64,000 nucleotides of DNA, from NCBI RefSeq assembly GCF_001669775.1, contig NZ_LXWK01000011.1, positions 1,302,001 through 1,366,000 of the forward strand. Reading direction: 5' to 3'. Numbering within the stretch: the first letter of the stretch is position 1; each line of letters opens with the position of its first letter. The notes under the pieces were generated by a model that was not told the origin of the DNA, searched no databases, and worked only from the letters and a program-made list of their open reading frames with translations. Shown in pieces: positions 1 to 64,000 of this stretch. The DNA comes from Rheinheimera sp. SA_1 (lineage in GTDB: Bacteria > Pseudomonadota > Gammaproteobacteria > Enterobacterales > Alteromonadaceae). Made by a program: the position numbers and the translations under genes.

Positions 1-1641
1 CAACCGCAGCATTGGCATCAATCGGCCCAAGCCCTCGGCGCCGCCTGCTACGTTGATTTATTTGCGGACAATTTCGAAGGCCTGGCCAACCGTATTCCGT
101 ATTTACAACAAACCGGCATTAATTACCTGCATCTGATGCCGTTGTTTAAAGCGCCGGTCCCCAACAGTGATGGCGGTTATGCAGTGTCCGATTATCGCGA
201 CACCATGCCGGAATTGGGCTCGATGCCGCAATTGGCCGCTTTAATGCAGCAGTTACATCAGCAAGGCATTAAGCCGGTGCTGGATTTTGTGTTTAATCAC
301 ACTTCTGATGAGCATCGTTGGGCCAAGCTCGCCAAAGCAGGCCAACAAGAATATCGCGATTATTATTTTTTCCTGACCGAGCAGGAACGTGACCAGTTTG
401 CCCCCTGTTTACGGGAGATTTTCCCGGAAATTCGTCGGGGCTGTTTTACTCAAGACGCCGACTCCAAACGTTGGATTTGGACCACTTTTAACAGTTTTCA
501 GTGGGATCTGAACTACGGCAACCCGCAAGTGTTTAATGCGATGGCGGAAGAAATGCTGTTTCTGGCCAATCAAGGCGCAGCGGTGTTGCGATTAGACGCG
601 CTGGCATTTGTCTGGAAAGAGGCCGGTACCGGCTGTGAAAATCTGCAAAAAGCCCATACGGTGATCCAGGCTTTTAATGCGGTGGCGCGAATTGCCGCCC
701 CGGCATTGCAGTTTAAGTCGGAAGCCATCGTCCACCCGGACGAAGTGGTGAAATATATTGCGCCGGGCGAATGTCAGTTGTCATATAACCCGCTGCTGAT
801 GGCGCTACTTTGGAACAGTCTGGCAACCCGCAAAACCCGCTTGTTATCAGAATCGTTGCGGCGGCGGTTTGAGATTGATCCACATTGCAGCTGGGTCAAT
901 TATATTCGTTGCCACGACGATATCGGCTGGACTTTTGACGACGATGTCGCCCGCCAGCTTGGCATCAATCCGGATCATCACCGGCAGTTTTTAAATCAGT
1001 TTTATACCGGGCAATTCCCAGGCAGTTTTGCCAAAGGGGTACCGTTTCAGCAAAACCCAATCAACGGCGATTGCCGTGTGGCCGGTATGCTGGCGTCGCT
1101 GGCCGGGGTTGAACAAGCGCAAAGTGAAGGCCATACCCTGCATCTGCAGCATGCGCTGGCGCGAATTAACCTTTTGAACAGCATTATTCTAAGCATCGGC
1201 GGCTTGCCGTTGCTGTATATGGGCGACGAGCTTGGTTTACTGAATGACTATAGTTATCAGCAAGATCCAGTGAAAAAAGACGACAGTCGCTGGGTTAACA
1301 GAGTCAAACTTGATAGCCAGCAGTTGTTGGAAGCACAAAGTAAAACCAGTAGCAGCGGCCGGATTTATCAGCAACTGCAGCATTTAATCACCACCCGCGC
1401 CAGCCTGCCGGAAACCGGCGCTGGCAGCACTCGTATTTTAACCTGCGACAATCCGCACTTGTTTAGCTATCAGCGGGAACTTGCCGGGAAAACTCTGCTA
1501 TGTCTGGTGAACTTCTCCGAACAGCCGCAATACTATCAGCAGCTACCCGCTGGCCACTGGGTTGATCAACTCAGTGGCCAGAGTTATCAGAGTCGTGTCA
1601 TTCAACTAAGCCCATATCAGGTGCTCTGGTTGCGTCATTAA
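1..1641 (+). CDS. Amylosucrase-like GH13 glucosyltransferase, 5' end outside the window
   Basis: The reading frame is open from base 1, so about 546 residues are visible and roughly the first 100 of a typical 640-residue amylosucrase are missing. Family signatures follow in order: YVDLFADNFEGL and HLMPLFK at the start of the barrel, DFVFNHTSDEH, then WTTFNSFQWDLNY. The GH13 catalytic set is complete: nucleophile Asp in RLDALAF (codon 595-597), acid/base Glu in KSEAIVHPDE (721-723) and transition-state Asp in RCHDDIGW. Amylosucrases split sucrose and build or extend alpha-1,4-glucan; related GH13_4 enzymes are sucrose hydrolases, which cannot be excluded from sequence alone. No signal peptide can be judged because the N-terminus is absent. 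The last 44 bases overlap the convergent M28 peptidase gene. The GH97 glucosidase and TonB receptor at 11.6-18.2 kb fit the same alpha-glucan theme. Confidence 0.9.
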   Translation, partial: QPQHWHQSAQALGAACYVDLFADNFEGLANRIPYLQQTGINYLHLMPLFKAPVPNSDGGYAVSDYRDTMPELGSMPQLAALMQQLHQQGIKPVLDFVFNHTSDEHRWAKLAKAGQQEYRDYYFFLTEQERDQFAPCLREIFPEIRRGCFTQDADSKRWIWTTFNSFQWDLNYGNPQVFNAMAEEMLFLANQGAAVLRLDALAFVWKEAGTGCENLQKAHTVIQAFNAVARIAAPALQFKSEAIVHPDEVVKYIAPGECQLSYNPLLMALLWNSLATRKTRLLSESLRRRFEIDPHCSWVNYIRCHDDIGWTFDDDVARQLGINPDHHRQFLNQFYTGQFPGSFAKGVPFQQNPINGDCRVAGMLASLAGVEQAQSEGHTLHLQHALARINLLNSIILSIGGLPLLYMGDELGLLNDYSYQQDPVKKDDSRWVNRVKLDSQQLLEAQSKTSSSGRIYQQLQHLITTRASLPETGAGSTRILTCDNPHLFSYQRELAGKTLLCLVNFSEQPQYYQQLPAGHWVDQLSGQSYQSRVIQLSPYQVLWLRH

Positions 1642-3286
1642 CCTTTGTATTAGGGCTAGTCGCTGGCATCCAGGCCCGATGCACCGTTTCTGACAACATC
1701 CGCGGACGCACTGGTTCGTTGGCAATTTCCAGCCCTAAATCCAGCGTGAACTGGGCTTGTTGTTGCATGCCGGTTAAATCCCAGGCCGGATCGTATTGGT
1801 CCGAAGGCTGGTGATAGTGATCGGCAAAGGCCTTTATTTTTGCCAGCGAATCTTGGTGATTATGCTCGAAGGTAAAGTGGCCGTCGGAGGAAAATACCGG
1901 CGAACCGACCCGAAATGCCGGAATGCCAAACCTGGCAAAACTAAAGTGGTCACTGCGAAAGTAGGCGCCGGACGGATCTGGTAATACGTCCAGTAATTGC
2001 AGCTGGTGATTTTTCGCGACCTTCAACGCGCTTTGCCGCAAGTTGCTGTACTCGGCGCCTGGAACCCCCATATCGGTGGTTTTACCGGCAAAATTCATAC
2101 TGTCGAGGTTCAGGTTCGCCACCATGTCGGCGTGTGGCCACCACGGGTTATGCATAAATGCCATGCTGCCGAGCAGGCCTTCTTCTTCGGCGCAGGGCCA
2201 GAAGAAAATCTGACTGCGTTTGGCCGGTTTAATCACCGCCGCCTGCGCCATCGCCAGCAAGGCCGCTGCACCGGAAGCATTATCAATAGCGCCATGCCAG
2301 ATTTGCGCTTTGCCACCATCGTCAGCGGCTTTAATCCCCAGATGATCCCAATGGGCGCTGTAGACCACGGCTTCGTGACGTAATTTCGGATCGGTTCCCG
2401 GCACCATCGCCAGCACGTTATATTCGACAAATTTGCGCACTTCGCTGTGTAATTTCACCTGTAACTTTGCCTGCAATGGCACCGGTTTAAAGCTGCGAGC
2501 TGTCGCCTGTTGTCGTAGTTGCAGCAGGTCTAAACCAGCGGCAGCAAATAGCTTAGTGGCCGCGTTATCATGCAGCCAGCCTTCGATTAAATTGCCCTGC
2601 TCGCTGACATGAAACCGCTCGTTGCTGTAACCGGCCACTGGTACACGCCAGGGATATGACGCACTGGCATCGGTGTGTAATACCAACACGCCGGCGGCGC
2701 CGCGTCTTTTTGCTTCTTCAAACTTGTAATCCCAGCGGCCGTAATACGACAGTGACTCCCCACCAAAACGGCCAGGTTCCCCGGCAGTCGCCTTGGGTTG
2801 ATTGAGCAACATCAGCACAATTTTGCCACGTACATCAACGCCTTTGTAATCGTCCCACCGTTCTTCCGGCGCGGAAATACCAAAGCCAACAAACACCATG
2901 TCAGCGTCCAGCTTTAATTCGGCGCGTGGCTGTGCCGTAGCCAGGACCACATCTTCGCCATACTGCCACTGCCATTGGCTGGTACCGTGCTGCACCATAA
3001 TCTTGCTGTCAGCCAGCGTTTTAATGCCAGTAATGGGGACAGGTTGCACAAATTTACCCGGCCGCAACGGCTGTAAACCAAGTGCGGCCACCTGAGCTTC
3101 CAGATAACGCACCGTCAGGCGGCCACCATGTTGTCCGGTGCCCCGTCCTTCCAGTAAGTCATCGGCCAGATATGCCAGATGTGCCCGCAGTGGTGGCTCC
3201 GCTACTTGCGGATTTGCCGCAGCCGTTGCTGCAGTCACGATTGCAATATTGGCAATCAATAATGCGGATCTCAGTCCTATCGTCAT
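1598..3286 (-). CDS. Secreted M28-family zinc aminopeptidase with PA domain
   Basis: The product is about 562 residues. The start at 3286 is chosen because AAGGAA lies 7 bases upstream and gives a clean signal peptide (MTIGLRSALLIANIAIVTA); the frame can be extended upstream only to a TTG. A protease-associated domain is visible around DYKGVDVRGKIVLML. The M28 zinc-binding residues are all present: His/Asp in YSAHWDHLGI, Asp in GAIDNASGAA, Glu pair in CAEEEGLLGS, Asp in NLDSMN and His in FRSDHFSFARFG. The family removes N-terminal residues from peptides in the periplasm or outside the cell. It is the last gene of a leftward run, 54 bases after the porin gene, so it may be co-transcribed with the small-molecule cluster, or be an unrelated end gene. 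Its 3' end overlaps the amylosucrase gene by 44 bases. Confidence 0.9.
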   Translation of the reverse strand: MTIGLRSALLIANIAIVTAATAAANPQVAEPPLRAHLAYLADDLLEGRGTGQHGGRLTVRYLEAQVAALGLQPLRPGKFVQPVPITGIKTLADSKIMVQHGTSQWQWQYGEDVVLATAQPRAELKLDADMVFVGFGISAPEERWDDYKGVDVRGKIVLMLLNQPKATAGEPGRFGGESLSYYGRWDYKFEEAKRRGAAGVLVLHTDASASYPWRVPVAGYSNERFHVSEQGNLIEGWLHDNAATKLFAAAGLDLLQLRQQATARSFKPVPLQAKLQVKLHSEVRKFVEYNVLAMVPGTDPKLRHEAVVYSAHWDHLGIKAADDGGKAQIWHGAIDNASGAAALLAMAQAAVIKPAKRSQIFFWPCAEEEGLLGSMAFMHNPWWPHADMVANLNLDSMNFAGKTTDMGVPGAEYSNLRQSALKVAKNHQLQLLDVLPDPSGAYFRSDHFSFARFGIPAFRVGSPVFSSDGHFTFEHNHQDSLAKIKAFADHYHQPSDQYDPAWDLTGMQQQAQFTLDLGLEIANEPVRPRMLSETVHRAWMPATSPNTKVNDATRAPDMGLVE

Positions 3287-3340
3287 ATCGTTATTCCTTG
3301 TTGTTAAATGATTCAAGCCTGGAGAAGAGTTGCCGGGCCG

Positions 3341-4585
3341 TCAGAACAAGTTCACCGGCCAGTTCAGCACCAACCGCATCGCGCGTTGGGTCGGATCCGG
3401 GTAAGGACCGTTGGCACGATGATTAATGGCGGTTAACATCAGATCCCCACCGCTAAACAAACCATCGCTAAATCGGTACAGCAAACCAAATCCGGTTTCA
3501 TAATGGCGCCGGTCTTCACCTTGCTGATTGCGCAGCGCTGGCGCGGCTGATTGTCCGGCCAATGCCCACAGCGATAACTGCAAGCCGGTGACCCCAAGTA
3601 CCGTATCTGCGATATCCAGTTTGATTTGTTGGGCAAATTCCTGTGGCGCGTTGTAGTCAGACACCATCACAATCGCAAGGCCCGGGCCATATGCATCCAG
3701 CAGGTAATCCAGCACATGGTCGCTCCAGATCCGCTGCACCGATACCGACAAATTAACACCATGCCAGTTCAGGCCTGCCGTCAGACTGCCGGCCTCACCG
3801 TCCTGCGGACCTTGTCTGGCGCTGCCGTCTGCCGTTGTGGTGTAAAATGCCGCCCCCAGCTGCCAGATGCGACCGGCCTGATCGGTGGTCGCCTGATCGG
3901 TAGTCAGATACAGCTGCCGCCACAGATCCGTCGCTTGATTAACATAAAGCTGCAACTTGCCCTGGGGCTGGTATTGCCAGGCCAGCCCGGTATAACGCAG
4001 ATAATCAATGGGTACAAAACCGTAAGCACTAAGCAGCGGATCCAACTGCTCCCTCCCACGCAATCGCGCCCGGCTGAGTTGTCCTCCTTCGACCCGAATG
4101 TCATCGCTCAACTGCCGATAACCGGTGATACCGTGCCAGGTCGGTGGTAACCAAAGATTGTCTTTGGCCACCATAAAAGGCAACGAAATATCCTGCAGTC
4201 CCCAGTTCAGACCCCAGTCCGGCGCCTGCAACCGCAGGCCGTAGCGCCCAGGGTATGCCAGATCATCAACTTCACGGCCACGCCCCATATGTGCAAGTTC
4301 GCCAATATTGGCCGGATCATGCAATGTCACAGCCCCAAACAACGAGGTTTCCGCAAACAACTGCAGCTCATCCGAAATTTGCCATGGCTGGCTCAGATTC
4401 AACTGCGCACTTTGGATCCAGGGTTGGCGCACTGGCTCAGCTTTCACTCTTTTATCTTCGATGTAACTGCGCAGCAGCAAATCAGCCTGTATTTCATTTG
4501 CCTGCGCCAGCACACTGCCACCGGCCAGCACAACGGCAACCACAGACGCCATAACAACACTCAGCATCAACACCCCAAGCTTCAT
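3341..4585 (-). CDS. OprD-like outer-membrane porin
   Basis: 414 residues with a hydrophobic leader (MKLGVLMLSVVMASVVAVV, cleavage probably after VLAQA). The rest alternates short polar and aromatic stretches typical of beta strands, and the chain ends in a hydrophobic terminus with final Phe (NWPVNLF) as outer-membrane beta-barrels do. Length and patterns such as LGLLYRFSDGLFSGGDL fit the OprD-type substrate-specific porins, though I am less sure of the family than of the barrel fold. The ATG overlaps the stop of the EamA transporter gene by four bases (ATGA), so translation of the two is coupled. Placement behind an inner-membrane exporter suggests that the porin passes the same compound, or its precursor, across the outer membrane. 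Confidence 0.7.
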   Translation of the reverse strand: MKLGVLMLSVVMASVVAVVLAGGSVLAQANEIQADLLLRSYIEDKRVKAEPVRQPWIQSAQLNLSQPWQISDELQLFAETSLFGAVTLHDPANIGELAHMGRGREVDDLAYPGRYGLRLQAPDWGLNWGLQDISLPFMVAKDNLWLPPTWHGITGYRQLSDDIRVEGGQLSRARLRGREQLDPLLSAYGFVPIDYLRYTGLAWQYQPQGKLQLYVNQATDLWRQLYLTTDQATTDQAGRIWQLGAAFYTTTADGSARQGPQDGEAGSLTAGLNWHGVNLSVSVQRIWSDHVLDYLLDAYGPGLAIVMVSDYNAPQEFAQQIKLDIADTVLGVTGLQLSLWALAGQSAAPALRNQQGEDRRHYETGFGLLYRFSDGLFSGGDLMLTAINHRANGPYPDPTQRAMRLVLNWPVNLF

Positions 4586-5478
4586 GCAAGGTCCCCATTT
4601 TGCGAAGGTGGTTTGACACTAAAATGGGTCAGCGCGATAGTACCGGCAATAATGCAGGCGACACTGACCGTCGCCGTCAGCGTCATTCCAGTGCCGAACA
4701 CAATAAAAGCGATCAGCAAACCGATAGGGGGTTCGAGATACTGACCAAAAATGGTTAACGTCTGGGCTTGCCGCATGGCATAGCTGTAACAAAGCAAACC
4801 GAGAGGCATCAGCGCGCCGCTCAGTACAATCACCGCAGTGACCGGCCAGGACAAATCAGCCGGTGGCGCCCAGTTGCCATCGCTGATGTACAACACCAGC
4901 GCAAACAATATCGAAATATAACTACAGACAGCGGTCAGCTGCATATCGTCGTACACCCGGTGAAAACGGGTGATCACCACACTATAAGCCACCCATGCCA
5001 ACATACTCGCGACCACACCGCACATCGCGATGAAGCTAAATGGGCTCTGATGTTGATGGCTGTCTTGCAGGTACAGCGCCAGCCCGGCGACCGTCACCAC
5101 TAAACCGGCAATCGACTTCAGGTTAAAACGGTAACGCAACAACAAAGCAATCAGCACCGGGCAACAAGAAAACACCACAATGTACCAGGACGCTGAAACT
5201 TGCTGTAGTGTCCAGACCTGTGCATAAATCAGCAGACAGGAACTGCCAATCAGCCAGCCCCAATCCCGTTTTGGTAGTCGTTTCATTCCCGCCAAAACTT
5301 TGCCGAAAAAAGGAATAAAGATCAGACCGGCCAATAAATAGCGCAGCACCATATACTGCGCTGGCGTCACGTACGCCAATGCCACTTTCGCCACACTGGG
5401 AACAGCTGCCCAGATCACAATGGCCAGCAGCAACGACAACGCTGCCAGCACCTTGGTTGTCTGAAACGTCTGCATCAT
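4582..5478 (-). CDS. EamA/DMT-family inner-membrane transporter
   Basis: 298 residues with about ten hydrophobic segments arranged as two EamA halves (for example VLAALSLLLAIVIWAAVPSV near the start). The family moves metabolites such as amino acids, often outward. The start at 5478 is preferred: ATG shares a base with the TGA of the upstream aminotransferase gene (TGATG), which gives tight coupling; a longer frame reaches back only to a TTG at 5511. Because it sits directly after an alpha-oxoamine synthase and before a porin gene, it is a plausible exporter of the product of this cluster. Direction and substrate are inference. Confidence 0.85.
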   Translation of the reverse strand: MMQTFQTTKVLAALSLLLAIVIWAAVPSVAKVALAYVTPAQYMVLRYLLAGLIFIPFFGKVLAGMKRLPKRDWGWLIGSSCLLIYAQVWTLQQVSASWYIVVFSCCPVLIALLLRYRFNLKSIAGLVVTVAGLALYLQDSHQHQSPFSFIAMCGVVASMLAWVAYSVVITRFHRVYDDMQLTAVCSYISILFALVLYISDGNWAPPADLSWPVTAVIVLSGALMPLGLLCYSYAMRQAQTLTIFGQYLEPPIGLLIAFIVFGTGMTLTATVSVACIIAGTIALTHFSVKPPSQNGDLA

Positions 5479-6707
5479 CAGAACAATCTTTGTCCAAGAA
5501 TTTGCTGACAAAGCATCCGCACTTGCGATTCACTCATACCGGCCCGTAACATCACCCGCAAGCCGGCTTTATCTTTGGCTACAATTGGAAAAAACACCGG
5601 TGATACGTAAAACCCGGCACGATATAAGGCGACACCAGCGGCTAACACATGTTCGTGGCTGGCTTTGACCAGGCGAATGGGGAACGGATTGCCCCGTTGA
5701 TCGGTTTCCACCAGACTGTCAAACAACTCGATATTTGCTTGCAACCGTTGTTGTCTTTCAGCCAGTTCCGGGCTGCGATGCAATTCCGCCGCCGCCAGAC
5801 AACCGCCAATCGCCGCGGTATTCATTGGTTGCGACCACGCCATCGGGCCGCCAAACCGCTCTAGCAACAAGGCATTGTCGTGGCTGTTCTCGCCAAACAT
5901 AATCGCAGCACCACTGGCACCAAAGGCTTTATTTAACGTGGCGACAATCACAGTTCGCGGATGAATGCGGTCCATCGCCGAACGGATAAACCCTTCGCCG
6001 TGTTTGCCCAGAATGGACAAACCATGCGAATCATCAAAATACAGAAACAAGCCGTATTTTTCCTGCAACGCCAGCAAATCGGTAACCGGCGCAAAGCCGC
6101 CCATGCTGTAAGTGCCATCACAAACGTAGGCAACGTGCTGGTGTTTTTTGCACAAATCTTCCAGCGCATTCATATCGTTATGGGCGATGGTGACAACTTC
6201 GGTTTCATCGGCGCAAGTCGCCTTGTACAGATTCATCGAAAAATGCGCGTGTTTATCAAACACCATCACCGGCCGTACACCACCACTCAGATGTCCTGAA
6301 GCAATCAACGGCAAAGTACCGGCACTGGCGGCACTGGCCGAAATAGCGGTGGTTACTTTGGCACCAAACAGCGCACCAAGTGAATCTTCCAGTTCCAGTA
6401 AAGCCGGCATCTGCACCCGGACCCGGGAAATACAGTGATCCATCACCCGATATTTTTGCAGTGCCGCAACTGCCCCCTGAATGATGTGCGGATGCGAATC
6501 AAAATCCAGGTAAGAGCAGCAGCTCAGATTAATAAACCGGTGGTTTTCTTTAGTACTGAAATAACCATCAGCGCCTAAATCCGCCACGATCCCGGCCAAT
6601 CCCGCCTGGGTGGTCTCATGCCAGAAGCGTGAGCCAATGGCGAGGGCTTTTTCATTGTTGGTAAATCGATTGCGTTTTACTTCATATTCGGCAAGTTCGT
6701 TCATCAT
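5478..6707 (-). CDS. PLP-dependent alpha-oxoamine synthase family enzyme (BioF/KBL/ALAS-like)
   Basis: 409 residues, the usual size for fold-type I alpha-oxoamine synthases. Visible marks are SRVRVQ (where family members have SGSR-like substrate residues), the PLP-stacking region DKHAHFSMN (residues 151-159), the cofactor aspartate and histidine in FDDSHGLS (about 224-231), and the Schiff-base lysine in TLNKAFGASGAA (Lys260). Characterised relatives condense an amino acid with an acyl-CoA, releasing CO2 and giving an alpha-amino ketone (8-amino-7-oxononanoate, 2-amino-3-oxobutyrate, 5-aminolevulinate, CAI-1 precursors). The substrate here cannot be read from the sequence; it is not in a biotin or heme setting. 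An AAGGAA site precedes the ATG. The upstream gap carries a palindromic repeat, so this gene might start its own transcript. Confidence 0.85.
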   Translation of the reverse strand: MMNELAEYEVKRNRFTNNEKALAIGSRFWHETTQAGLAGIVADLGADGYFSTKENHRFINLSCCSYLDFDSHPHIIQGAVAALQKYRVMDHCISRVRVQMPALLELEDSLGALFGAKVTTAISASAASAGTLPLIASGHLSGGVRPVMVFDKHAHFSMNLYKATCADETEVVTIAHNDMNALEDLCKKHQHVAYVCDGTYSMGGFAPVTDLLALQEKYGLFLYFDDSHGLSILGKHGEGFIRSAMDRIHPRTVIVATLNKAFGASGAAIMFGENSHDNALLLERFGGPMAWSQPMNTAAIGGCLAAAELHRSPELAERQQRLQANIELFDSLVETDQRGNPFPIRLVKASHEHVLAAGVALYRAGFYVSPVFFPIVAKDKAGLRVMLRAGMSESQVRMLCQQILGQRLF

Positions 6708-6727
6708 AAATTCCTTGTGGTGATCGT

Positions 6728-6836
6728 CATCCTTGAAGTTGCAGCGCTATCGTGATCACGTTGTGGAGATCCCATGATGTAGACCTGTTGGCAACGACCC
6801 ACTGCAACTTCAAATATCATTAGTAAATATGATTTT
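6728..6836. repeat. Dispersed palindromic intergenic repeat, copy A
   Basis: A 12-base perfect inverted repeat, TTGAAGTTGCAG at 6733-6744 and CTGCAACTTCAA at 6802-6813, is flanked by CATCC on one side and ATATCATTAG on the other. The same ends recur at 11531, 19362, 19643 and 53307. It lies within the leftward gene run, between the ornithine cyclodeaminase-like and oxoamine synthase genes. Confidence 0.7.
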
Positions 6837-6901
6837 TAATCAATGAAATGTTTAAAAAATGCGCTTTTACATTTGCGCTCTGTTTACATCGTTAAAAACA
6901 G

Positions 6902-7870
6902 CTAATTTCCAGCCAGCCAGTCGACTCCCGTCGCCTGCTGTCTGGCGGCATGCAGTAAGGCTGTTGCCATAGTGGCATCCTGAAAGGCACTACCAACTGA
7001 CAAATAGGCGGTCACTTTTGGTGTGCCGTGCTGCCGCAATTCCTGCAGTTCCAGCAACAGTGCGGGATTTTGCAGCAACGACTGGATTTCGGTGGCCTGA
7101 GCCAAAATGGCTGGCGCTTCTTTACTTGCCGCAACGCGATCATCAGTAACCAGCACGGCGCTATTGAGCACGCAGTCATCCAGCTCACAGAAATCCGGTG
7201 CATGGTTGCCAATCGCCGCGATATGACAGCCAGCCACAATGTCATGAAGCCGGATCAGCGGTCTGTCAGCCGAAGTCGCAGTGCAGATAATCTGCGCGCC
7301 CTGCACCGCCTGCGACACTGAATCAACCGCACAAATCTCAACCTCTGGTCCCAGCAATTGCCGGTGCGTCGTCACAAAAGCATGCAGTTTTTCCGGATTG
7401 CGGGCATATACCTTCACCCGCGATATTGGCCGGATCAGGCAGTGCGCCAGCAGCAAAGCCGCAGCCTGACGCCCGGTTCCGAGCAGCGCCAATGAAGTCG
7501 CATGCGGATCGGCCAGCAGATCACTGACCAGCGCCGCAGTTGCTGATGTTCTTAGGGTTGTCAGACTTTCACCGTCCAATAACGCTAGCAGTTGCGCGGT
7601 GTTGGCATCCATCACTGCCACCACAGCCTCCATCTGGCAGCCCTGATCGGCAACCACCAAACCGGCAATTTTGACCACAAATTTCCGCTCAGCCCCGACC
7701 ATCACCGGCATCACCCCGAAATAACCTTCTGGCGCTGCGGTGCTGATAATGGTTCTTGGCGGACAATCGACCGTCGTAGCATCGTAGTCAGTGTAAGCCT
7801 GACGCATCACGCGGATAGCTTCACGGGTGCCGAGAAGCGCCCGGATCTCACTGGCATTCAGCAGTCGCAT
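6902..7870 (-). CDS. Ornithine cyclodeaminase/mu-crystallin family protein
   Basis: 322 residues. The Rossmann nucleotide site is at LALLGTGRQAAALL (about residues 127-140), preceded by the conserved family stretch TTLRTSATAALVSDLLA. Lys67 in KFVVKIAG and acidic residues in NHAPDFCELDD (about 221-231) occupy the positions of the catalytic Lys and Asp of ornithine cyclodeaminase. The family includes true ornithine cyclodeaminases, ketimine and imine reductases, and alanine dehydrogenases, all NAD(P)-dependent. Next to an oxoamine synthase, a reductase acting on an imine or amino ketone is as likely as proline formation. The start overlaps the MaoC gene by 23 bases, indicating coupling. Confidence 0.85.
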   Translation of the reverse strand: MRLLNASEIRALLGTREAIRVMRQAYTDYDATTVDCPPRTIISTAAPEGYFGVMPVMVGAERKFVVKIAGLVVADQGCQMEAVVAVMDANTAQLLALLDGESLTTLRTSATAALVSDLLADPHATSLALLGTGRQAAALLLAHCLIRPISRVKVYARNPEKLHAFVTTHRQLLGPEVEICAVDSVSQAVQGAQIICTATSADRPLIRLHDIVAGCHIAAIGNHAPDFCELDDCVLNSAVLVTDDRVAASKEAPAILAQATEIQSLLQNPALLLELQELRQHGTPKVTAYLSVGSAFQDATMATALLHAARQQATGVDWLAGN

Positions 7871-8399
7871 GCAACGTCTTCCTGACTTCGGTTCGTAATG
7901 GGATTAAAAAACTACGTTCGCATTCCATAAACAAGGTGTCCGGATGGACGTAACCCCGGGTCTGAACAGTGACAATACCCTGCCCCGGTCGGGACTCAGA
8001 TTCGCGTTTTGCCAATACTGTGGTCTCGGCGTATAAGGTATCGCCGGCAAATACCGGCGCCATAAACCGGATATTTTTCCAGCCCAGATTTGCCACGCCG
8101 CGGGCACTGGTGCTGGCCAAACTCAAGCCGCCAATAATGGCGAAGGTTATCAGGCTGGAAACCAGTGGTTTACCAAATTCGGTTTGGCTGGCGTACACAC
8201 TGTCGATATGCAGCGGGTGGGTATTAAAACAAAGCAGCGACATCCAGGTATTATCCACCTCCGAGATAGTTCGCCCCGGCCGATGCTCGTAGATATCACC
8301 AACCACAAAATCGTCATAATACATACCATGTGATTCACGATACCGTTGGCCACCAAGGTGTTCTAACATACTGATATTTTTACTTTTCATTGTTTCCAT
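7848..8399 (-). CDS. MaoC-like hot-dog fold hydratase/dehydratase
   Basis: 183 residues, a single hot-dog domain. The N-terminal half contains YYDDFVVGDIYEHRPGRTI and the hydratase motif region FNTHPLHIDSVYASQTEFGKP, where Asp and His form the usual MaoC catalytic pair. Members hydrate enoyl-CoA or related acyl thioesters; the close mesaconyl-CoA hydratase type acts on C4/C5 dicarboxyl-CoA esters and often pairs with a CitE-like lyase. Here such a lyase lies immediately upstream, with only 9 bases between the genes. An alternative in-frame ATG three codons in (8390) is possible. The reaction suggested is reversible hydration feeding the lyase. Confidence 0.85.
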   Translation of the reverse strand: METMKSKNISMLEHLGGQRYRESHGMYYDDFVVGDIYEHRPGRTISEVDNTWMSLLCFNTHPLHIDSVYASQTEFGKPLVSSLITFAIIGGLSLASTSARGVANLGWKNIRFMAPVFAGDTLYAETTVLAKRESESRPGQGIVTVQTRGYVHPDTLFMECERSFLIPLRTEVRKTLHATAECQ

Positions 8400-8408
8400 C
8401 TCATGCTG

Positions 8409-9254
8409 TCAGATCGGTTGATCTGCTCCCATCCGGCTTAATACATTCAGAGACTGCCTGACAAAAGGCGGGCCAATCATGCAGCCATCTAATTTATTCA
8501 CCCCTTGCCCCGGATTATTCAGGGTATTGATCACGGCATTGGCATGTGCCAATTCAGCACCGGTTGGCAAAAACCCAGCATTGATCAAGGGCACCTGCGA
8601 CGGATGAATCGCAATTTTTCCGGAAAAACCCATTTCTTTGGCAATGGCAATTTCTTCCTGCAATACCGCCGGATCGTTGATGGAGAAACAGGGGGAATCG
8701 ATTGCCAGCAAGCCGTTAGTGGCAGCGGCCAACCCCAATTGATATTTGATCGAATTCATCGCCAGGCCTCGACCATTGATCGGAATGCCCATTTGTGACG
8801 ACAAATCCGCCACACCCAGAATCAAACCTTTCAGCATACCGCCAGCAGCCGCTATTTCATGTAGTCCGCTTAAGCCGTTCAGAGTTTCGATGATGGCAAA
8901 GAGTTGGAGCTCGGCACCAATTTCTTTTAACAGCTGCTGTACCAGATGAATTTCTCCGGCGGTTTCTATTTTCGGCAGAATTAAAATGTCGACGTTATGT
9001 TTAATCGCATCCAGCCACAGTAAATCGCGGATGCCATTCATGCTGGAAATTGCATTCAGCCGGATGGCTACGACCCCGGGTAACCGGTTCGCCAGACATT
9101 GCTGTACATCCTGCCTGGCGGCGGCTTTCAGTTGTTGCGGCACCGAATCTTCCAGATCAAAATGGATGATATCGGCACCACATTCATTTGCTTTCTGAAT
9201 CAACTTCCCACTCATGGGCGATGAACATAACCAGCTTTTGTATACCCTCTTCAT
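8409..9254 (-). CDS. HpcH/HpaI aldolase/citrate lyase beta-like (CitE family)
   Basis: About 281 residues. Start 9254 is chosen because GGAG lies 6 bases upstream and the protein then begins MKRVYKSWLCSSPMSGK; an in-frame ATG four codons earlier (9266) is weaker. Family marks are DIIHFDLEDSVP, VAIRLNAI, LILPKIETAGE, FAIIETLNG (metal-binding Glu) and ILGVADLSSQMG (metal-binding Asp), and KIAIHPSQVPLIN. CitE-like proteins make or break C-C bonds in acyl-CoA thioesters such as malyl-CoA, methylmalyl-CoA or citramalyl-CoA. It is the first gene of the leftward run, followed by MaoC, so it could supply or consume a CoA ester used by the oxoamine synthase. Confidence 0.87.
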   Translation of the reverse strand: MKRVYKSWLCSSPMSGKLIQKANECGADIIHFDLEDSVPQQLKAAARQDVQQCLANRLPGVVAIRLNAISSMNGIRDLLWLDAIKHNVDILILPKIETAGEIHLVQQLLKEIGAELQLFAIIETLNGLSGLHEIAAAGGMLKGLILGVADLSSQMGIPINGRGLAMNSIKYQLGLAAATNGLLAIDSPCFSINDPAVLQEEIAIAKEMGFSGKIAIHPSQVPLINAGFLPTGAELAHANAVINTLNNPGQGVNKLDGCMIGPPFVRQSLNVLSRMGADQPI

Positions 9255-9563
9255 GTCGATCTCCATAACAAGAAAAAATGACGTGAATCCATCACGCGGC
9301 GAAGTGAAGAACGTTTTTGCTGTTTCCGGTAAACGCTGGCTACGCTAAGTCGTTCAGGCGGGTAGGTTCAACCTCAAGACGGTTAAAATTGTTGATAATT
9401 ATTTGATATATTCTTAATGAATGCACGATATTGGTGCGTTTGGCGGGCTGTAGCTGTGCTGGGTAGCTTGAAGGGTGTGGGGCCTTAAAGAGGTGTGCAG
9501 GCATTTATACCAAAACAGCGCTGTGGGTAAAGCTCACTCGCAGCGCCAATTGAATTGGTCACG
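9255..9563. other. Intergenic region upstream of the CitE-like gene
   Basis: This 309-base stretch lies between the start of the leftward metabolic run and the end of the GFA gene. It must hold the promoter of the run but no box is convincing. Bases 9327-9372 contain GGCTACGCTAAG and GGCGGGTAGGTTCAACCTC, which may be a decayed copy of the dispersed repeat. No further gene with a ribosome site was found. Confidence 0.4.
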
Positions 9564-9926
9564 TCAGACCATTGCTGCACCAATGGTCTGACGCACCGGG
9601 ATACCGGTTGGATCAAAGTTTTCCAGGCAAAATACGTTAATGCCCAGATTATCAGGCGTGACGCGTTTGCGATGAAAAGGATAAATACCACAGGTTTTGC
9701 AGAAAAAGTGCCGCGCGGTATGGGTGTGGAACTGATATTCAGTCAGCGCTGCTTCGCTGGTCAGCAGCCGGAATTTCGATTCGTGTACTTTCACCATCAG
9801 TGCATTCTTGCGCCGGCAGATCGAGCAGTCGCAGGTCGTCAGCTCCGGAAAATCGGTTTCAATCTCAAACCGCACCGCGCCACAATGGCAACTGCCCTGA
9901 TATTTTTGCATTGGACGACTGCTCAT
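9564..9926 (-). CDS. GFA/CENP-V family zinc protein
   Basis: 120 residues of the Mss4-like fold. Zinc-binding cysteines are in GSCHCGAVRFE (near residues 12-22), TCDCSICRRKN (near 32-42) and FFCKTCGIYPF (near 94-104), the layout of the GFA family. Some relatives were named for glutathione-dependent formaldehyde activation, but most have no proven activity, so only the family is assigned. It lies 52 bases downstream of the metallo-beta-lactamase gene on the same strand, so the two may share a transcript. Confidence 0.88.
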   Translation of the reverse strand: MSSRPMQKYQGSCHCGAVRFEIETDFPELTTCDCSICRRKNALMVKVHESKFRLLTSEAALTEYQFHTHTARHFFCKTCGIYPFHRKRVTPDNLGINVFCLENFDPTGIPVRQTIGAAMV

Positions 9927-9978
9927 TGTGTTTTGCTCCTTCTGCTCACTTCATATCAGAAATTAGGTAAAACTGGAT

Positions 9979-10953
9979 TTATTGGTTCGGGCTTTGCTCT
10001 TTCAGCAACCGTTGATCCAGTTTGATACTAGCTTTGGCTGCGTAATCGCGACAAGCATCTGCATTCACTAACGCTGTAGCTGCGCCTTGTTTGGCGTCCA
10101 GCCGTGGCCATAAATTGCTGGCCGATGGATGTGGCGTCAGCAGAATATCGCACGGCAAAGTCGCAATATACTTTAAGCCAGCACGAAAGGCCGCCAGATA
10201 ACCCGGATGTGCCTGATCGTCACTGTACTTATACACATCATCCGAAATTGCGGTCAGACTGTCGACATAAGCCAGCTGCTGACAATTGCCTTTGTCGCAG
10301 GACGTCCAGGTCCAGCTGGTGCTGCCTGGGGTATGACCCGGCGTAGCATGGGCGGTTAATTCCAGCGCGCCGGTGCGTAACACCTGACCATGTGCGATCC
10401 GCTGCACCGCCGCAACAGGCGCCATCGCATCCAGTTCTAAAAATTGTGGGTCAAGCCGGGTTGCATTACCACTTTCCAGCACTTCAGCTGCTGGCGCCCG
10501 CGCGTACACAGTACCGCCAGTTACCTGCTGCAAATAGGCGATACCACCGGCATGATCGTGATGTTCGTGTGAAATAAGCAAAGTACGGACATCAGAGAGC
10601 TTAAACCCAAGCGCCTGAATATTTGCTGCGATAAGCGGGTCACCTTTTTCGGTCGCGCCATCAATCAACACATGACCCTGATCGGACGTAATCAAAATGG
10701 CGGTGATGCCACAGGTGCCGACATACCAGCTATTGCCAAAGATGTTACGTGGTGTTGCCGGATCGTTCCAGCCAGCATCGGCTGCGCATACTGTTGCAGC
10801 TGAATTTGTTGCCGCTGCAGTTGGCACAGCTACAGCAGTGGTTGGTTTGCTCTGCAGCGCGCTACATCCGGCGAATCCGATACTTGCAGCAGCGCTCAGT
10901 GAAATAGCCGCGATACCTTGCAGTATGCGACTGTGCTGGTTTGAATGGTTCAT
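9979..10953 (-). CDS. Subclass B3 metallo-beta-lactamase, probable lipoprotein
   Basis: 324 residues, longer than typical B3 enzymes because of a leader with GFAGC (Cys30 is a possible lipidation site) and an Ala/Thr-rich linker. The zinc ligands are complete: SHEHHDHAGG gives His129, His131, Asp133 and His134; His207 is in HATPGHTPGS; His275 is in LLTPHPSAS. The patterns TPGHTPGSTSWTW and DILLTPHP are typical of B3 beta-lactamases rather than glyoxalase II or lactonases. Family members hydrolyse penicillins, cephalosporins and carbapenems in the periplasm. The start has AAAGGAATAAGCA before ATG. No mobile element or resistance gene is nearby, so it looks resident. Activity spectrum cannot be deduced. 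Confidence 0.87.
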   Translation of the reverse strand: MNHSNQHSRILQGIAAISLSAAASIGFAGCSALQSKPTTAVAVPTAAATNSAATVCAADAGWNDPATPRNIFGNSWYVGTCGITAILITSDQGHVLIDGATEKGDPLIAANIQALGFKLSDVRTLLISHEHHDHAGGIAYLQQVTGGTVYARAPAAEVLESGNATRLDPQFLELDAMAPVAAVQRIAHGQVLRTGALELTAHATPGHTPGSTSWTWTSCDKGNCQQLAYVDSLTAISDDVYKYSDDQAHPGYLAAFRAGLKYIATLPCDILLTPHPSASNLWPRLDAKQGAATALVNADACRDYAAKASIKLDQRLLKEQSPNQ

Positions 10954-11257
10954 TGCTTATTCCTTTAAAGAGACCGTTAGACAGTGCGTCAATTCCACCT
11001 TGGTTTGCGACAGGTTAAATGAACGACGCAGAGGGCAAACAGCTTACCGGAATATCGTCCCGACTCAACACCTTGGGCAGGATAGTTTTACCAATCCAAA
11101 TATCTGCGTCCACGGTCGCCAGCCTTAAGCTGGCACCCTCTGGTGTCCTTATGCCAGCAACATGGTTGCAGCGTCGACACAACCATAGCAGCCACCTCCA
11201 TCCATCTAAAAAGTGATTATTTTATGCACAGGCTTGACTATTCTTTAAATCAGCAGT

Positions 11258-11269
11258 AAAACGATTAAG
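11258..11269 (+). promoter_or_regulatory. Half-match to the shared operator motif
   Basis: AAAACGATTAAG repeats the core of the palindrome at 11375-11394, about 110 bases upstream of it. A second binding site for the same regulator is possible. Confidence 0.35.
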
Positions 11270-11374
11270 AGACAGGGTAAAGACTACAATTATAAAAAAG
11301 TAACGGACAACACCAGAGCGATGCTCCAGAGCTTCAAAGCGGAGTACATTCTTGGCGTTGTTTTTTTTAAACTC

Positions 11375-11394
11375 AAACTTAAACGATTAAGTTT
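11375..11394. promoter_or_regulatory. 20-bp palindromic operator candidate upstream of the TonB receptor
   Basis: Eight-base perfect arms AAACTTAA and TTAAGTTT flank ACGA. The inner 14 bases CTTAAACGATTAAG occur again, in reverse orientation, at 32180-32193 upstream of the MFS transporter. The CG-centred AT-rich dyad is like LacI-family operators; no LacI-type gene is in the window. Confidence 0.5.
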
Positions 11395-11530
11395 TGTTTT
11401 AAGTTGAGATTTAGAAGTTCAGCACTAGTGACCCGGCAGCCAGGTAATTTCGTATCTGCTGTTGCTGGCAAAAACGTTGTGGTTGAACCATGCTTTTGCC
11501 CCTGATCTTGCGACAAATTATTACGAAATT

Positions 11531-11589
11531 TATACCCTCAATCATTGAGGTTGCAGGTAGGCGGCAACTTCAAGGATGTCGGGTAAATA
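11531..11589. repeat. Dispersed palindromic intergenic repeat, short copy B
   Basis: Begins TATACCCTCAATCATTGAGG and ends GCAACTTCAAGGATGTCGGG followed by TAAATA. The two ends are an imperfect inverted repeat and match the ends of the other copies, but the long centre is missing, leaving GTTGCAGGTAGGCGGCAAC. It lies 32 bases before the receptor start. Confidence 0.65.
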
Positions 11590-11620
11590 ACAAACAGCGT
11601 AAGTCGATAAGGACAACAGG

Positions 11621-14524
11621 ATGATGAACACACAACTATTTAAACCCGCATTACTGTCGATTGCGATTTCCAGCGCAATTTTCTCTGGCCACAGCATGGC
11701 GCAACAAGCCGTGATTGATGGTGAAGAAGTTGAAGTGATTGCCGTAAAAGGCATTCGCGGATCCTTGATCCGCTCGCAAGCCGAAAAAATGGACAGCTCG
11801 TCCATTACCGAATCTATTTCTGCTGAAGACATCGGAAAACTGCCCGACTCTTCCATCGCCGAATCGCTGTCGCGTTTACCAGGCCTGGCCGGTGAGCGGG
11901 TTGGCGGCCGCACTTCAGGAATTTCAGTGCGTGGTTTTAAAGAAGATTTTACCGGCACTTCACTTAATGGTCGTGAACTGATTGGCATCGGCGACAACCG
12001 TGGCGTCGAATACGATTTATACCCATCAGAAATTATGACCGGCGCTACCATCTACAAAACTTCCGATGCGACGCTGATGGTGCAAGGTATTGGCGGTACT
12101 GTCGATTTAAAAACCGCCCGGCCGCTTCAAGCGAAAGAAACTTTAACCCTGAACGGCAGTTATGAATCTGGCAGTCAGGGTTCTGACAACCCGGAATTTG
12201 ATGCCAAAGGCAAAAGGTTTGCGCTGTCGTTTGTCGAAAAATTTGCTGACGATACCATCGGCTTAGCCGTGGCTGCTGCCACGACAGAGTCGCCAAACAA
12301 CCAGCGTAAATATGGCGTTTGGGGCTACAGCACCAACGATGCAGGTCAGGTGTTACCAAGTGGTCTGGATATTCAATCGATCAGCACCAAGCTGGAACGC
12401 GATACCATTTCTGCAGTGTTGCAGTACCAGCCAAATGACAAAGTGAACTTTGTGTTCGACGCACTGAAAATCGATTATGCAGATTCGGGTGTACTCCGTG
12501 GTTTTATCGAGCCGTTTTCATCGGCCAATGTCACTGGCAGCGGCAATACTGCCAAAGGCACCCAAATTAACGCCAACCCGGTACTGCGCACCGATCCGCT
12601 GCAAAAAGATGGCGACCTCGAAGCATTTGGTCTGAACATCGAATATCAACTGAATGACGACTGGCAAGTGATGCTGGATGTGGCGAATAGCCAATCGAGT
12701 AAACGTGATTTACGCGGTGAATCTTATGCCGGCCTCGCGCGTTCAGGCGCTTTAACCAATGCCCAGTTAGGTTCACGTCAATTCCAGATGAGCCAAAACG
12801 GTATTTTCTTCACTGGTTTGACTGGCTTAGGTGCTTTTGCCGATCCCAATGCCTTACAACTGACCGGGCCGCAAGTCTGGGGCGGCAGTCTGGCTAGTTT
12901 AGCCAGCCAGTTCCAAACCAACGTGCTGCAAGCTTCCGGCACACCGTACAGCTTTTTAAATGCGCAAGACGGCTTTATGAATTACGCCGATTTCAGTGAA
13001 GAGCTGACCACAGCGCGACTGGAATTCCAGGGCAATATTGAACTGGGTGTATTCACCAAATTCACCGCCGGCGTCAATTACAGCGACCGCTTTAAAGATA
13101 AAATTAACAAAGGCTTTTTCGCCACGTCGACCGCTTACCCATTTTCAACTGCGATCCCGGAAAAATACCGGCTGGGTCTGGCCGATTTAAGTTGGGCTGG
13201 CCTAGGCCAGGTCGTGGCTTACGATGGTTTTGCACCTTATTTTGATGGTACTTACAAGCTGAATGATGCAGGTTTGCTGGAACCGGATCGCTTGGGTGAC
13301 ACTTATGACGTGAATGAAGAAGTGATGACCCTGTATGTCAAAACTGACTTCGACACTGAGCTTTCTGGCTTGCCGGTACTGGGTAATATTGGTCTGCAAT
13401 ATGTCGATACCGATCAAACATCCTCAGGTTTTATTGGCGTAGTTGGGCCGAATTTTAAAGTCTGTGATGATGACAACAACAACCAGACCGACAGCCGTTG
13501 TCTGGTAGAGTCTGGCGCCAGTTACAGCCATGTGCTGCCAAGTCTGAACGTCAGTATTGAAGTGCTGGATAATACTTTTGTTCGCGCCGCCGCCAACAAA
13601 ACTATCAGCCGGGCCCGTATCGATCAGATGAAAGCGTCTGGCTTTGTAAAGTTTGACCAAAACATTGATTTAATTACTATTCCAAACAGTCAGGCCGCGG
13701 TGCAAACCTATGGTTCGCCCTGGTCAAAATTTGCCGGTAACCCAGAGTTAAGACCGCTGGAATCGAACAACTTCGATTTATCCTTTGAGAAGTATTTTGA
13801 AACTGAAGGTTATATTTCACTGGCAGTGTTTTACAAAGACTTAGTGAACTGGACCCGTGACGGCAATGCACTGATCGATTTCACCAACGATCCAGGCAAT
13901 GGCGGCGCCAACTATTACATCCCTAACTTCCACAACCGGGTGATTGATACCGCTGGCAATTATGGTCCACTGGATAGGCCGTACAATGTTGGTGATGTGG
14001 CTACGCCACCAAATTACGGTTTTTCTTCGTTTTTTGAAGATGGCCTCACCGGTAAAGTCAAAGGCACCGAGCTCACCACCAACCTGCCGCTGAGCGTAGT
14101 ACACGATATGCTGGAAGGTTTTGGCGTTGCAGCTTCAGCCACCTTAATTGATGCCAAACTGCAGGATGGCGCCGGTATTCCCGGTCAGTCGGACAAGGTT
14201 TTTGCCTTGACCGCCTACTATGAACGCAACGGTTTTGAGGTACGGCTGGCCGGGACTGACCGCTCGGATTTCCTGACTTATCAACGCGGTGGTTCGAATA
14301 AAATCGAAACAGCTAACCGCAAAGGTGTGCGGTTACTGGATGCGCAAATCAGCTATGATTTTGCCGAAAGTGATATCGATTATCTGAAAGGTCTGCGCGT
14401 GTCCTTGCAAGGCAGCAACCTGACCGATGTTGATGAAGAAACCGTCGATGCCAATGGCATAGTGACCTTACGCCGGCAGTTTGGCCCAACCTATATGCTG
14501 AACTTTAATTACTCGTTTTATTGA
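11621..14524 (+). CDS. TonB-dependent receptor (Xanthomonas/Caulobacter-like class), probably for alpha-glucans
   Basis: 967 residues. A signal peptide (ending about SGHSMAQQ) is followed by the plug domain with VKGIRGSLIRSQAEKM, SISAEDIGKLPDSSIAES and LSRLPGLAGERVGGRTS, the hallmark of the large TonB receptor class common in Xanthomonas, Caulobacter and Alteromonadales. The barrel ends LNFNYSFY with a terminal aromatic residue. These receptors import bulky carbohydrates and other ligands using TonB energy. Substrate is inferred from its neighbours: a halogenase and a GH97 alpha-glucosidase directly downstream. A palindromic operator lies about 230 bases upstream. A hairpin 43 bases after the stop may reduce read-through into the next gene. 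Confidence 0.92.
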   Translation: MMNTQLFKPALLSIAISSAIFSGHSMAQQAVIDGEEVEVIAVKGIRGSLIRSQAEKMDSSSITESISAEDIGKLPDSSIAESLSRLPGLAGERVGGRTSGISVRGFKEDFTGTSLNGRELIGIGDNRGVEYDLYPSEIMTGATIYKTSDATLMVQGIGGTVDLKTARPLQAKETLTLNGSYESGSQGSDNPEFDAKGKRFALSFVEKFADDTIGLAVAAATTESPNNQRKYGVWGYSTNDAGQVLPSGLDIQSISTKLERDTISAVLQYQPNDKVNFVFDALKIDYADSGVLRGFIEPFSSANVTGSGNTAKGTQINANPVLRTDPLQKDGDLEAFGLNIEYQLNDDWQVMLDVANSQSSKRDLRGESYAGLARSGALTNAQLGSRQFQMSQNGIFFTGLTGLGAFADPNALQLTGPQVWGGSLASLASQFQTNVLQASGTPYSFLNAQDGFMNYADFSEELTTARLEFQGNIELGVFTKFTAGVNYSDRFKDKINKGFFATSTAYPFSTAIPEKYRLGLADLSWAGLGQVVAYDGFAPYFDGTYKLNDAGLLEPDRLGDTYDVNEEVMTLYVKTDFDTELSGLPVLGNIGLQYVDTDQTSSGFIGVVGPNFKVCDDDNNNQTDSRCLVESGASYSHVLPSLNVSIEVLDNTFVRAAANKTISRARIDQMKASGFVKFDQNIDLITIPNSQAAVQTYGSPWSKFAGNPELRPLESNNFDLSFEKYFETEGYISLAVFYKDLVNWTRDGNALIDFTNDPGNGGANYYIPNFHNRVIDTAGNYGPLDRPYNVGDVATPPNYGFSSFFEDGLTGKVKGTELTTNLPLSVVHDMLEGFGVAASATLIDAKLQDGAGIPGQSDKVFALTAYYERNGFEVRLAGTDRSDFLTYQRGGSNKIETANRKGVRLLDAQISYDFAESDIDYLKGLRVSLQGSNLTDVDEETVDANGIVTLRRQFGPTYMLNFNYSFY

Positions 14525-14566
14525 GTAGTTTATCCGGCCCAGCCGTGATATTCACCTGTTGAACAG

Positions 14567-14628
14567 GATCTCATCATGCTGCGGTAATTGGTCGCACTGA
14601 TCGATAGCAGATGATGAGATCTTCTTTT
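14567..14628 (+). terminator. Hairpin with T-rich tail after the TonB receptor
   Basis: GATCTCATCAT at 14567 pairs with ATGATGAGATC ending at 14621, extended by CTGC/GCAG with one bulged base, and is followed by TTCTTTT. The loop is about 24 bases. It may act as a partial terminator that keeps receptor expression higher than that of the downstream enzymes. Confidence 0.6.
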
Positions 14629-14663
14629 ACGAAAGCCCGACAATTTGAAATCAGGGTAATCTG

Positions 14664-16145
14664 ATGATAAAAAAAGTTGTGATTGCCGGCGGCGGCACTG
14701 CCGGCTGGATGGCAGCCGCTTTATTAAAAAAAGTGCTGCAACAGCAAATCGACGTCGAGCTGGTTGAATCCGACGATATCGGCATTATTGGCGTTGGTGA
14801 AGCAACCATTCCGCCTATACAGGTGTTTAATCAATATCTTGGCTTGGATGAAGCGGAGTTTTTACGCGAAACCAAAGCCACCATTAAACTCGCGATTAAA
14901 TTTGAAAACTGGAGAACCCAGGGCGAAAGTTATTACCACACCTTTGGCGCTCCGGGCGCGCAATTAGGCTTTTGCCCGTTCCAGCATTATTGGTTACAGG
15001 CGAAAAAGGCTGGCCTTACCCAGTCGTTATGGGATTTTGACCTGAATTTCCTCTGCGCCGAGCAAGGCAAATTTAACATTATCAAAACCCCGAACCCGCT
15101 GTACGAAATGCCCTATGCCTATCATTTTGATTCTGGTTTATATGGCCGCTATTTACGCAAAATCGCCGAAAAATCTGGTGTGGTGCGCACTGAGGGGTTG
15201 ATTGAGCTGGTGCAACAAGATGCGATCAGCGGCCATATCCGCAGTTTGCATTTGAAAGACGGCAGGCAAATCCACGGTGATTTATTTATCGACTGTACCG
15301 GATTACGCGCGTTATTGGTCCGAAAAACCTTAGGCGTGGCGTTTGAAGACTGGAGCCATTATTTACCGGCCAACAGCGCCATCGCAGTACCTAGCGAACG
15401 CTTCGCCCAAACCTTGCCTTATACCCGCAGCATTGCGCATAAAGCCGGTTGGCAGTGGCGTATTCCGCTAACCCACCGCAATGGTAACGGCTTGGTGTAT
15501 TGCTCGGATTATTTATCCGACGATGAAGCCCATCACACCTTGATGGGAAATCTCGATGCAAATGCTTTGGCCGAGCCGCGCAAAATCTCATTTCAAACCG
15601 GCCGCACCACCGAGCAATGGTGCAAAAATGTGGTATCCATTGGGCTGTCTTCTGGTTTTCTCGAACCGCTGGAATCGACCAGCATCCATTTAATCCAGTC
15701 GGGTATTGTGCGGCTACTCAAAATGTTTCCGCATCAGCAGATTTCGCAAACGGTGATTGACTATTACAACGCTGATTCCAAACAGGAATTTGAGACCATC
15801 CGCGACTTTATTGTGCTGCACTACCATGTCAATCAACGTGATGATTCTAAGTTCTGGCGCGATATGCGCCACATGGCAATCCCACCACGACTGGCTGAGA
15901 AAATCGCGTTATTTCAGCAAACTGCCGCCATTTTTAATGATCAGAATGACATTTTCCGCGACGCCTCCTGGCTGCAGGTGATGCTGGGCCAGGGCATCCA
16001 GCCCCTGGAGCATCACCCAGCGGCGAAAGCTGTGCCGGACGCGCAACTGTTGCAAACACTGCAGAAAATCCGTGACGCCAAACAACAACCGCTGGCACAG
16101 ATGCTGTCGCATGATGAATTTCTCCTGCGCTATACCAAGCAATAA
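14664..16145 (+). CDS. Flavin-dependent tryptophan-halogenase family protein
   Basis: 493 residues. The FAD site AGGGTAGW is at residues 8-15 and the halogenase motif WQWRIP is near residue 263. The lysine that binds hypohalous acid in PrnA-type enzymes is present as Lys79 in IKFENWR, and the partner glutamate lies in SSGFLEPLES (Glu334). With both key residues and WxWxIP intact it should be able to oxidise halide, given reduced flavin from a separate reductase. The natural substrate of members located between TonB receptors and glycoside hydrolases is not established; free tryptophan is not a safe assumption. It follows the receptor by 139 bases and precedes GH97 by about 30 bases, so it belongs to that unit. 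Confidence 0.9.
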   Translation: MIKKVVIAGGGTAGWMAAALLKKVLQQQIDVELVESDDIGIIGVGEATIPPIQVFNQYLGLDEAEFLRETKATIKLAIKFENWRTQGESYYHTFGAPGAQLGFCPFQHYWLQAKKAGLTQSLWDFDLNFLCAEQGKFNIIKTPNPLYEMPYAYHFDSGLYGRYLRKIAEKSGVVRTEGLIELVQQDAISGHIRSLHLKDGRQIHGDLFIDCTGLRALLVRKTLGVAFEDWSHYLPANSAIAVPSERFAQTLPYTRSIAHKAGWQWRIPLTHRNGNGLVYCSDYLSDDEAHHTLMGNLDANALAEPRKISFQTGRTTEQWCKNVVSIGLSSGFLEPLESTSIHLIQSGIVRLLKMFPHQQISQTVIDYYNADSKQEFETIRDFIVLHYHVNQRDDSKFWRDMRHMAIPPRLAEKIALFQQTAAIFNDQNDIFRDASWLQVMLGQGIQPLEHHPAAKAVPDAQLLQTLQKIRDAKQQPLAQMLSHDEFLLRYTKQ

Positions 16146-16175
16146 CCAGCTTCTGCTTTGATGAAGGACTATAAG

Positions 16176-18218
16176 ATGACCCGATTTTTACCAATCCTTT
16201 TATTGGTGATGGCTGGCTATTGCAGCGGCTGCTGGGCTGCCAACACAACGGCCAACACCAGTGACGCCCCACAACAATGGCAGCTGCAATCGCCGGATCA
16301 AGCGCTAACGCTGACCTTAACTCTGAACCAGCAGGCTTTCAGTTATCAGCTGAATTTTAAAGGTCGACCGGTGTTAAAACCCTCTCATTTGGGCATGGCG
16401 TTTAAAGATCAATCGCCGCTGCAAGCTGGACTTAAAGTGCTGAAAGTGACACCACGTACCTCAAATAGCAGCTGGCAACCGGTGTGGGGACAACGGGCGA
16501 CTATTGTTGATCACTTTGCCGAATTGGTAGTGGATGCTATTGAAACAGGCGATAAACCACGGCAACTGCAACTAGTTTTTCGCGCATACAACGACGGTAT
16601 TGCCTTTCGTTATCATCTGCCGGCGCAGCCGCATTTAAACAAAGTAGTGATTAGCAATGAACTGACCGAATTTGCTTTTGCCCGCAACTTTAAAGCCTGG
16701 TGGATCCCGGCTTACCGTGACCTGAGTTTTGAGTATCAGTATTTGAATTCGGCGCTTAGCTCAATTGATGTGGCGCATACGCCGCTGACGTTGACCGATG
16801 AAGGCATCGCGGTTGCGGTGCATGAAGCAGCACTGCTGAATTATGCCTCGATGACGCTGCGTAATATCACTGACAATCACATCACCCTGACCGCCGATTT
16901 AGTACCCTGGGCCAATGGCGATAAGGTCTATACCCAGACTCCCTTTAACACCCCCTGGCGCACCATTCAGGTGGCGGACTCAGAAGTGGCGTTGCTTAAT
17001 TCAGATCTGATCCTGAACCTAAACGAGCCACCGGCGAAAGATGTCGAGCTTGGTTATATCAAACCTGGCAAATACATCGGCATCTGGTGGGAAATGCATA
17101 TTGGTCAGAAAGACTGGTCACCCGGCCCTATCCAAGGTGCTACGACAGAACGCGCGCTGCAATATATTGATTTTGCCAGCCAACATGATATCGACGGCGT
17201 GTTAGTTGAAGGCTGGAACCAAGGCTGGGAAGGTCAGTGGTGGCAACGTCCGCCGACTTTTAACTTCACTAAAGCTGTAGCTGGTTTTGATATCAACAAG
17301 GTCGCCGCCTACGCCAAAGCAAAAGGCGTGCGGTTGATCGGTCATCATGAAACCGCGGCCGGCGTGCAGTATTACGAACAACAAATGGATGAAGCTTTTA
17401 AGCTTTATCAACAGCTTGGCGTGACTTCGGTAAAAATGGGTTATGTCGGTAAGCGGATTGACCAAAACCAGTGGCACGACGGCCAATATATGGTGCAGCA
17501 TTTCCAGCGACTCACTGAAACTGCGGCGCGCCACGGCGTGATGGTGAACGCGCATGAAACGGTGAAGGATACCGGCCTGAGCCGCACCTATCCGAATTTA
17601 ATGACGCGCGAAAGTGTGCGTGGCATGGAGTACAACGGCGGCAGTCCAGATAGCGGTAACCTGCCAAACCACACGGTGATTATCCCCTTTACCCGGGGTT
17701 TGGCAGGCCCTATCGACTTTACCCCGGGGATTTTTAATTTTAATTATCAACAACATCGTCCGAACAATAGAGTTCCTTCGACGCTGGCCAATCAGTTAGC
17801 GCTGTACGTTACTTTATATAGCCCGCTGCAAATGGCTGCCGATTTACCAGAGAATTATCAGGGACATCCTGCCTTTGCCTTTATCGACGCGGTACCAACC
17901 GACTGGCAACAAAGCAAAGCGCTACAAGGGAAAATTGGTGAGTATCTGGTCATTGCCCGGCAGGATAAACACTCAGAAAACTGGTACTTAGGCGCCACCA
18001 GTAATGAACAAGCGCGGGAGCTGACGGTGAAACTGGATTTCCTCAAGCCTGGCCAAAGTTATCAGATGATTAGCTACGTAGATGCCCCGGACGCTCACTG
18101 GGAAACCAAGCCGATGGCCTATCAGATCACTAACAGTACGGTGAAAGCCGGTAGCAAGATAAAGCTGAAACTGCAGCCCGGCGGTGGCGCGGCGATAGAG
18201 TTAATTCCGGTACTGTAG
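16176..18218 (+). CDS. GH97 alpha-glucosidase (SusB-like)
   Basis: About 680 residues. Start 16176 is chosen because AAGGA lies 7 bases upstream and a signal peptide follows (MTRFLPILLLVMAGYCSG); earlier in-frame starts at 16158 and 16161 lack a site. Order of domains: N-terminal beta-sandwich, catalytic barrel with WWEMHIGQKDW, GVLVEGWNQGW and VNAHETVKDTG, then MTRESVRGMEYN, and a C-terminal beta domain. The glutamates in the ESVRGMEYN region match the inverting SusB type rather than the retaining Asp type. SusB releases glucose from the non-reducing end of starch oligosaccharides in the periplasm. With the receptor and the amylosucrase it supports alpha-glucan use. A strong terminator follows. 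Confidence 0.9.
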   Translation: MTRFLPILLLVMAGYCSGCWAANTTANTSDAPQQWQLQSPDQALTLTLTLNQQAFSYQLNFKGRPVLKPSHLGMAFKDQSPLQAGLKVLKVTPRTSNSSWQPVWGQRATIVDHFAELVVDAIETGDKPRQLQLVFRAYNDGIAFRYHLPAQPHLNKVVISNELTEFAFARNFKAWWIPAYRDLSFEYQYLNSALSSIDVAHTPLTLTDEGIAVAVHEAALLNYASMTLRNITDNHITLTADLVPWANGDKVYTQTPFNTPWRTIQVADSEVALLNSDLILNLNEPPAKDVELGYIKPGKYIGIWWEMHIGQKDWSPGPIQGATTERALQYIDFASQHDIDGVLVEGWNQGWEGQWWQRPPTFNFTKAVAGFDINKVAAYAKAKGVRLIGHHETAAGVQYYEQQMDEAFKLYQQLGVTSVKMGYVGKRIDQNQWHDGQYMVQHFQRLTETAARHGVMVNAHETVKDTGLSRTYPNLMTRESVRGMEYNGGSPDSGNLPNHTVIIPFTRGLAGPIDFTPGIFNFNYQQHRPNNRVPSTLANQLALYVTLYSPLQMAADLPENYQGHPAFAFIDAVPTDWQQSKALQGKIGEYLVIARQDKHSENWYLGATSNEQARELTVKLDFLKPGQSYQMISYVDAPDAHWETKPMAYQITNSTVKAGSKIKLKLQPGGGAAIELIPVL

Positions 18219-18226
18219 ACAAGAAA

Positions 18227-18259
18227 AAGGTCGGTAAATATCTGCTATTTACCGACCTT
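18227..18259 (+). terminator. Rho-independent-type terminator after GH97
   Basis: A perfect 14-base stem, AAGGTCGGTAAATA at 18227-18240 and its complement at 18246-18259, closes on the loop TCTGC and is followed by ATTTAT. It ends the receptor-halogenase-glucosidase unit. The rest of the gap up to 18649 is AT-rich and shows no other feature I can support. Confidence 0.8.
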
Positions 18260-18649
18260 ATTTATGAATTGCCCCGCAATGACAAACACAATAAACCCAC
18301 CACGTTTTTGCCACAGCCAAAAAGCATTCACCGGCAGCTATCTTGCGGCCTTTGTTTTGAACGTCGTTCCGTATAAAAAATAGGCAATGGTTCTAACAGC
18401 TTAAGAAAATATATCAAGTTTTCATCACAAAAATATAAAGCGCCATTCTGTGGCTTTTGCCAACAATTGTGCTGCTACAGCTGTAACTGTCGAACCATAT
18501 TATGTTTCAGCCTCAGTGAAAGACGACAAATATGCTGCAGATCATTCTGCCGGCGACTTGTTTTGCCACTAAAGCACAAAAATAAAACACTCAAACATCA
18601 CATTGTTAATTATTGTATAAACATTTTGTAATAAACAGAGGGTACATTG

Positions 18650-19355
18650 ATGATTAATGACACTTTAATTCTGGTTTTCATTTCAAACAATCCACAACAA
18701 TTGATGCCATTATGGCAAGTTCTGACCAAAGAATATCAATGCATGGTCACCGACAGTATGCACAATGTTGAATTACACAGTCTCAAAAAAAATGACTGTA
18801 TTTATCATCGAAGAAGAAAGTAGCTTTATTCTGGCGCAACAGCTGCTGGCAGAGTGCCTTCAGGCATCGGCCATTATTCATCTGCACAGTCACACGTTCC
18901 GCTTAACCGGCCCGCTGGAGCGCGCGTCGATTGAACAATTTATGCAGGTCTATCAAAAAATATTATTACCACTCCCGCAACAACACCTCAATGTTTCCTC
19001 TTGCAATGCGCCGCCACTCAGTCGCAAACACAAAGTGCTGGTGGAAAAAACCTGCCTTTACATTCAACAGCATCTGGAGCAACCGCTGACGCTAAGCTCG
19101 ATCAGTAAAGCGATGAATACCAATCGCAACAGTTTAGCCAAAGCATTTAAAAAGGAGCTAAATATCGGGGTATCCGCCTGGTTGCGCGCACAGCGGATGC
19201 AGAAGGCCCGGCAACTGTTGGTCGATACCACCTTAAGTATTCAGGAAATCTCTGCACGGCTGGGCTATCCGCTGCAGGCCAATTTTTCCACCTCTTTCAA
19301 AAGTCTGTTTAATCAGACTCCGAAACAAATCCGCCAGGATCTCAATGATGTTTAG
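18650..19355 (+). CDS. AraC-family regulator apparently split by an A8 frameshift
   Basis: The C-terminal part is a clear AraC-type double helix-turn-helix: LTLSSISKAMNTNRNSLAKAF and LSIQEISARLGYPLQANFST, ending TPKQIRQDL. The frame carrying it can start only at ATG 18765, which has no ribosome site. A different frame starts at ATG 18650 with AGAGGG 7 bases upstream and runs MINDTLILVFISNNPQQLMP to a stop at 18823. The two join exactly if one A is removed from the run of eight at 18785-18792, giving HSLKKMTVFIIEEE. So the intact protein would be about 234 residues with a short N-terminal domain. The shift could be a sequencing error, a mutation or programmed slippage. It lies between the sugar locus and the reb locus and could serve either. 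Confidence 0.75.
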
Positions 19356-19361
19356 AGCACC

Positions 19362-19434
19362 ATATATACTCAAAATCATTGAAGATTCGGGTAGGCGGCC
19401 AACAGCCCCGGAATCTTCAAGGATGAAGGGGATA
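19362..19434. repeat. Dispersed palindromic intergenic repeat, copy C
   Basis: ATATATACTCAAAATCATTG at the left and AATCTTCAAGGATGAAGGGG at the right are the usual ends, enclosing GAAGATTCGGGTAGGCGGCC. It begins 7 bases after the AraC stop, so it may also act as a transcript end. Confidence 0.65.
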
Positions 19435-19599
19435 GTGGTCAGATCGCGCCACGGCGTGTGCGCCACTGGCCGGTTTACACCACCGGTCTGCACAGCGCCC
19501 CCCGGATCGCCGACTGCCTGGTGCATAACCGGCGCAGTAGCAACGCAATTCCGATGCAGTTTTGCAGGTGCCGGGGGCACAGGCAGCAACCCTGGGGGA

Positions 19600-19616
19600 T
19601 TGGCACGTATCTGGCT
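19600..19616 (+). promoter_or_regulatory. Sigma-54 (-24/-12) promoter of the rightward reb accessory unit
   Basis: TTGGCACGTATCTGGCT matches the consensus YTGGCACGRNNNTTGCW at nearly all fixed positions, with GG and GC exactly 10 bases apart. It would start transcription near 19627, about 70 bases before the gene at 19696. Confidence 0.7.
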
Positions 19617-19642
19617 TCTGTTCTGGCTTTTACGGCGCAGTT

Positions 19643-19674
19643 TTATACCCGTCATCCTTGAAGATACGGGTAAA
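19643..19674. repeat. Half copy of the dispersed repeat, copy D
   Basis: TTATACCCGTCATCCTTGAA followed by GATACGGGTAAA. It carries only one end of the element, itself folding as ACCCGT/ACGGGT, and lies in the predicted leader downstream of the sigma-54 promoter. Confidence 0.5.
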
Positions 19675-19695
19675 TGCGCTGACAGCGGAGGTTTT

Positions 19696-20109
19696 ATGCA
19701 GATAGATCCGATCCTCGTGATCAGCTTAATCAAGCAATGCAATGCGGATGCCCAAAGCGCCGAGCTGCTACTGCACTGGCTGAAGCAGGCCAACTTGTTG
19801 TGTTGCCAGAGCCACGGCGACGCCGTATCCGCGCCATTAGTCCGGCGGTTAACTGCAGAACTCGGTCCCATTTTGCAGGCGTTGGCGGATCTGAGCGGCG
19901 ATCCGGCACAACAGGCGGCATGTCAGCAGCTATTCAGTCAGATTGTGCTGTTTTACCGCGACCTGAACCGTTACGACGGCGATTCCGGGCCAAGGCAAAC
20001 CACCGCTGCAAAGTCTGTTAGCTGCCTACCGGCGCTGGATAGCGGCACAAATGGCACCACAGCAACGGTGCCTGTGGACAGCGCGCAAAGCTATAACCGA
20101 TATGACTAA
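19696..20109 (+). CDS. Hypothetical protein, reb-locus accessory gene
   Basis: 137 residues. The start is set by GGAGG five bases before ATG (MQIDPILVISLIKQCNADAQ). The first 95 residues are predicted helical, with LLLHWLKQANLLCC and LTAELGPILQALADLSG; the last 35 are Ser/Thr/Gly-rich and probably disordered. I recognise no family. It is the first of three rightward genes behind a sigma-54 type promoter, with 12 bases to the next gene, and faces the leftward reb genes. Shared control with the R-body genes suggests a part in R-body formation, but no function can be assigned. Confidence 0.7.
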   Translation: MQIDPILVISLIKQCNADAQSAELLLHWLKQANLLCCQSHGDAVSAPLVRRLTAELGPILQALADLSGDPAQQAACQQLFSQIVLFYRDLNRYDGDSGPRQTTAAKSVSCLPALDSGTNGTTATVPVDSAQSYNRYD

Positions 20110-20121
20110 CAGGAATTAAAA

Positions 20122-20652
20122 ATGGCAGCCACCCCTTTGAATACAATTAATTTTCTGAGCCTGAATGTGCTGTTACAACAAACGCTGGCCTTTGCAACGG
20201 ACAACCCCTATCAGCAAAGACCGCTCAGCCCTGCCCGGCTGGAGGCATTTGGCGCACAGATGCAGCAACTGTTTATTTTCAGCGAGCGCTGGCAGTTGCT
20301 GCCAGAACACATCAGCCTGTCGCAGGCTGAGCAGGTGGCTGCTTTATATCCAGACACCCAAAGTGCTCTGATTGATTTATTGTACAGCTGTCCGCAGCCC
20401 TCCGAAGCAGAGCACTGGTTCGATTATCAGCGGGAGTTCCGGGCCCGCACCCAGCAAATCAACGACCTTAGCCGTTTGCTGTGCTGGCACCAGCAGTTGT
20501 ATCAGCAATTGCTAAGCCACTTCCCGCAGCTGCCGCTGCCGGACACCACCCCAACGAGCAACTCCGATGCTGCAACAGCCTCCATCACTGAAGCCGCAAG
20601 CGAGCCATCTGCGACCAACTTAGCGCCGGTGTTGCCCGCGCTGCTGCTGTAA
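20122..20652 (+). CDS. Hypothetical protein, reb-locus accessory gene
   Basis: 176 residues, start supported by AGGA about 8 bases before ATG. Rich in Gln, Leu and aromatic residues, with helical stretches such as FGAQMQQLFIFSERWQLLPE and SRLLCWHQQLYQQLLSHFPQ, followed by a Pro/Thr/Ser/Ala tail from about residue 138. No signal peptide or membrane segment. No family recognised. It is the middle gene of the three-gene rightward unit. Confidence 0.65.
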   Translation: MAATPLNTINFLSLNVLLQQTLAFATDNPYQQRPLSPARLEAFGAQMQQLFIFSERWQLLPEHISLSQAEQVAALYPDTQSALIDLLYSCPQPSEAEHWFDYQREFRARTQQINDLSRLLCWHQQLYQQLLSHFPQLPLPDTTPTSNSDAATASITEAASEPSATNLAPVLPALLL

Positions 20653-20664
20653 CAGGCGCTGGTG

Positions 20665-20901
20665 ATGGCATCCGATAAACAGGTGGCAGTATTTGATCGT
20701 TTTGGCTGGTACTGGCAACCTGCCAACTGGTTACAGCAGATGTCGCCACAGGACGCAGTCACCGCCACCCGGCAGGCCATTGATTTATCGGCAATAACCG
20801 AGGTACTACAATCAGAGGCGGTCCAACAGCAACAACGGGCGGCAGCAAAACGTAGTGTGATGCAGCATCTGCTGGATTCACTGGAACAGCAGCGGTTTTA
20901 A
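20665..20901 (+). CDS. Small hypothetical protein, reb-locus accessory gene
   Basis: 78 residues (a GTG one codon upstream, 20662, is also possible). MASDKQVAVFDRFGWYWQPA is followed by a helical, Gln-rich second half ending LLDSLEQQRF. It follows the previous gene by about 12 bases and no strong ribosome site is visible, so it probably depends on coupling. Unknown family. The end faces the 3' end of a leftward Reb-like gene across about 100 bases without a clear terminator. Confidence 0.55.
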   Translation: MASDKQVAVFDRFGWYWQPANWLQQMSPQDAVTATRQAIDLSAITEVLQSEAVQQQQRAAAKRSVMQHLLDSLEQQRF

Positions 20902-21005
20902 ACAAGCAACGGCAGCCAGCAGCAGACACAACCAGCCAAGCCGGGCTAATATGTTGCCGCCTGGCCGGGCACGCCTGCCACTGAGTCCGCGTTTCACTAA
21001 GGAGG

Positions 21006-21437
21006 TTAAGATTGCTCCGGCTTGGCCGGTGGGGATAAAAAATAACTGAATACCCTTCCCGGCAGCGAATGTTTGCCAGGGCCCGGCGCACCGGCCGCCG
21101 CAGCTTGCGGGGGCGGATTATTCTCCGCGCGGGTTTGGACGCTGGCCTTGCTAACTCCACCGGCAAAGGCTTTGATCACATCAGACTCTTCATTCCCCAT
21201 GCTCAGACGTGCCGCATTGACCACCTCACTGTATTGTTTACTCAGCGTGGGATTTTGCAGCCACTTAGCATAAGCAACTCCCATGGCCACCATGTTCACC
21301 GTGTTCTGATTACGGTATGCATCCACTTCGTTTTGTGCCGCCAGCGCGATCGACTGGGCAATCGACGCGCCGGCGGCCTCTTCCGCCGTCAGGCCCAGCT
21401 TCGAACTTGGTGGCGTTTGCTGTTTTGATTCAGTCAT
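21006..21437 (-). CDS. Reb-like protein, long variant
   Basis: 143 residues. The core SIAQSIALAAQNEVDAYRNQ and NTVNMVAMGVAYAKWLQNP is plainly paralogous to the 96-residue protein at 24658-24948 (SVNQSIALAVQSAVDLMRNL, TTVIGVASAAWL). The arrangement of an Ala-rich helix with SIALA and a following NT..V.GVA stretch looks like a distant version of the RebB fold, but the APAMAMG motif is absent, so membership is inference. The tail from about residue 100 is Ala/Pro/Gly-rich. It is the last gene of the leftward reb run. Confidence 0.6.
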   Translation of the reverse strand: MTESKQQTPPSSKLGLTAEEAAGASIAQSIALAAQNEVDAYRNQNTVNMVAMGVAYAKWLQNPTLSKQYSEVVNAARLSMGNEESDVIKAFAGGVSKASVQTRAENNPPPQAAAAGAPGPGKHSLPGRVFSYFLSPPAKPEQS

Positions 21438-21483
21438 ATGCGGTTCTCATTGGTTAGTGGCTGTCGCGATTTCCCGGCGGATG

Positions 21484-21741
21484 TCAGCCTGGGTTTGCCA
21501 TCTGCATTTTGACCTGGGCCAGAAATTCGCTCAGGGTGTTCAGACCATCTGCATCAATACTGCTTTGCAGACAGCTGCCGGCCTTCAGCGGTTCTGTCGG
21601 ACCGATCTGTACGGACAGCAACAAGCGATTTTGTTGCCGACTGAAATCAATGGACCATTGCGCCTGCGCATTGTTGGCAGTCTGGTCAAATGACGCTTTG
21701 AGACAATTAAATATCTCGGCGGCTGGTGGTGTCGTGGGCAT
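21484..21741 (-). CDS. Small hypothetical protein within the reb gene run
   Basis: 85 residues with AGGAG eight bases upstream of ATG. Predicted mixed fold: IFNCLKASFDQTANNAQAQW then a two-strand stretch RQQNRLLLSVQIGPTE and a C-terminal helix. It does not resemble the Reb proteins and I recognise no family. Its place between Reb-like genes, on the same strand with gaps of about 45 bases, suggests a dedicated assembly or regulatory partner. Confidence 0.6.
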   Translation of the reverse strand: MPTTPPAAEIFNCLKASFDQTANNAQAQWSIDFSRQQNRLLLSVQIGPTEPLKAGSCLQSSIDADGLNTLSEFLAQVKMQMANPG

Positions 21742-21786
21742 AGCAGACTCCTGAAATCACAAATGAATACATAGGTCCGGATCGGT

Positions 21787-21996
21787 CTATGAACTCAGAA
21801 TTTTGTTACAAACCTGCACCATCGCCGAATTAGCCAGCGTCTGTGCCGCATATTGGTTTGAGGTGTTATTTAGCATCGTCAATGAGGTGGCGTTGACCAA
21901 CGCCCCCAGCGACAGCGTCTGCAGAGTTTCATTACTCTGACTTTGCACTTCGTCATTGATGGCAACTGAGCTTTTGATGTAATCGGTGTCGGACAT
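21787..21996 (-). CDS. Divergent Reb-like protein
   Basis: 69 residues from the ATG at 21996 (AGGT about 8 bases upstream); the frame is open further but without a site. MSDTDYIKSSVAINDEVQSQ is followed by LGALVNATSLTMLNNTSNQY and a final AMVQVCNKIL. The layout (short N-terminus, Gly-Ala-Leu turn, two helices, Asn/Gln-rich link) resembles RebB without the APAMAMG box. It follows the four close RebB copies after a 118-base gap. Assignment to the Reb superfamily is inference. Confidence 0.55.
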   Translation of the reverse strand: MSDTDYIKSSVAINDEVQSQSNETLQTLSLGALVNATSLTMLNNTSNQYAAQTLANSAMVQVCNKILSS

Positions 21997-22114
21997 AATA
22001 GATACCTGTCTGATGGTCATCCGTTGAGCCACAGCGCAAACAGATGTGCGGGTCAGGATAAATGCCTCCTGAAAAACGCCCGCCACGGGCGCTTTTCAAA
22101 GAGTGCAGCTTTGG

Positions 22115-22354
22115 TTACTTGTTCTGGGCAAACAACTTGGTGACACCCAAAGTGGTCGCCGCCTGGTATGCCACGTTGGCCTGCTGCTGCGCATACACCG
22201 CATTGGCCGCCGCCATCGCCACTGAATTGCCAATGGTCTGGTACAAACTACCCATCGCCATCGCTGGTGCTTCGGCCAGTACTTTGGTATTGGCAATCGT
22301 GACTGCATCAATAATGGCGCCATTGACTGCTGTTGGTTGAGATGTGCTACTCAT
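22115..22354 (-). CDS. RebB-family R-body protein, copy 1
   Basis: 79 residues. It has the full RebB ('killing trait') pattern: VNGAIIDAVTIANTKVL, then APAMAMGSLYQTIGNSVAMA and AANAVYAQQQ, ending in TLGVTKLF. RebB-type proteins are the building blocks of R-bodies, insoluble protein ribbons rolled into cylinders that unroll when triggered, first known from Caedibacter killer symbionts of Paramecium. AGGAG precedes the ATG. The 40-residue core is almost identical to copies 2 and 4, pointing to recent tandem duplication or gene conversion. It is the fourth of four close copies in reading order. Confidence 0.93.
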   Translation of the reverse strand: MSSTSQPTAVNGAIIDAVTIANTKVLAEAPAMAMGSLYQTIGNSVAMAAANAVYAQQQANVAYQAATTLGVTKLFAQNK

Positions 22355-22385
22355 CGTGTTCTCCTTTTACACTGATAAAACCCGG

Positions 22386-22628
22386 TTATTTGTTATCTGC
22401 GAACAGCTTGGTCACACCAAGGGTGCTGGCGGCCTGATAGCCGACATTGGCCTGCTGCTGCGCGTACACTGCGTTTGCCGCGGCCATTGCCACTGAATTG
22501 CCAATGGTCTGGTATAAACTACCCATCGCCATCGCCGGCGCTTCGGCCAGCACTTTGGTATTGGCGGTCACTATTGAATCGACAACAGCGCCGTTGACCG
22601 CTGTTGGCTGAGCTGGAGCATTTGACAT
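22386..22628 (-). CDS. RebB-family R-body protein, copy 2
   Basis: 80 residues, differing from copy 1 mainly at the N-terminus (MSNAPAQPTAVNGAVVDSIV) and near the end (LFADNK in place of LFAQNK). The central APAMAMGSLYQTIGNSVAMA is the same. AGGAG lies upstream of ATG and the gap to copy 1 is 31 bases. Having several nearly equal subunits suggests a ribbon made of mixed protomers, or dosage for very high expression. Confidence 0.93.
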   Translation of the reverse strand: MSNAPAQPTAVNGAVVDSIVTANTKVLAEAPAMAMGSLYQTIGNSVAMAAANAVYAQQQANVGYQAASTLGVTKLFADNK

Positions 22629-22684
22629 ATTGCATTCTCCTGAAGTGGCTTCCGCCTACTTACTGGTGGTTGAATCGTTGTTGA

Positions 22685-22915
22685 TCACTTATTCTGACTG
22701 AACAATTTAGTGATCCCTAAGGTACCGGCAGACTGAGAGGTGACCCAGCCCTGTTGCTGGGCATAGACGGCGTTTGCCGCTGCCATCGCCACAGAATTGC
22801 CAATCGTCTGATACAAATTTCCCATTGCCATCGCCGGAGCAACAGCAACGACTGACGCGTTAGAGCCGGCGACCGCATCAACGATGGCTCCGTTAACTTC
22901 ACATGGTTGTGACAT
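22685..22915 (-). CDS. RebB-family R-body protein, copy 3 (most divergent of the four)
   Basis: 76 residues: MSQPCEVNGAIVDAVAGSNA then VAPAMAMGNLYQTIGNSVAM and YAQQQGWVTSQSAGTLGITK. It keeps the RebB box but replaces NTKVLAEAP with NASVVAVAP and carries GWV where the others have ANV. It is the only close copy with a Cys near the N-terminus. These differences suggest a distinct role in the ribbon, not just dosage. GGGAG precedes the ATG. Confidence 0.92.
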   Translation of the reverse strand: MSQPCEVNGAIVDAVAGSNASVVAVAPAMAMGNLYQTIGNSVAMAAANAVYAQQQGWVTSQSAGTLGITKLFSQNK

Positions 22916-22956
22916 GAGCTAATCTCCCGATGGACGAGACTGAAACCACCGCGTGG

Positions 22957-23187
22957 TTACGAGTTTTGTGCGAACAGTTTGGTCACCCCAAGGGTGGTCG
23001 AAGCCTGATACACCACATTGGCCTGTTGCTGGGCATAAACCGCATTGGCCGCCGCCATGGCAACAGAATTCCCGATAGTCTGATACAAACTGCCCATCGC
23101 CATTGCGGGGGCTTCAGCCAGAACTTTAGTATTGGTAATAGTGACAGAGTCGACGACCGCGCCATTTACAAGTTGTGCACTGGACAT
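22957..23187 (-). CDS. RebB-family R-body protein, copy 4, first of the promoter-proximal set
   Basis: 76 residues: MSSAQLVNGAVVDSVTITNT, then APAMAMGSLYQTIGNSVAMA and the TTLGVTKLFAQNS end. GGAGAAAGATT before ATG is a strong ribosome site. It is the first gene after the sigma-54 type promoter at 23261-23277, with a leader of about 60 bases, so it and the next three copies are probably the most strongly expressed genes of the locus. Confidence 0.93.
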   Translation of the reverse strand: MSSAQLVNGAVVDSVTITNTKVLAEAPAMAMGSLYQTIGNSVAMAAANAVYAQQQANVVYQASTTLGVTKLFAQNS

Positions 23188-23483
23188 AATCTTTCTCCAT
23201 GGTTTTTGAACCGCTAGGACATTGTTTTCGAATCCGTTTTCAGGGACTCTGCCTTAACAGTGCATTGGCTGTGCCAGTGAAAAAACTGCAACTAAAATAC
23301 ATATCCATTTGTTTTATATGTATTTTTAAATTTAATTGTGGCAGTAAAACTATCTGGTGACACCAAGCAGCGGTTCATTTCATCCACTTCAGAAATTTCG
23401 GCGGTCTGATCCGGCTACCGGGCAATGGCCGGTCGAAAAATCGTACTCAACCACGCTACGCTGGATCTAAAGCACCGAACAGT
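23188..23483. promoter_or_regulatory. Intergenic promoter region of the leftward RebB set
   Basis: This is the only sizeable gap in the leftward reb run. The half next to the RebB genes contains the sigma-54 type promoter; the stretch 23283-23335 is strongly AT-rich, as expected for bending near an activator-dependent promoter. No gene and no clear terminator for the preceding gene were found. Confidence 0.6.
23261..23277 (-). promoter_or_regulatory. Sigma-54 (-24/-12) promoter of the RebB gene set
   Basis: Read on the minus strand, CTGGCACAGCCAATGCA matches YTGGCACGRNNNTTGCW at all but two fixed positions, with GG and GC exactly 10 bases apart. Predicted start near 23250, about 63 bases upstream of RebB copy 4. 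Confidence 0.75.
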
Positions 23484-24068
23484 TTAAAAAATCGGCAGCA
23501 GCCGGACATAACGCGCGGGCAGCGGGAAACCGACGATCTGGCTGCCGCCGGGGGTTTGCTGAAAATGCTGATGCACAAAGATGGCGGCCAGATTCGGATT
23601 GGTCAGGGTGCTGACAATGGCAAGATCATGCTGTGCCTGAGCCATGGCGACGATATTGCCAAGCGTTTCGGCTATCAGGCGATCGGCGTAATGCATTGCC
23701 TGTTGTGGCCACAGCGGACTGAACAAACCAAAGTCCGCCGGTAAGATGTTCAGATAAGTCAGATAAAGGACGTGGTCACGGCGCATCAGCACCAGTTCAG
23801 AGCAGATCGATTGGTCTGGCAGTATCAGCTGTTGCCAGTACCAGGGCAGATCCGATGGCAGAGGTGTGGATTGCAGCGCGCTGGTATTGCCGGACGATAA
23901 CGGCGGCTGATATGGCGTCAGCCAGTCGCTTTGCATATCGCGGTAGATGCGGGGCCGCTGTTGCTGTAACAGCGTCAGCTGGGCTGTAATACGACTGCCC
24001 AGCGTCAACTGTAAATCCTGTTCAAGCCGGGCTTTGGGCAACAGGCTTTGGCTGGTCAGCAAACTCAT
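23484..24068 (-). CDS. Hypothetical protein of the reb locus
   Basis: 194 residues. No signal peptide. The N-terminal half is Gln/Leu-rich helical (LTLGSRITAQLTLLQQQRPR); the middle has aromatic beta-like stretches (DHVLYLTYLNILPADFGLF) and the C-terminal third contains ETLGNIVAMAQAQHDLAIVS and FVHQHFQQTPGGSQIVGFPL. The stretch GNIVAMAQAQ faintly recalls the Reb core GNSVAMAAANAVYAQQQ, so a divergent Reb-related segment is possible. No family recognised. It is separated by only 11 bases from the upstream gene and is last of the block transcribed with the activator. Confidence 0.6.
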   Translation of the reverse strand: MSLLTSQSLLPKARLEQDLQLTLGSRITAQLTLLQQQRPRIYRDMQSDWLTPYQPPLSSGNTSALQSTPLPSDLPWYWQQLILPDQSICSELVLMRRDHVLYLTYLNILPADFGLFSPLWPQQAMHYADRLIAETLGNIVAMAQAQHDLAIVSTLTNPNLAAIFVHQHFQQTPGGSQIVGFPLPARYVRLLPIF

Positions 24069-24079
24069 ACCCGGGTGGC

Positions 24080-24397
24080 TCAGTCCCCGGCGTACATCTG
24101 CCGGATCGCCTGCAGCTCAGCGGATTCTAGCGACGGCTCTGTATTCGGCTGCGGTGCCGGTTCTGTCGCGTCTACCGCGGCAAATAACTGTTCCTGCTGC
24201 GCATACAGCTGGCCGACATATTGTTGCATCTGCGTAGCAGATAAAACGCCTGGTTCGCTAATCACATTGGGGAAAACCAACGCCACCGGCTGCACAGGCT
24301 GCATATCAAACAGCGCCAGCGCTTGTTGCAATAAGTCCTGGCCACTGGCGACTGTCTGCTGCGCTACTGCATTTTCGGGTTTATCCGGCTGCATCAT
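24080..24397 (-). CDS. Small hypothetical protein of the reb locus
   Basis: 105 residues, acidic and Gln/Pro-rich: SGQDLLQQALALFDMQPVQP, then ATQMQQYVGQLYAQQEQLFA and a low-complexity Pro/Glu segment before the end LQAIRQMYAGD. Probably helical with a disordered link. Three bases separate it from the Reb-like gene upstream and eleven from the gene downstream. Unknown family. Confidence 0.6.
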   Translation of the reverse strand: MMQPDKPENAVAQQTVASGQDLLQQALALFDMQPVQPVALVFPNVISEPGVLSATQMQQYVGQLYAQQEQLFAAVDATEPAPQPNTEPSLESAELQAIRQMYAGD

Positions 24398-24400
24398 GGT

Positions 24401-24613
24401 TTAGCGCCAGCTATGCAACACGCCGGCTACGGCCGTCGCCTGATGCGTGATGTTGGCCTGTTGTTGGGCAAATACCTGATTCAGCGTCGCCAGACCGATG
24501 TTATATGCCAGCTGCTGATACTGGCTGCCCATGGCCATCGCTGGCGCCATCCCCACGGTCAGCGCGTTGACCAGTGCAACACTTTGCACCACGGCGTGAT
24601 TCATCTCTGTCAT
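24401..24613 (-). CDS. RebB-family R-body protein, shorter divergent copy
   Basis: 70 residues. It keeps the defining box, GMAPAMAMGSQYQQLAYNIG, then LATLNQVFAQQQANITHQAT, but the N-terminus is short (MTEMNHAVVQSVALVNALTV) and the LGVTKLF end is replaced by VAGVLHSWR. AGGAG lies 7 bases before ATG. It is in a separate group from the four close copies, beside the regulatory gene, so it may act in nucleation or capping, not as bulk subunit. That role is inference. Confidence 0.88.
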   Translation of the reverse strand: MTEMNHAVVQSVALVNALTVGMAPAMAMGSQYQQLAYNIGLATLNQVFAQQQANITHQATAVAGVLHSWR

Positions 24614-24657
24614 ATATTCTCCTTGTTTTCAGGTGGTTGCGCGGGCAGCGGTTCCAA

Positions 24658-24948
24658 TCAATCCGGTTTCAGATCCGTCAGGACGCCTGCACCGACTGTG
24701 CCCACTTTTGCCAGGTTTTCCACCGCAAAAGTGATGGTTTTGGTGGCATTTTCGATAATGTCTTTGTACGCCGTATTTCCTGGTTCGGCCAGCCAGGCGG
24801 CCGACGCCACACCGATGACTGTGGTCTCAATCGTATTTAGATTTCGCATTAGATCGACTGCACTTTGTACTGCGAGCGCAATGGACTGATTCACCGACGG
24901 CTGGATCAGTTGCTGGGCAGAACTGGTCGCATTATTGCTTTCACTCAT
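24658..24948 (-). CDS. Reb-like protein, short variant of the 143-residue paralogue
   Basis: 96 residues: QPSVNQSIALAVQSAVDLMR then NTIETTVIGVASAAWLAEPG. It aligns without gaps over about 60 residues with the core of the protein at 21006-21437. The start overlaps the upstream gene by 8 bases. The two paralogues bracket the RebB genes. As for the longer form, the relation to RebB itself is by general layout (SIALA helix, NT..V.GVA turn) and is not proven. Confidence 0.6.
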   Translation of the reverse strand: MSESNNATSSAQQLIQPSVNQSIALAVQSAVDLMRNLNTIETTVIGVASAAWLAEPGNTAYKDIIENATKTITFAVENLAKVGTVGAGVLTDLKPD

Positions 24949-25333
24949 CGCCCTGTGCTCCCTCGCTGTCTGCGCTTTGTACCTGCTGCGCCATCGTCGT
25001 ATCCACTTGCTGTAAAAATGCCTGCATATAAGCCAGCGTGACCGTCGGTTGATTCACATCAGCCGGCAGCAGCGTCACAGCTTGCAGCGCCTTGAGATAA
25101 GCGGCATCAGCTTCCAGCACGGCAATCACTGCCAGCCCATTGGCAGCGACCGGCTGTTGCAGACTGTCCAGCGCGGCCTGCATGGCGTTAAAAGTGTCGG
25201 CGGCCTGGTTTTGCTGGGTTTTCACCGCACCTTGTAACGCTTTGCTGACATCAATAAATGCGCGAAATGCCTTCAGCTCATCCGCTGCAAACCGGGCTGC
25301 GGCTTCTGCGATCGCGGCAACTGACACACTCAT
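24941..25333 (-). CDS. Ala-rich helical hypothetical protein of the reb locus
   Basis: 130 residues, about one quarter Ala, predicted fully helical: AAIAEAAARFAADELKAFRA, ALQGAVKTQQNQAADTFNAM and LEADAAYLKALQAVTLLPAD. No Cys, no membrane segment. The end overlaps the next gene. The composition resembles coiled-coil scaffold or chaperone-like proteins, but no family is recognised. Confidence 0.6.
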   Translation of the reverse strand: MSVSVAAIAEAAARFAADELKAFRAFIDVSKALQGAVKTQQNQAADTFNAMQAALDSLQQPVAANGLAVIAVLEADAAYLKALQAVTLLPADVNQPTVTLAYMQAFLQQVDTTMAQQVQSADSEGAQGDE

Positions 25334-25351
25334 ATGCAGACTCCACAGTAG

Positions 25352-25705
25352 TTAACCATAGCGGCTGTACTGGTCCAATTGCTGCTGCAAGGACTGCCGC
25401 ATCTGTTCAAAACGCGCGTGCACCTCCTGAAAATAAGAGGTGTGACCGCCCAGCGCATTGCTGTGCAGGCTTTGCAGAAACACCGCCTGGGCCTCGGCTG
25501 CCCAGTCCGGCCATACGGACTGCATGATGTTGCTGTCAATAAAAAACACCTGCTGCGCCGTGGGATCTGTCGCAGTGCCTGCCGCCGCATCCGACGACGT
25601 CGCCTCCAGCGGCCCGTCAAATGCTGTGGCACTGATCGGCTGACATTCGTAGTCACCATCAGCAGTTTTCACCGCATCAAACAGCTGGACCGGTTTTGTC
25701 ATCAT
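25352..25705 (-). CDS. Small hypothetical protein of the reb locus
   Basis: 117 residues from the first of two tandem ATGs at 25705, set by AGGAGG five bases upstream; the frame is open further but would overlap the preceding gene more deeply. MMTKPVQLFDAVKTADGDYE opens a short beta-like part, then a Ser/Ala/Thr linker, QQVFFIDSNIMQSVWPDWAA and a C-terminal helix FEQMRQSLQQQLDQYSRYG. It starts inside the upstream gene (29-base overlap), so it is translated with it. Unknown family. Confidence 0.6.
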   Translation of the reverse strand: MMTKPVQLFDAVKTADGDYECQPISATAFDGPLEATSSDAAAGTATDPTAQQVFFIDSNIMQSVWPDWAAEAQAVFLQSLHSNALGGHTSYFQEVHARFEQMRQSLQQQLDQYSRYG

Positions 25706-26042
25706 CACTCCCTCCTCGCTGTGGACCAGGCGTAGCCAGCACACTGTTCATCGTCGTGTGGATCCGCTGCAGCAACAGGTCCATGTTGCCAATATTGCCC
25801 TGCTGCAACTGCAACACACCAGCCAGCGCCAATGTACTGCCTGCTGCGCTGCCTTCTTCACTGCTAAGCGTTGCGGGCGCGGCCACCGGCTGTTGATCTT
25901 GCAACTGCTGTACCATCTGGCTGAGCTTGTGTTGCTGCTCAAGCATCAGTTGTGCCAGTTGCTGGCTGGAATCAGTTTTCAGTTGTTGCAGTTGTTGACG
26001 GGCGGCATCTGCCGGTGCCATGGGTTGAACGGTCTGGCTCAT
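25677..26042 (-). CDS. Gln-rich coiled-coil hypothetical protein of the reb locus
   Basis: 121 residues. The first half is a strong coiled-coil candidate (AARQQLQQLKTDSSQQLAQL, MLEQQHKLSQMVQQLQDQQP); the second has LALAGVLQLQQGNIGNMDLL and a charged, disordered end. ATG overlaps the stop of the sigma-54 activator by four bases, so the two are translationally coupled. No family recognised. Confidence 0.6.
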   Translation of the reverse strand: MSQTVQPMAPADAARQQLQQLKTDSSQQLAQLMLEQQHKLSQMVQQLQDQQPVAAPATLSSEEGSAAGSTLALAGVLQLQQGNIGNMDLLLQRIHTTMNSVLATPGPQRGGSDDDKTGPAV

Positions 26043-27040
26043 AGCATGACCTCGTGCGCCGCACCGCCGCGGGTCTGGATTTGCGCCAGCCGGCGCTCAA
26101 TCACTTTACGATGCACCCCCAGCAGCCGCGCCGCTTCTGTCTTATTGCCATTGCTGCGTTCGACCGCTTGGGCAATCAGCGCGTCATAAATGGTTTTCAG
26201 TTTGTTGTTGACCGGCATTTCAATAATTTCCTGCGCCACCCGCACCGCCCAGTCGACATGTTCTTCACACATCGCCAGTTGCTGGATGCTTTGCGCAGTT
26301 ACTTCAGGTCCATCTGCCAGTACCGCCAGCTTGTCGACACAATTCTTCAGCTGCCGGATGTTGCCGGGCCAGTCAGCGAACTGCAGCAATTTCAGCGCAC
26401 AGCCACTGAAACGGATCCGGTTGCTCAGGCGGGCAAAATACTGCGCCAGCAGCGGAATATCATCCCGCCGCTGCTGCAGCGCCGGGACCGTGATCTCAAA
26501 CAGATTGATCCGATACCATAAGTCTTCGCGGAACAGCCGTTGCTGCACCTGCTCGGCCAGATTGACATGCGAAGCGCTGATGACCCGTCCGGTAAATGCT
26601 TCGGTTTCACTGCTACCGATCCGGCTGAACTGGCGGCTTTCCAGCACCCGTAATAATTTGGCCTGGTGGATCAACGGCAGTTCGGCGATCTCATCCAGGA
26701 ACAGCGTGCCGAAATTGGCCTGATAAAAAAAACCTTGTTGCTTTTTGTCGGCACCGGTAAAGGCACCTTTTTCGTGGCCGAAAAACAGCGATTCAAATAA
26801 ATTCTCCGGAATAGCGCCACAGTTCACGCTGACAATGCGCCCCAACCGGCCACTTTTCTGGTGAATGGCCTGGGCGATCAGATCTTTGCCGGTACCGGTT
26901 TCGCCATGCAGGAACACAGCCCCGTCACTGAGCGCAATTTTCGCCAAATACGCCGCCAGCGTTTTCATCGCTTTATTCTGGCTGATGACACCCGGCAATA
27001 CCTCCGAACATATCGTGGTTAAATCATTTGCAGCATTCAC
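26039..27040 (-). CDS. Sigma-54-dependent activator without sensory domain (PspF-like layout)
   Basis: 333 residues. The AAA+ domain starts almost at once: Walker A GETGTGKD (46-53), the sigma-54 contact loop GAFTGA (92-97), Walker B TLFLDE (112-117) and sensor II WPGNIRQLKN (224-233). A Fis-type helix-turn-helix closes the protein (NGNKTEAARLLGVHRKVIER, 297-316). There is no receiver, GAF or PAS domain, so its activity must be set by its amount or by a separate partner, as PspF is by PspA. The intact GAFTGA loop means it should act with sigma-54. Three -24/-12 promoters within 8 kb (19600, 23261, 27348) are its natural targets. It heads the leftward block of accessory reb genes. Confidence 0.92.
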   Translation of the reverse strand: MNAANDLTTICSEVLPGVISQNKAMKTLAAYLAKIALSDGAVFLHGETGTGKDLIAQAIHQKSGRLGRIVSVNCGAIPENLFESLFFGHEKGAFTGADKKQQGFFYQANFGTLFLDEIAELPLIHQAKLLRVLESRQFSRIGSSETEAFTGRVISASHVNLAEQVQQRLFREDLWYRINLFEITVPALQQRRDDIPLLAQYFARLSNRIRFSGCALKLLQFADWPGNIRQLKNCVDKLAVLADGPEVTAQSIQQLAMCEEHVDWAVRVAQEIIEMPVNNKLKTIYDALIAQAVERSNGNKTEAARLLGVHRKVIERRLAQIQTRGGAAHEVML

Positions 27041-27259
27041 TCAGGGCTCTCCGTGTCCAAATGAAAATGATGCTAGCACCGCCGTGCAATGTACCGCTTT
27101 TGAATTCATCTTTATTTTTTTTGAATTTGTCACTAATTCAAATTAAGTTTCAGCGCATGAACAGACTAAATCATCCAGTACACTGCTATACATGGACAAT
27201 TCCGTCCACATAAAAAACACTCACCGCAACAATAGCCCGCCACCACAACTACATACAAT

Positions 27260-27271
27260 GCTAGCGCTAGC
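27260..27271. promoter_or_regulatory. Perfect 12-bp palindrome, candidate upstream activating site
   Basis: GCTAGCGCTAGC lies about 77 bases upstream of the sigma-54 promoter at 27348. I could not find the same sequence near the other two sigma-54 promoters, so its link to the activator is uncertain. Confidence 0.3.
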
Positions 27272-27347
27272 CACAAACAAAACACAAACATCTGATTACA
27301 TTGAAAATCAATAATAATCATAGGATAAATGCTATATGCCAGACACA

Positions 27348-27364
27348 CTGGCAGACTTTTTGCC
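27348..27364 (+). promoter_or_regulatory. Sigma-54 (-24/-12) promoter of the AT-rich gene pair
   Basis: CTGGCAGACTTTTTGCC has TGGCA and TTGC with GG and GC exactly 10 bases apart; positions 7-9 and 17 deviate from consensus. The T-rich spacer is common in strong sigma-54 promoters. Predicted start near 27374, about 50 bases before the gene at 27425. Confidence 0.7.
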
Positions 27365-27424
27365 TTCATTGATCTGTGCATCGCAGTCTGACGATTAAAA
27401 TACCCTTATCATTTGGAGACCATC

Positions 27425-28309
27425 ATGAAGAAATATATCTGCAGCCCGCTCAGTGACATGGCCACACTGTTTGACAATGTATTTGGTGCAAACTTTACCA
27501 GGGCTGTGATCAGCGCAGAAAAACCCAAAACCAGAGAATGGATCCAGCCATTTTTTTCCAACCGGACTGACGCGCTGATATTCCAGGATATTTTGATCGG
27601 CAGGTTATCTATTGATGACAACTCGGTTGACAAGCTTGATACCGAGCTGATGACCAGTGATATGTATTACAAAATTTCGCTGGCGGTACTAAACAAACTG
27701 CGCAAGGACACTGAAACTTTTCTGGCAGAATCAGCACCGCAAATGAAGCTGGAAGGCAACGAATGTACCTTATTAATCTGTGGGTTAGGTAATGCCGGCG
27801 TCCCTTTGCTGTATAACGGTGTGAACCAGTGGCTGGACAGCACGCAGATAGCAAAGTACCTGGACTCTCTGCAAATCGAGGATCCGGCCACATTGAAGCT
27901 GTATCTGACCAGCAATGCCAGCGCAGCCTCGAAACAGTACACCTATGCCAATATGGAGCAGCTGCGTGAGCAGTTCAGCAACAACCCCGAATCGCAGAAT
28001 GCACTTTTACTATTGACGATTGGCACGCAAGGCAGCCTGGCGGCTGAACTGCAAAAAGCTCTGCTGAACAAAAGCGTGGCGACTAAACACGATTTTTCCA
28101 CCACAGAAGTCTATGGCTATTTATTCCCTTGCCTGACACAAGGTGTTGAATGCTATGGCATTGATCTGGAGTCACAAAGTCTGACCGATTACAAATCTCT
28201 TAGCATGACGGCGATGGTCAGCGTGTATACCAAAAACCGCCAGTATTACCAGCAAATTCCAATCCGGCGTAGCCTGACCAAGGTCAAGATGACCCCTCCC
28301 AGCCTATGA
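27425..28309 (+). CDS. Hypothetical protein, first gene of the AT-rich pair in the reb locus
   Basis: 294 residues from ATG 27425 (GGAG 6-7 bases upstream). No signal peptide or membrane segment. Stretches include MKKYICSPLSDMATLFDNVF, ECTLLICGLGNAGVPLLYNG, SQNALLLLTIGTQGSLAAEL and a basic C-terminus (IPIRRSLTKVKMTPPSL). The parts LLICGLGNAGVP and LLLLTIGTQGS could be strand-turn-helix units of an alpha/beta fold. No family recognised. It lies divergent from the activator gene, directly behind a sigma-54 type promoter, so co-expression with R-bodies is expected. GC content is lower than in the surrounding genes, suggesting separate acquisition. Confidence 0.75.
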   Translation: MKKYICSPLSDMATLFDNVFGANFTRAVISAEKPKTREWIQPFFSNRTDALIFQDILIGRLSIDDNSVDKLDTELMTSDMYYKISLAVLNKLRKDTETFLAESAPQMKLEGNECTLLICGLGNAGVPLLYNGVNQWLDSTQIAKYLDSLQIEDPATLKLYLTSNASAASKQYTYANMEQLREQFSNNPESQNALLLLTIGTQGSLAAELQKALLNKSVATKHDFSTTEVYGYLFPCLTQGVECYGIDLESQSLTDYKSLSMTAMVSVYTKNRQYYQQIPIRRSLTKVKMTPPSL

Positions 28310-28414
28310 ATCTGCCCATTCCGGCCGTTTTTTTTCAGCTCGGCGGTGAAGCACTGGTTTTGCAGAATTTATCGCAGGATCAGTCGCCTCCAGCATTCAA
28401 CATCGAGGGATATC

Positions 28415-29440
28415 ATGAGCGAAGGCAGCAGAACAATTTATGACCAGATCAAAGACAGAATACAAAGCGGTAGCAATTCGCTGACTGTTTACAAGAATGT
28501 GCTGATTGAACAACGCCGGATATATGGCGACCTTGCATTAAATAAAGTTTTATATGGGCATGATTGTGCTTACGATTTCATAAAACATAAAAACATTGAA
28601 AATGCATACTTTTTCATGCGACCAAAATATCGTGTTGAAAATTTTATTTTTGACCAATTTTCCAAGCTGACCCGACCAGCCATTTATTACACTGGAAGCG
28701 GCGTTGGCGTTATAATGGATAAAGTAGTTGGCTGCACCTACCGCTCAGCACACCCAGCTAATATATTAACTATTTTTCAAAATCCGGATCTAACCAGAAG
28801 ATACTTCGCTCAGCGCAAAGCGCTTTATCAGACATATTATAATGCAATCAACTTTAACAGCATTTTAAGTACCGGCTGGAGTTTTCAAAAGATCTGGCTA
28901 CACCAGATGAAACAATCCTTTGCTGTCCAAAAATATATCTGGAATAACACAATAACCTCACAGTACACAATCATGCAGCCGAATATGCTGATTTTGGATA
29001 AGTCAAAGCAGCTGGCCGGTGGCTATTGCGATGTAATTACCGACCGGTTTGCAGAGATTGTTGGTTGGGTTGGCATCGGCGTGCTCGCCTTTACGCTACC
29101 GAAATCTGTCCGCACCAACACCAAGGTCGCCACTCAACTCTGGTCATCCAGGTTGTTTGTTAATTACCTGCCGTTTATGTTTCGCATACCAACCACGATG
29201 TTCGTGATCAAACCGCCGGTGAAAATATTTTATAACCCTCGTGTGTTCGCCGGCTTACTGCTCTACAAGTATCTGACTGGACTGGGCCAAAGAATTGAGG
29301 CTTCGCTCGAGCTTCAGCAGAACGAGCCGGAGATCCACCGGTTGCTGGTGAGCCAAGACCGCGATACTTACGCCGCCTCGGGCGCCAATGACCTGACAAC
29401 TTCATTGAAGAAACCAAAAAGTAATGGCTTGAATTCATAA
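28415..29440 (+). CDS. Hypothetical protein with hydrophobic segments, second gene of the AT-rich pair
   Basis: 341 residues. Start 28415 is chosen because GAGGGA lies 5 bases upstream (MSEGSRTIYDQIKDRIQSGS); the open frame before it has no site. Rich in Tyr, Phe, Ile, Asn and Lys. Hydrophobic stretches are IVGWVGIGVLAFTLP (about residue 215) and RVFAGLLLYKYLTGLG (about 285), each able to enter a membrane, while the ends are polar. No catalytic motif or known family. Its codon use and AT content differ from the neighbours. Placement at the end of a sigma-54 unit in an R-body locus makes it a candidate for a toxin-like cargo or a membrane-acting partner, but that is conjecture. Confidence 0.75.
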   Translation: MSEGSRTIYDQIKDRIQSGSNSLTVYKNVLIEQRRIYGDLALNKVLYGHDCAYDFIKHKNIENAYFFMRPKYRVENFIFDQFSKLTRPAIYYTGSGVGVIMDKVVGCTYRSAHPANILTIFQNPDLTRRYFAQRKALYQTYYNAINFNSILSTGWSFQKIWLHQMKQSFAVQKYIWNNTITSQYTIMQPNMLILDKSKQLAGGYCDVITDRFAEIVGWVGIGVLAFTLPKSVRTNTKVATQLWSSRLFVNYLPFMFRIPTTMFVIKPPVKIFYNPRVFAGLLLYKYLTGLGQRIEASLELQQNEPEIHRLLVSQDRDTYAASGANDLTTSLKKPKSNGLNS

Positions 29441-29447
29441 CAGTAAA

Positions 29448-29471
29448 GCCGCCACAGCTCACAGTGGCGGC
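29448..29471. terminator. Hairpin between convergent genes at the end of the reb locus
   Basis: GCCGCCAC at 29448-29455 pairs with GTGGCGGC at 29464-29471 around the loop AGCTCACA. It overlaps the stop codon of the leftward GNAT gene. No T-run follows, so strength is uncertain. Confidence 0.5.
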
Positions 29472-30487
29472 AACTCTGCCAGATCAATCCCAGAATTCAT
29501 CTGCTGTAACAAAAGACTAAGGTTACGGTGATGAGTGGCGCGACTTTGTGCAGCCCCCAGATAATAAAACACTTCAGTGTCGGCTGGTGGCAATGCCCGC
29601 AGCGCCAGCCGCTGAAATCCCAACTTGCTGATAGCCTTATTGGAAACCAGATTGTAATTAAACACTTTGGCATAACAGCAATCCATCCCCAAATGCTGCC
29701 GACCCAGCTGCATTAACAGGTCAACAGCCGCCGGACCAAAACCCTGGCCCTGAAAATCTGCGCCGAGCCAGTAATAGAAAAAACCAATACCATCAAATAC
29801 CTGCAAACTGACCGAACCGATAAAACCATAATCGGCATGCATCACCGCAAACAGATGGCGTGCCGGCTCCTGCTGGCACAGGTATAACCAGGTCATCCAG
29901 TGTTCTGCGGATGGAAAAACCGGCAGATTACAGAGCCGGCCAATGTTTGGATCGGCGTATTGCCAGATAAAATCAGCTACATGATGAAACTGCAGCGGCG
30001 TCAGACTGACAGGCCCCTGCAGCAAAGCTTCAACCGGATACGGCTGTTGATGCAGCAATTGCTGCAGTGCTTGTCGCATCGGCTGTAGCCACTGGGCAGC
30101 AGCGCCTGTGGCCGGCGGCTGCTCTAACATGCAAAGTGCCTGGGTAAACTGACCAAACTGAATCGCTGGCCGCACTTGTTCTGGCGGGGTGGGAAGCCAC
30201 AAGCCCCGCTGCTGCATGGTCTGCAGCAACGGCCAGTCACACAGGTAATGCGCCAGTGCCGCCAGTTTGTCCGCATCTGTGGCGGATACCACAACCGCCG
30301 GATCTGCCAGTGTCGCTCTTGCAGCACGCATCACTGCCAGGCGCTGCTGAGGCTGCACTGCCGCATGCGGCAGCTGACACAATTGGCGCAACGACAAGCT
30401 TGGCAGAGGCTCATCAACTGCAATGCGATGGCTGCCCTGTGGGTTGATGGTGCTGGTAAATGGATTGGTGTGCTGAGTCAAAGACAT
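29459..30487 (-). CDS. GNAT-family N-acetyltransferase with N-terminal extension
   Basis: 342 residues. The C-terminal 150 residues form a RimJ/RimL-like GNAT domain: HADYGFIGSVSLQVFDGIGF, then the acetyl-CoA loop region LGADFQGQGFGPAAVDLLMQ and VSNKAISKLGFQRL. The first 180 residues are Leu/Gln-rich helical and not recognised. Such enzymes acetylate N-termini or small amines; the target is unknown. AGGGATGTTTT precedes the ATG. It lies convergent to the AT-rich pair and marks the right border of the reb locus, though its Gln/Leu-rich N-terminal part recalls the style of the reb accessory proteins, so it could belong to it. Confidence 0.8.
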   Translation of the reverse strand: MSLTQHTNPFTSTINPQGSHRIAVDEPLPSLSLRQLCQLPHAAVQPQQRLAVMRAARATLADPAVVVSATDADKLAALAHYLCDWPLLQTMQQRGLWLPTPPEQVRPAIQFGQFTQALCMLEQPPATGAAAQWLQPMRQALQQLLHQQPYPVEALLQGPVSLTPLQFHHVADFIWQYADPNIGRLCNLPVFPSAEHWMTWLYLCQQEPARHLFAVMHADYGFIGSVSLQVFDGIGFFYYWLGADFQGQGFGPAAVDLLMQLGRQHLGMDCCYAKVFNYNLVSNKAISKLGFQRLALRALPPADTEVFYYLGAAQSRATHHRNLSLLLQQMNSGIDLAELPPL

Positions 30488-30754
30488 AAAACATCCCTGC
30501 CTGGTAAGTGGCGTTATTATTGGCGTCAGGCAAGAAGAGCAACGGCTATGCCAGTGCGCTGATGACTATGAAAGCCGCCATCAGCCAGCGCTGTCGCAGC
30601 AATCAGTAGCATTGGGGTCAAGATGTGGTCTCAATGATAGAGGCGTCATAGCCCGGACTCAGCCACAGCGCCACAAAACACTGGCTGAAACCGACCAGCG
30701 CAAACCTGATGTTCATCTCAGTCAAATGATGTGTTGATTGCTACCCAGAACTGC

Positions 30755-31984
30755 TTAGTGGGACACGGCAGCAAGACGTTTCGCTGCTGGCTGCACCAGA
30801 TGGTTCCACCACAAACCAATCGCCATCAACAGAGCAAAACCGGTGGCGAGGTAAAAACCGTAACGGACGTTACCAAATAAATCGCCGACCAAGCCCATCA
30901 ATAGCGGCCCTAATGCCGCGGCTAAAGCGGTAAAGGCCAGAATTAAACCAGCGACTGCACCATGTTGATGGCGTTCAAAACAACTGATGCCTTTGGAATT
31001 CAGCGTTGGGTACATCATCGACATAAAGAGTCCGGACAATGGCATCAGCCACAAGGCCCAATCGACGCCTCCCAGCATACTCAGTGCAAAACAGACAAAA
31101 ATCGCGCTGCCAAACCAGGCTAGTAACACCGTCCAGTTAAAACGGCTTAACAGCCATTCCGCCAGAAAACGGCCGACAGTACGCAGAATAAAAAACACCG
31201 TAATGGCATGCGCCGCCAACGTGGTGAAATCGCCTTGATACTGCTGCAATAAGGTGGGCAACCAGACAAAAATCGCAACTTCAGTCGCCACATAGCAGGC
31301 AATGGCCAGCGAAAAACCCAGCGCATATTTATCTTTGACCAGGACCAGACTCTGAAACAACGAAGTTTGCTGCTGCGGCTGATAAGCCGGATATTCCATC
31401 CGCCAGGCCAGCACCAGCAAGATTGCACAAATCAGCCCTGCCAGCAGATATAGCTGTGTCCAGGCCATATTGGCCGCAATCAAAATACCGACCAAGGCTG
31501 GTCCGGCAATAGCGCCTAGCCCGAAAAAACCTTCCACCCGGTTCATTAATTTGGTGTGACCATCGGCATTGCTGCTGATATCGCCGAGTAGCGCCAGCGC
31601 ACCGGTTTTAAACAAACCAATACTTAAGCCACAAACACCCAGCAACAGCAGATAAAACATAAAGTTATCGCCAAAGGCAAAAGCGATACAAGCCAGGGTA
31701 TACAAAGCCAGGCCCGCCAGAATGACTTTTTTACGCCCGATTTTGTCGGCCAGCCGGCCCAGAAACAAGCCAGACAAACCAATAAAAATCATCGGCACAT
31801 AATGAAAAGCCGCCGCTTCAGTCAGCGATAACTGAAATTGCTCGACCACTTTAGGAATGATCACCCCAACCGCATCGGTGGTCATGGCAAACACAAAAAA
31901 CATCAGGCAAGTCATCCACTTAACCTGGGTATGATTGTCCATCGTCAGCACGGGTGCTGCCGGTACTTTTTGAATTTGTTGCAT
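30755..31984 (-). CDS. Major facilitator superfamily transporter
   Basis: 409 residues with twelve hydrophobic segments. The MFS loop 2-3 motif is GLFLGRLADKIGRKKV. The protein also has MNRVEGFFGLGAIAGPALVG and LMPLSGLFMSMMYPTLNSKG, a pattern seen in FucP-like sugar/proton symporters. A sugar substrate is supported by the operator core at 32180-32193, identical to that upstream of the TonB receptor with the GH97 gene. AGGACAG precedes the ATG. Substrate remains inference. Confidence 0.85.
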   Translation of the reverse strand: MQQIQKVPAAPVLTMDNHTQVKWMTCLMFFVFAMTTDAVGVIIPKVVEQFQLSLTEAAAFHYVPMIFIGLSGLFLGRLADKIGRKKVILAGLALYTLACIAFAFGDNFMFYLLLLGVCGLSIGLFKTGALALLGDISSNADGHTKLMNRVEGFFGLGAIAGPALVGILIAANMAWTQLYLLAGLICAILLVLAWRMEYPAYQPQQQTSLFQSLVLVKDKYALGFSLAIACYVATEVAIFVWLPTLLQQYQGDFTTLAAHAITVFFILRTVGRFLAEWLLSRFNWTVLLAWFGSAIFVCFALSMLGGVDWALWLMPLSGLFMSMMYPTLNSKGISCFERHQHGAVAGLILAFTALAAALGPLLMGLVGDLFGNVRYGFYLATGFALLMAIGLWWNHLVQPAAKRLAAVSH

Positions 31985-32431
31985 CTGTCTGTCCTGTTGT
32001 CACTGTATTTTTATCATGTGAGCGTCAGCCAACGATAGTGAGCAGCACTCATTATTTTTTTACTTGGTATTCTAAAAAATTCATCGTGCCGTCTGCTCAT
32101 CCAGACTCTGCAGGAAAATGAAACAACCATACTAAAACTGCTTAAACTTTCACCTTTTAACATCAAACTAAACCTACACCTTAATCGTTTAAGTTGCAAC
32201 TATTGAACCCGCCAATCACTGTAATTTATAAAGTAGCGCAAGCAAGTGCACACAAGGCTACAACCCTTGCCGCCTGCAGCGACTGCACATAAATAACACC
32301 GCCAAAATTCGCTAACTGATTCATTACCAAGTGCTTGTTTATTAGACTACGCTTATTCACGAGTTCAGACGCCTGCATCGTCTGGCAATTTTCAGCAACA
32401 CACCAACAAAAAACAGCAAAAGGAAAGGACT
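31985..32431. promoter_or_regulatory. Divergent intergenic region with shared operator core
   Basis: 447 bases between the leftward MFS gene and the rightward TPR gene. It contains the operator copy at 32180-32193. The remainder is AT-rich with no gene or repeat that I can support. The TPR gene starts with GTG after AGGAAAGGACT. Confidence 0.45.
32180..32193. promoter_or_regulatory. Second copy of the CTTAAACGATTAAG operator core
   Basis: CTTAATCGTTTAAG is the exact reverse complement of the 14-base core at 11378-11391. It lies about 195 bases upstream of the MFS start and 240 bases upstream of the TPR gene. Confidence 0.5.
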
Positions 32432-34597
32432 GTGTCCGGCTTTAAAATGTTTTTCTCGGAATTAAAACGCCGTAAGGTGATCAATACCGTTTTACCCTAC
32501 GTCGGTGTAGTGTGGTTGCTGCTTCAGGTGGTGTCGGTGGTGGTGCCATTGCTCAGCTTGTCGCCGTTGGTCGGCACTTTTTCTGCAGTACTTTTATTTG
32601 CCTTGTTCCCGGTGGTGCTGTATTTATCCTGGTTTTATGACCTGACCAGCAACGGTATTGTGCTAACTCCCGCCGATGATTCCGGCACTGTCACGCCGCT
32701 GGGCTGGAAAAACTGGACGGCGTTATGCGGCATTCTGCTGTTGTCCTGCAGCATCGGTTTTAGTTATTTTCAGCAAGTGCGCAGTAACAGCCTCAAAGCA
32801 CAGGAAGGCATCAGCACAGTAAAAGTTGCCGATTCGATTGCTGTGGTGGGTTTTAAAGATCAAAGCCCGGAGCAGGATCAACAATATCTGGCTGAAGGTC
32901 TGACCGAAGAAATCACCAGTCTGCTCGGTAAAATGCCCAACCTGACCGTCGCAGCATCAGGCTCAGGTTTAGTGCTGAGTAAACAAGGTCTCGACCCTAT
33001 CGCCATCGGCCGCAGACTTGAGGTGAAAACCGTCCTCACCGGCAGCGTACGCCGCACCGGCGACCAACTTAAAATCCGGCTGGAACTCTTAGAAACCGAA
33101 AAAGGCCACACCCTCTGGACTGAAACCCTGCAACGCAGCTTAAGTGACGTCTTTGCCCTCGAAACGCAAATCGCCCGTGCTGTGGTCAACTTGCTGCAGG
33201 ATAATTATCTGGATCAATCTGCAATCAGCAACCACGCCAATACGCAAAGTGTCGACGCTTATGTGATGTACCTGAAAGGCCGCGAGCAATATCGGCTGCA
33301 AACCACTGAAGCGATTAAAGAAGCACGTAAGCTGTTTGAACAGGCAATAGCTCTGGATCCGGAATACGCCCAGGCGCATGTCGCGCTGGCCGATACTTTT
33401 GTACTGCTGAGTGAAGGTAAAAGTGAATTTGGTGTGCTCAAAGCTGATGTTGCCGCGCAACTGGCAAGTCAAAGTCTGGCCAAAGCCTTTTTACGTGAGC
33501 CGAATATGGCGGAAGCTTTTGCGGTGCAGGGTAAAGTTTTTGAATTTGAACAGCAGGATGATCAAGCGCTGGCGGCTTATGATAAGGCGATTAGCCTTAA
33601 TCCGAACCTGGCGATTGCTTATATGTGGCGATATCAGATTTTGTATCGACTGGGTAGGTATGACGAATCTTTGGCCTCGCTTGAGCATTCATACCGGTTG
33701 GACCCTGTGTCCGTTGCAACTTTGTATAACAGTGCGCTAGAACTATCATTACGTGGTTTGTATCCTGAAGCAGAGCAGCGTTTTTTACAACTTATAGCTG
33801 ACTTTCCAAAATCACCCTGGGGATATGCAGGACTTGGTGGTGTTGCGGCCTTTCAGGGGAAGCTTGCCAAGAGTATAAAATACTGGCAACAAGCCCACCT
33901 ATTATCACCACAAAATCAACACTTTAAAAGTAATTACATTAGTGTGATTCTGCGACTTGGTATGGTTGATCAAGCGAGTAGGCTGGCCACGGAATCTGAT
34001 TATCAAAACACTCTGCTACTGCAAAGTGGTAAGTATCACGAATTATTCCAAATTATGAACTTTCAGCTCGCAGCTAGCCCTGACGACGGATGGATAGCTT
34101 TTGAAGCTGGCTGGTATCAGGTGTTAATTGGCGACAAACAAAAAGGTATTGAATTACTATTAAAGGCGCGAACCCTGATCAAAGAATCGGAACTTTACGG
34201 GATGCCATTTTGCAGTCCGGCAATAGAATTGGCTTGGGCACTACAGCAACGACATGAAGCAGCAGCCGCCTCTCAATATATTCAACAGTGTCAGCAACAA
34301 CTGAACAACGCCCAAATAGGTAATCAAGTTGATTGGGAGCTTGACTACTTGGGGGCCAGACTGGCAGTTTTAACTGGCGACCATCAAAAAGCCTTACAGC
34401 AACTAGAACTTGCAATCAGTCGGGGTTGGCGCGAATGGTGGCTCAGTTATGATCCATTGCTGCTAGCGCTGCATAAAAACGACAAGTTCAAGCAACTACA
34501 ATCAAACTTGTCGTTGTTAATGGCAAAAGATAAAAAGCAGGCACTGCTGTTATTTCCGGATTCGCCATCGCAACACACTTCCACCCAGCAACAGTAA
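32432..34597 (+). CDS. Membrane-anchored FlgO/TolB-like plus TPR protein
   Basis: 721 residues, GTG start with AGGAAAGG upstream. The cytoplasmic N-terminus MSGFKMFFSELKRRKV and two or three membrane helices up to about residue 115 are followed by a FlgO/TolB-N-like domain (IAVVGFKDQSPEQDQQYLAE, EEITSLLGKMPNLTV, RRLEVKTVLTGSVRRTG) to about residue 265, then tetratricopeptide repeats (AHVALADTFVLLSEGK, FAVQGKVFEFEQQDDQALAA and others). The same N-terminal layout heads class III adenylate cyclase and regulatory proteins in proteobacteria, but no cyclase domain is present. A scaffold or signalling role is likely. The 3' end overlaps the convergent gene by 48 bases. Confidence 0.85.
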   Translation: MSGFKMFFSELKRRKVINTVLPYVGVVWLLLQVVSVVVPLLSLSPLVGTFSAVLLFALFPVVLYLSWFYDLTSNGIVLTPADDSGTVTPLGWKNWTALCGILLLSCSIGFSYFQQVRSNSLKAQEGISTVKVADSIAVVGFKDQSPEQDQQYLAEGLTEEITSLLGKMPNLTVAASGSGLVLSKQGLDPIAIGRRLEVKTVLTGSVRRTGDQLKIRLELLETEKGHTLWTETLQRSLSDVFALETQIARAVVNLLQDNYLDQSAISNHANTQSVDAYVMYLKGREQYRLQTTEAIKEARKLFEQAIALDPEYAQAHVALADTFVLLSEGKSEFGVLKADVAAQLASQSLAKAFLREPNMAEAFAVQGKVFEFEQQDDQALAAYDKAISLNPNLAIAYMWRYQILYRLGRYDESLASLEHSYRLDPVSVATLYNSALELSLRGLYPEAEQRFLQLIADFPKSPWGYAGLGGVAAFQGKLAKSIKYWQQAHLLSPQNQHFKSNYISVILRLGMVDQASRLATESDYQNTLLLQSGKYHELFQIMNFQLAASPDDGWIAFEAGWYQVLIGDKQKGIELLLKARTLIKESELYGMPFCSPAIELAWALQQRHEAAAASQYIQQCQQQLNNAQIGNQVDWELDYLGARLAVLTGDHQKALQQLELAISRGWREWWLSYDPLLLALHKNDKFKQLQSNLSLLMAKDKKQALLLFPDSPSQHTSTQQQ

Positions 34598-35311
34598 AGC
34601 AGTCGTGGCTGGTATAGGAATATCTAAAGGTTTATTGCCAGACAGAATGATTACTTTTTCCAAGTCCGAGCTAAAACTTAAACTTTCCGCGGCCGCCCAG
34701 CTATAACTGCAGCTGCCACTGCTCTCGTCACCCGGAATCAGTTCACCACAATTTAAGTTATCGGAATGCACAGAAGGGTCAGTATAAAACTTAAAACCTT
34801 GACCAGCATAAAAGGTCACCTTTAATCCAATCTGGTATTCACCGGCAGCCAACAGCGGCATGGTGGTGTCTAAAAACGCTGCTCGCTCCAAATGGCTGCC
34901 AGCAAAGGACTGACTGTAATCAGCACCGGTTAAAGTCCAGACTAAATCCATCAGCGGGGCATTTTCAAAAAACATCCCCATATAACCTTCAAATTGCAGC
35001 AGTTCGTTTTGATAAAACTGGTAATAGCAGGGGTCATTAACAAAATCAGGCGGCATTGTCGTCACGTCCACATAACAATAAGTGGGAACTGCGAAAGCAG
35101 GAATTTGACCCTGTACTAAAGTTTCATGATCAGTAGCTATAAAACTTGGCTTAACACCAAGCGCATTAACATACTCGTCTGCTATCCGATAAAAGTTTTG
35201 GGCTTCAGAAGAAGTATTATTACCTTTCCCCCCACCTCTCATTAACACCGCATTTGCCATACAACTAACAAACAACATGCTGACCAGCAGCAGATAAAAC
35301 ATCCTGTTCAT
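34550..35311 (-). CDS. Exported protein with PEP-CTERM-like anchor
   Basis: 253 residues. A signal peptide (MNRMFYLLLVSMLFVSCMAN) leads a mature part with paired cysteines (CYVDVTTMPPDFVNDPCYYQ; NCGELIPGDESSGSCSYSW). The end IPIPATTALLLLGGSVLRWR has the three-part build of PEP-CTERM tails: a Pro-containing motif, a membrane stretch and a basic end, but PIP replaces PEP. PEP-CTERM proteins are processed by exosortase and exposed in biofilm matrix; no exosortase is in the window. No named family for the main part. The gene ends inside the last 48 bases of the TPR gene. Confidence 0.75.
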   Translation of the reverse strand: MNRMFYLLLVSMLFVSCMANAVLMRGGGKGNNTSSEAQNFYRIADEYVNALGVKPSFIATDHETLVQGQIPAFAVPTYCYVDVTTMPPDFVNDPCYYQFYQNELLQFEGYMGMFFENAPLMDLVWTLTGADYSQSFAGSHLERAAFLDTTMPLLAAGEYQIGLKVTFYAGQGFKFYTDPSVHSDNLNCGELIPGDESSGSCSYSWAAAESLSFSSDLEKVIILSGNKPLDIPIPATTALLLLGGSVLRWRIRK

Positions 35312-35708
35312 TTGGTGTAACCTCGTAATACGTTATAAATACGGGTACAACTTTTCCCCCACCAATTGATTTTCGGCAAGACCACAAAAACCACCAGGCC
35401 CCAAAGCTTTTTAATTCAAGCAGAAAGCGCTTAAATAGCGAGTTTTCGCTGCTAAGTTCTGGCATATTCACCATAAAATCGCAGATATTTCATTATTAAG
35501 TTAAATCTAATCTACTGAGTTAACGCCATTGGCTAACTGTCAGTAAAGTCTGTTAGGCTGCAGCCTGAGATTAGGATTTGCCGCTGGCCTGCAGTCTGAT
35601 TAAAATGTGCGCTTTGCTGGCAGAAGCCGCAGCTGGTCGTGATTTTAAGACCCGTGTTGAAAAGCAGTTTAGAAAAGTCGTATTGGACAGCAGTTTTATG
35701 GAGTGGTT
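35312..35708. other. Intergenic region without recognised features
   Basis: 397 bases between the divergently read PEP-CTERM-like and DUF445 genes. AT-rich in parts; promoters for both must lie here, but no box, repeat or further gene is convincing. Confidence 0.3.
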
Positions 35709-36434
35709 ATGAATAAAAGTCTGATTACAAATTTAGTAGCCGTTTTGGCAATGGCAATTGGCTGGTTCGCCGCCCTGCCCTGGCTTTGGACCACCGGGTT
35801 ATTTGCCTTTTCTGGTGCCATCACCAACTGGCTGGCCGTGCATATGTTGTTTGAAAAAGTGCCATTGCTGTATGGCTCAGGCGTGATTCCGGCGCGCTTT
35901 AGCGAAATTAAAATCGCTTTGCATAAATTGGTAATGGAGCAGTTTTTCAGCACACAAAACCTGCAACGGCTGGCCGCTGGCAATGCAGCTGCTGAAGCAG
36001 ACTCACCGGCCGTGCAACTAAAACTAGCGCCAGTTATTGAAGCCATTGATTTATCACCGGCGTTTGCCGCGCTGCTCGACACAGTGCAGCAATCTTCGTT
36101 AGGCGGCATGCTGGCAATGTTTGGTGGCCCGGCGATGCTCCAACCACTGGAACAGCCTTTTATCACTAAATTACGCTCGTCATTAATTGAACTGGCCGAT
36201 AGCCCGGAAGTGCAGGCGCAATTACAACAACAGCTGGCCAGCGGTGAAAATATCAGTCAATTGCAGCCAAAAATTGCCTTATTAGTGCAAGCGCGTCTGG
36301 ATGAACTGACGCCGCAGCTGGTAAAAGAGCTGATCCAACAACTCATTCAACAACATCTCGGCTGGCTGGTGGTCTGGGGTGGTGTGTTTGGTGGGGTGAT
36401 TGGGTTGGTCAGCGCCTTAATGCCGGCGGTTTAA
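35709..36434 (+). CDS. DUF445-family membrane protein
   Basis: 241 residues from ATG 35709, with GGAG 5 bases upstream (a GTG two codons earlier is weaker). Two N-terminal membrane helices contain the DUF445 signature: GAITNWLAVHMLFEKVPLLY and GSGVIPARFSEIKIALHKLV. The middle is cytoplasmic or periplasmic and helical with LQPKIALLVQARLDELTPQL, and a last membrane helix LGWLVVWGGVFGGVIGLVSA closes the protein. The function of the family is not established. Confidence 0.85.
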   Translation: MNKSLITNLVAVLAMAIGWFAALPWLWTTGLFAFSGAITNWLAVHMLFEKVPLLYGSGVIPARFSEIKIALHKLVMEQFFSTQNLQRLAAGNAAAEADSPAVQLKLAPVIEAIDLSPAFAALLDTVQQSSLGGMLAMFGGPAMLQPLEQPFITKLRSSLIELADSPEVQAQLQQQLASGENISQLQPKIALLVQARLDELTPQLVKELIQQLIQQHLGWLVVWGGVFGGVIGLVSALMPAV

Positions 36435-36461
36435 ATCTTATCTTCTGCATGACTTTAAAAA

Positions 36462-36494
36462 CACACAGCAAAGATGAAGTTTCTCTGCTGTGTG
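36462..36494. terminator. Hairpin between convergent genes
   Basis: CACACAGCA at 36462-36470 pairs with TGCTGTGTG at 36486-36494 around a 15-base loop. It lies 27 bases after the DUF445 stop and 43 bases from the end of the leftward HD-GYP gene. No T-run on the plus strand. Confidence 0.4.
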
Positions 36495-36536
36495 CCCTGT
36501 CTTATTGTTGATTAAATTCCGTCATTCATCGCCACA

Positions 36537-37742
36537 TCAGCGCTGAAAATGCTGCCGGTGCAGCTTAATCACTTCGCTAAAGATCCCGACCCAATCCGGA
36601 TCATAACGCGTACCTGAACCGCTATTGATATGCTGCAGCGCTTTGATCAACGATATCTTGCGCTGCTCTGGCCGATCGCCATCGTTGGCGATATTGTCAA
36701 AAGCATCGGCAATCAGCAGTAACTTGGCGCCTTCGCTAATATCACCGCCGTCTAATCCATCCGGAAAACCAGTGCCATCATGATGTTCGTGATGCTGCCA
36801 AATCATTGCGGCTGCGTCCTGCCAACGTGGTGAACTGGCGACTAAACTGGCGCCCATATCGGCGTGGCGCAACCACACCGTCAGCTGCGTCGGATCGGCT
36901 AACCCCTGCGCATCCAGCATATTCAGCGGTAAAAACGACATGCCCAAATCATGCAGCATCACCGCAACCGCCAGTTGCAGCGTATCAACTTTGTTACCTG
37001 ACTCTTTATTACCAGCGAGGCGGTTCATTTCCAGCACCAGAAACAATTGCCGCGCGGTGCGGCCAAGCCAGCGCGGATGACGTTGCTCCAGCGCCGGGAT
37101 CAGCTGAATAAAAAACTCTAAATCAGCATCCATCCGGATGCCGTAATACTGCAATAACCGCCGACAAGCCGCGATGGCTGAAGATGCCGATTGATCCGTT
37201 TCATCAACCGTACTCTGGCTGACCGTATCCGGCAACACATCAGCGGTAATGGCAAGCCCCTGTGGATGCTCGGGATCCAGTAAACCCAAAATATGCCGGA
37301 TCCGCTGTTCTCTGGAACGTTCATCAGTACTGGCCAGACCGGTCAGCCGCTGGCAAATTTGCTGCAAACTGGTGGCTGACAAAGGTTTAGGCTCATTGGC
37401 AATGCTGGCCTCTACCCATTGTTGGGTGCGATCCAGCGTCAGCTGAATCACGTCACAGAGTGCACTGTCATAGGCCATCCGGCCTTTTCGAATATCATCC
37501 AGCACATCTTCCAGACTTTGCAGCAGCGGAATCAGCGAAAACAAGCCGATAAAACCCAAATTGCCTTTGATGGTATGCACCACCCGGAAGATGCCATGTA
37601 GCAATTCCGACTGTTGCGGATTCTGCTCCAGCTCAATCAGCGTGGTTTCGCATTGCTCGTAGGCATCACGAAAATCTTCGAAAAAGTCATCAACACAATC
37701 ACGTTGTAATTCATCAGGACGGTTCAGGTTTAACTGGCTCAT
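36537..37742 (-). CDS. Hpt plus HD-GYP-type phosphodiesterase
   Basis: 401 residues. The N-terminal Hpt domain carries the phosphorylatable His in FRVVHTIKGNLGF (about residue 57) and ends near residue 120. The C-terminal part is an HD-GYP-like domain: metal ligands in AVMLHDLGMSFLP, HADMGASLVASSP and IWQHHEHHDGTGFPDGL, then LLLIADAFDNIAND. HHDGTGFP replaces the usual HHERxDGxGYP, so cyclic-di-GMP hydrolysis is likely but not certain. Joining Hpt and HD-GYP suggests control by phosphorelay, and the giant hybrid kinase at 56-63 kb has its own Hpt, so other partners are implied. Confidence 0.87.
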   Translation of the reverse strand: MSQLNLNRPDELQRDCVDDFFEDFRDAYEQCETTLIELEQNPQQSELLHGIFRVVHTIKGNLGFIGLFSLIPLLQSLEDVLDDIRKGRMAYDSALCDVIQLTLDRTQQWVEASIANEPKPLSATSLQQICQRLTGLASTDERSREQRIRHILGLLDPEHPQGLAITADVLPDTVSQSTVDETDQSASSAIAACRRLLQYYGIRMDADLEFFIQLIPALEQRHPRWLGRTARQLFLVLEMNRLAGNKESGNKVDTLQLAVAVMLHDLGMSFLPLNMLDAQGLADPTQLTVWLRHADMGASLVASSPRWQDAAAMIWQHHEHHDGTGFPDGLDGGDISEGAKLLLIADAFDNIANDGDRPEQRKISLIKALQHINSGSGTRYDPDWVGIFSEVIKLHRQHFQR

Positions 37743-37979
37743 AAGGCTACTTCTTTTGAAAGGTTAGATTCAGTCTATACCCAAACGACTGCAAGATGCG
37801 ATGAAAGACCACAAAACCAACCATAGTTCGCCAGATTGCCTGGCCTGAACAAGCAGGCTGAAGAATCTGAAAATAAATTTTTGAAAAAACAAAAAAGTTT
37901 GTCACACCCGGCTGCGCAGCCGTGTCTTGGTAATGAAGCTTGATTAAACACACTTATTCACTACTAAAAGGACATCATC

Positions 37980-38288
37980 ATGAATCAGTTTAATACCACC
38001 ACAAACAACACAACTTCTAACACAGCCAGCAACAACCCGGCGTTAACCCGCGATCTGGCGCTGACCGTCACCGCCGGTATTGCCTTTATGCAAGTCGGTA
38101 CTTATAGCAACGGTTGGTTCCTACCGGTGCTTACCTACATCATCGCTGTAGCGGCGTTGTTTGCTACCATCCAACGCCACAGTGCCAAACCGGTGCATAA
38201 AGTCTGGTTCCATATCATCAATGCGCTGGGTTGTACTGGTTTAATCTCAGCATTGTGGTTTAGCGGCAAGATGGCATTGATGTTTTAA
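37980..38288 (+). CDS. Small predicted inner-membrane protein
   Basis: 102 residues with AGGA about 7 bases before ATG. The first 25 residues are Asn/Thr-rich and polar. Three hydrophobic stretches follow: LALTVTAGIAFMQVG, FLPVLTYIIAVAALFAT and IINALGCTGLISALWFSG. The layout suggests a two- or three-helix membrane protein. No family recognised. It is followed by the perfect 52-base palindrome at 38300. Confidence 0.7.
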   Translation: MNQFNTTTNNTTSNTASNNPALTRDLALTVTAGIAFMQVGTYSNGWFLPVLTYIIAVAALFATIQRHSAKPVHKVWFHIINALGCTGLISALWFSGKMALMF

Positions 38289-38299
38289 TTGTTAATGAG

Positions 38300-38351
38300 G
38301 GGGTCAGAGTCAATTGTTAACAGAATTCTGTTAACAATTGACTCTGACCCC
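38300..38351. repeat. Perfect 52-bp palindrome, copy 1
   Basis: Every base from GGGGTCAGAGTCAATTGTTA at the left end to the complementary right end pairs, centred on GAATTC with no loop. It lies between convergent genes (membrane protein and amidohydrolase). A second copy is at 49774-49828. It could be a bidirectional terminator or the trace of a small mobile palindrome. Confidence 0.85.
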
Positions 38352-38389
38352 ACAATTTACATTTGATGCCCCTCAATTCAGCAACGGCC

Positions 38390-39916
38390 TTATTGCGCCA
38401 TCAGTTCAGCCCTCAGTATTGCCTTTCCGTGCAAAATGACGAGTTCGATACTGTCCCAAGCTTGCACGCTCTCCAGAGGATTCTTTTTAAGTAACAACAG
38501 ATTGGCGACTTTACCTGCGCTGACGGTGCCATAGTTACTATCAATTTTCAGCATCTTGGCATTATTGATGGTGGCGGCCTGAAAAATAGTACGTGCTGAG
38601 ATCCCAACCTCGGCCATGGCCTGCATTTCCAGGTAAGTGGCGTAGCCTGGCTGATGGGTGTAGGTTGGCGATGACGGTGTATCGCTGGCAAGTAACAATG
38701 GGTGGTTCATGTCGCTCAGCACTTTGGCAGCTTTGGCGCCTTGCAAGCTGGCATTTTTAAACACGGCCGCTATTTCAACTGCTGGCGTTTTACCAAAATC
38801 CAGTTGTAATTCATCCCGAAACCACTGGGCTTCCGGTGTTTGATACCATTCCAGCAAACTTTTTGGCACCACTTTTTTCAGTTGTGGATCGGCCAGCGCA
38901 TCAGCTTCAAACAGGGCGCCCATCCGCGAAATGACCTGAATAGTTGGTTGATAGCCAATGCCCGCCGCATGTACTTTGGCCAAATGTTGCATGATTGCTG
39001 CTGGCAATTGATTGTTCGCTTCGGCTTGCTTGCGGATGTTGCGATCGATACCACTCCAGTTCCACAGGCCGTGGGCAATCACATCCACTTTGCCATCTAC
39101 CGCCTGCAACTGCATATCGTAGGCATTGGCATGCGCCAGTAACGGCAAGCCATGGTTGGTCGCTGCAGCGCGCAACCGTTGTAAGCTATCCTTGCTATAT
39201 ACCGGCAGATGATCGGCGTCGCCAAAACCATTTTCAATAAAAATTTTCAGGCAGTCGGCGCCGCTTTGTGCAATTCGTGCCACCACCACTTCTGGTGTTT
39301 GCTGCTTCGCGTCAACGGCCGCAGGCAGTGGATGGTGATGTGCAGCTTCGACAATAAAATCTGGCCGTTGTTGATAACGTTTGGCTTTAGGTAACTGATG
39401 ATTTGGATAACCATCCATCACCGGCGCCGCGCCGCAGCGAAACAAATCTGGTTTTTGCGGCTGGGCGTTAAATTCGCTGATGCCTTCGACCGAATTGCCA
39501 GTATCGAGCACTTGGGTCACGCCAAAATACAAATAACTGCGGGGCTGTTGTTGCGCGAATGCTTGATGTAATTGTGCGGCACCCGGCATATCCGGCAATA
39601 AACCCGGGGTATTGCTGACATGCACATGGCTATCCATTAACCCCGGCGTTAAAAAGCGGCCACGACCGTCAATGCGTTTGATAGCCGTGGGGAATTGATG
39701 GCCGACATTAGCTTTGCTGATGCTGACAATCAGGCCGTTTTGGATCAACACGTTTTGATCGGTTAAGGCACTGTCGCGCTCGGGCGACAATACGGTAACA
39801 TGCTCAATCAGCAGACTTTCGGTGTCAATTGCTGCGTGCAGCGGATTGGCATAAAGCAGTTGAAAGAATAGAGCCAATAACAAGGTTTTTGGTGCAACAC
39901 AATTGGGTGACTTCAT
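38390..39916 (-). CDS. Secreted amidohydrolase (metal-dependent hydrolase superfamily)
   Basis: 508 residues from ATG 39916, chosen because GGAG lies upstream and a signal peptide follows (MKSPNCVAPKTLLLALFFQL, ending NPLHAA). The imidazolonepropionase/prolidase-like amidohydrolase signatures are the strand LLIEHVTVLSPE, the metal pair in GLMDSHVHVSN, a lysine in DCLKIFIENGFGD that could be the bridging carbamate, histidines in PLLAHANAYD and DVIAHGLWNW, and the last metal ligand in LLASDTPSS. The C-terminus has GKVANLLLLKKNPLE. Related secreted enzymes cleave Xaa-Pro dipeptides or related amides; the substrate here is not evident. Confidence 0.87.
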   Translation of the reverse strand: MKSPNCVAPKTLLLALFFQLLYANPLHAAIDTESLLIEHVTVLSPERDSALTDQNVLIQNGLIVSISKANVGHQFPTAIKRIDGRGRFLTPGLMDSHVHVSNTPGLLPDMPGAAQLHQAFAQQQPRSYLYFGVTQVLDTGNSVEGISEFNAQPQKPDLFRCGAAPVMDGYPNHQLPKAKRYQQRPDFIVEAAHHHPLPAAVDAKQQTPEVVVARIAQSGADCLKIFIENGFGDADHLPVYSKDSLQRLRAAATNHGLPLLAHANAYDMQLQAVDGKVDVIAHGLWNWSGIDRNIRKQAEANNQLPAAIMQHLAKVHAAGIGYQPTIQVISRMGALFEADALADPQLKKVVPKSLLEWYQTPEAQWFRDELQLDFGKTPAVEIAAVFKNASLQGAKAAKVLSDMNHPLLLASDTPSSPTYTHQPGYATYLEMQAMAEVGISARTIFQAATINNAKMLKIDSNYGTVSAGKVANLLLLKKNPLESVQAWDSIELVILHGKAILRAELMAQ

Positions 39917-40061
39917 CAGATAACTCCGGTTTTCAAAATTCAGGCTGCAGCTTGCCAAAATGCCGGCAGCAAAGCCTGAAGATGGTCTGAAGTTTTTCTG
40001 AAGTTATTTTATTCGTTTTATATCAATACTTTAATTTTAACTCTGCATAACAGGTGACGTT

Positions 40062-42017
40062 ATTTTTTCAGCAGCACAGCAGACAATACAGTGGCAACTG
40101 GCAGATTGGCGCATCGATCCGGCCAGCAATTTGCTGCAACATACTGTTTTGCATAACCAGCCGCTGCAGAGTGAAAACGCAGAACAAGTGCTGGAACCTC
40201 GGGTGATGACGGCACTGGTGTTATTGCTGCAGGCCGATGGCCAAACGGTAACCGACCAAGCGATGCTCGAAGGCGTGTGGCCGGGTTTGGTGGTGTCGGA
40301 TGCTTCCTTGTATAAAGTGGTGGCACAGCTGCGTAAAGCTTTGCAGGATCAGCAAAAACCTTATCAACTGATTGAGCGGGTACACAGTAAAGGTTACCGG
40401 CTGCTGCAACCGGCGTTGCGTGTTGAAGCTGCAACTGCCCAGACTGCCTCAAAGCAGACAACGGTAATCCAGTCTGAATTTAGCCATCCGCAACCGGCCG
40501 CAGCTAAAAAAGCCATCCCTCCTTTATGGTCTATCGGACTCATAGTTCTGGCTGGTTTCGGCTGGTGGTTATGGCAAACGGTAACCACGCCCAGTCCTGC
40601 GGCAAACCATCCTCCCCAGACTGCCGCAGCAGTGCGACAGCCAGCAAAGCACCCACCAGCACAACTGGCGCCAGCTGCCGGTTTCTCTCAAACGCAGTGG
40701 CAACAATATCAACAAGCCAAATGGTTGGCGCAACAGCCCAAAGCAGCGGCGGTACAACAGGCGGTTGAACTGTTGACCGAGTTACTGCCGATGCAGCAGC
40801 AGTATGCACCGCTGTTAACCGACCTGTGTAACAGCTATCACTTTATGCATATTTACAGCGACTGGCCGCTACAAAAAGTGCTGGCGTTGTGCGAGCCGTT
40901 ATTGCGACAAGCGCTGCAACTACAACCGGATTCAGCGGCGGCACTGGCCAGTTTTGGTGCTTTGATGCTGTCGCAACAAAATATCCCGGCAGCCACTCAA
41001 TATCTGGATCAGGCATTGGCGTTGGATGCGCAGGATCGCAACACTTTGCTGTGGCGCGCCATGCTTTATCGCAGTCAGGATCAATTTCCGGCGGCCATTC
41101 AGTTATTGCAGCAAGCAACTAAGCTCGACCCTTTATCGGGCTTGTTAAAACGGCATTATGCCTACAGCCTGATCGGCAATGGTATGCTCAGTGAAGCGCG
41201 GGATCAGTTTCGCCAGTCATTGCTGCTGGACGGTGATTATTCTGACCGAGCACTGGACGAGCTGGAAATGTTACCGCTCACCGCCACGCGCGCCATCGCC
41301 TATTTAAAATGGGCCGAACGTTTTCCGGACCGGTTGCAACATCCGGGACGCCTGGTGAATTTGGCGATGGTACAGCTGAGTTTAAACCAGTTCGCCGAAG
41401 CTGCTACAACGCTGGAACAAGCTTTTTCCCTATATCCACAACATCAGTTTGTGTTGCTGGGAAAAGCAATGTTGGCACAGGCCAGTGGTCATCCAGCAGA
41501 GGCACGGCATTTACTGAGCGAGCGGGCGAAACGCCGCCCCGATCACCGGATGTTTCAGCTACAAGCGTTGTTATTAGCCGATGATGTCGATTTTCAGTTA
41601 CAACAACCGAAGTTGCTGCAGTTGTTGCCCGATTTTGCCAAAGATCCGCTGGCCGCCACCCGGCTGGCGCTGGCGCAAAAACAGCAAGTGCTGGTGCTGT
41701 ATTGGTTGTTAACAGTGCGCGAACCTGATCGTGAACAATATCAGCCTTTGATCGCTGATTTTGTCGCAGCGCAAATGACGAAGGGACACGCAGAAGACAG
41801 CGAAGCCGACGGTCTTAGCCTGCAACTATTGTGCGTGGTGGGTTTAACCGACCAAGCCAATCAACTGGCACTACAGCTGCTGCAACACGACTGGTTACCC
41901 TCGCCGCACGACAATTATTACCTCGCCGAACAACATCCGTTATGGCGGCAGCTGGATCCGGCTATTTTCGAGCACATCCAACAGCAACGGCAAAAAGTGC
42001 TGCAAGCCATCGACTAA
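40062..42017 (+). CDS. CadC-like winged-helix regulator with periplasmic TPR domain; no standard start codon
   Basis: About 651 residues. The N-terminal OmpR/PhoB-type winged helix runs through WQLADWRIDPASNLLQH, LEPRVMTALVLLL, VSDASLYKVVAQLRKAL and ERVHSKGYRLL. Then come a Gln/Ala linker, one membrane helix (PPLWSIGLIVLAGFGWWLW) and a large periplasmic domain with TPR-like repeats (AALASFGALMLSQQNIPAAT and others). The homology clearly begins upstream of TTG 40131. Between the stop at 40038 and there the frame has no ATG, GTG or TTG. ATT at 40062 has AGGTGA 5 bases upstream; alternatively an indel in the T6 run at 40063-40068 hides a GTG start at 40054. Divergent to the amidohydrolase gene, which it may control. 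Confidence 0.8.
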   Translation: MFSAAQQTIQWQLADWRIDPASNLLQHTVLHNQPLQSENAEQVLEPRVMTALVLLLQADGQTVTDQAMLEGVWPGLVVSDASLYKVVAQLRKALQDQQKPYQLIERVHSKGYRLLQPALRVEAATAQTASKQTTVIQSEFSHPQPAAAKKAIPPLWSIGLIVLAGFGWWLWQTVTTPSPAANHPPQTAAAVRQPAKHPPAQLAPAAGFSQTQWQQYQQAKWLAQQPKAAAVQQAVELLTELLPMQQQYAPLLTDLCNSYHFMHIYSDWPLQKVLALCEPLLRQALQLQPDSAAALASFGALMLSQQNIPAATQYLDQALALDAQDRNTLLWRAMLYRSQDQFPAAIQLLQQATKLDPLSGLLKRHYAYSLIGNGMLSEARDQFRQSLLLDGDYSDRALDELEMLPLTATRAIAYLKWAERFPDRLQHPGRLVNLAMVQLSLNQFAEAATTLEQAFSLYPQHQFVLLGKAMLAQASGHPAEARHLLSERAKRRPDHRMFQLQALLLADDVDFQLQQPKLLQLLPDFAKDPLAATRLALAQKQQVLVLYWLLTVREPDREQYQPLIADFVAAQMTKGHAEDSEADGLSLQLLCVVGLTDQANQLALQLLQHDWLPSPHDNYYLAEQHPLWRQLDPAIFEHIQQQRQKVLQAID

Positions 42018-42207
42018 GTCAATTAACACAACAGCTAATTGAAGCTAATTGTGGTCAGAACAAAATTAAAATAAACGCTGGTTAATCACTGACTTCAATC
42101 CCGAAGTTAGAAACAATTTCATCACCTACAACATCCAAAGTCGTGAAACTGTCGTATCCTTTAGCAATAGTCGCCACTCATGGCATCACTTTTAAAATGC
42201 AGGATCT

Positions 42208-42471
42208 ATGCAAAACCTGATCGACGCAAAACTACTGTTAAAAGTCTTTGGCATCATTGAGCAACAAGGCCAAGCCGCCATCACACCTGTGGGCAACGGT
42301 TTTGAATTCAAGGGCATGCAGGTAGCCACTGGTTTTGATGGTTACGATCTGTATTTCTTCGCTGCGGGTATGACGCTAACTTTAGGTTTTCATCAGAAAT
42401 ATCATCTGGATGCCACCACCGAGCAGCAAGTCGACCAGTTTATCCAGACCCTTAAGAAAATCGCCGCCTGA
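42208..42471 (+). CDS. Small conserved-type protein, possibly DUF3081-like
   Basis: 87 residues with AGGATCT before ATG. MQNLIDAKLLLKVFGIIEQQ, then FKGMQVATGFDGYDLYFFAA and LTLGFHQKYHLDATTEQQVD. The middle (GFDGYDLYF, LTLGFHQKYH) resembles small DUF3081-type proteins of marine gammaproteobacteria; I hold this family link loosely. No membrane segment or signal. It stands alone, 135 bases before cydA. Confidence 0.6.
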   Translation: MQNLIDAKLLLKVFGIIEQQGQAAITPVGNGFEFKGMQVATGFDGYDLYFFAAGMTLTLGFHQKYHLDATTEQQVDQFIQTLKKIAA

Positions 42472-42606
42472 ATAAATCAATGGGGGGTAATTGATTTTTC
42501 TTTTGCCCAACCGTCATTCCTTTGATGCGTATCAACACATTGTCGACGTTTACCGACTAGATTAGTCCTTGGTTATCTAAAAGTTATCCATTACAGGAGA
42601 CGGTTC

Positions 42607-44163
42607 ATGGATATCGTCGAACTCTCGCGCTTGCAGTTTGCTTTTACTGCTATGTACCACTTTTTGTTTGTGCCACTGACGCTCGGCATGACCTTTATTC
42701 TGGCGATTATGGAGTCGGTGTATGTGATGACCGGTAAAGAAATTTACCGTGACATGACCAAGTTCTGGGGCAAGTTGTTTGGGATTAATTTCGCGCTTGG
42801 CGTCACCACCGGCCTGGCGATGGAATTCCAGTTTGGCACCAACTGGTCTTATTATTCGCATTATGTCGGGGACATTTTTGGTGCCCCACTGGCGATTGAA
42901 GGTCTGATGGCGTTTTTCCTCGAATCGACTTTGGTCGGTTTGTTCTTTTTTGGCTGGGACCGCTTATCGAAAGTACAACATCTGGCGGTGACCTGGCTGG
43001 TGGCTTTGGCTTCGAATTTATCGGCGTTGTGGATTTTGATCGCCAACGGCTGGATGCAAAACCCAGTCGGGGCCGAATTTAACTACACCACCATGCGGAT
43101 GGAAATGACCAGCTTCTCTGAAGTCATTTTTAACCCAGTGGCGCAGGTGAAATTTGTCCACACCGTCTCGGCCGGTTATGTCACAGGTGCGATGTTTGTA
43201 TTGGCGATTTCTGCCTGGTATATGCTGAAAGGCCGCGATATGGCCTTTGCCCGCCGCAGTTTTGCCATTGCTTCAGCTTTTGGTTTAGCGGCAACGATGT
43301 CGGTGATTGTGCTGGGTGATGAGTCCGGTTATGAGCTGGGCGATGTGCAAAAAGTCAAACTGGCGGCGGTTGAAGCGGAATGGGTGACGCATCCGGCACC
43401 AGCATCTTTTACCATTATCGGCATCCCGAATAGCGCAACCCAAACCACCGACTACGCCGTAAAAGTGCCGTATGCGCTGGGGCTGATCGCGACGCGGTCC
43501 ATCGATGAAAAAGTGCTGGGTTTAGAAGATTTAAAAGAAATCCACCGCACCCGCATCGTCAACGGCATGGAAGCTTACCGGCTGCTGATGTTATTACGTG
43601 GGGGTGATACTTCCGACGTCACTAAAACCGCCTTTGAAGTAGTGAAAAAAGACATAGGCTATGGCCTGCTGCTGACTGCTTACAACAAAGACCCATCCAA
43701 AGCGACCGTCGAGCAAATTCAGCAGGCTGTTGATAATTCCATTCCGCAAGTCGCCCCAATGTTTTGGTCATTCCGGATCATGGTCGCCGCTGGCTTTATT
43801 CTGCTGTTCGTGTTCGCTATGGCCTTCTGGTTTAGCGCCAAACGCTTAGAGCAAAAACCACGTTGGTTCTTAAAACTGGTGGTATTAAGCCTGCCGTTAC
43901 CCTGGATTGCCTGTGAAGCCGGCTGGTTTGTGGCGGAATATGGTCGTCAGCCCTGGGCTGTCGGTGAAGTTTTACCTACCCATCTGGCGGCTTCCGCACT
44001 GACTGCCGGGCAGATCTGGACCAGTCTGGGCCTGATCACGGCGCTTTATACGGTGTTTCTGGTGATTGAAATCTGGCTGATGCAACACTTTGCCCGCAAA
44101 GGACCTTCGTCGTTGCATACCGGCAAATATGATCTGGAAACTGGCAAGGCTCAGGGGGTGTAA
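42607..44163 (+). CDS. cydA: Cytochrome bd ubiquinol oxidase subunit I
   Basis: 518 residues, close to the 522 of the E. coli protein. The heme b595 ligand is His18 in [11 protein letters not shown]; the heme b558 ligand His is in [11 protein letters not shown]; the [13 protein letters not shown] motif lies near residue 445. The quinol-binding loop is of the long, E. coli-like form (region from [20 protein letters not shown] to [12 protein letters not shown]). The enzyme reduces oxygen to water with quinol at low oxygen and resists inhibitors and nitric oxide. CAGGAGA precedes the start. First gene of cydABX-DC. Confidence 0.97.
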
Positions 44164-44164
44164 C

Positions 44165-45301
44165 ATGGATTATGAATTTTTAAGGTTTATCTGGTGGTTA
44201 CTCATTGGCGTGCTGCTGATTGGTTTTGCCGTGACGGATGGTTTTGATATGGGCGTCGGCGCTTTACTCAAAGTCGTTGGTAAAAATGACGAACAACGGC
44301 GGGTGATGATCAATAGCATCGCGCCCCACTGGGACGGCAATCAGGTGTGGCTGATCACCGCAGGCGGCGCGTTGTTTGCCGCCTGGCCACCGGTCTACGC
44401 CACAGCGTTTAGCGGTTTTTATCTGGCGATGATGTTGACGTTAGCGGCGTTGTTTTTACGGCCTATTGGTTTTGACTATCGTTCCAAACTGGAAAATGTT
44501 AATTGGCGCAGCAACTGGGATTGGGCGATTACCGCCGGTTCGGCCATTCCACCGATTATTTTTGGTGTCGCTTTTGGCAACTTATTGCAAGGTGTGCCGT
44601 TTCACTTTGACGACATCCTCCGGATTTATTACACCGGTTCGTTTTTTGCGCTGCTGAATCCGTTTGCATTGTTAGTCGGCGTGATGAGTCTGCTGATGTT
44701 TGTCAGTCAGGGTGCGGCTTATCTGCAAATGAAAACCGATGGTGAAGTCCTTGCTCGCAGCCGCACTGTTGGCATGGTCAGTGGTGTGGGCGCTGCACTG
44801 TTGTTTGTGCTGGCTGGTGTCTGGCTCAAAGCCGGTATCGATGGTTATGTGGTCACCAGCGTGCTGGACCATAACGCCATTAATAATGCGGTCAGCAAAA
44901 CGGTCGAAGTCAAAGCCGACGCCTGGTTTAGCAACTATGCCGCTTATCCATTGTTGTGGCTGGCGCCAATATTAGGCGTGGCGGCTTTTGCCCTGGCTGG
45001 TCTCTGCAGCAAATTGGGTAAAGGCGCCGTGGCTTTTGTGTTGTCCTCCCTGGGCCAGGCCGGCGTGATCCTAACCTGTGGCATCGCGATGTTTCCGTTT
45101 GTCCTACCTTCCAGTTCCAACCCCAATCACAGTCTGACGATGTGGGATGCAACGTCCAGCGAACTGACGTTAAAAATAATGTTTGTGGTGGCCTGCATTT
45201 TTGTCCCCATCGTGCTTGGTTACACCATCTGGAGCTACGTCAAAATGTTTGGCCGGCTGAATGAACAGCATATCCGTGATAACCCGCACGGTCTTTATTA
45301 A
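44165..45301 (+). CDS. cydB: Cytochrome bd ubiquinol oxidase subunit II
   Basis: 378 residues starting at ATG 44165, one base after the cydA stop; the frame extends upstream into cydA but without a start that makes sense. Typical opening MDYEFLRFIWWLLIGVLLIG and FAVTDGFDMGVGALL, then NSIAPHWDGNQVWLITAGGA, eight or so membrane helices and the WDATSSELTLKIMF stretch near the end. It forms the oxidase core with CydA in the inner membrane. Confidence 0.97.
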   Translation: MDYEFLRFIWWLLIGVLLIGFAVTDGFDMGVGALLKVVGKNDEQRRVMINSIAPHWDGNQVWLITAGGALFAAWPPVYATAFSGFYLAMMLTLAALFLRPIGFDYRSKLENVNWRSNWDWAITAGSAIPPIIFGVAFGNLLQGVPFHFDDILRIYYTGSFFALLNPFALLVGVMSLLMFVSQGAAYLQMKTDGEVLARSRTVGMVSGVGAALLFVLAGVWLKAGIDGYVVTSVLDHNAINNAVSKTVEVKADAWFSNYAAYPLLWLAPILGVAAFALAGLCSKLGKGAVAFVLSSLGQAGVILTCGIAMFPFVLPSSSNPNHSLTMWDATSSELTLKIMFVVACIFVPIVLGYTIWSYVKMFGRLNEQHIRDNPHGLY

Positions 45302-45323
45302 GCAAAGTATTGAGGAGTGACCT

Positions 45324-45437
45324 ATGTGGTATTTCGCCTGGATTTTAGGAGTGTTACTGGCCTGTTCATTTGGCATTATCAATGCGATGTGGCTGGAGTT
45401 TAACGGCTACGCCGAAGAAGAGTCAGATCAGAACTGA
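45324..45437 (+). CDS. cydX: Cytochrome bd accessory small subunit
   Basis: 37 residues: MWYFAWILGVLLACSFGIIN followed by AMWLEFNGYAEEESDQN. The opening MWYFAWILG and the single membrane helix with an acidic tail are diagnostic of CydX, which stabilises the CydAB hemes. TGAGGAG lies 8 bases upstream of ATG. The gene is 22 bases after cydB and 10 before cydD, so it is part of the same transcript. Confidence 0.95.
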   Translation: MWYFAWILGVLLACSFGIINAMWLEFNGYAEEESDQN

Positions 45438-45447
45438 TGTGTTGTTG

Positions 45448-47208
45448 ATGCGCACTTCGTCGCAACACTCTTTACGTCAGTCGCTACTGCAACAATGGCT
45501 GCGACCTTACCGGTCGCAGCTGGCTATTTCCGCGTTACTGGCAGCTTTGAGCGTGCCGCTGTTGATTGCCCAGCTCTGGTGGCTGGCAGATATTGCCGCC
45601 AGTTTATTACAACACCAACCGCCGCCGCTTGCCAGCTGGCTTGGTTTTGCCGCTTTATTTGTGCTGCGCCAGTTGTTGTTATCGGGCAAAGAATTGCTGG
45701 CGCAACAAGTCAGCCGCGAGTTAAGACGGCAATTACGCCAACAGCTACTGCAAAAACTGGAATTGTTGGGCCCGGCACGGCAACGTTTTGGTGCTGATGG
45801 CAGTTTATCGACGCTCATCACCGAACAAGTGGATGCGCTGGACGGTTATATCAGCCGCTATTGGCCACAACTGGTGCAAGTGGTCGTGGCGCCCCTGTTG
45901 ATTGCCATCGCCGTCGGCTGGCATAGCCTGTTCGCTGCGGCGTTATTGCTGTGCACTGCGCCTTTGGTGCCGCTGTTTATGGTGCTGGTCGGGCGCGAAG
46001 CCAGCAAAGCCAGTCAGCAGCAATTGCAGGTGCTAAGCAGGATGGGCGGTCGGTTATATATTTTCCTGCAAGGTTTGCCGCTGCTTAAACGCCTGAACGC
46101 CACCGGCGTCGCGGCGGAGCATTTGCAAGGCGCAGCCGAACGTTATCAAAAAAGTACCATGCAGGTGTTGCGGCTGGCGTTTTTATCCACCGCCGTGCTG
46201 GAGCTGTTTACGTCATTAGCCATAGCGCTGGTGGCGCTGTATCTGGGTTTGGGCTTATTAGGCGAACTGCCATGGTTAAAACAGCAGGTGCCGGTGTTGT
46301 ATCAACCGGCGTTATTTATTCTGCTGCTGGCGCCGGAGTTTTATCAGCCGCTGCGCCAGCTCGGCAATGACTACCACGCCAAAGCCCAGGCCCAGGCAGC
46401 GACGCTAAACCTGACGCCATTATGGCAAGCCGATACGCTGTCGGCGGATAGCCCCCCTGTTTCCGAGACTCCAGCTGCCACAACACCGGCCGCTTTGCCG
46501 GCAATGCTGCCGGAATTAACCACGTTATCCCTACACCAGATTGTGATTGGTAACCCGGCAGCACCAAGGCTGCAAATCGAACAATTGCAGCTGCACCAAG
46601 GCAAACGTTATCTGCTGCAAGGTCCAAGTGGCTGCGGCAAATCGACGTTATTACAGCTGCTGGCAGGTTTTATTCCGGGCTCTGGGCAAATGTGGCTCAA
46701 TCAGCAATCGCTCGAATGGGCGGAATTACCTTTATTGCGCCAGCAAATGGGTTATCTGACCCAACAAGCTGAATTGTGGCCGGGCACGGTGGCGGATAAT
46801 CTGCAGCTGGCCAAGCCCGATGCCAGCACCATACAAATGCAGGCGGTGCTACAGCAAGTTGGCCTTTGGCATTTTTTACAACAGCAACAAGGCTTAGAAA
46901 CCGTCGTTGGTGAAGATGGCCGCGGTTTATCCGGCGGACAGCAACAACGACTGGCGCTGGCGCGGCTGTTATTGCAAGAGAAAGCGATTTGGTTGCTGGA
47001 TGAGCCCGTCGCTGAGCTGGACGCCGACAGCGCAGCGCAAATTTGTGCTTTGCTGGCAGAGCTGTCGATTGGCAAAACAGTGTTGTTTGCCAGTCATCAG
47101 TGGCACCACCTATGTTGGCTGGATCAGGTGTTGAGCCTGGAAAATGGCGTATTACTCGCTAACCGCGCCTTTGCCAATGCCGGCTTGTTACAGCAGGAGC
47201 CCGGATGA
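45448..47208 (+). CDS. cydD: Heterodimeric thiol (cysteine/glutathione) ABC exporter subunit
   Basis: 586 residues from ATG 45448 (GTG 45439 is possible). Six membrane helices in the first 330 residues are followed by an ABC ATPase domain: Walker A GPSGCGKSTLLQLL, signature LSGGQQQRLALARLL, Walker B IWLLDEPVAELD. CydDC exports cysteine and glutathione to the periplasm and is needed to assemble the bd oxidase. The segment between the membrane and ATPase parts is rich in Pro/Ala/Thr (VSETPAATTPAALPAMLPEL). The end overlaps cydC by four bases. Confidence 0.95.
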   Translation: MRTSSQHSLRQSLLQQWLRPYRSQLAISALLAALSVPLLIAQLWWLADIAASLLQHQPPPLASWLGFAALFVLRQLLLSGKELLAQQVSRELRRQLRQQLLQKLELLGPARQRFGADGSLSTLITEQVDALDGYISRYWPQLVQVVVAPLLIAIAVGWHSLFAAALLLCTAPLVPLFMVLVGREASKASQQQLQVLSRMGGRLYIFLQGLPLLKRLNATGVAAEHLQGAAERYQKSTMQVLRLAFLSTAVLELFTSLAIALVALYLGLGLLGELPWLKQQVPVLYQPALFILLLAPEFYQPLRQLGNDYHAKAQAQAATLNLTPLWQADTLSADSPPVSETPAATTPAALPAMLPELTTLSLHQIVIGNPAAPRLQIEQLQLHQGKRYLLQGPSGCGKSTLLQLLAGFIPGSGQMWLNQQSLEWAELPLLRQQMGYLTQQAELWPGTVADNLQLAKPDASTIQMQAVLQQVGLWHFLQQQQGLETVVGEDGRGLSGGQQQRLALARLLLQEKAIWLLDEPVAELDADSAAQICALLAELSIGKTVLFASHQWHHLCWLDQVLSLENGVLLANRAFANAGLLQQEPG

Positions 47209-48911
47209 AACCAAATTCAAGCATCAGGTTACGCGATTTATGGCGAGCTCATGCGGTGGGTTGGTCATTCAGCTATCTGCTGGGTGCCATTACCTTGGTA
47301 TGCACAGTGCTATTACTGGCCTTTTCCGGTTGGTTTATCAGCGCCGCGGCTCTGGCTGGTGTGGCCGCGATTCAGGCCGGTAGTTTTAACTATCTGCGCC
47401 CCGGTGCGGTGATCCGCTTTTTTGCCATATTCCGCACCGCCGGCCGTTACGCTGAGCGGCTGCAATCGCATCATACGGTGCTGTCGCTGTTAAAAACCTT
47501 GCGGCTGCAAAGTTTCCGTCAGTTGAGCCAGCAAAGTAGCCTGCAGTTGTCGTTGCTGGTGCGCCCCGGCAGCGCCGATCTGTTGCAGCGGCTGATTGCC
47601 GATCTGGATTTACTGGATCAATTTCCATTAAAAGTGCTGTTGCCCTGGGGCTGGGCGGCATTGGCGGGCTTTGGTTATCTGCTGGCGTTGTGGTTATTGG
47701 CCCCGGCGGCGTTACCTGGCGCGGCATTGATCTTGTTGTTATTGCTACTGATTTGGCCATTATTGCTGGTGCGCTTAGGGATCCGGCTGGCGCGGCAGGA
47801 AGTGCAGGCGCAAAGTGCCAGGCGCGAACATTTACTCAACGCACTACAACTGCTAACGACGTTGCTGATGTTCGGTCGCTGGCCCGCCAGCAGCCAGCTG
47901 TTGCAGCAACAAGATCTGCAGATAGAGCAGCAACAACGTAAGTTGCAATATCTGATGCTGGGTGCACAGGCTGGCAGTCAAATGTTGCTGCTGGCAGGTC
48001 TTATCAGTATCGGGATCAATGCCATGCCGCTGCTGCTTGATCCCAGTCTGTCAGCTGATCAGCAATTACACCCGGCAGTCTTGGTCGCGTTATTGCTAGG
48101 CTGGCTTGGATTGGCCGAAATTATTGCGCCTTTATCACAGCTGCAAAGTGCACTTGGTTATAGTCTGGCGGCGCGGGATCGGCTGAATCAATTGATGCTG
48201 GCGCAGGATACCGCCAGCCATACCAGGCTCATACCATTGCCGGCAGCACCAGAACATGGGACCGAGCCAATTTGCAGTTTGCAACTGCATGCGCTCCAAC
48301 CTGGTTTTCTGCAGCCATTATCCGGTTTGCCACTACTGGAACTACAATTTCAGCCCGGCGATTGTGTGTTACTGCACGCACCATCTGGCGCTGGCAAAAG
48401 TTGTTTATTGCTGACGCTGGCCGGTGATTTGGCGCCACATAGCGGTACTGTGACCATTAACGACCAGCCGCTTTCGCAGATTGATCCAAGTAGCCAACAT
48501 CAGCTGATTGGGCTCTTAGCTCAACGACCGCAGCTGTTTCAGCTCACTATCGCAGCAGAACTGCGCCTCGCCAAACCCACCGCCAGCGATGCCGAGTTGC
48601 TGGAAGTGCTGGAGCTCACCGGCTTAACCCCATGGCTACAAAAACAACAGACCGGGCTCGCGACTTTGTTGGGTGAATATGGTGTCGGCTTATCCGGTGG
48701 TGAGTTGCGCCGTTTTGCTTTAGCGCGGTTATTGCTGCTAAAAACACCCATTTTGCTGCTGGACGAGCCTTTCGCCGGGTTGGATCAACACAATGCCGAC
48801 CAACTGCTGAGCCGTGTCGCGCATTGGCAGCGCCACGGAATTTTAATCATTGCCAGCCACCAACAACTGCAACATCCGGCCTTTAACCGGCACTGGCGAC
48901 TGACGGATTGA
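47205..48911 (+). CDS. cydC: Heterodimeric thiol ABC exporter subunit
   Basis: 568 residues, translationally coupled to cydD through ATGA. The N-terminal membrane domain contains AVGWSFSYLLGAITLVCTV and the conserved LRPGAVIRFFAIFRTAGRYA stretch of CydC; the ATPase domain has Walker A APSGAGKSCLLLTL, signature LSGGELRRFALARLL and Walker B ILLLDEPFAGLD. It pairs with CydD. It is the last gene of the cyd set. Confidence 0.95.
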   Translation: MKPNSSIRLRDLWRAHAVGWSFSYLLGAITLVCTVLLLAFSGWFISAAALAGVAAIQAGSFNYLRPGAVIRFFAIFRTAGRYAERLQSHHTVLSLLKTLRLQSFRQLSQQSSLQLSLLVRPGSADLLQRLIADLDLLDQFPLKVLLPWGWAALAGFGYLLALWLLAPAALPGAALILLLLLLIWPLLLVRLGIRLARQEVQAQSARREHLLNALQLLTTLLMFGRWPASSQLLQQQDLQIEQQQRKLQYLMLGAQAGSQMLLLAGLISIGINAMPLLLDPSLSADQQLHPAVLVALLLGWLGLAEIIAPLSQLQSALGYSLAARDRLNQLMLAQDTASHTRLIPLPAAPEHGTEPICSLQLHALQPGFLQPLSGLPLLELQFQPGDCVLLHAPSGAGKSCLLLTLAGDLAPHSGTVTINDQPLSQIDPSSQHQLIGLLAQRPQLFQLTIAAELRLAKPTASDAELLEVLELTGLTPWLQKQQTGLATLLGEYGVGLSGGELRRFALARLLLLKTPILLLDEPFAGLDQHNADQLLSRVAHWQRHGILIIASHQQLQHPAFNRHWRLTD

Positions 48912-48973
48912 GTTTGGGCCCCAGTTATGGCACTTTGAGCAACGCTCATAAGGTGTTCAGACAGGCACGGCAA

Positions 48974-49771
48974 ATGAAATCGAGTATATTCAGTGTGTTA
49001 GTGATGGCAAGTAGCTGCGTTCTTACATCAACCGTGGCAGCAGACACAAACCATACAACCTGGCCGCGTGGCGCCAAAGCTGCGGTCAGTTTGTCCTATG
49101 ATGATGCTTTGGATAGTCAGCTGGATCATGCAGTCAGCGCCTTAGCCGCACATAACCTCAAAGCGACTTTTTATCTGACGCTCAATTCCGATGCCTACAA
49201 AGCAAGGCAAGATGAGTGGCAAGCGCTGGCCAAAGCCGGGCATGAACTTGGTAATCACAGTGTGCATCATGCTTGTCGTGCATCCTTGGCCAATCGTGAA
49301 TGGGTGACCAAAGAGCAGGATTTGGATCAGTGGACTGTGGCGAAAATCAGTGTGGAAATTCAGCTGGCCAATCAGCAGTTACAAGCGCTTGATCAACAAA
49401 GCAGCCGCACTTTTACTCCGCCTTGTGGCGATACCCAGGTCAAAGATGGTGATTATCTGGCGGGTGTTGCACCCTTGTTTAGTGGTATTAAAGTGTTGGG
49501 TCCGCCCGTCACCGCAATGAGCCAGCTGGCAGGCAAACAATTACCAACCTGGTTTCCGGTGGCACCCACTTTGCAACAACTGATTGATTACACAGAACAA
49601 GCTGCACAACACGGCACCATCGCCAGCATTACTTTTCATGGTGTGGGCGGCGATCATCTGCAAGTCGACAGCAAGGTACATCAGCAATTTCTGGCCTATT
49701 TAGACAAACATCGTGACCGGTTTTGGGTGGATACTTATCACAACATCAGCCTGCATTTGGCACAGATGTAA
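48974..49771 (+). CDS. Secreted polysaccharide deacetylase family protein (CE4)
   Basis: 265 residues from ATG 48974, which gives a signal peptide (MKSSIFSVLVMASSCVLTST); no strong ribosome site is seen. The NodB-type motifs are VSLSYDDALD (the catalytic and metal-binding Asp pair) and HELGNHSVHHAC (metal-binding His pair), followed by FTPPCGDTQ. CE4 enzymes remove acetyl groups from chitin, peptidoglycan or exopolysaccharide. It starts about 60 bases after cydC and may be read from the same transcript, though unrelated in function. A 55-base palindrome follows the stop. Confidence 0.87.
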   Translation: MKSSIFSVLVMASSCVLTSTVAADTNHTTWPRGAKAAVSLSYDDALDSQLDHAVSALAAHNLKATFYLTLNSDAYKARQDEWQALAKAGHELGNHSVHHACRASLANREWVTKEQDLDQWTVAKISVEIQLANQQLQALDQQSSRTFTPPCGDTQVKDGDYLAGVAPLFSGIKVLGPPVTAMSQLAGKQLPTWFPVAPTLQQLIDYTEQAAQHGTIASITFHGVGGDHLQVDSKVHQQFLAYLDKHRDRFWVDTYHNISLHLAQM

Positions 49772-49773
49772 AA

Positions 49774-49828
49774 AAGGGGTCAGAGTCAATTGTTAACAGT
49801 TTCTGTTAACAATTGACTCTGACCCCTT
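49774..49828. repeat. Long palindrome, copy 2
   Basis: Perfect 26-base arms, AAGGGGTCAGAGTCAATTGT continuing to the complementary arm at 49803-49828, around the loop TTT. The first 24 bases of the arms are shared with copy 1 at 38300. It begins 3 bases after the deacetylase stop and ends 10 bases before that of the convergent peptidase. AATTTAC follows both copies. Confidence 0.85.
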
Positions 49829-49838
49829 AATTTACGAA

Positions 49839-52013
49839 TTACATTTTTACTGGTAGTTCTTTCACGCCCATATTATGCAGCGTAAAGCCAAAAGCATCGG
49901 CGGCTTGCTCAATGGTTTTGGACACCGGTGTACCAGCACCGTGACCAGCGTTGGTTTCGATGCGGATCAGCTGTGGATTGCTGCCACCGGCTTTTGCCTG
50001 CAGCTCAGCGGCAAACTTAAAGCTGTGCGCTGGTACCACGCGGTCGTCATGATCACCTGTCGTGACCATCGTCGCAGGGTAAGCCACTCCTTGTTTCACA
50101 TTGTGCACTGGCGAATAACCTTTTAAGTACTCGAACATTTCTTTGCTTTGTTCGGCGGTACCATAGTCATAACCCCAACCTGCACCGGCGGTGAAGGTGT
50201 GGTAACGCAGCATATCCAACACGCCAACTGCTGGCAGTGCAACTTGCACTAAATCAGGACGTTGTGTCATCACGGCGCCGACTAACAGACCACCATTTGA
50301 ACCACCACTGATCGCCAGTTTAGCGTTCGAGGTGTATTTATTGGCGACCAGGTATTCGCCGGCTGCGATAAAGTCATCAAACACGTTTTGCTTTTTCAGC
50401 TGAATACCAGCGTTGTGCCAGTCTTTGCCGTATTCACCACCACCACGCAGGTTTGGCACCGCATAAACGCCGCCCATTTCCATCCACACCAGATTCGACA
50501 CGCTAAAACGTGGCGTCAGGCTGACGTTAAAACCGCCGTAGCCGTACAGCATGGTTGGATTGGTGCCATCCAGTTGCAAACCTTTTTTGTGGGTGATGAT
50601 CATCGGCACTTTAGTACCGTCTTTGCTGGTGTAAAACACTTGCTTCGACTCATAGTCGTCGCTGTTAAACTTCACCGCAGGTTTGAAATACACTGTGGAT
50701 TCACCGGTTTGCGGGTTAAACGCATAGCTGGTGCCTGGTGTGTTGTAGTTGGTGAAACTGTAATACAGCACGCTGTCTTTGGCTTTGCCGTCAAAACCAC
50801 TGACTGAACCAACACCTGGCAGCAGAATGTCACGCACCAGTTTGCCGTTAAGGTCGAACTGTTGCACTTTGGACACTGCATCGACCATGTAATTGGCGAA
50901 CAGGAAACCGGCTCCTTTGCTGACGCTTAATACATTTTTGGTTTCAGGAATGATATCAACCCACTGATCTTTAGCCGGTTTAGTGGCATCGATCATCACC
51001 AGGCGGTTATTAGGCGCATCGAGGTTGGTTTCAAAATACAACTTACTGCCGACGCTGGTCACCAGTTGATAATCAGCAGTGCCTTCGGCATCAACGACGA
51101 TAAAGGCGCTATCGGCTTTGGATAAGTCTTTGATAAACAGTTTATTGCCAGAGGTGGCGTTGGACGCGGTCACGATCAGGTATTGACCATCTTCAGTCAC
51201 CTGGCCGCCAACATAACGATGTTTTTCGGCATCCACTGCGCCGAATAATACCGGATCGTCTTTTTGCGCCGTACCTAGCTTGTGGTAGAAGAGTTTGTGT
51301 TGATCAGTTTTTGCCGACAATTCGCTGCCGGTTGGTTTGTCATAACTGGAATAGAAGAAACCTTCATTACCTTTCCAGGAAATTCCAGAGAACTTCACAT
51401 CGACCAGTTCTGCTTCACGCTTTTCTTTGGTTTCGGCGTTAATCACAATCACTTTACGCCAGTCACTGCCGCCTTCTGAAATGGCATAAGCGGCAATAGA
51501 ACCGTCGTCGCTGAACTGTAAATCAGCCAGTGAAGTGGTGGCATCGGCCGAGAAGGTGTTTGGGTCGAGGAATAATTCAGCCTCGGCACCCGCTTTTTGG
51601 CGATACACCACTGATTGGTTTTGCAGGCCATCATTTTTTGAGAAGTAGCTATAGGCGCCTTCAGTGCTTGGTGTACCTACTTTCTCGTAGTTCCACAGCT
51701 CTGTTAAGCGTTGTTTGATTTGCTCGCGGTAAGAAATTTGCGCCAGGTAATCAAAAGTTACTTTGTTTTGTGCTTTCACCCAGTCGCCGGTTTCGGCGCT
51801 GCGGTCATCTTCCAGCCAGCGATAAGGATCCGCTACCTGAGTTTCGAAATAGGTATCGATCACAGCACCCTTGCTGGTTGCAGCATAGGTGACAGCAGTA
51901 GCGGCTGGAGTTGCGGCGGCGGCTACAGCAGGCGCAGCGGCGGTTGGATCAGGTTTTGGACCACAAGCGGTTAACAGTGCCAAGGTGATGGCACTTAGAG
52001 CGAGATATTTCAT
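49839..52013 (-). CDS. Prolyl oligopeptidase family (S9A) lipoprotein
   Basis: 724 residues. The leader [17 protein letters not shown] ends in an LTAC lipobox, followed by a Pro/Ala linker. The N-terminal beta-propeller starts at [20 protein letters not shown]. The alpha/beta-hydrolase domain carries the Ser nucleophile in [12 protein letters not shown], Asp in [12 protein letters not shown] and His in NAGHGAG. It cleaves short peptides after proline. The lipid anchor puts it in the periplasm or on the outer membrane. AGGGAAACAATCCG precedes ATG. Confidence 0.95.
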
Positions 52014-52107
52014 CGGATTGTTTCCCTAAAGCAAAGAGGCAGAGTGTTTTTGGTTTGTGCCGAGCATAACAAAAAAGCTACGGCAGAAGAACTCCAGGAA
52101 ACAGATT

Positions 52108-52140
52108 GCGATTGGTCGTAACAAAAATACGACCAATCGC
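52108..52140 (-). terminator. Terminator-like hairpin after the polytopic membrane protein gene
   Basis: A perfect 13-base stem, GCGATTGGTCGTA at 52108-52120 and its complement at 52128-52140, around the loop ACAAAAA. It lies 18 bases after the stop of the leftward membrane protein gene and upstream of the peptidase gene. No T-run follows on the minus strand. Confidence 0.6.
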
Positions 52141-52157
52141 TCGTGGTAGAACATTAT

Positions 52158-53306
52158 TCAAGAACTTGGGAACAGTTTAATATCGGTATTAAAGCCAAAT
52201 AGTTTGCCGCACCAGATAAACACTTGCCACACCAATACGCCAAATGGGATATAACCAAAATAACCCAACAAAGGCATTTCCGAAAACAGGTGAATAACAT
52301 CAACATAAGGGATGTTGTAGACCCAATAATTCGGATTCGTTACCGGCTCGGCCACAAAATGGTGGCTGCCAAAATTCCAGAATTCCCAGAAAAAGCCATT
52401 CAGCAACGACGCCATGCCAATCAATAAACCAGCTGACCAGTCACCTTTGGCAATATCGGTAAAGGGATTCCAGATGTTCAGCCGCAACAGCACACCGGTC
52501 ATCACCGCAAAAGGCCCAATCCAAACCACCCAGAACAGCGGATACGGATACAACACCATCAGGCCAATCAACAGCGCACCAATAGCAATAAGATAATTCC
52601 CGTTTAAATTCCACACCGGGCCATTTTTGTAACGCGCGACCAGTTTCGGGAAGGTCAGCAACAGACAATACCATTCCAGGATCACTGGAGTCACCGTGCT
52701 ATAGGTCAGCAAAAACTCAATGGTGAGCACGGTTTTTGACCAGGGCGCAGCGGCAGAATCCGGGTAGAACCAGTTGGCGAGGACGAAGTAATCATAAAAT
52801 TCAAAATAAGCCCAGCCACCAATGGATACCACACCCGCCAGCGCCATCAGCACCGGTTGTTTTGACACCAGCGAAGATCCGTTATTGCGCTGATAAACAA
52901 TGCCATCCAGCACAAACACAAAACCCCACCACAGCGGCGTAAAAGACCAATACACCAGGTCGCCAAAAGCCATCGAATGTGACCACATCAGCCACCAGAA
53001 AAACAAATTGACCACCAATCCGGCATAAAACCACCAGGGCAAAGGTTTGCGATCAGCAGCAGGCGCTGGCGTACCGCCTTTAAAACCCATTTTTTGTGGA
53101 ATGAGCATCATGCAGCTAATCCAGACCGCGCCAATGGCGACCAGAATAAAATAAATCAAATTAAAACCTGGCGCCTGCGCCACAAATTGCGGCGGAAATT
53201 CGCCAAAACCAGGAGGTAAATGGGTGGGATAGACAAACCAGGACACAATTAATGGTAACAGCAAAGTGGCCAGGACTGGCCACAGCAATTGAAAGCGCAT
53301 AAGCAT
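52158..53306 (-). CDS. Polytopic membrane protein of unknown function
   Basis: 382 residues with about ten membrane helices, rich in Trp, Phe and Tyr. Notable stretches are PLPWWFYAGLVVNLFFWWLM, SHSMAFGDLVYWSFTPLWWG, WAYFEFYDYFVLANWFY and LNGFFWEFWNFGSHHFV; histidines and acidic residues lie within or near the helices. I recognise no family. The start codon at 53306 follows AAGGGG, which is supplied by the end of the dispersed repeat next to it; a second in-frame ATG is at 53300. Confidence 0.7.
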   Translation of the reverse strand: MLMRFQLLWPVLATLLLPLIVSWFVYPTHLPPGFGEFPPQFVAQAPGFNLIYFILVAIGAVWISCMMLIPQKMGFKGGTPAPAADRKPLPWWFYAGLVVNLFFWWLMWSHSMAFGDLVYWSFTPLWWGFVFVLDGIVYQRNNGSSLVSKQPVLMALAGVVSIGGWAYFEFYDYFVLANWFYPDSAAAPWSKTVLTIEFLLTYSTVTPVILEWYCLLLTFPKLVARYKNGPVWNLNGNYLIAIGALLIGLMVLYPYPLFWVVWIGPFAVMTGVLLRLNIWNPFTDIAKGDWSAGLLIGMASLLNGFFWEFWNFGSHHFVAEPVTNPNYWVYNIPYVDVIHLFSEMPLLGYFGYIPFGVLVWQVFIWCGKLFGFNTDIKLFPSS

Positions 53307-53437
53307 TTATCCCCTTCATCCTTGAAGCTGTAGGGTTGTTGCCTTCGTTCACTCGCCCTAGTCACATAGTTCACTATGCTCCTGGGGTCTCGTTTACTCG
53401 TCGCCTACCTACAACTTCAATGATTTTGGGGATATAC
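53307..53437. repeat. Dispersed palindromic intergenic repeat, full-length copy E
   Basis: The ends TTATCCCCTTCATCCTTGAA and ACTTCAATGATTTTGGGGAT with final ATA are inverted repeats of each other, enclosing about 90 bases with an inner dyad CATAGTTCACTATG. This is the most complete copy. Its left end abuts the start codon of the membrane protein gene. Confidence 0.75.
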
Positions 53438-53515
53438 CCGATTTCTCGTCGCTACAGCTTTGCTGTCACGATCTAACTTCAAGAGGTACGGGAATATACC
53501 TTCATCCTTGACACT
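53438..53515. repeat. Decayed repeat copy F beside copy E
   Basis: Contains GCTACAGCTTTGCTG, CTAACTTCAAGAGGTACGGG, then ATATACCTTCATCCTTGACA. These are recognisable pieces of the same element ends, in disturbed order. The remaining 80 bases up to the TonB receptor gene end show nothing further. Confidence 0.5.
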
Positions 53516-53595
53516 GTGGCTTGGTCAACTTCCAGCTGCAACTACAACGATGTTAGTTATTGTTGTGAAATACGCGGCCTTTATCTGGTCCTGCC

Positions 53596-55839
53596 CTAAA
53601 AATGATAGGTCACACCAACGCCAAGCTGACGAGCTTCACCGCGCAATTGAGTGACTGCTGATAATGCAGCAATCGAATCAAATTTAAGCTCAGTATATTG
53701 TTTATTCAATAAATTTTTACCAAAAACAGCAAGTTCCAGTTCTGGCATTGGCTGATAGGCGATACGACCATGCCATAAAGTGTAGCCATCCTGCCGGATA
53801 TAAGGGTTTTCATACTGATCAAAAAAGAACTCTGACTGGTAGACAAAACCCAGTTGCAGCAGCAAATGGTTCACCACCGCCGACAAGTCATATTCCAGCT
53901 GACCACTGGCCATCCATTCTGAGGTAAACGGCAAACGGTTGTCTGCGACAAACAACGCATTGCTTTGATCTGAACCAAGCTCAGCTTTTGGAATATGCCC
54001 TACAGCAAGATCCAATTTTAGTGCCGCGACCGGCCGCCAACTCATTTCGGCTTCAACACCATAGATTGTTGATTCACCTGCATTTTTAAGTACGTGATAA
54101 GGTGCAGGGCCAGAGGTTTGATTCACAAACACCTGCTGGTCCTGGTAATCATAATAAAACGCCGCCCAGTCGAAGCTGAGCTGCTGTTGCGGTGCCAGCC
54201 AATGACCACCCACTTCCCAGGCGGTCAGCCGTTCCGGTGCATAGGTGGAATCTGCCGCTTGTTGCGGGCTGGTGGAATAACCGCCGTTATAACCACCGGC
54301 TTTAAAGCCACGCGACAGGCTGTAATACTGGTTGTAGTTGCTGTTGATTTTTTGCAGCAGCGCCAGCTTACCGGACCATTCGCTATCGGCCACTTCACCG
54401 GCTAAGTCCCAGAGTTTTGGAATATACATCGGTACTGTGTCTAAATCAGCGCGCGCCACATAGTCGGTTTGTTCTCGGGTGTAACGCAAACCGGCGGTCA
54501 AAGTCCAGGCCTCGGATAATGGTTGATCCAGCTGGCTATAGGCAGAAACTGACTGGTTATCTAACTGATTAAAATATAAAAATTGCGCAGGTACTGCCGC
54601 CAGCGCTGGAATAGCGCGAAAATCGCGGAACAGATCTAAATCGTTTTGCTGATCCAGACTTTCATTGAGGTAAAACAAGCCGGAAATCCAGTAGCGCCCA
54701 TCCTGCTCTATTGCCAGGCTGAATTCCTGACTGAAAAATTCGTTGTCGGAATCAAAACTGCCTTCAATAAAATTACCCGGGCCGTCTGAATCAAACGAAT
54801 GAAAACGTTGTAAATCTTTGACTGCCGTCACTGATTTAAACTGATAACCAGGCGCCAGTTCGCCACTGACATTGACCGAGCCGGTCCAGCCTTCAGTATC
54901 ATGTTTTTTATCATGGGTATCAGCGACCGTCTGCCAAAAATCATCGCTAGGACCAGTCAGACCAAAACTATCCACACAGTTTCTGCTGCCGACCTCTGAC
55001 AACGGACATAAAGCTCCATTGCTACCTGGCGCCAGAATACCCGCGCTGTAAATTGGTTTAGGCGCACCTTCGATATCTTCCAGCGTCAGTTTGCTGCTGA
55101 TCACCCAGTTTTCCAGTTCAGTGCGCACAATCAATCGCAGATTGTTATGACGCATGCCACCGTCCTGCCCCAGCGGAAACAGATTTTGCATACTGTATTG
55201 ATAATCTTTATGTTGCAGTGCCAACCGGGCTGAGGTCTGCTCGGTTAACGGCATATTCAGCGCCGCGGTTAGTTGCCGGGTATCGTGCTCAGCAATTTCG
55301 GCACTGGCATAACCGCTAAATTCGCCGTCAGGCTGCCGCGACATGAGTAAAATTGCACCGCCGGTGGTATTGCGACCAAACAAAGTACCCTGCGGTCCAC
55401 GCAACACATCCACCTGTTCTAAATCAAACAGGCTGCTGCTTAAAAAGTTGGCGCCGCCGCTGACCACATCGTCGCTATAAATAGCAATCGGGGAAATAGT
55501 CGAGGTGTTGTAATCGAACATTCCCACACCACGAATATTAAAAGACGGTGTGGTGCCCTCGCCGGCCACGGTTGAAGCCAGTAAATTTGGTGCCAGCCCT
55601 GATAACTGGGTGGTATCAGCTATCCGGCGTTGCGCTAAAGTTTCGCCATCCAGGCTGCTGACGGCCAGCGATACTTCAGATTTTGGTTGTGGCCGTTTTT
55701 GTGCATACACTTCAATGACTTCGATAGCGGTTTCCCGATCGCTTGCATCTGGCGTCACGGGCTCTGCAGCCGTGACCATAGCAGACGGAACAAGCAGCAC
55801 TGCGGCTGCGATGGTGGCGAACATTGAGTCTGTCATCAC
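53596..55839 (-). CDS. TonB-dependent receptor
   Basis: 747 residues. A leader (FATIAAAVLLVPSAMVTAAE) is followed by a TonB-box-like IEVIEVYAQKR and the plug domain with FNIRGVGMFDYNTSTI, LRGPQGTLFGRNTTGGAILL. The barrel has many aromatic strands (YYSLSRGFKAGGYNGGYSTS; FGKNLLNKQYTELKF) and ends VGVTYHF with terminal Phe. This is the FecA/CirA-like general class, not the large type seen at 11.6 kb. No siderophore or transport genes lie next to it, so the ligand is unknown. Confidence 0.92.
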   Translation of the reverse strand: MMTDSMFATIAAAVLLVPSAMVTAAEPVTPDASDRETAIEVIEVYAQKRPQPKSEVSLAVSSLDGETLAQRRIADTTQLSGLAPNLLASTVAGEGTTPSFNIRGVGMFDYNTSTISPIAIYSDDVVSGGANFLSSSLFDLEQVDVLRGPQGTLFGRNTTGGAILLMSRQPDGEFSGYASAEIAEHDTRQLTAALNMPLTEQTSARLALQHKDYQYSMQNLFPLGQDGGMRHNNLRLIVRTELENWVISSKLTLEDIEGAPKPIYSAGILAPGSNGALCPLSEVGSRNCVDSFGLTGPSDDFWQTVADTHDKKHDTEGWTGSVNVSGELAPGYQFKSVTAVKDLQRFHSFDSDGPGNFIEGSFDSDNEFFSQEFSLAIEQDGRYWISGLFYLNESLDQQNDLDLFRDFRAIPALAAVPAQFLYFNQLDNQSVSAYSQLDQPLSEAWTLTAGLRYTREQTDYVARADLDTVPMYIPKLWDLAGEVADSEWSGKLALLQKINSNYNQYYSLSRGFKAGGYNGGYSTSPQQAADSTYAPERLTAWEVGGHWLAPQQQLSFDWAAFYYDYQDQQVFVNQTSGPAPYHVLKNAGESTIYGVEAEMSWRPVAALKLDLAVGHIPKAELGSDQSNALFVADNRLPFTSEWMASGQLEYDLSAVVNHLLLQLGFVYQSEFFFDQYENPYIRQDGYTLWHGRIAYQPMPELELAVFGKNLLNKQYTELKFDSIAALSAVTQLRGEARQLGVGVTYHF

Positions 55840-56163
55840 AAATCCAAATCAGAAAATGAATGTTGGCTGTCAATTGCCGCTGAAATCGTCCGTGAAGAGA
55901 ACCTATTGAAGTGCGCTAAGCATAGCCTGCGACGACCTGATCCAGCCAGCATGGTGCTGAAAATAGCCTTAAAAATAATGAAAAAAATAGCAAAGCGAAC
56001 AAAGAACTGTGATTGTCCGGGCCACATGGCAGAAAAATATTCCCGAAAGCTCAACCAACTCCGGTTTTGCCCTTTATTCTTTTACAGTTAATGCATAAGC
56101 TCAGTCTTTACCTAAAAACATTGATGTTACCCGGAACTTCGGGTCTGTGGGGAAGTGCCAGGC
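55840..56163. other. Intergenic region between TonB receptor and hybrid kinase
   Basis: 324 bases, divergent promoters expected. A small dyad ACCCGGAACTTCGGGT is at 56129-56144, close to the kinase start. I see no further gene, repeat or Fur-like box. Confidence 0.4.
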
Positions 56164-59100
56164 ATGTTGTCACTGCAAAATTTTACCGATGTTCAGGAAC
56201 AGTCGGCCTTATCGGCTTATGTCAGATTATTCAGCGCCAGTCTGCACGGTCAGCAACTGCTGATTAAGCAAATGGACAAAAACCGGCCGCTACCGCAGTT
56301 CGATTTACAGGAACTGCAACCACAGCTACCGGCGCCGATCCACAGCTGGTCCGATAATCAGTACGATTATCAGAGTTTCTCTGCCACTGCCTTGCCAGAA
56401 CAACTGAGCCAGGTACTGGGCAATCTGGCGGCGGCCAACCTTGGTGTGCAACTGCAGTGGATGTTACAACTCACTTTGTTATTAGAATCGCTCCATCAGC
56501 GGCAATTGGTGCTGGGCGATTTACGCGCTTGTGCAGTTTTCCGCTGCGCGAACAGTCGTAGCCTGGTACTATTGGATGTATCACAAGCGGCGGCGATCAG
56601 CAGCGTCAACAGCCTGAAACTGCATCAGTACGACGACTTAAACGCCCTGCGCACTATCGCGCCGGAAGCGACTGGCCGGGTCAATGCGCCGCTGGATCAA
56701 CGCACCGATTTGTACAGCCTGGGCGTGTTGTTTTACGCCATCGTTGCCGGACGTTATCCGTTTGAACAACAACAACCGATTGAACTGGTGCACGCGCATA
56801 TCGCGCTGACCCCCCCGCCGTTGCCCTTGATCCCGGCGCCGCTGAATTTACTGATCAGTACCTTGCTGCAAAAAAACTCCAATCAAAGATACAGCCAGAT
56901 CAGTGGCTTGCGTCATGACCTGGAATTATTACTGAATCAGTGGCAACAACAGCAGCAGTTGGAGTTGCCGGAACTGTCATTACGGTTGGGTGATCAACAA
57001 CTGCATTTTTCCAGTCAATTGTACGGCCGCGAGACACAACAGGCACAATTACAGGCGTTGTATCAGCAGGTGCGGCAACAGCAACAAAATCAGCTGCTGC
57101 TGATTGAAGGTTATTCCGGCATTGGCAAAACGGCGCTGATCGACCAGCTATACCGCCATACCTTGATCGAACGACCACATTTTTGCCGTGGCAAATTTGA
57201 CCAATATCAGCGCAACCAGCTGTATAGCGCCTGGCAGCAACTGCTGACGGACCTTTCTGAACAACTGCTGCAGGAACCCGCGGCACAATTGCAGACGTGG
57301 CAGCAGCAATTGCAACAAGTGTTGGGCGGGCAGATTTCGGTACTGCAGGCCTTGATCCCATCGCTGCAACCGTTGTTGGGCGAACCTCAGACCAAAGCTA
57401 CCCCCCCAGGTACCGAAACCGGCTTTAATGCCAGTGTTGACCCAGGTATCGATCAGCTGTTGTTGCAGTTTTTCCGGGTGATGGGGCAAATTTGCAGCCA
57501 ATCGAAGCGGCCATTGGTGCTGCTGCTCGACGATGTGCAATGGGCGGATAATTCCAGTTTGCGCTTATTACAGGCCTTACTGACGGATGATGGAGTGCGC
57601 GGTATTTTATTGATCCTGTCATACCGCGACAATGAAATGGACGAAGTCCATCCGCTGCGCCATATACTGCAAAAACTGCAGCAGGCCGGGGTCGAACCGC
57701 AGCGGATTGAGCTGCAATCACTTGATCAAAACGCTGTGACCGCCTGGCTGGCCGACACCTTACGCCAGCCTCCGGCACAGCTGCATGACTTCAGCCAGCT
57801 GCTGATTGAAAAAACCAGTGGCAACCCGTTCTTTTTAAGACAGTTTTTGCTGATGTTACAGCAAAAAAACTTACTTGTTTGCGATGACAAAGGCCGCTGG
57901 AGCTGGGATATCAACGCCATCGCCCGGCAAAATATTACCGACAATCTGGTGGAACTGACCGCACAACGTTTCGCAACCTTGTCGCCTGGCGCGCATCAAC
58001 TGCTAAAAGTCGCCGCATTATTGGGCGAAACCGCTGATCTGCAGGTGTTGGCTGCGGTGCTGCAACAATCTTATCCGGCATTGCAACCGGTGATTGGCGA
58101 AGTCGTCCACACCGGCATAATGACGGCATACAGCCAACAGCATGGTGCGCAAATTTCCAGCCTGCGATTTGTGCATGACCGGCTGCAACAAGCGGCTTTT
58201 GCACTGTTGCAGGACGACGCCACAGCGCTGCACCGTGCAATTGCTGATTATTATCTGCAAGGTCGCAGCGAAGCAGAGCAACAACAAAATTTGTTCTCCT
58301 ATATCGACCATCTGAATGCCGCCGGTGATAACGCCGTCAGCCATTATGGTGCTCTGGCTGTTGCACAGCTCAATCTGGCGGCGGCACGGCAGGCGCATGC
58401 CGGCAATGCCTGGCATGAAGCGGCAGCCTATTATCAGCGAGCCTATAACCTCAGCGGTCAGGCCGACGACACGCCCACCCCTACGACTACCCAACTACGT
58501 TTTGACAGTTTACTCGGCATGGCCAATTGCCAATACCTGACGCAACAATATGATGCCGCAGACCAAAGTTGTCTGCAGCTCCATCAGGCTGCCGATCTGC
58601 CCCTGCCCAGAATGCAGGTGGCCCGGCTGGAGATATTATTGTTGTTTGCCCGCAACAACTTTGCTCCGGCATTTGAACTGGCACAGCAGGTGTTGCAGCC
58701 GGTTGGTGTCGACATCAGTCAGCTCGATGACATTCCGGTGCGATATCTAGAGCTCGAGCAACTCTATGATAAAACCCGCATCAGCGATTTGGTGCAGCAA
58801 CCCGCGCTGACGTCCGCGGAATTGCTGATGGCAATGGAAATTCTGAATACCCTGCTGACGGTGGCTTATCTGGTGAGCCCGCTCCATTACCTGGCAGTGA
58901 GTTACGCCTTGGTCAGTCTGAGTATTCAAAACGGCCATTGTGCGGCGTCCAGCAAAGCTTATTCTACCCATGCCATGAACCTCAGCGGCGCTTTTGGTCA
59001 GTACAAAGAGGCGCTGGATTTTGCTGACTTAGCTATAGTTGTGAACCAGCAATATCAGGGGAAATTTGCCCCGGAGCTGAATTTCCAGCGGGCAGCGACC

Positions 59101-62100
59101 GTATTGCACTGGAATGCACCGTTGCAAAAAAGCTTGCAAGCCCTGGAACAAAACACTTATCTGGCGCTCGGTCAGGGCAATCTGGAATATGCGGTACATT
59201 CGGCACTGTTTTTTAGCTTTTATCAGAGCCTGAGCGGCACATCGCTGGATGAAGTCGCCATCAATCTGCAGAAGTACCGCCAGTTTATCAGCGAAAAAAA
59301 ATTCGCTTATAACCTCGAATATATCCGGCTGTGGCAACAGTATGTGCTGAACTTGCAGATGAGTGATTTACAAGCCAGCGAAGGTGACGTGCTCCTGCTC
59401 AGCGGCGAAGCTTTTAATGAAGCTGAGCAATTACCGCTGCTGGAACAAACTAACAATGTCACGATTTTATTTTGTTATCACAGTATCAAACTGATGCTGG
59501 CTTATTTGTTTAATGACGATGAAGCTGCCATTCGCCATTATCAGGCCGCATTACCGCTGACCGGTGTGGCGATGTCGTTGTATCACCAGACCGAATTTTA
59601 TTTTTTTGCGGCACTGCTGGCCACCCGCCTCTGCCAACAACAGCCGGAACAGCAATCACAATGGCAACCGCTGGCCGAACAATATCTGCAGCTGTTGCAG
59701 CAATGGAGCCGCCGCGCATCGGCCAACCATCAGCATAAAGTGGCGCTGCTGGAAGCTGAGCTCGCCGCAATCGCAAAGCAACCGCTGGCCTGGCAGGCTT
59801 ATGATCAGGCGTTGAAACTGGCGCAGCAGAGCGGTTTTTGTCAGCATCACGCCATTGCGGCAGAATTAACCGCCGGTTACTGGCAACGTCTGGGCAAAGC
59901 CGATTTTGCCAGTCTGCACTGGCAACAGGCGCTGCAACAATACCAGAACTGGCAGGCACATCGCAAAGTTGCACAGTTGCAACAGTTACAACCGCAACTG
60001 CAAACCAAGCCACAAAACCAGTTGCTGGATATGGCTTCGGTACTGAAAGCTGCTGAAACGCTCAGCGGCCAGATTGACCTGAGTGCCTTTTTACAACAAA
60101 TGATTGAACTGATCGTTGAAAATGCTGGCGCCCAGGCCGGACGCTTGTGGTTGCTGGACGAACAACAACAGTTGCAACTGAAGGCCAGCGCACCAGCAAC
60201 CAGTGCCAGCCGTGCCATGTCGGGCCAATTATTAGCGCTGGTCAGTCGCACCTTGCAGCCAAGGTTGGTGAATGACCTTGCCGGTAGTGGCAGCTTGTTT
60301 CAGGATTTACCACAACCACTGCCAGCCGCAGTGTTATGTATTCCGGTGATTGTCAGCGGCCAGCTCTGTGGTTTGCTCTATCTGGAACATTTTGAACTCA
60401 GCGGTGCTTTTACCGAAGATCGCATCAATTTGTTGCAGTTGCTCGCCAATCAGACGGCGATTTTGTCAGAAAACACCCGCTTGTATCATCAGGTAGTTGC
60501 CGCCAATAAAAACCTGGAACAAAAAGTCTGGGAACGCACCCAGGAATTGGCGTCCGCCAAAATTAAAGCCGAATCGGCCACCGCTGCCAAATCATCGTTC
60601 CTGGCGCGGATGAGCCATGAAATCCGCACCCCGATCAATGCAGTCATTGGCTTAAGCCGGTTAGCCAACAAAACCAGTCTGACCCTCGAGCAACAGGACT
60701 ACCTCAGTAAAATCCAGGAATCCGGCGAAGTGCTGCTGAGTCTGGTCAATGACATTCTGGACTTTTCCAAAATTGAAGCCGGTAAACTGGAGCTGGAAAT
60801 TTCCCGCTTTAGTCTGGATAAAGTACTGCAGCGGTCGGTGAATCTGAATGCGCTGAAAGCCCATGCCAAAAGCTTAGAGCTGATTTGTAATGTCGATCCG
60901 GCACTGCCGGCCATGTTGATGGGCGATCCGCTGCGTATTCAGCAAATTCTGGTGAATTTAATCAGTAATGCGGTGAAGTTCAGCGATCGTGGCGTCATCG
61001 GCATTCAAGTAAAATTGCTGCAACAACAAGATAATCAGCTTAGTCTGCAACTGGCGATCAGCGACAATGGCATCGGTATCACCCCAGAGCAGCAACAAGG
61101 CTTGTTTCAGTCATTTAGTCAGGCCGATGATTCCATCACCCGCAAATATGGTGGATCCGGGCTGGGTCTGGCGATCTGTAAACAGCTGTGTGAACTGATG
61201 GGCGGCAAAATCTGGCTGGAAAGTCAGTATGGTCATGGCACCACGTTTTATTGTCAGCTGCAGGTGCAATCGGCCGACATCCAGCAATCGACGGCGTTGT
61301 TACCACTGGATATCAGCAAGCTCAAAGCGCTGGTGGTCGACGATATTACGCTGGCCAGAACGGTCTTGTTAAGCCTGCTCGGCGAAATGGGCATCAGCGC
61401 CGATCAGACCGACAATGGTTATCAGGCGATTGAAATGGTGCGTCAGGCTAAGGCTGCTGCACAACCTTATGATTTTGTGCTGATGGATTGGCGGATGCCC
61501 GGTATCGACGGCATTGAAACCTCACGTCGCATTCAGCAACTGGACGATGCGCCGCATATTCTGATGGTGTCAGCTTATGATCGGGAGCAAGCCCGCGCCA
61601 GTTTGCAGGATGTTAAAATCAGTCAGTTTATTGAAAAACCGGTCAATCAGTCGATTTTGCTGGATGCGCTCTACACTATGCTGGAACAAGACATGCCACG
61701 GCGACAGGTCACCGACATCAGCGATATTCCGGATCTGGCCAGATACCGGATTTTGTTAGTGGAAGATCATGCCATCAACCGGCAGGTCGCGCTGGGGCTG
61801 CTCAAAGACAGTCAGGTGCAGGTCGATATTGCTGAAAATGGCTTGCTGGCGATCCATCGCCTGCAACAGCAACGTTATGATTTGGTGCTGATGGATATTC
61901 AGATGCCGGAAATGGACGGTCTGACCGCCTGTCAGCATATTCGCCAGCAACTGCTGTTGACCGAATTGCCGGTGATTGCAATGACGGCACATGCGATGGC
62001 CAGTGACATTGCCAAAAGCAAAGCCGCCGGCATGAACGACCATCTGACCAAACCTATTGATCCACAACAGCTATACAGCACCTTATTGCAATATTTACCG

Positions 62101-62748
62101 GCCGAACCACACGCCAGACGCCCGGCACCGATTGTTGCGACGGGGCCAACCCTGGCCGAGCAGCAACAATGGCAACAGCTAAATGAATGTTCGGCCATAG
62201 ACGCGGATCGGGCGTTGAAAAACCTCGGTGGCAAGTTGTCGTTGTATCTGAAGCTGATTGACGATTTCCAACAGGAACATCAGCAACAAAGCAGCAAACT
62301 GCAGAGTATGTTCCGGCATCAGCAATGGCAGCCGCTGTATCTGGACATTCATTCGCTGAAATCAACCAGTGCTTATATTGGAGCCTTTGAGTTCTCGCAG
62401 CTTTGTCAGCAGTTTGAAACCACCTTGTCGCAGCAAACTGCCACCGCAGAAGCGTTACAGCTGCTCTGTGATCAACTGCAATTGCTGATGCAACAACTGA
62501 GCAAAGTGTCGCCGACCGCACCACAACAGATCCAGTTCCAGCATTTAACCGAAGCCTTAACCACTTTGTTGCCGTTATTGCAGGAGTCTGATTTTGCTGC
62601 CGAAGATTTGTTGCCGGCCTTGCTGGAAGTGGCCAGCCATCATCCGCACGTCCTGATGGTCGAGCAGATTGCGGCAGACATCCGCCAGGTAGAATATGAA
62701 AAAGCCGCCGGTCAAACGGTGCAGTTATTACAACAGTTGCTGCAGTAA
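56164..62748 (+). CDS. Giant hybrid histidine kinase: kinase-like, AAA/TPR, GAF, HisKA, HATPase, two REC, Hpt
   Basis: About 2194 residues from ATG 56164, with GGGGAA upstream (a GTG three codons earlier is possible). Domains in order: a degenerate Ser/Thr kinase-like domain (DDLNALRTIAPEATGR, RTDLYSLGVLFYAIVAGRYP, about 150-205); an ATPase (YGRETQQ near 287, Walker A GYSGIGKTAL near 317, LLLDDVQWAD near 453); a long helical repeat region; GAF (about 1300-1440); HisKA with His1485 in ARMSHEIRTP; HATPase; REC1 with Asp1775; REC2 with Asp1911; Hpt with His2063 in IHSLKSTSAY. This is the predicted His-Asp-His phosphorelay in a single cytoplasmic protein, like fungal and cyanobacterial multi-domain kinases. 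The kinase-like part lacks clear catalytic motifs. REC-GGDEF and REC genes follow. Confidence 0.93.
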   Translation: MLSLQNFTDVQEQSALSAYVRLFSASLHGQQLLIKQMDKNRPLPQFDLQELQPQLPAPIHSWSDNQYDYQSFSATALPEQLSQVLGNLAAANLGVQLQWMLQLTLLLESLHQRQLVLGDLRACAVFRCANSRSLVLLDVSQAAAISSVNSLKLHQYDDLNALRTIAPEATGRVNAPLDQRTDLYSLGVLFYAIVAGRYPFEQQQPIELVHAHIALTPPPLPLIPAPLNLLISTLLQKNSNQRYSQISGLRHDLELLLNQWQQQQQLELPELSLRLGDQQLHFSSQLYGRETQQAQLQALYQQVRQQQQNQLLLIEGYSGIGKTALIDQLYRHTLIERPHFCRGKFDQYQRNQLYSAWQQLLTDLSEQLLQEPAAQLQTWQQQLQQVLGGQISVLQALIPSLQPLLGEPQTKATPPGTETGFNASVDPGIDQLLLQFFRVMGQICSQSKRPLVLLLDDVQWADNSSLRLLQALLTDDGVRGILLILSYRDNEMDEVHPLRHILQKLQQAGVEPQRIELQSLDQNAVTAWLADTLRQPPAQLHDFSQLLIEKTSGNPFFLRQFLLMLQQKNLLVCDDKGRWSWDINAIARQNITDNLVELTAQRFATLSPGAHQLLKVAALLGETADLQVLAAVLQQSYPALQPVIGEVVHTGIMTAYSQQHGAQISSLRFVHDRLQQAAFALLQDDATALHRAIADYYLQGRSEAEQQQNLFSYIDHLNAAGDNAVSHYGALAVAQLNLAAARQAHAGNAWHEAAAYYQRAYNLSGQADDTPTPTTTQLRFDSLLGMANCQYLTQQYDAADQSCLQLHQAADLPLPRMQVARLEILLLFARNNFAPAFELAQQVLQPVGVDISQLDDIPVRYLELEQLYDKTRISDLVQQPALTSAELLMAMEILNTLLTVAYLVSPLHYLAVSYALVSLSIQNGHCAASSKAYSTHAMNLSGAFGQYKEALDFADLAIVVNQQYQGKFAPELNFQRAATVLHWNAPLQKSLQALEQNTYLALGQGNLEYAVHSALFFSFYQSLSGTSLDEVAINLQKYRQFISEKKFAYNLEYIRLWQQYVLNLQMSDLQASEGDVLLLSGEAFNEAEQLPLLEQTNNVTILFCYHSIKLMLAYLFNDDEAAIRHYQAALPLTGVAMSLYHQTEFYFFAALLATRLCQQQPEQQSQWQPLAEQYLQLLQQWSRRASANHQHKVALLEAELAAIAKQPLAWQAYDQALKLAQQSGFCQHHAIAAELTAGYWQRLGKADFASLHWQQALQQYQNWQAHRKVAQLQQLQPQLQTKPQNQLLDMASVLKAAETLSGQIDLSAFLQQMIELIVENAGAQAGRLWLLDEQQQLQLKASAPATSASRAMSGQLLALVSRTLQPRLVNDLAGSGSLFQDLPQPLPAAVLCIPVIVSGQLCGLLYLEHFELSGAFTEDRINLLQLLANQTAILSENTRLYHQVVAANKNLEQKVWERTQELASAKIKAESATAAKSSFLARMSHEIRTPINAVIGLSRLANKTSLTLEQQDYLSKIQESGEVLLSLVNDILDFSKIEAGKLELEISRFSLDKVLQRSVNLNALKAHAKSLELICNVDPALPAMLMGDPLRIQQILVNLISNAVKFSDRGVIGIQVKLLQQQDNQLSLQLAISDNGIGITPEQQQGLFQSFSQADDSITRKYGGSGLGLAICKQLCELMGGKIWLESQYGHGTTFYCQLQVQSADIQQSTALLPLDISKLKALVVDDITLARTVLLSLLGEMGISADQTDNGYQAIEMVRQAKAAAQPYDFVLMDWRMPGIDGIETSRRIQQLDDAPHILMVSAYDREQARASLQDVKISQFIEKPVNQSILLDALYTMLEQDMPRRQVTDISDIPDLARYRILLVEDHAINRQVALGLLKDSQVQVDIAENGLLAIHRLQQQRYDLVLMDIQMPEMDGLTACQHIRQQLLLTELPVIAMTAHAMASDIAKSKAAGMNDHLTKPIDPQQLYSTLLQYLPAEPHARRPAPIVATGPTLAEQQQWQQLNECSAIDADRALKNLGGKLSLYLKLIDDFQQEHQQQSSKLQSMFRHQQWQPLYLDIHSLKSTSAYIGAFEFSQLCQQFETTLSQQTATAEALQLLCDQLQLLMQQLSKVSPTAPQQIQFQHLTEALTTLLPLLQESDFAAEDLLPALLEVASHHPHVLMVEQIAADIRQVEYEKAAGQTVQLLQQLLQ

Positions 62749-62851
62749 CGATGCCGGGGGCAAAGTTGACAAGCAGCGGTTTATTGCAAAGACTGAAACA
62801 GGCTCAACCGGGTCTCCGACAGATATATGCCGTGCGAATGGCGGGAGTGTT

Positions 62852-63784
62852 ATGGCGGCGTCGCAGCTAAAACAACGGGTACTGATCATTGACGATCAAA
62901 AATCGAACCTGAAAATCCTGAGCGATATATTGCGGGATGAGGTCGAGCTCATCCTGGCGCAGGATGGTGAACAAGGGATCCGTAAAGCGACTGAATTTGC
63001 ACCGGATTTAATTCTGCTGGATGTAGTGATGCCCGGCATTGATGGTTTTGAAGTGATCCGGCAACTGAAACAGGACCCCGCCACTTACCTGATCCCGGTG
63101 ATTTTTATTACCTCGCTCAACGACGTGACGCACGAAGAACAAGGTTTGTTACTGGGCGCCTGCGATTATATCAACAAACCCTTTCATGCCGCCGTGGTGA
63201 TGGCCAGGGTGAAACTGCATCTGCAACTCGCCAGGCAACGCTTAATGCTGGAACAGCTGGCCAACATCGACCCGTTAACCGCGGTGGCTAACCGGCGCAA
63301 ATATCAGGAAGTGCTGGATCGGCAGTGGCGTGCTGCCTGTCGTAAACGCAGCTGCCTGTCGCTGGTGATGGTTGATGTTGATAACTTCAAAATGTACAAC
63401 GACCATTATGGCCATGCCGCCGGTGATCGGGTGTTGCAGCAAGTTGCGTTAGCACTGGCCGCAGAATTACGCCGTCCTTACGATTTTATTGCTCGTTACG
63501 GAGGTGAAGAATTTGTTATCATTCTGCCCGACACCCCCGCTGACGATAGTTTCCGCATTATTGAAGGCTGCCGGGAAGCAATTTTGCAGTTACAAATTCC
63601 GCATCAGGCCACCGGCGGATGTCTGACCATCAGCGCCGGCGGTTATAGCTGCTGGCCGGAGCAACTTGATGAGTCGATTTCAGCCTTCGCCTTAAAACAG
63701 GCGGATGATTTATTGTATGAAGCGAAGCGGCAAGGCAAAAACCGGGTGTTATGGACTACAGCGGCTGTTGAAATTCAGGGATAA
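62852..63784 (+). CDS. Response regulator with GGDEF diguanylate cyclase domain
   Basis: 310 residues from ATG 62852, with GGGAG 5 bases upstream; the frame is open further back into the kinase gene but without a site. The REC domain has RVLIIDDQKSNLKIL and the phospho-acceptor Asp57 in LILLDVVMPGIDGF. The GGDEF domain has the active motif GGEEF (217-221) and an RxxD inhibitory site (RPYD) five residues before it, so it should make cyclic di-GMP with product inhibition. It lies about 100 bases after the hybrid kinase and is its likely output partner. Confidence 0.93.
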   Translation: MAASQLKQRVLIIDDQKSNLKILSDILRDEVELILAQDGEQGIRKATEFAPDLILLDVVMPGIDGFEVIRQLKQDPATYLIPVIFITSLNDVTHEEQGLLLGACDYINKPFHAAVVMARVKLHLQLARQRLMLEQLANIDPLTAVANRRKYQEVLDRQWRAACRKRSCLSLVMVDVDNFKMYNDHYGHAAGDRVLQQVALALAAELRRPYDFIARYGGEEFVIILPDTPADDSFRIIEGCREAILQLQIPHQATGGCLTISAGGYSCWPEQLDESISAFALKQADDLLYEAKRQGKNRVLWTTAAVEIQG

Positions 63785-63786
63785 CC

Positions 63787-64000
63787 ATGTCGGAACGTGC
63801 TCATCTGTTGTTGGTTGATGATGAAAAAACCAACCTCAAAGTTTTGGCCGAGTTATTAAGGTCAGATTACCGGATCCGCCTGGCGCAGAACGGCCAGCAG
63901 GCGTTGGAGAAATGTCGCCAGCAACCGCCGGATCTGATCCTGATGGACGTGCTGATGCCTGGCATGGATGGCTTTGAGACCTTAAAAGCGCTGCGGGCCG
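63787..64000 (+). CDS. Response regulator receiver protein, 3' end outside the window
   Basis: 71 residues are visible: MSERAHLLLVDDEKTNLKVL, then LAQNGQQALEKCRQQPPDLI and the acceptor Asp in LMDVLMPGMDGFETL. ATG lies 2 bases after the stop of the REC-GGDEF gene, so it continues the signalling operon. The output domain cannot be seen; the REC sequence is similar to that of the upstream protein, so another GGDEF or HD-GYP regulator is a reasonable guess. Confidence 0.9.
   Translation, partial: MSERAHLLLVDDEKTNLKVLAELLRSDYRIRLAQNGQQALEKCRQQPPDLILMDVLMPGMDGFETLKALRA

What the first reader, a model, noticed from the sequence alone, without database searches (positions are those of the whole stretch)
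19600..29440. Large R-body (reb) locus with its own sigma-54 activator
Seen: five proteins with the RebB box APAMAMG, at least three further Reb-like paralogues, around nine small unknown proteins, and an activator with GAFTGA. Known: RebB proteins form R-bodies, rolled protein ribbons that extend on a trigger and are tied to killing of hosts in Caedibacter. Known reb loci are usually described with a few structural and assembly genes. Inferred: this locus encodes a larger, tightly switched version in a free-living gammaproteobacterium, and may be a poorly described contractile or membrane-rupturing device.
Basis: partly seen in the sequence, partly recalled or inferred. Interest (0 to 1): 0.95.

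Follow-up and report, generated by a model that had tools for sequence, protein, structure and literature searches.

The report
R-body gene cluster switched by sigma-54
This is a gene cluster for R-bodies (rolled-up protein ribbons that spring open); unlike the described R-body clusters that were compared here, it carries its own sigma-54 activator and a matching promoter, a pairing that recurs in four bacterial phyla and points to an all-or-nothing on-switch.

Summary
Five proteins pass the Pfam RebB cut-off, three more are divergent Reb relatives, the activator has an intact GAFTGA loop, and nine small proteins match no family above cut-off. The linkage is not chance: 14 of 75 reb loci fetched by RebB similarity carry such an activator in or next to the cluster, and with the window's copy they form one clade (100/100) against 14 other activators of the host, across four phyla. 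New here: a -24/-12 sigma-54 promoter 89 nt before the first rebB (23261-23276, minus). Upstream of reb genes, 7 of 15 activator-type loci and 0 of 59 control loci score 17.5 or more; over whole clusters, 10 of 15 against 9 of 59 reach 18.2, so single sites can be chance. Sites also precede the accessory operon and, in relatives, large genes beside C-family proteins. Against: four Shewanella loci have only weak candidates, and stretches from 10 other reb-bearing genomes of an unselected sample lack this activator type. Verdict: a new variant of a known kind. Ribbon formation, trigger, target and payload are untested. The conserved core is 18765-27040.

The parts
18765..19355 (+). A: AraC-type regulator, 196 aa
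   Evidence: NCBIfam AraC-family hits, below equivalog cut-offs; family profile hits in 9 of 10 gammaproteobacterial activator-type loci, window included, not in L057
19601..19616 (+). sigma-54 promoter candidate TGGCACGTATCTGGCT, 95 nt before B
   Evidence: score 18.2, p=0.005 in 200 shuffles; same site in R. riviphila, similar site in Idiomarina B-C; none in the 60 nt looked at in Planctobacterium
19696..20109 (+). B: small protein, 137 aa, no family
   Evidence: 4 of 10 gamma loci
20122..20652 (+). C: predicted helical bundle with disordered tail; second copies beside large proteins in relatives
   Evidence: 6 of 10 gamma loci
20662..20901 (+). D: small protein, 79 aa
   Evidence: 4 of 10 gamma loci
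21006..21437 (-). E: divergent Reb relative with proline-rich tail
21484..21741 (-). F: conserved small protein, 85 aa
   Evidence: 10 of 10 gamma loci plus L061 and L062
21787..21996 (-). G: short divergent Reb relative
   Evidence: RebB 14.8 bits, below cut-off
22115..22354 (-). H: RebB structural protein
   Evidence: PF11747 1.5e-23
22386..22628 (-). I: RebB structural protein
   Evidence: PF11747 1e-20
22685..22915 (-). J: RebB structural protein
   Evidence: PF11747 1.1e-19
22957..23187 (-). K: first RebB structural protein of the array
   Evidence: PF11747 4e-23
23261..23276 (-). sigma-54 -24/-12 promoter TGGCACAGCCAATGCA, 89 nt before K
   Evidence: 0 of 300 shuffles as good; TGGCACA invariant in four aligned upstream regions, two of them Rheinheimera
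23294..23326 (.). perfect 11+11 nt inverted repeat with 11 nt between arms, just upstream of the promoter: candidate activator site
   Evidence: not tested against chance
23484..24068 (-). L: conserved protein, predicted GNAT-like fold in part
   Evidence: 9 of 10 gamma loci, 10 of 10 with an L057-seeded profile; model pLDDT 81.9; 47 PDB matches at E<=1e-3, TM 0.30-0.44 by query
24080..24397 (-). M: conserved small protein, 105 aa
   Evidence: 10 of 10 gamma loci
24401..24613 (-). N: RebB, divergent
   Evidence: PF11747 3.2e-11
24658..24948 (-). O: divergent Reb relative, related to E
   Evidence: similar 116-aa protein beside reb genes in an Azospirillum plasmid
24941..25333 (-). P: conserved protein, 130 aa
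   Evidence: 10 of 10 gamma loci
25352..25705 (-). Q: conserved small protein, 117 aa
   Evidence: 9 of 10 gamma loci
25677..26042 (-). R: Gln-rich protein whose start codon overlaps the stop of S
   Evidence: 4 of 10 gamma loci; ATGA overlap
26039..27040 (-). S: sigma-54 activator, AAA+ with GAFTGA plus Fis-type HTH, no N-terminal sensor domain
27349..27364 (+). sigma-54 promoter candidate TGGCAGACTTTTTGCC, 76 nt before T
   Evidence: score 17.5, 0 of 200 shuffles; R. riviphila version scores 15.7 (p=0.115) and lacks the -12 GC
27425..28309 (+). T: unknown protein, 294 aa; possible co-regulated cargo (inference)
   Evidence: only in window and R. riviphila among sequences searched
28415..29440 (+). 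U: unknown protein, 341 aa; possible co-regulated cargo (inference)
   Evidence: only in window and R. riviphila among sequences searched

Best explanation
An R-body locus of a sigma-54-switched type. SHOWN by sequence: five RebB proteins; activator S of one reb-linked clade with intact GAFTGA; -24/-12 sites before the main rebB array and before B-C-D; one RpoN in the host genome. INFERRED: S makes RNA polymerase-sigma-54 open these promoters, so that K-J-I-H-G-F-E, the ribbon genes, come on together only when S is active. S has no sensor domain, like PspF (recalled), so the trigger must be the abundance of S (candidate: the AraC protein A) or a partner that holds S in check (candidate: R, whose start overlaps the stop of S). 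The operon S-R-Q-P-O-N-M-L supplies accessory and assembly proteins. Reb proteins build a coiled ribbon that extends on a trigger and ruptures membranes, probably against an engulfing grazer (probability about 0.4, by analogy with Caedibacter and Pseudomonas). B-C-D, and perhaps T-U, are co-expressed cargo or cargo partners (about 0.35).
For: RebB hits. One clade of 15 reb-linked activators, support 100/100, against 14 host activators and 6 other rows. Linkage in 14 of 75 fetched loci. Promoter before K: 0 of 300 shuffles, kept in Rheinheimera and Idiomarina. Scores of 17.5 or more upstream of reb genes: 7 of 15 activator-type loci against 0 of 59 controls; further strong sites in L074, L076 and L077. 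Whole-cluster scan, both strands, same rule for both sets: 18.2 or more in 10 of 15 against 9 of 59 (Fisher p=1.9e-4), 0.145 against 0.029 sites per kb. Gap test at 16.5 or more: 17 of 83 against 7 of 339, p=2.5e-8. B or B-C site in Rheinheimera and Idiomarina. RpoN present once; 15 places in the genome match S, itself included.
Against: The four Shewanella loci keep S with GAFTGA, but their gaps before the reb arrays score 11.5-13.5 and 16.0 (L060, 280 nt away); the 16.7 sites of the automated scan in L056 and L058 lie inside the preceding reb gene; only a 15.5-score site conserved in 4 of 4 lies before a NusG-like gene (p 0.027-0.043). Planctobacterium's site before K is poor (15.2, p=0.153); its best before a reb gene is 17.2, before N. 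In L076 and L077 the site is about 30 nt from the nearest ATG, of a glycoside-hydrolase-like gene, too close unless the start is later. Control clusters also hold sites: 19 of 59 at 17.5, and three control gaps at 18.2, none before a reb gene (L067, L068, L070). Mann-Whitney over all gaps p=0.52. The weights are mine, from a recalled consensus, and thresholds were set after seeing data. No site before S itself in the window (12.7, p=0.93). 0 of 10 other reb-bearing genomes of the unselected sample have this activator in the stretches fetched. No expression, ribbon or killing data exist here.
Confidence: 0.72

Rival explanations
1. An ordinary reb locus that happens to lie beside an unrelated sigma-54 activator.
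For: The host carries many such activators (15 matches); 0 of 10 other reb-bearing genomes of the unselected sample show one of this clade in the stretches fetched.
Against: The reb-linked activators form one clade across four phyla and, in the gamma loci, travel with L, M, P, Q, F; -24/-12 sites are enriched in their loci.
Confidence: 0.05
2. The locus is driven by the AraC-type protein A from a sigma-70 promoter; S is a side regulator or acts without sigma-54, and the -24/-12 sites are partly chance.
For: A-family profile hits in 9 of 10 gamma loci. Five other reb loci have an AAA+ domain without GAFTGA joined to an AraC HTH in one protein, so an AraC route exists. Shewanella lacks strong sites. 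Some control clusters hold strong sites too.
Against: GAFTGA is intact in S and its clade (GMFTGA in Desulfoluna); strong sites lie upstream of reb genes in 7 of 15 activator-type and 0 of 59 control loci.
Confidence: 0.17
3. The Reb proteins form an insoluble body with no killing function, for example a storage or resting-cell structure.
For: [quoted passage not shown] No toxin family is recognised in the window's locus.
Against: R-bodies act on hosts in PA14 and Azorhizobium (PMC8322103 abstract and Discussion; PMC5527310 abstract).
Confidence: 0.2

Closest known systems
Group 1 reb synteny (Raymann et al. 2013, PMC3583457)
   Same: Tandem RebB genes plus short divergent Reb relatives; an Azospirillum plasmid locus has a 116-aa protein similar to O beside its reb genes, which I take for HP1.2 from size and position.
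   Different: No counterpart of the roughly 360-aa HP1.1 found with two candidates, which are not similar to each other. In five reb loci that I take for this type the regulator is an AAA+ domain without GAFTGA joined to an AraC HTH, not a sigma-54 activator.
Group 2 / Pseudomonas aeruginosa PA14 reb cluster (PMC8322103, section on the cluster)
   Same: RebB-type structural genes with dedicated regulators in the cluster.
   Different: There the regulators are RcgA and the sigma factor FecI2; here a sigma-54 activator and an AraC protein. RapA was not searched for.
Azorhizobium caulinodans reb operon (PMC5527310)
   Same: Four reb genes under an activator encoded in the operon.
   Different: The activator RebR is of the Crp-Fnr kind, with PraR as repressor (abstract).
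PspF-type sigma-54 activators
   Same: AAA+ with GAFTGA, no N-terminal sensor domain (PspF chains among the PDB matches; PspF anatomy recalled).
   Different: Its own reb-linked clade (PspF itself was not in the tree); no PspA-type hit among the locus proteins in Pfam.

Membership tests
R-body (reb) locus | Several clustered genes above the RebB PF11747 cut-off | tested here: met
   5 proteins, 43.6-83.1 bits against cut-off 24
R-body (reb) locus | Reb signature motifs of PMC13430693 (QITD, KXXXD/E, NAV, QQQ) | tested here: inconclusive
   Q[IV]TD in 0 of 5 window proteins, and in 7 of 62 proteins of activator-type loci against 107 of 118 of the rest; QQQ in 61 of 62 against 103 of 118. Read in the sequences: KVLAE in H, I, K only; NAV in H, I, J, K, not N
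R-body (reb) locus | Forms coiled, extendable, SDS-insoluble ribbons | not testable with these tools
   needs microscopy or insoluble-fraction proteomics
Sigma-54 activator (bEBP) | AAA+ with GAFTGA loop and DNA-binding HTH | tested here: met
   PF00158 3.7e-60, PF02954 1.7e-8; GAFTGA
Sigma-54 activator (bEBP) | Cognate -24/-12 promoters and an RpoN in the genome | tested here: met
   sites; RpoN; function not shown
Group 1 reb synteny | HP1.1 to HP1.4 beside the reb genes | tested here: inconclusive
   O-like 116-aa protein shared with an Azospirillum locus; HP1.1 candidates from L041 and L050 had no counterpart; published seeds not available here
Group 2 reb synteny | sigma-factor gene and cyclic-nucleotide-binding regulator in the cluster | tested here: not met
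   only AraC-type and sigma-54-activator regulators recognised
Contractile injection system | sheath, tube and baseplate proteins | tested here: not met
   no such family above cut-off among proteins B to U in Pfam; A was scanned with NCBIfam only

The most novel reading that the evidence does not exclude
A cross-phylum class of R-body weapon under one sigma-54 command. A dedicated activator lineage switches on ribbon genes together with exchangeable payload genes (T-U in Rheinheimera; three unrelated families of 560-660 aa proteins beside C-family partners in Idiomarina and a Saccharospirillaceae, in Planctobacterium, and in Exilibacterium) and, in some hosts, a wall-degrading enzyme (phage-type lysozyme in Shewanella; a glycoside-hydrolase-like protein in L076 and L077). 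The cell is loaded to burst and deliver cargo in one all-or-nothing programme.
Probability: 0.3. Interest if true: 0.85.

Novelty: new variant of a known kind. Interest (0 to 1): 0.65.

Why it matters
How R-bodies are switched on, and what they deliver, is open in most bacteria that carry reb genes (own judgement from the papers read). A sigma-54 promoter is silent without its activator (recalled), so this locus offers a clean switch: expressing one protein, S, should turn the programme on, which makes R-body formation, release and targets testable in an environmental bacterium. The cargo candidates give something concrete to test for the old question of what the killing agent is. I found no paper joining R-bodies with sigma-54 regulation in the held library (searches; of the 6 papers listed I opened three; only 20 of 103 papers were listed, and those have no 'R-bodies' in the text; most subscription journals are not held).

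Tried and rejected
RebB protein K against plasmid and phage records by tblastn gave no match, and viral contigs gave no confirmed relative; so no mobile-element carrier was found for the window's type. Protein O matched 11 plasmid records (Azospirillum 7, Vibrio 3, Eleftheria 1); the three regions looked at hold reb loci of another type or, for Vibrio, are unannotated. The Idiomarina cargo candidate had no match in plasmids, phages or PDB sequences. T and U as ordinary neighbours of the order: rejected, neither is in the other 393 genomes searched. An empty insertion site was sought in one same-genus genome and not found: three window ORFs match the stretch (136-1641, 14664-16145, 16158-18218), none from the right side of the locus. 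ExsD similarity of C (E=0.029) was dropped: its model has no PDB match at E<=0.001. HrpB7/FliJ similarity of P is below cut-off and was not pursued. HP1.1 candidates did not match T or U. A sigma-54 site before S was sought and not found in the window. Rfam was not searched.
Full report
OBSERVATION. The interval holds a dense set of small genes, mostly on the minus strand. Five proteins exceed the Pfam RebB cut-off (H, I, J, K, N); G matches weakly. E and O are related to each other and reach the Reb family in iterated profiles. The box pattern occurs 5 times against 0.13 expected. S is a sigma-54 activator with GAFTGA and a Fis-type HTH. Nine small proteins match no family above cut-off. The conserved core runs from the AraC-type gene A (18765) to S (27040).

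ANATOMY. Three transcription units are suggested by layout: S-R-Q-P-O-N-M-L and K-J-I-H-G-F-E on the minus strand, separated by a 296-nt gap, and A then B-C-D on the plus strand. R starts in an ATGA overlap with the end of S; Q starts 29 nt inside R; O and P overlap by 8 nt. These are sequence facts; the operons are inferred.

CONSERVATION. A scan of genome contigs with a RebB alignment gave 206 confirmed places, of which the best 80 were kept, 75 distinct loci. Fourteen of the 75 carry an activator like S in or next to the reb cluster: L052 to L060, L064, L066, L074, L076, L077: Rheinheimera riviphila, Planctobacterium, Idiomarina, four Shewanella, Exilibacterium, a Saccharospirillaceae, two Desulfoluna, a Planctomycetota MAG, a Nannocystaceae MAG and a MAG titled Deltaproteobacteria. 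The set is biased towards the window's RebB type. Less biased: RebB occurs in 8 of 394 genomes of the order and 4 of 369 of the class, the own genome included in both. In the 12 stretches fetched for the 10 other reb-bearing genomes, some of them cut by contig ends, none has an activator of this clade; L041 and L050 have AAA+-AraC proteins, and L047 has an activator over 6 kb away and outside the clade. The two same-genus genomes of the sample have no RebB. A tree of the 15 reb-linked activators with 14 host activators and 6 other rows puts the 15 on one side of a branch with support 100/100; L041, L050 and one host row have long branches. In the ten gammaproteobacterial loci, window included, M, P and F are in 10; L in 9, or 10 with an L057-seeded profile; Q and A in 9; C in 6; B, D and R in 4.

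PROMOTERS. A -24/-12 site lies 89 nt before K; none of 300 dinucleotide shuffles matched it. TGGCACA is invariant in an alignment of four upstream regions, two of them from Rheinheimera. In an automated scan upstream of reb genes, 7 of 15 activator-type loci (window included) reach 17.5 and 0 of 59 control loci do, the best control being 16.7. Targeted scans find strong sites in L074, 52 nt before the ATG of a RebB as read from the printed sequence, and in L076 and L077 before a glycoside-hydrolase-like gene, there about 30 nt from the nearest ATG, which is too close unless the start is later. The controls had no such targeted scan, so I ran one rule over both sets (reb cluster plus 1.5 kb each side, both strands, coding included): 17.5 is reached in 12 of 15 against 19 of 59 loci (p=0.001), 18.2 in 10 of 15 against 9 of 59 (p=1.9e-4), 18.7 in 5 of 15 against 0 of 59 (p=1.9e-4); sites of 18.2 or more per kb are 0.145 against 0.029. 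Near relatives count as separate loci in these tests. Planctobacterium has 17.2 before N and only 15.2 before K. The four Shewanella have no strong site before their reb arrays; a 15.5-score site, conserved in 4 of 4, precedes a NusG-like gene. Gap by gap, over nine activator-type loci whose limits I widened by hand in five to take in cargo candidates, 17 of 83 gaps reach 16.5 against 7 of 339 in the 59 controls, whose limits were widened by 3 kb (p=2.5e-8); at 17.5 it is 9 against 3 (p=4e-5), at 18 it is 6 against 3 (p=0.0025); the whole distribution does not shift (p=0.52), as expected if only some gaps are promoters. On a rerun with slightly different limits (338 control gaps) the three strong control sites lie before unassigned genes in L067, L068 and L070, and two of the weaker four before reb genes. 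Sites also precede B in the window and R. riviphila and B-C in Idiomarina (18.2 each), not B in Planctobacterium (10.7 in the 60 nt looked at), and cargo candidates: Idiomarina 16.5 (p=0.055), Saccharospirillaceae 16.7 (p=0.01), Planctobacterium C2 16.7 (0 of 200 shuffles), Exilibacterium C genes 17.2 (p=0.02) and 17.5 (p=0.01). The site before T (17.5) is not kept in R. riviphila (15.7, without the -12 GC). The weights come from a recalled consensus and the thresholds were not preset.

POSSIBLE CARGO. C is predicted as a helical bundle with a disordered tail (mean pLDDT 76.6, core near 90), without a PDB match at E<=0.001. In four relatives a C-family gene lies beside a large protein: Idiomarina and Saccharospirillaceae share one family (45% identity); the Planctobacterium and Exilibacterium ones are unrelated to it and to each other by BLAST. 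None of the four has a Pfam match at E<=0.01; the three put to NCBIfam have none at 0.1. T and U lie where Idiomarina and Planctobacterium keep such genes, next to S, and are absent from the other 393 genomes of the order searched. That they are payload is inference. In Shewanella the genes ahead of N-M-L are a NusG-like protein (PF02357, 2.6e-16 in L055) and a phage-type lysozyme (PF00959, 2.3e-13 in L055, 1.6e-11 in L056; L058 and L060 by family search). L076 and L077 carry an Rv2525c-like glycoside-hydrolase domain protein. No wall hydrolase was recognised in the window's locus.

OTHER PARTS. L gave a model of pLDDT 81.9; its 47 PDB matches at E<=1e-3 are nearly all named acetyltransferases, at TM 0.30-0.44 by query. 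I see no canonical acetyl-CoA loop in the sequence (own reading, recalled motif), so activity is doubtful. RebB proteins of these loci share a near-invariant core around APAMAMGSLYQTIGNSVAMAAANAVYA (two stretches of it were the search patterns, so this is partly selected) and mostly lack the QITD motif that PMC13430693 calls a signature: 7 of 62 have Q[IV]TD against 107 of 118 in the other loci.

MECHANISM. Shown: genes, clade, promoter sites, RpoN. Inferred: S drives K-E and B-C-D through sigma-54; S, without a sensor domain, is held by a partner or limited by its own expression; ribbons form and extend; the cell bursts and cargo leaves. The last steps rest on analogy with Caedibacter and Pseudomonas (PMC8322103, Discussion).

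LITERATURE. Seen: PMC3583457 (abstract, Results parts 1 and 2 of 3, passages); PMC13430693 (abstract, Results, first of two parts of Discussion, passages); PMC8322103 (abstract, one Results section, Discussion); PMC5527310 (abstract, one Results section); PMC4340629 (passages); PMC12316311 (term search, no occurrence). Regulators named in what I read are a sigma factor and a cyclic-nucleotide-binding protein (Group 2), RcgA and FecI2, RebR and PraR. No sigma-54 link was found in the searches.

VERDICT. By sequence an R-body locus and a new variant: a sigma-54-switched type with a dedicated activator lineage, found in four phyla but, in the unselected sample, in no reb-bearing genome other than the window's own.

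Noticed in passing
window 19360-19670: A stretch between A and B shares end pieces with 99 matches scattered over the own genome, like a REP/BIME-type palindromic repeat (type recalled).
   Followed up: partly
L041:7150-8325, L050:17096-18649, L143:6762-7973, L144:15863-17512, L145:14766-16274: Five reb loci of another type carry a sigma-54-activator-like AAA+ domain joined to an AraC HTH in one protein; GAFTGA is absent in all five. It looks like an activator that left sigma-54.
   Followed up: partly
L055:6991-8087 and the same place in L056, L058, L060: NusG-like gene followed by a phage-type lysozyme gene ahead of the Shewanella reb gene set: possible antitermination and self-lysis.
   Followed up: partly
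L076:8567-9388, L077:8604-9356, L145:12267-12962: Rv2525c-like glycoside-hydrolase domain proteins near reb genes in three loci.
   Followed up: no
L061:5386-7782: A protein with sigma-70 regions 2 and 4 and TPR repeats lies upstream of reb genes in a Blastocatellia MAG.
   Followed up: no
L059:11835-13292: A 485-aa unnamed gene divergent from the cargo candidate also has a sigma-54-like site, score 16.7.
   Followed up: no
L067, L068, L070: Three control reb loci without a linked activator have an 18.2-score sigma-54-like site before an unassigned gene near the cluster.
   Followed up: no
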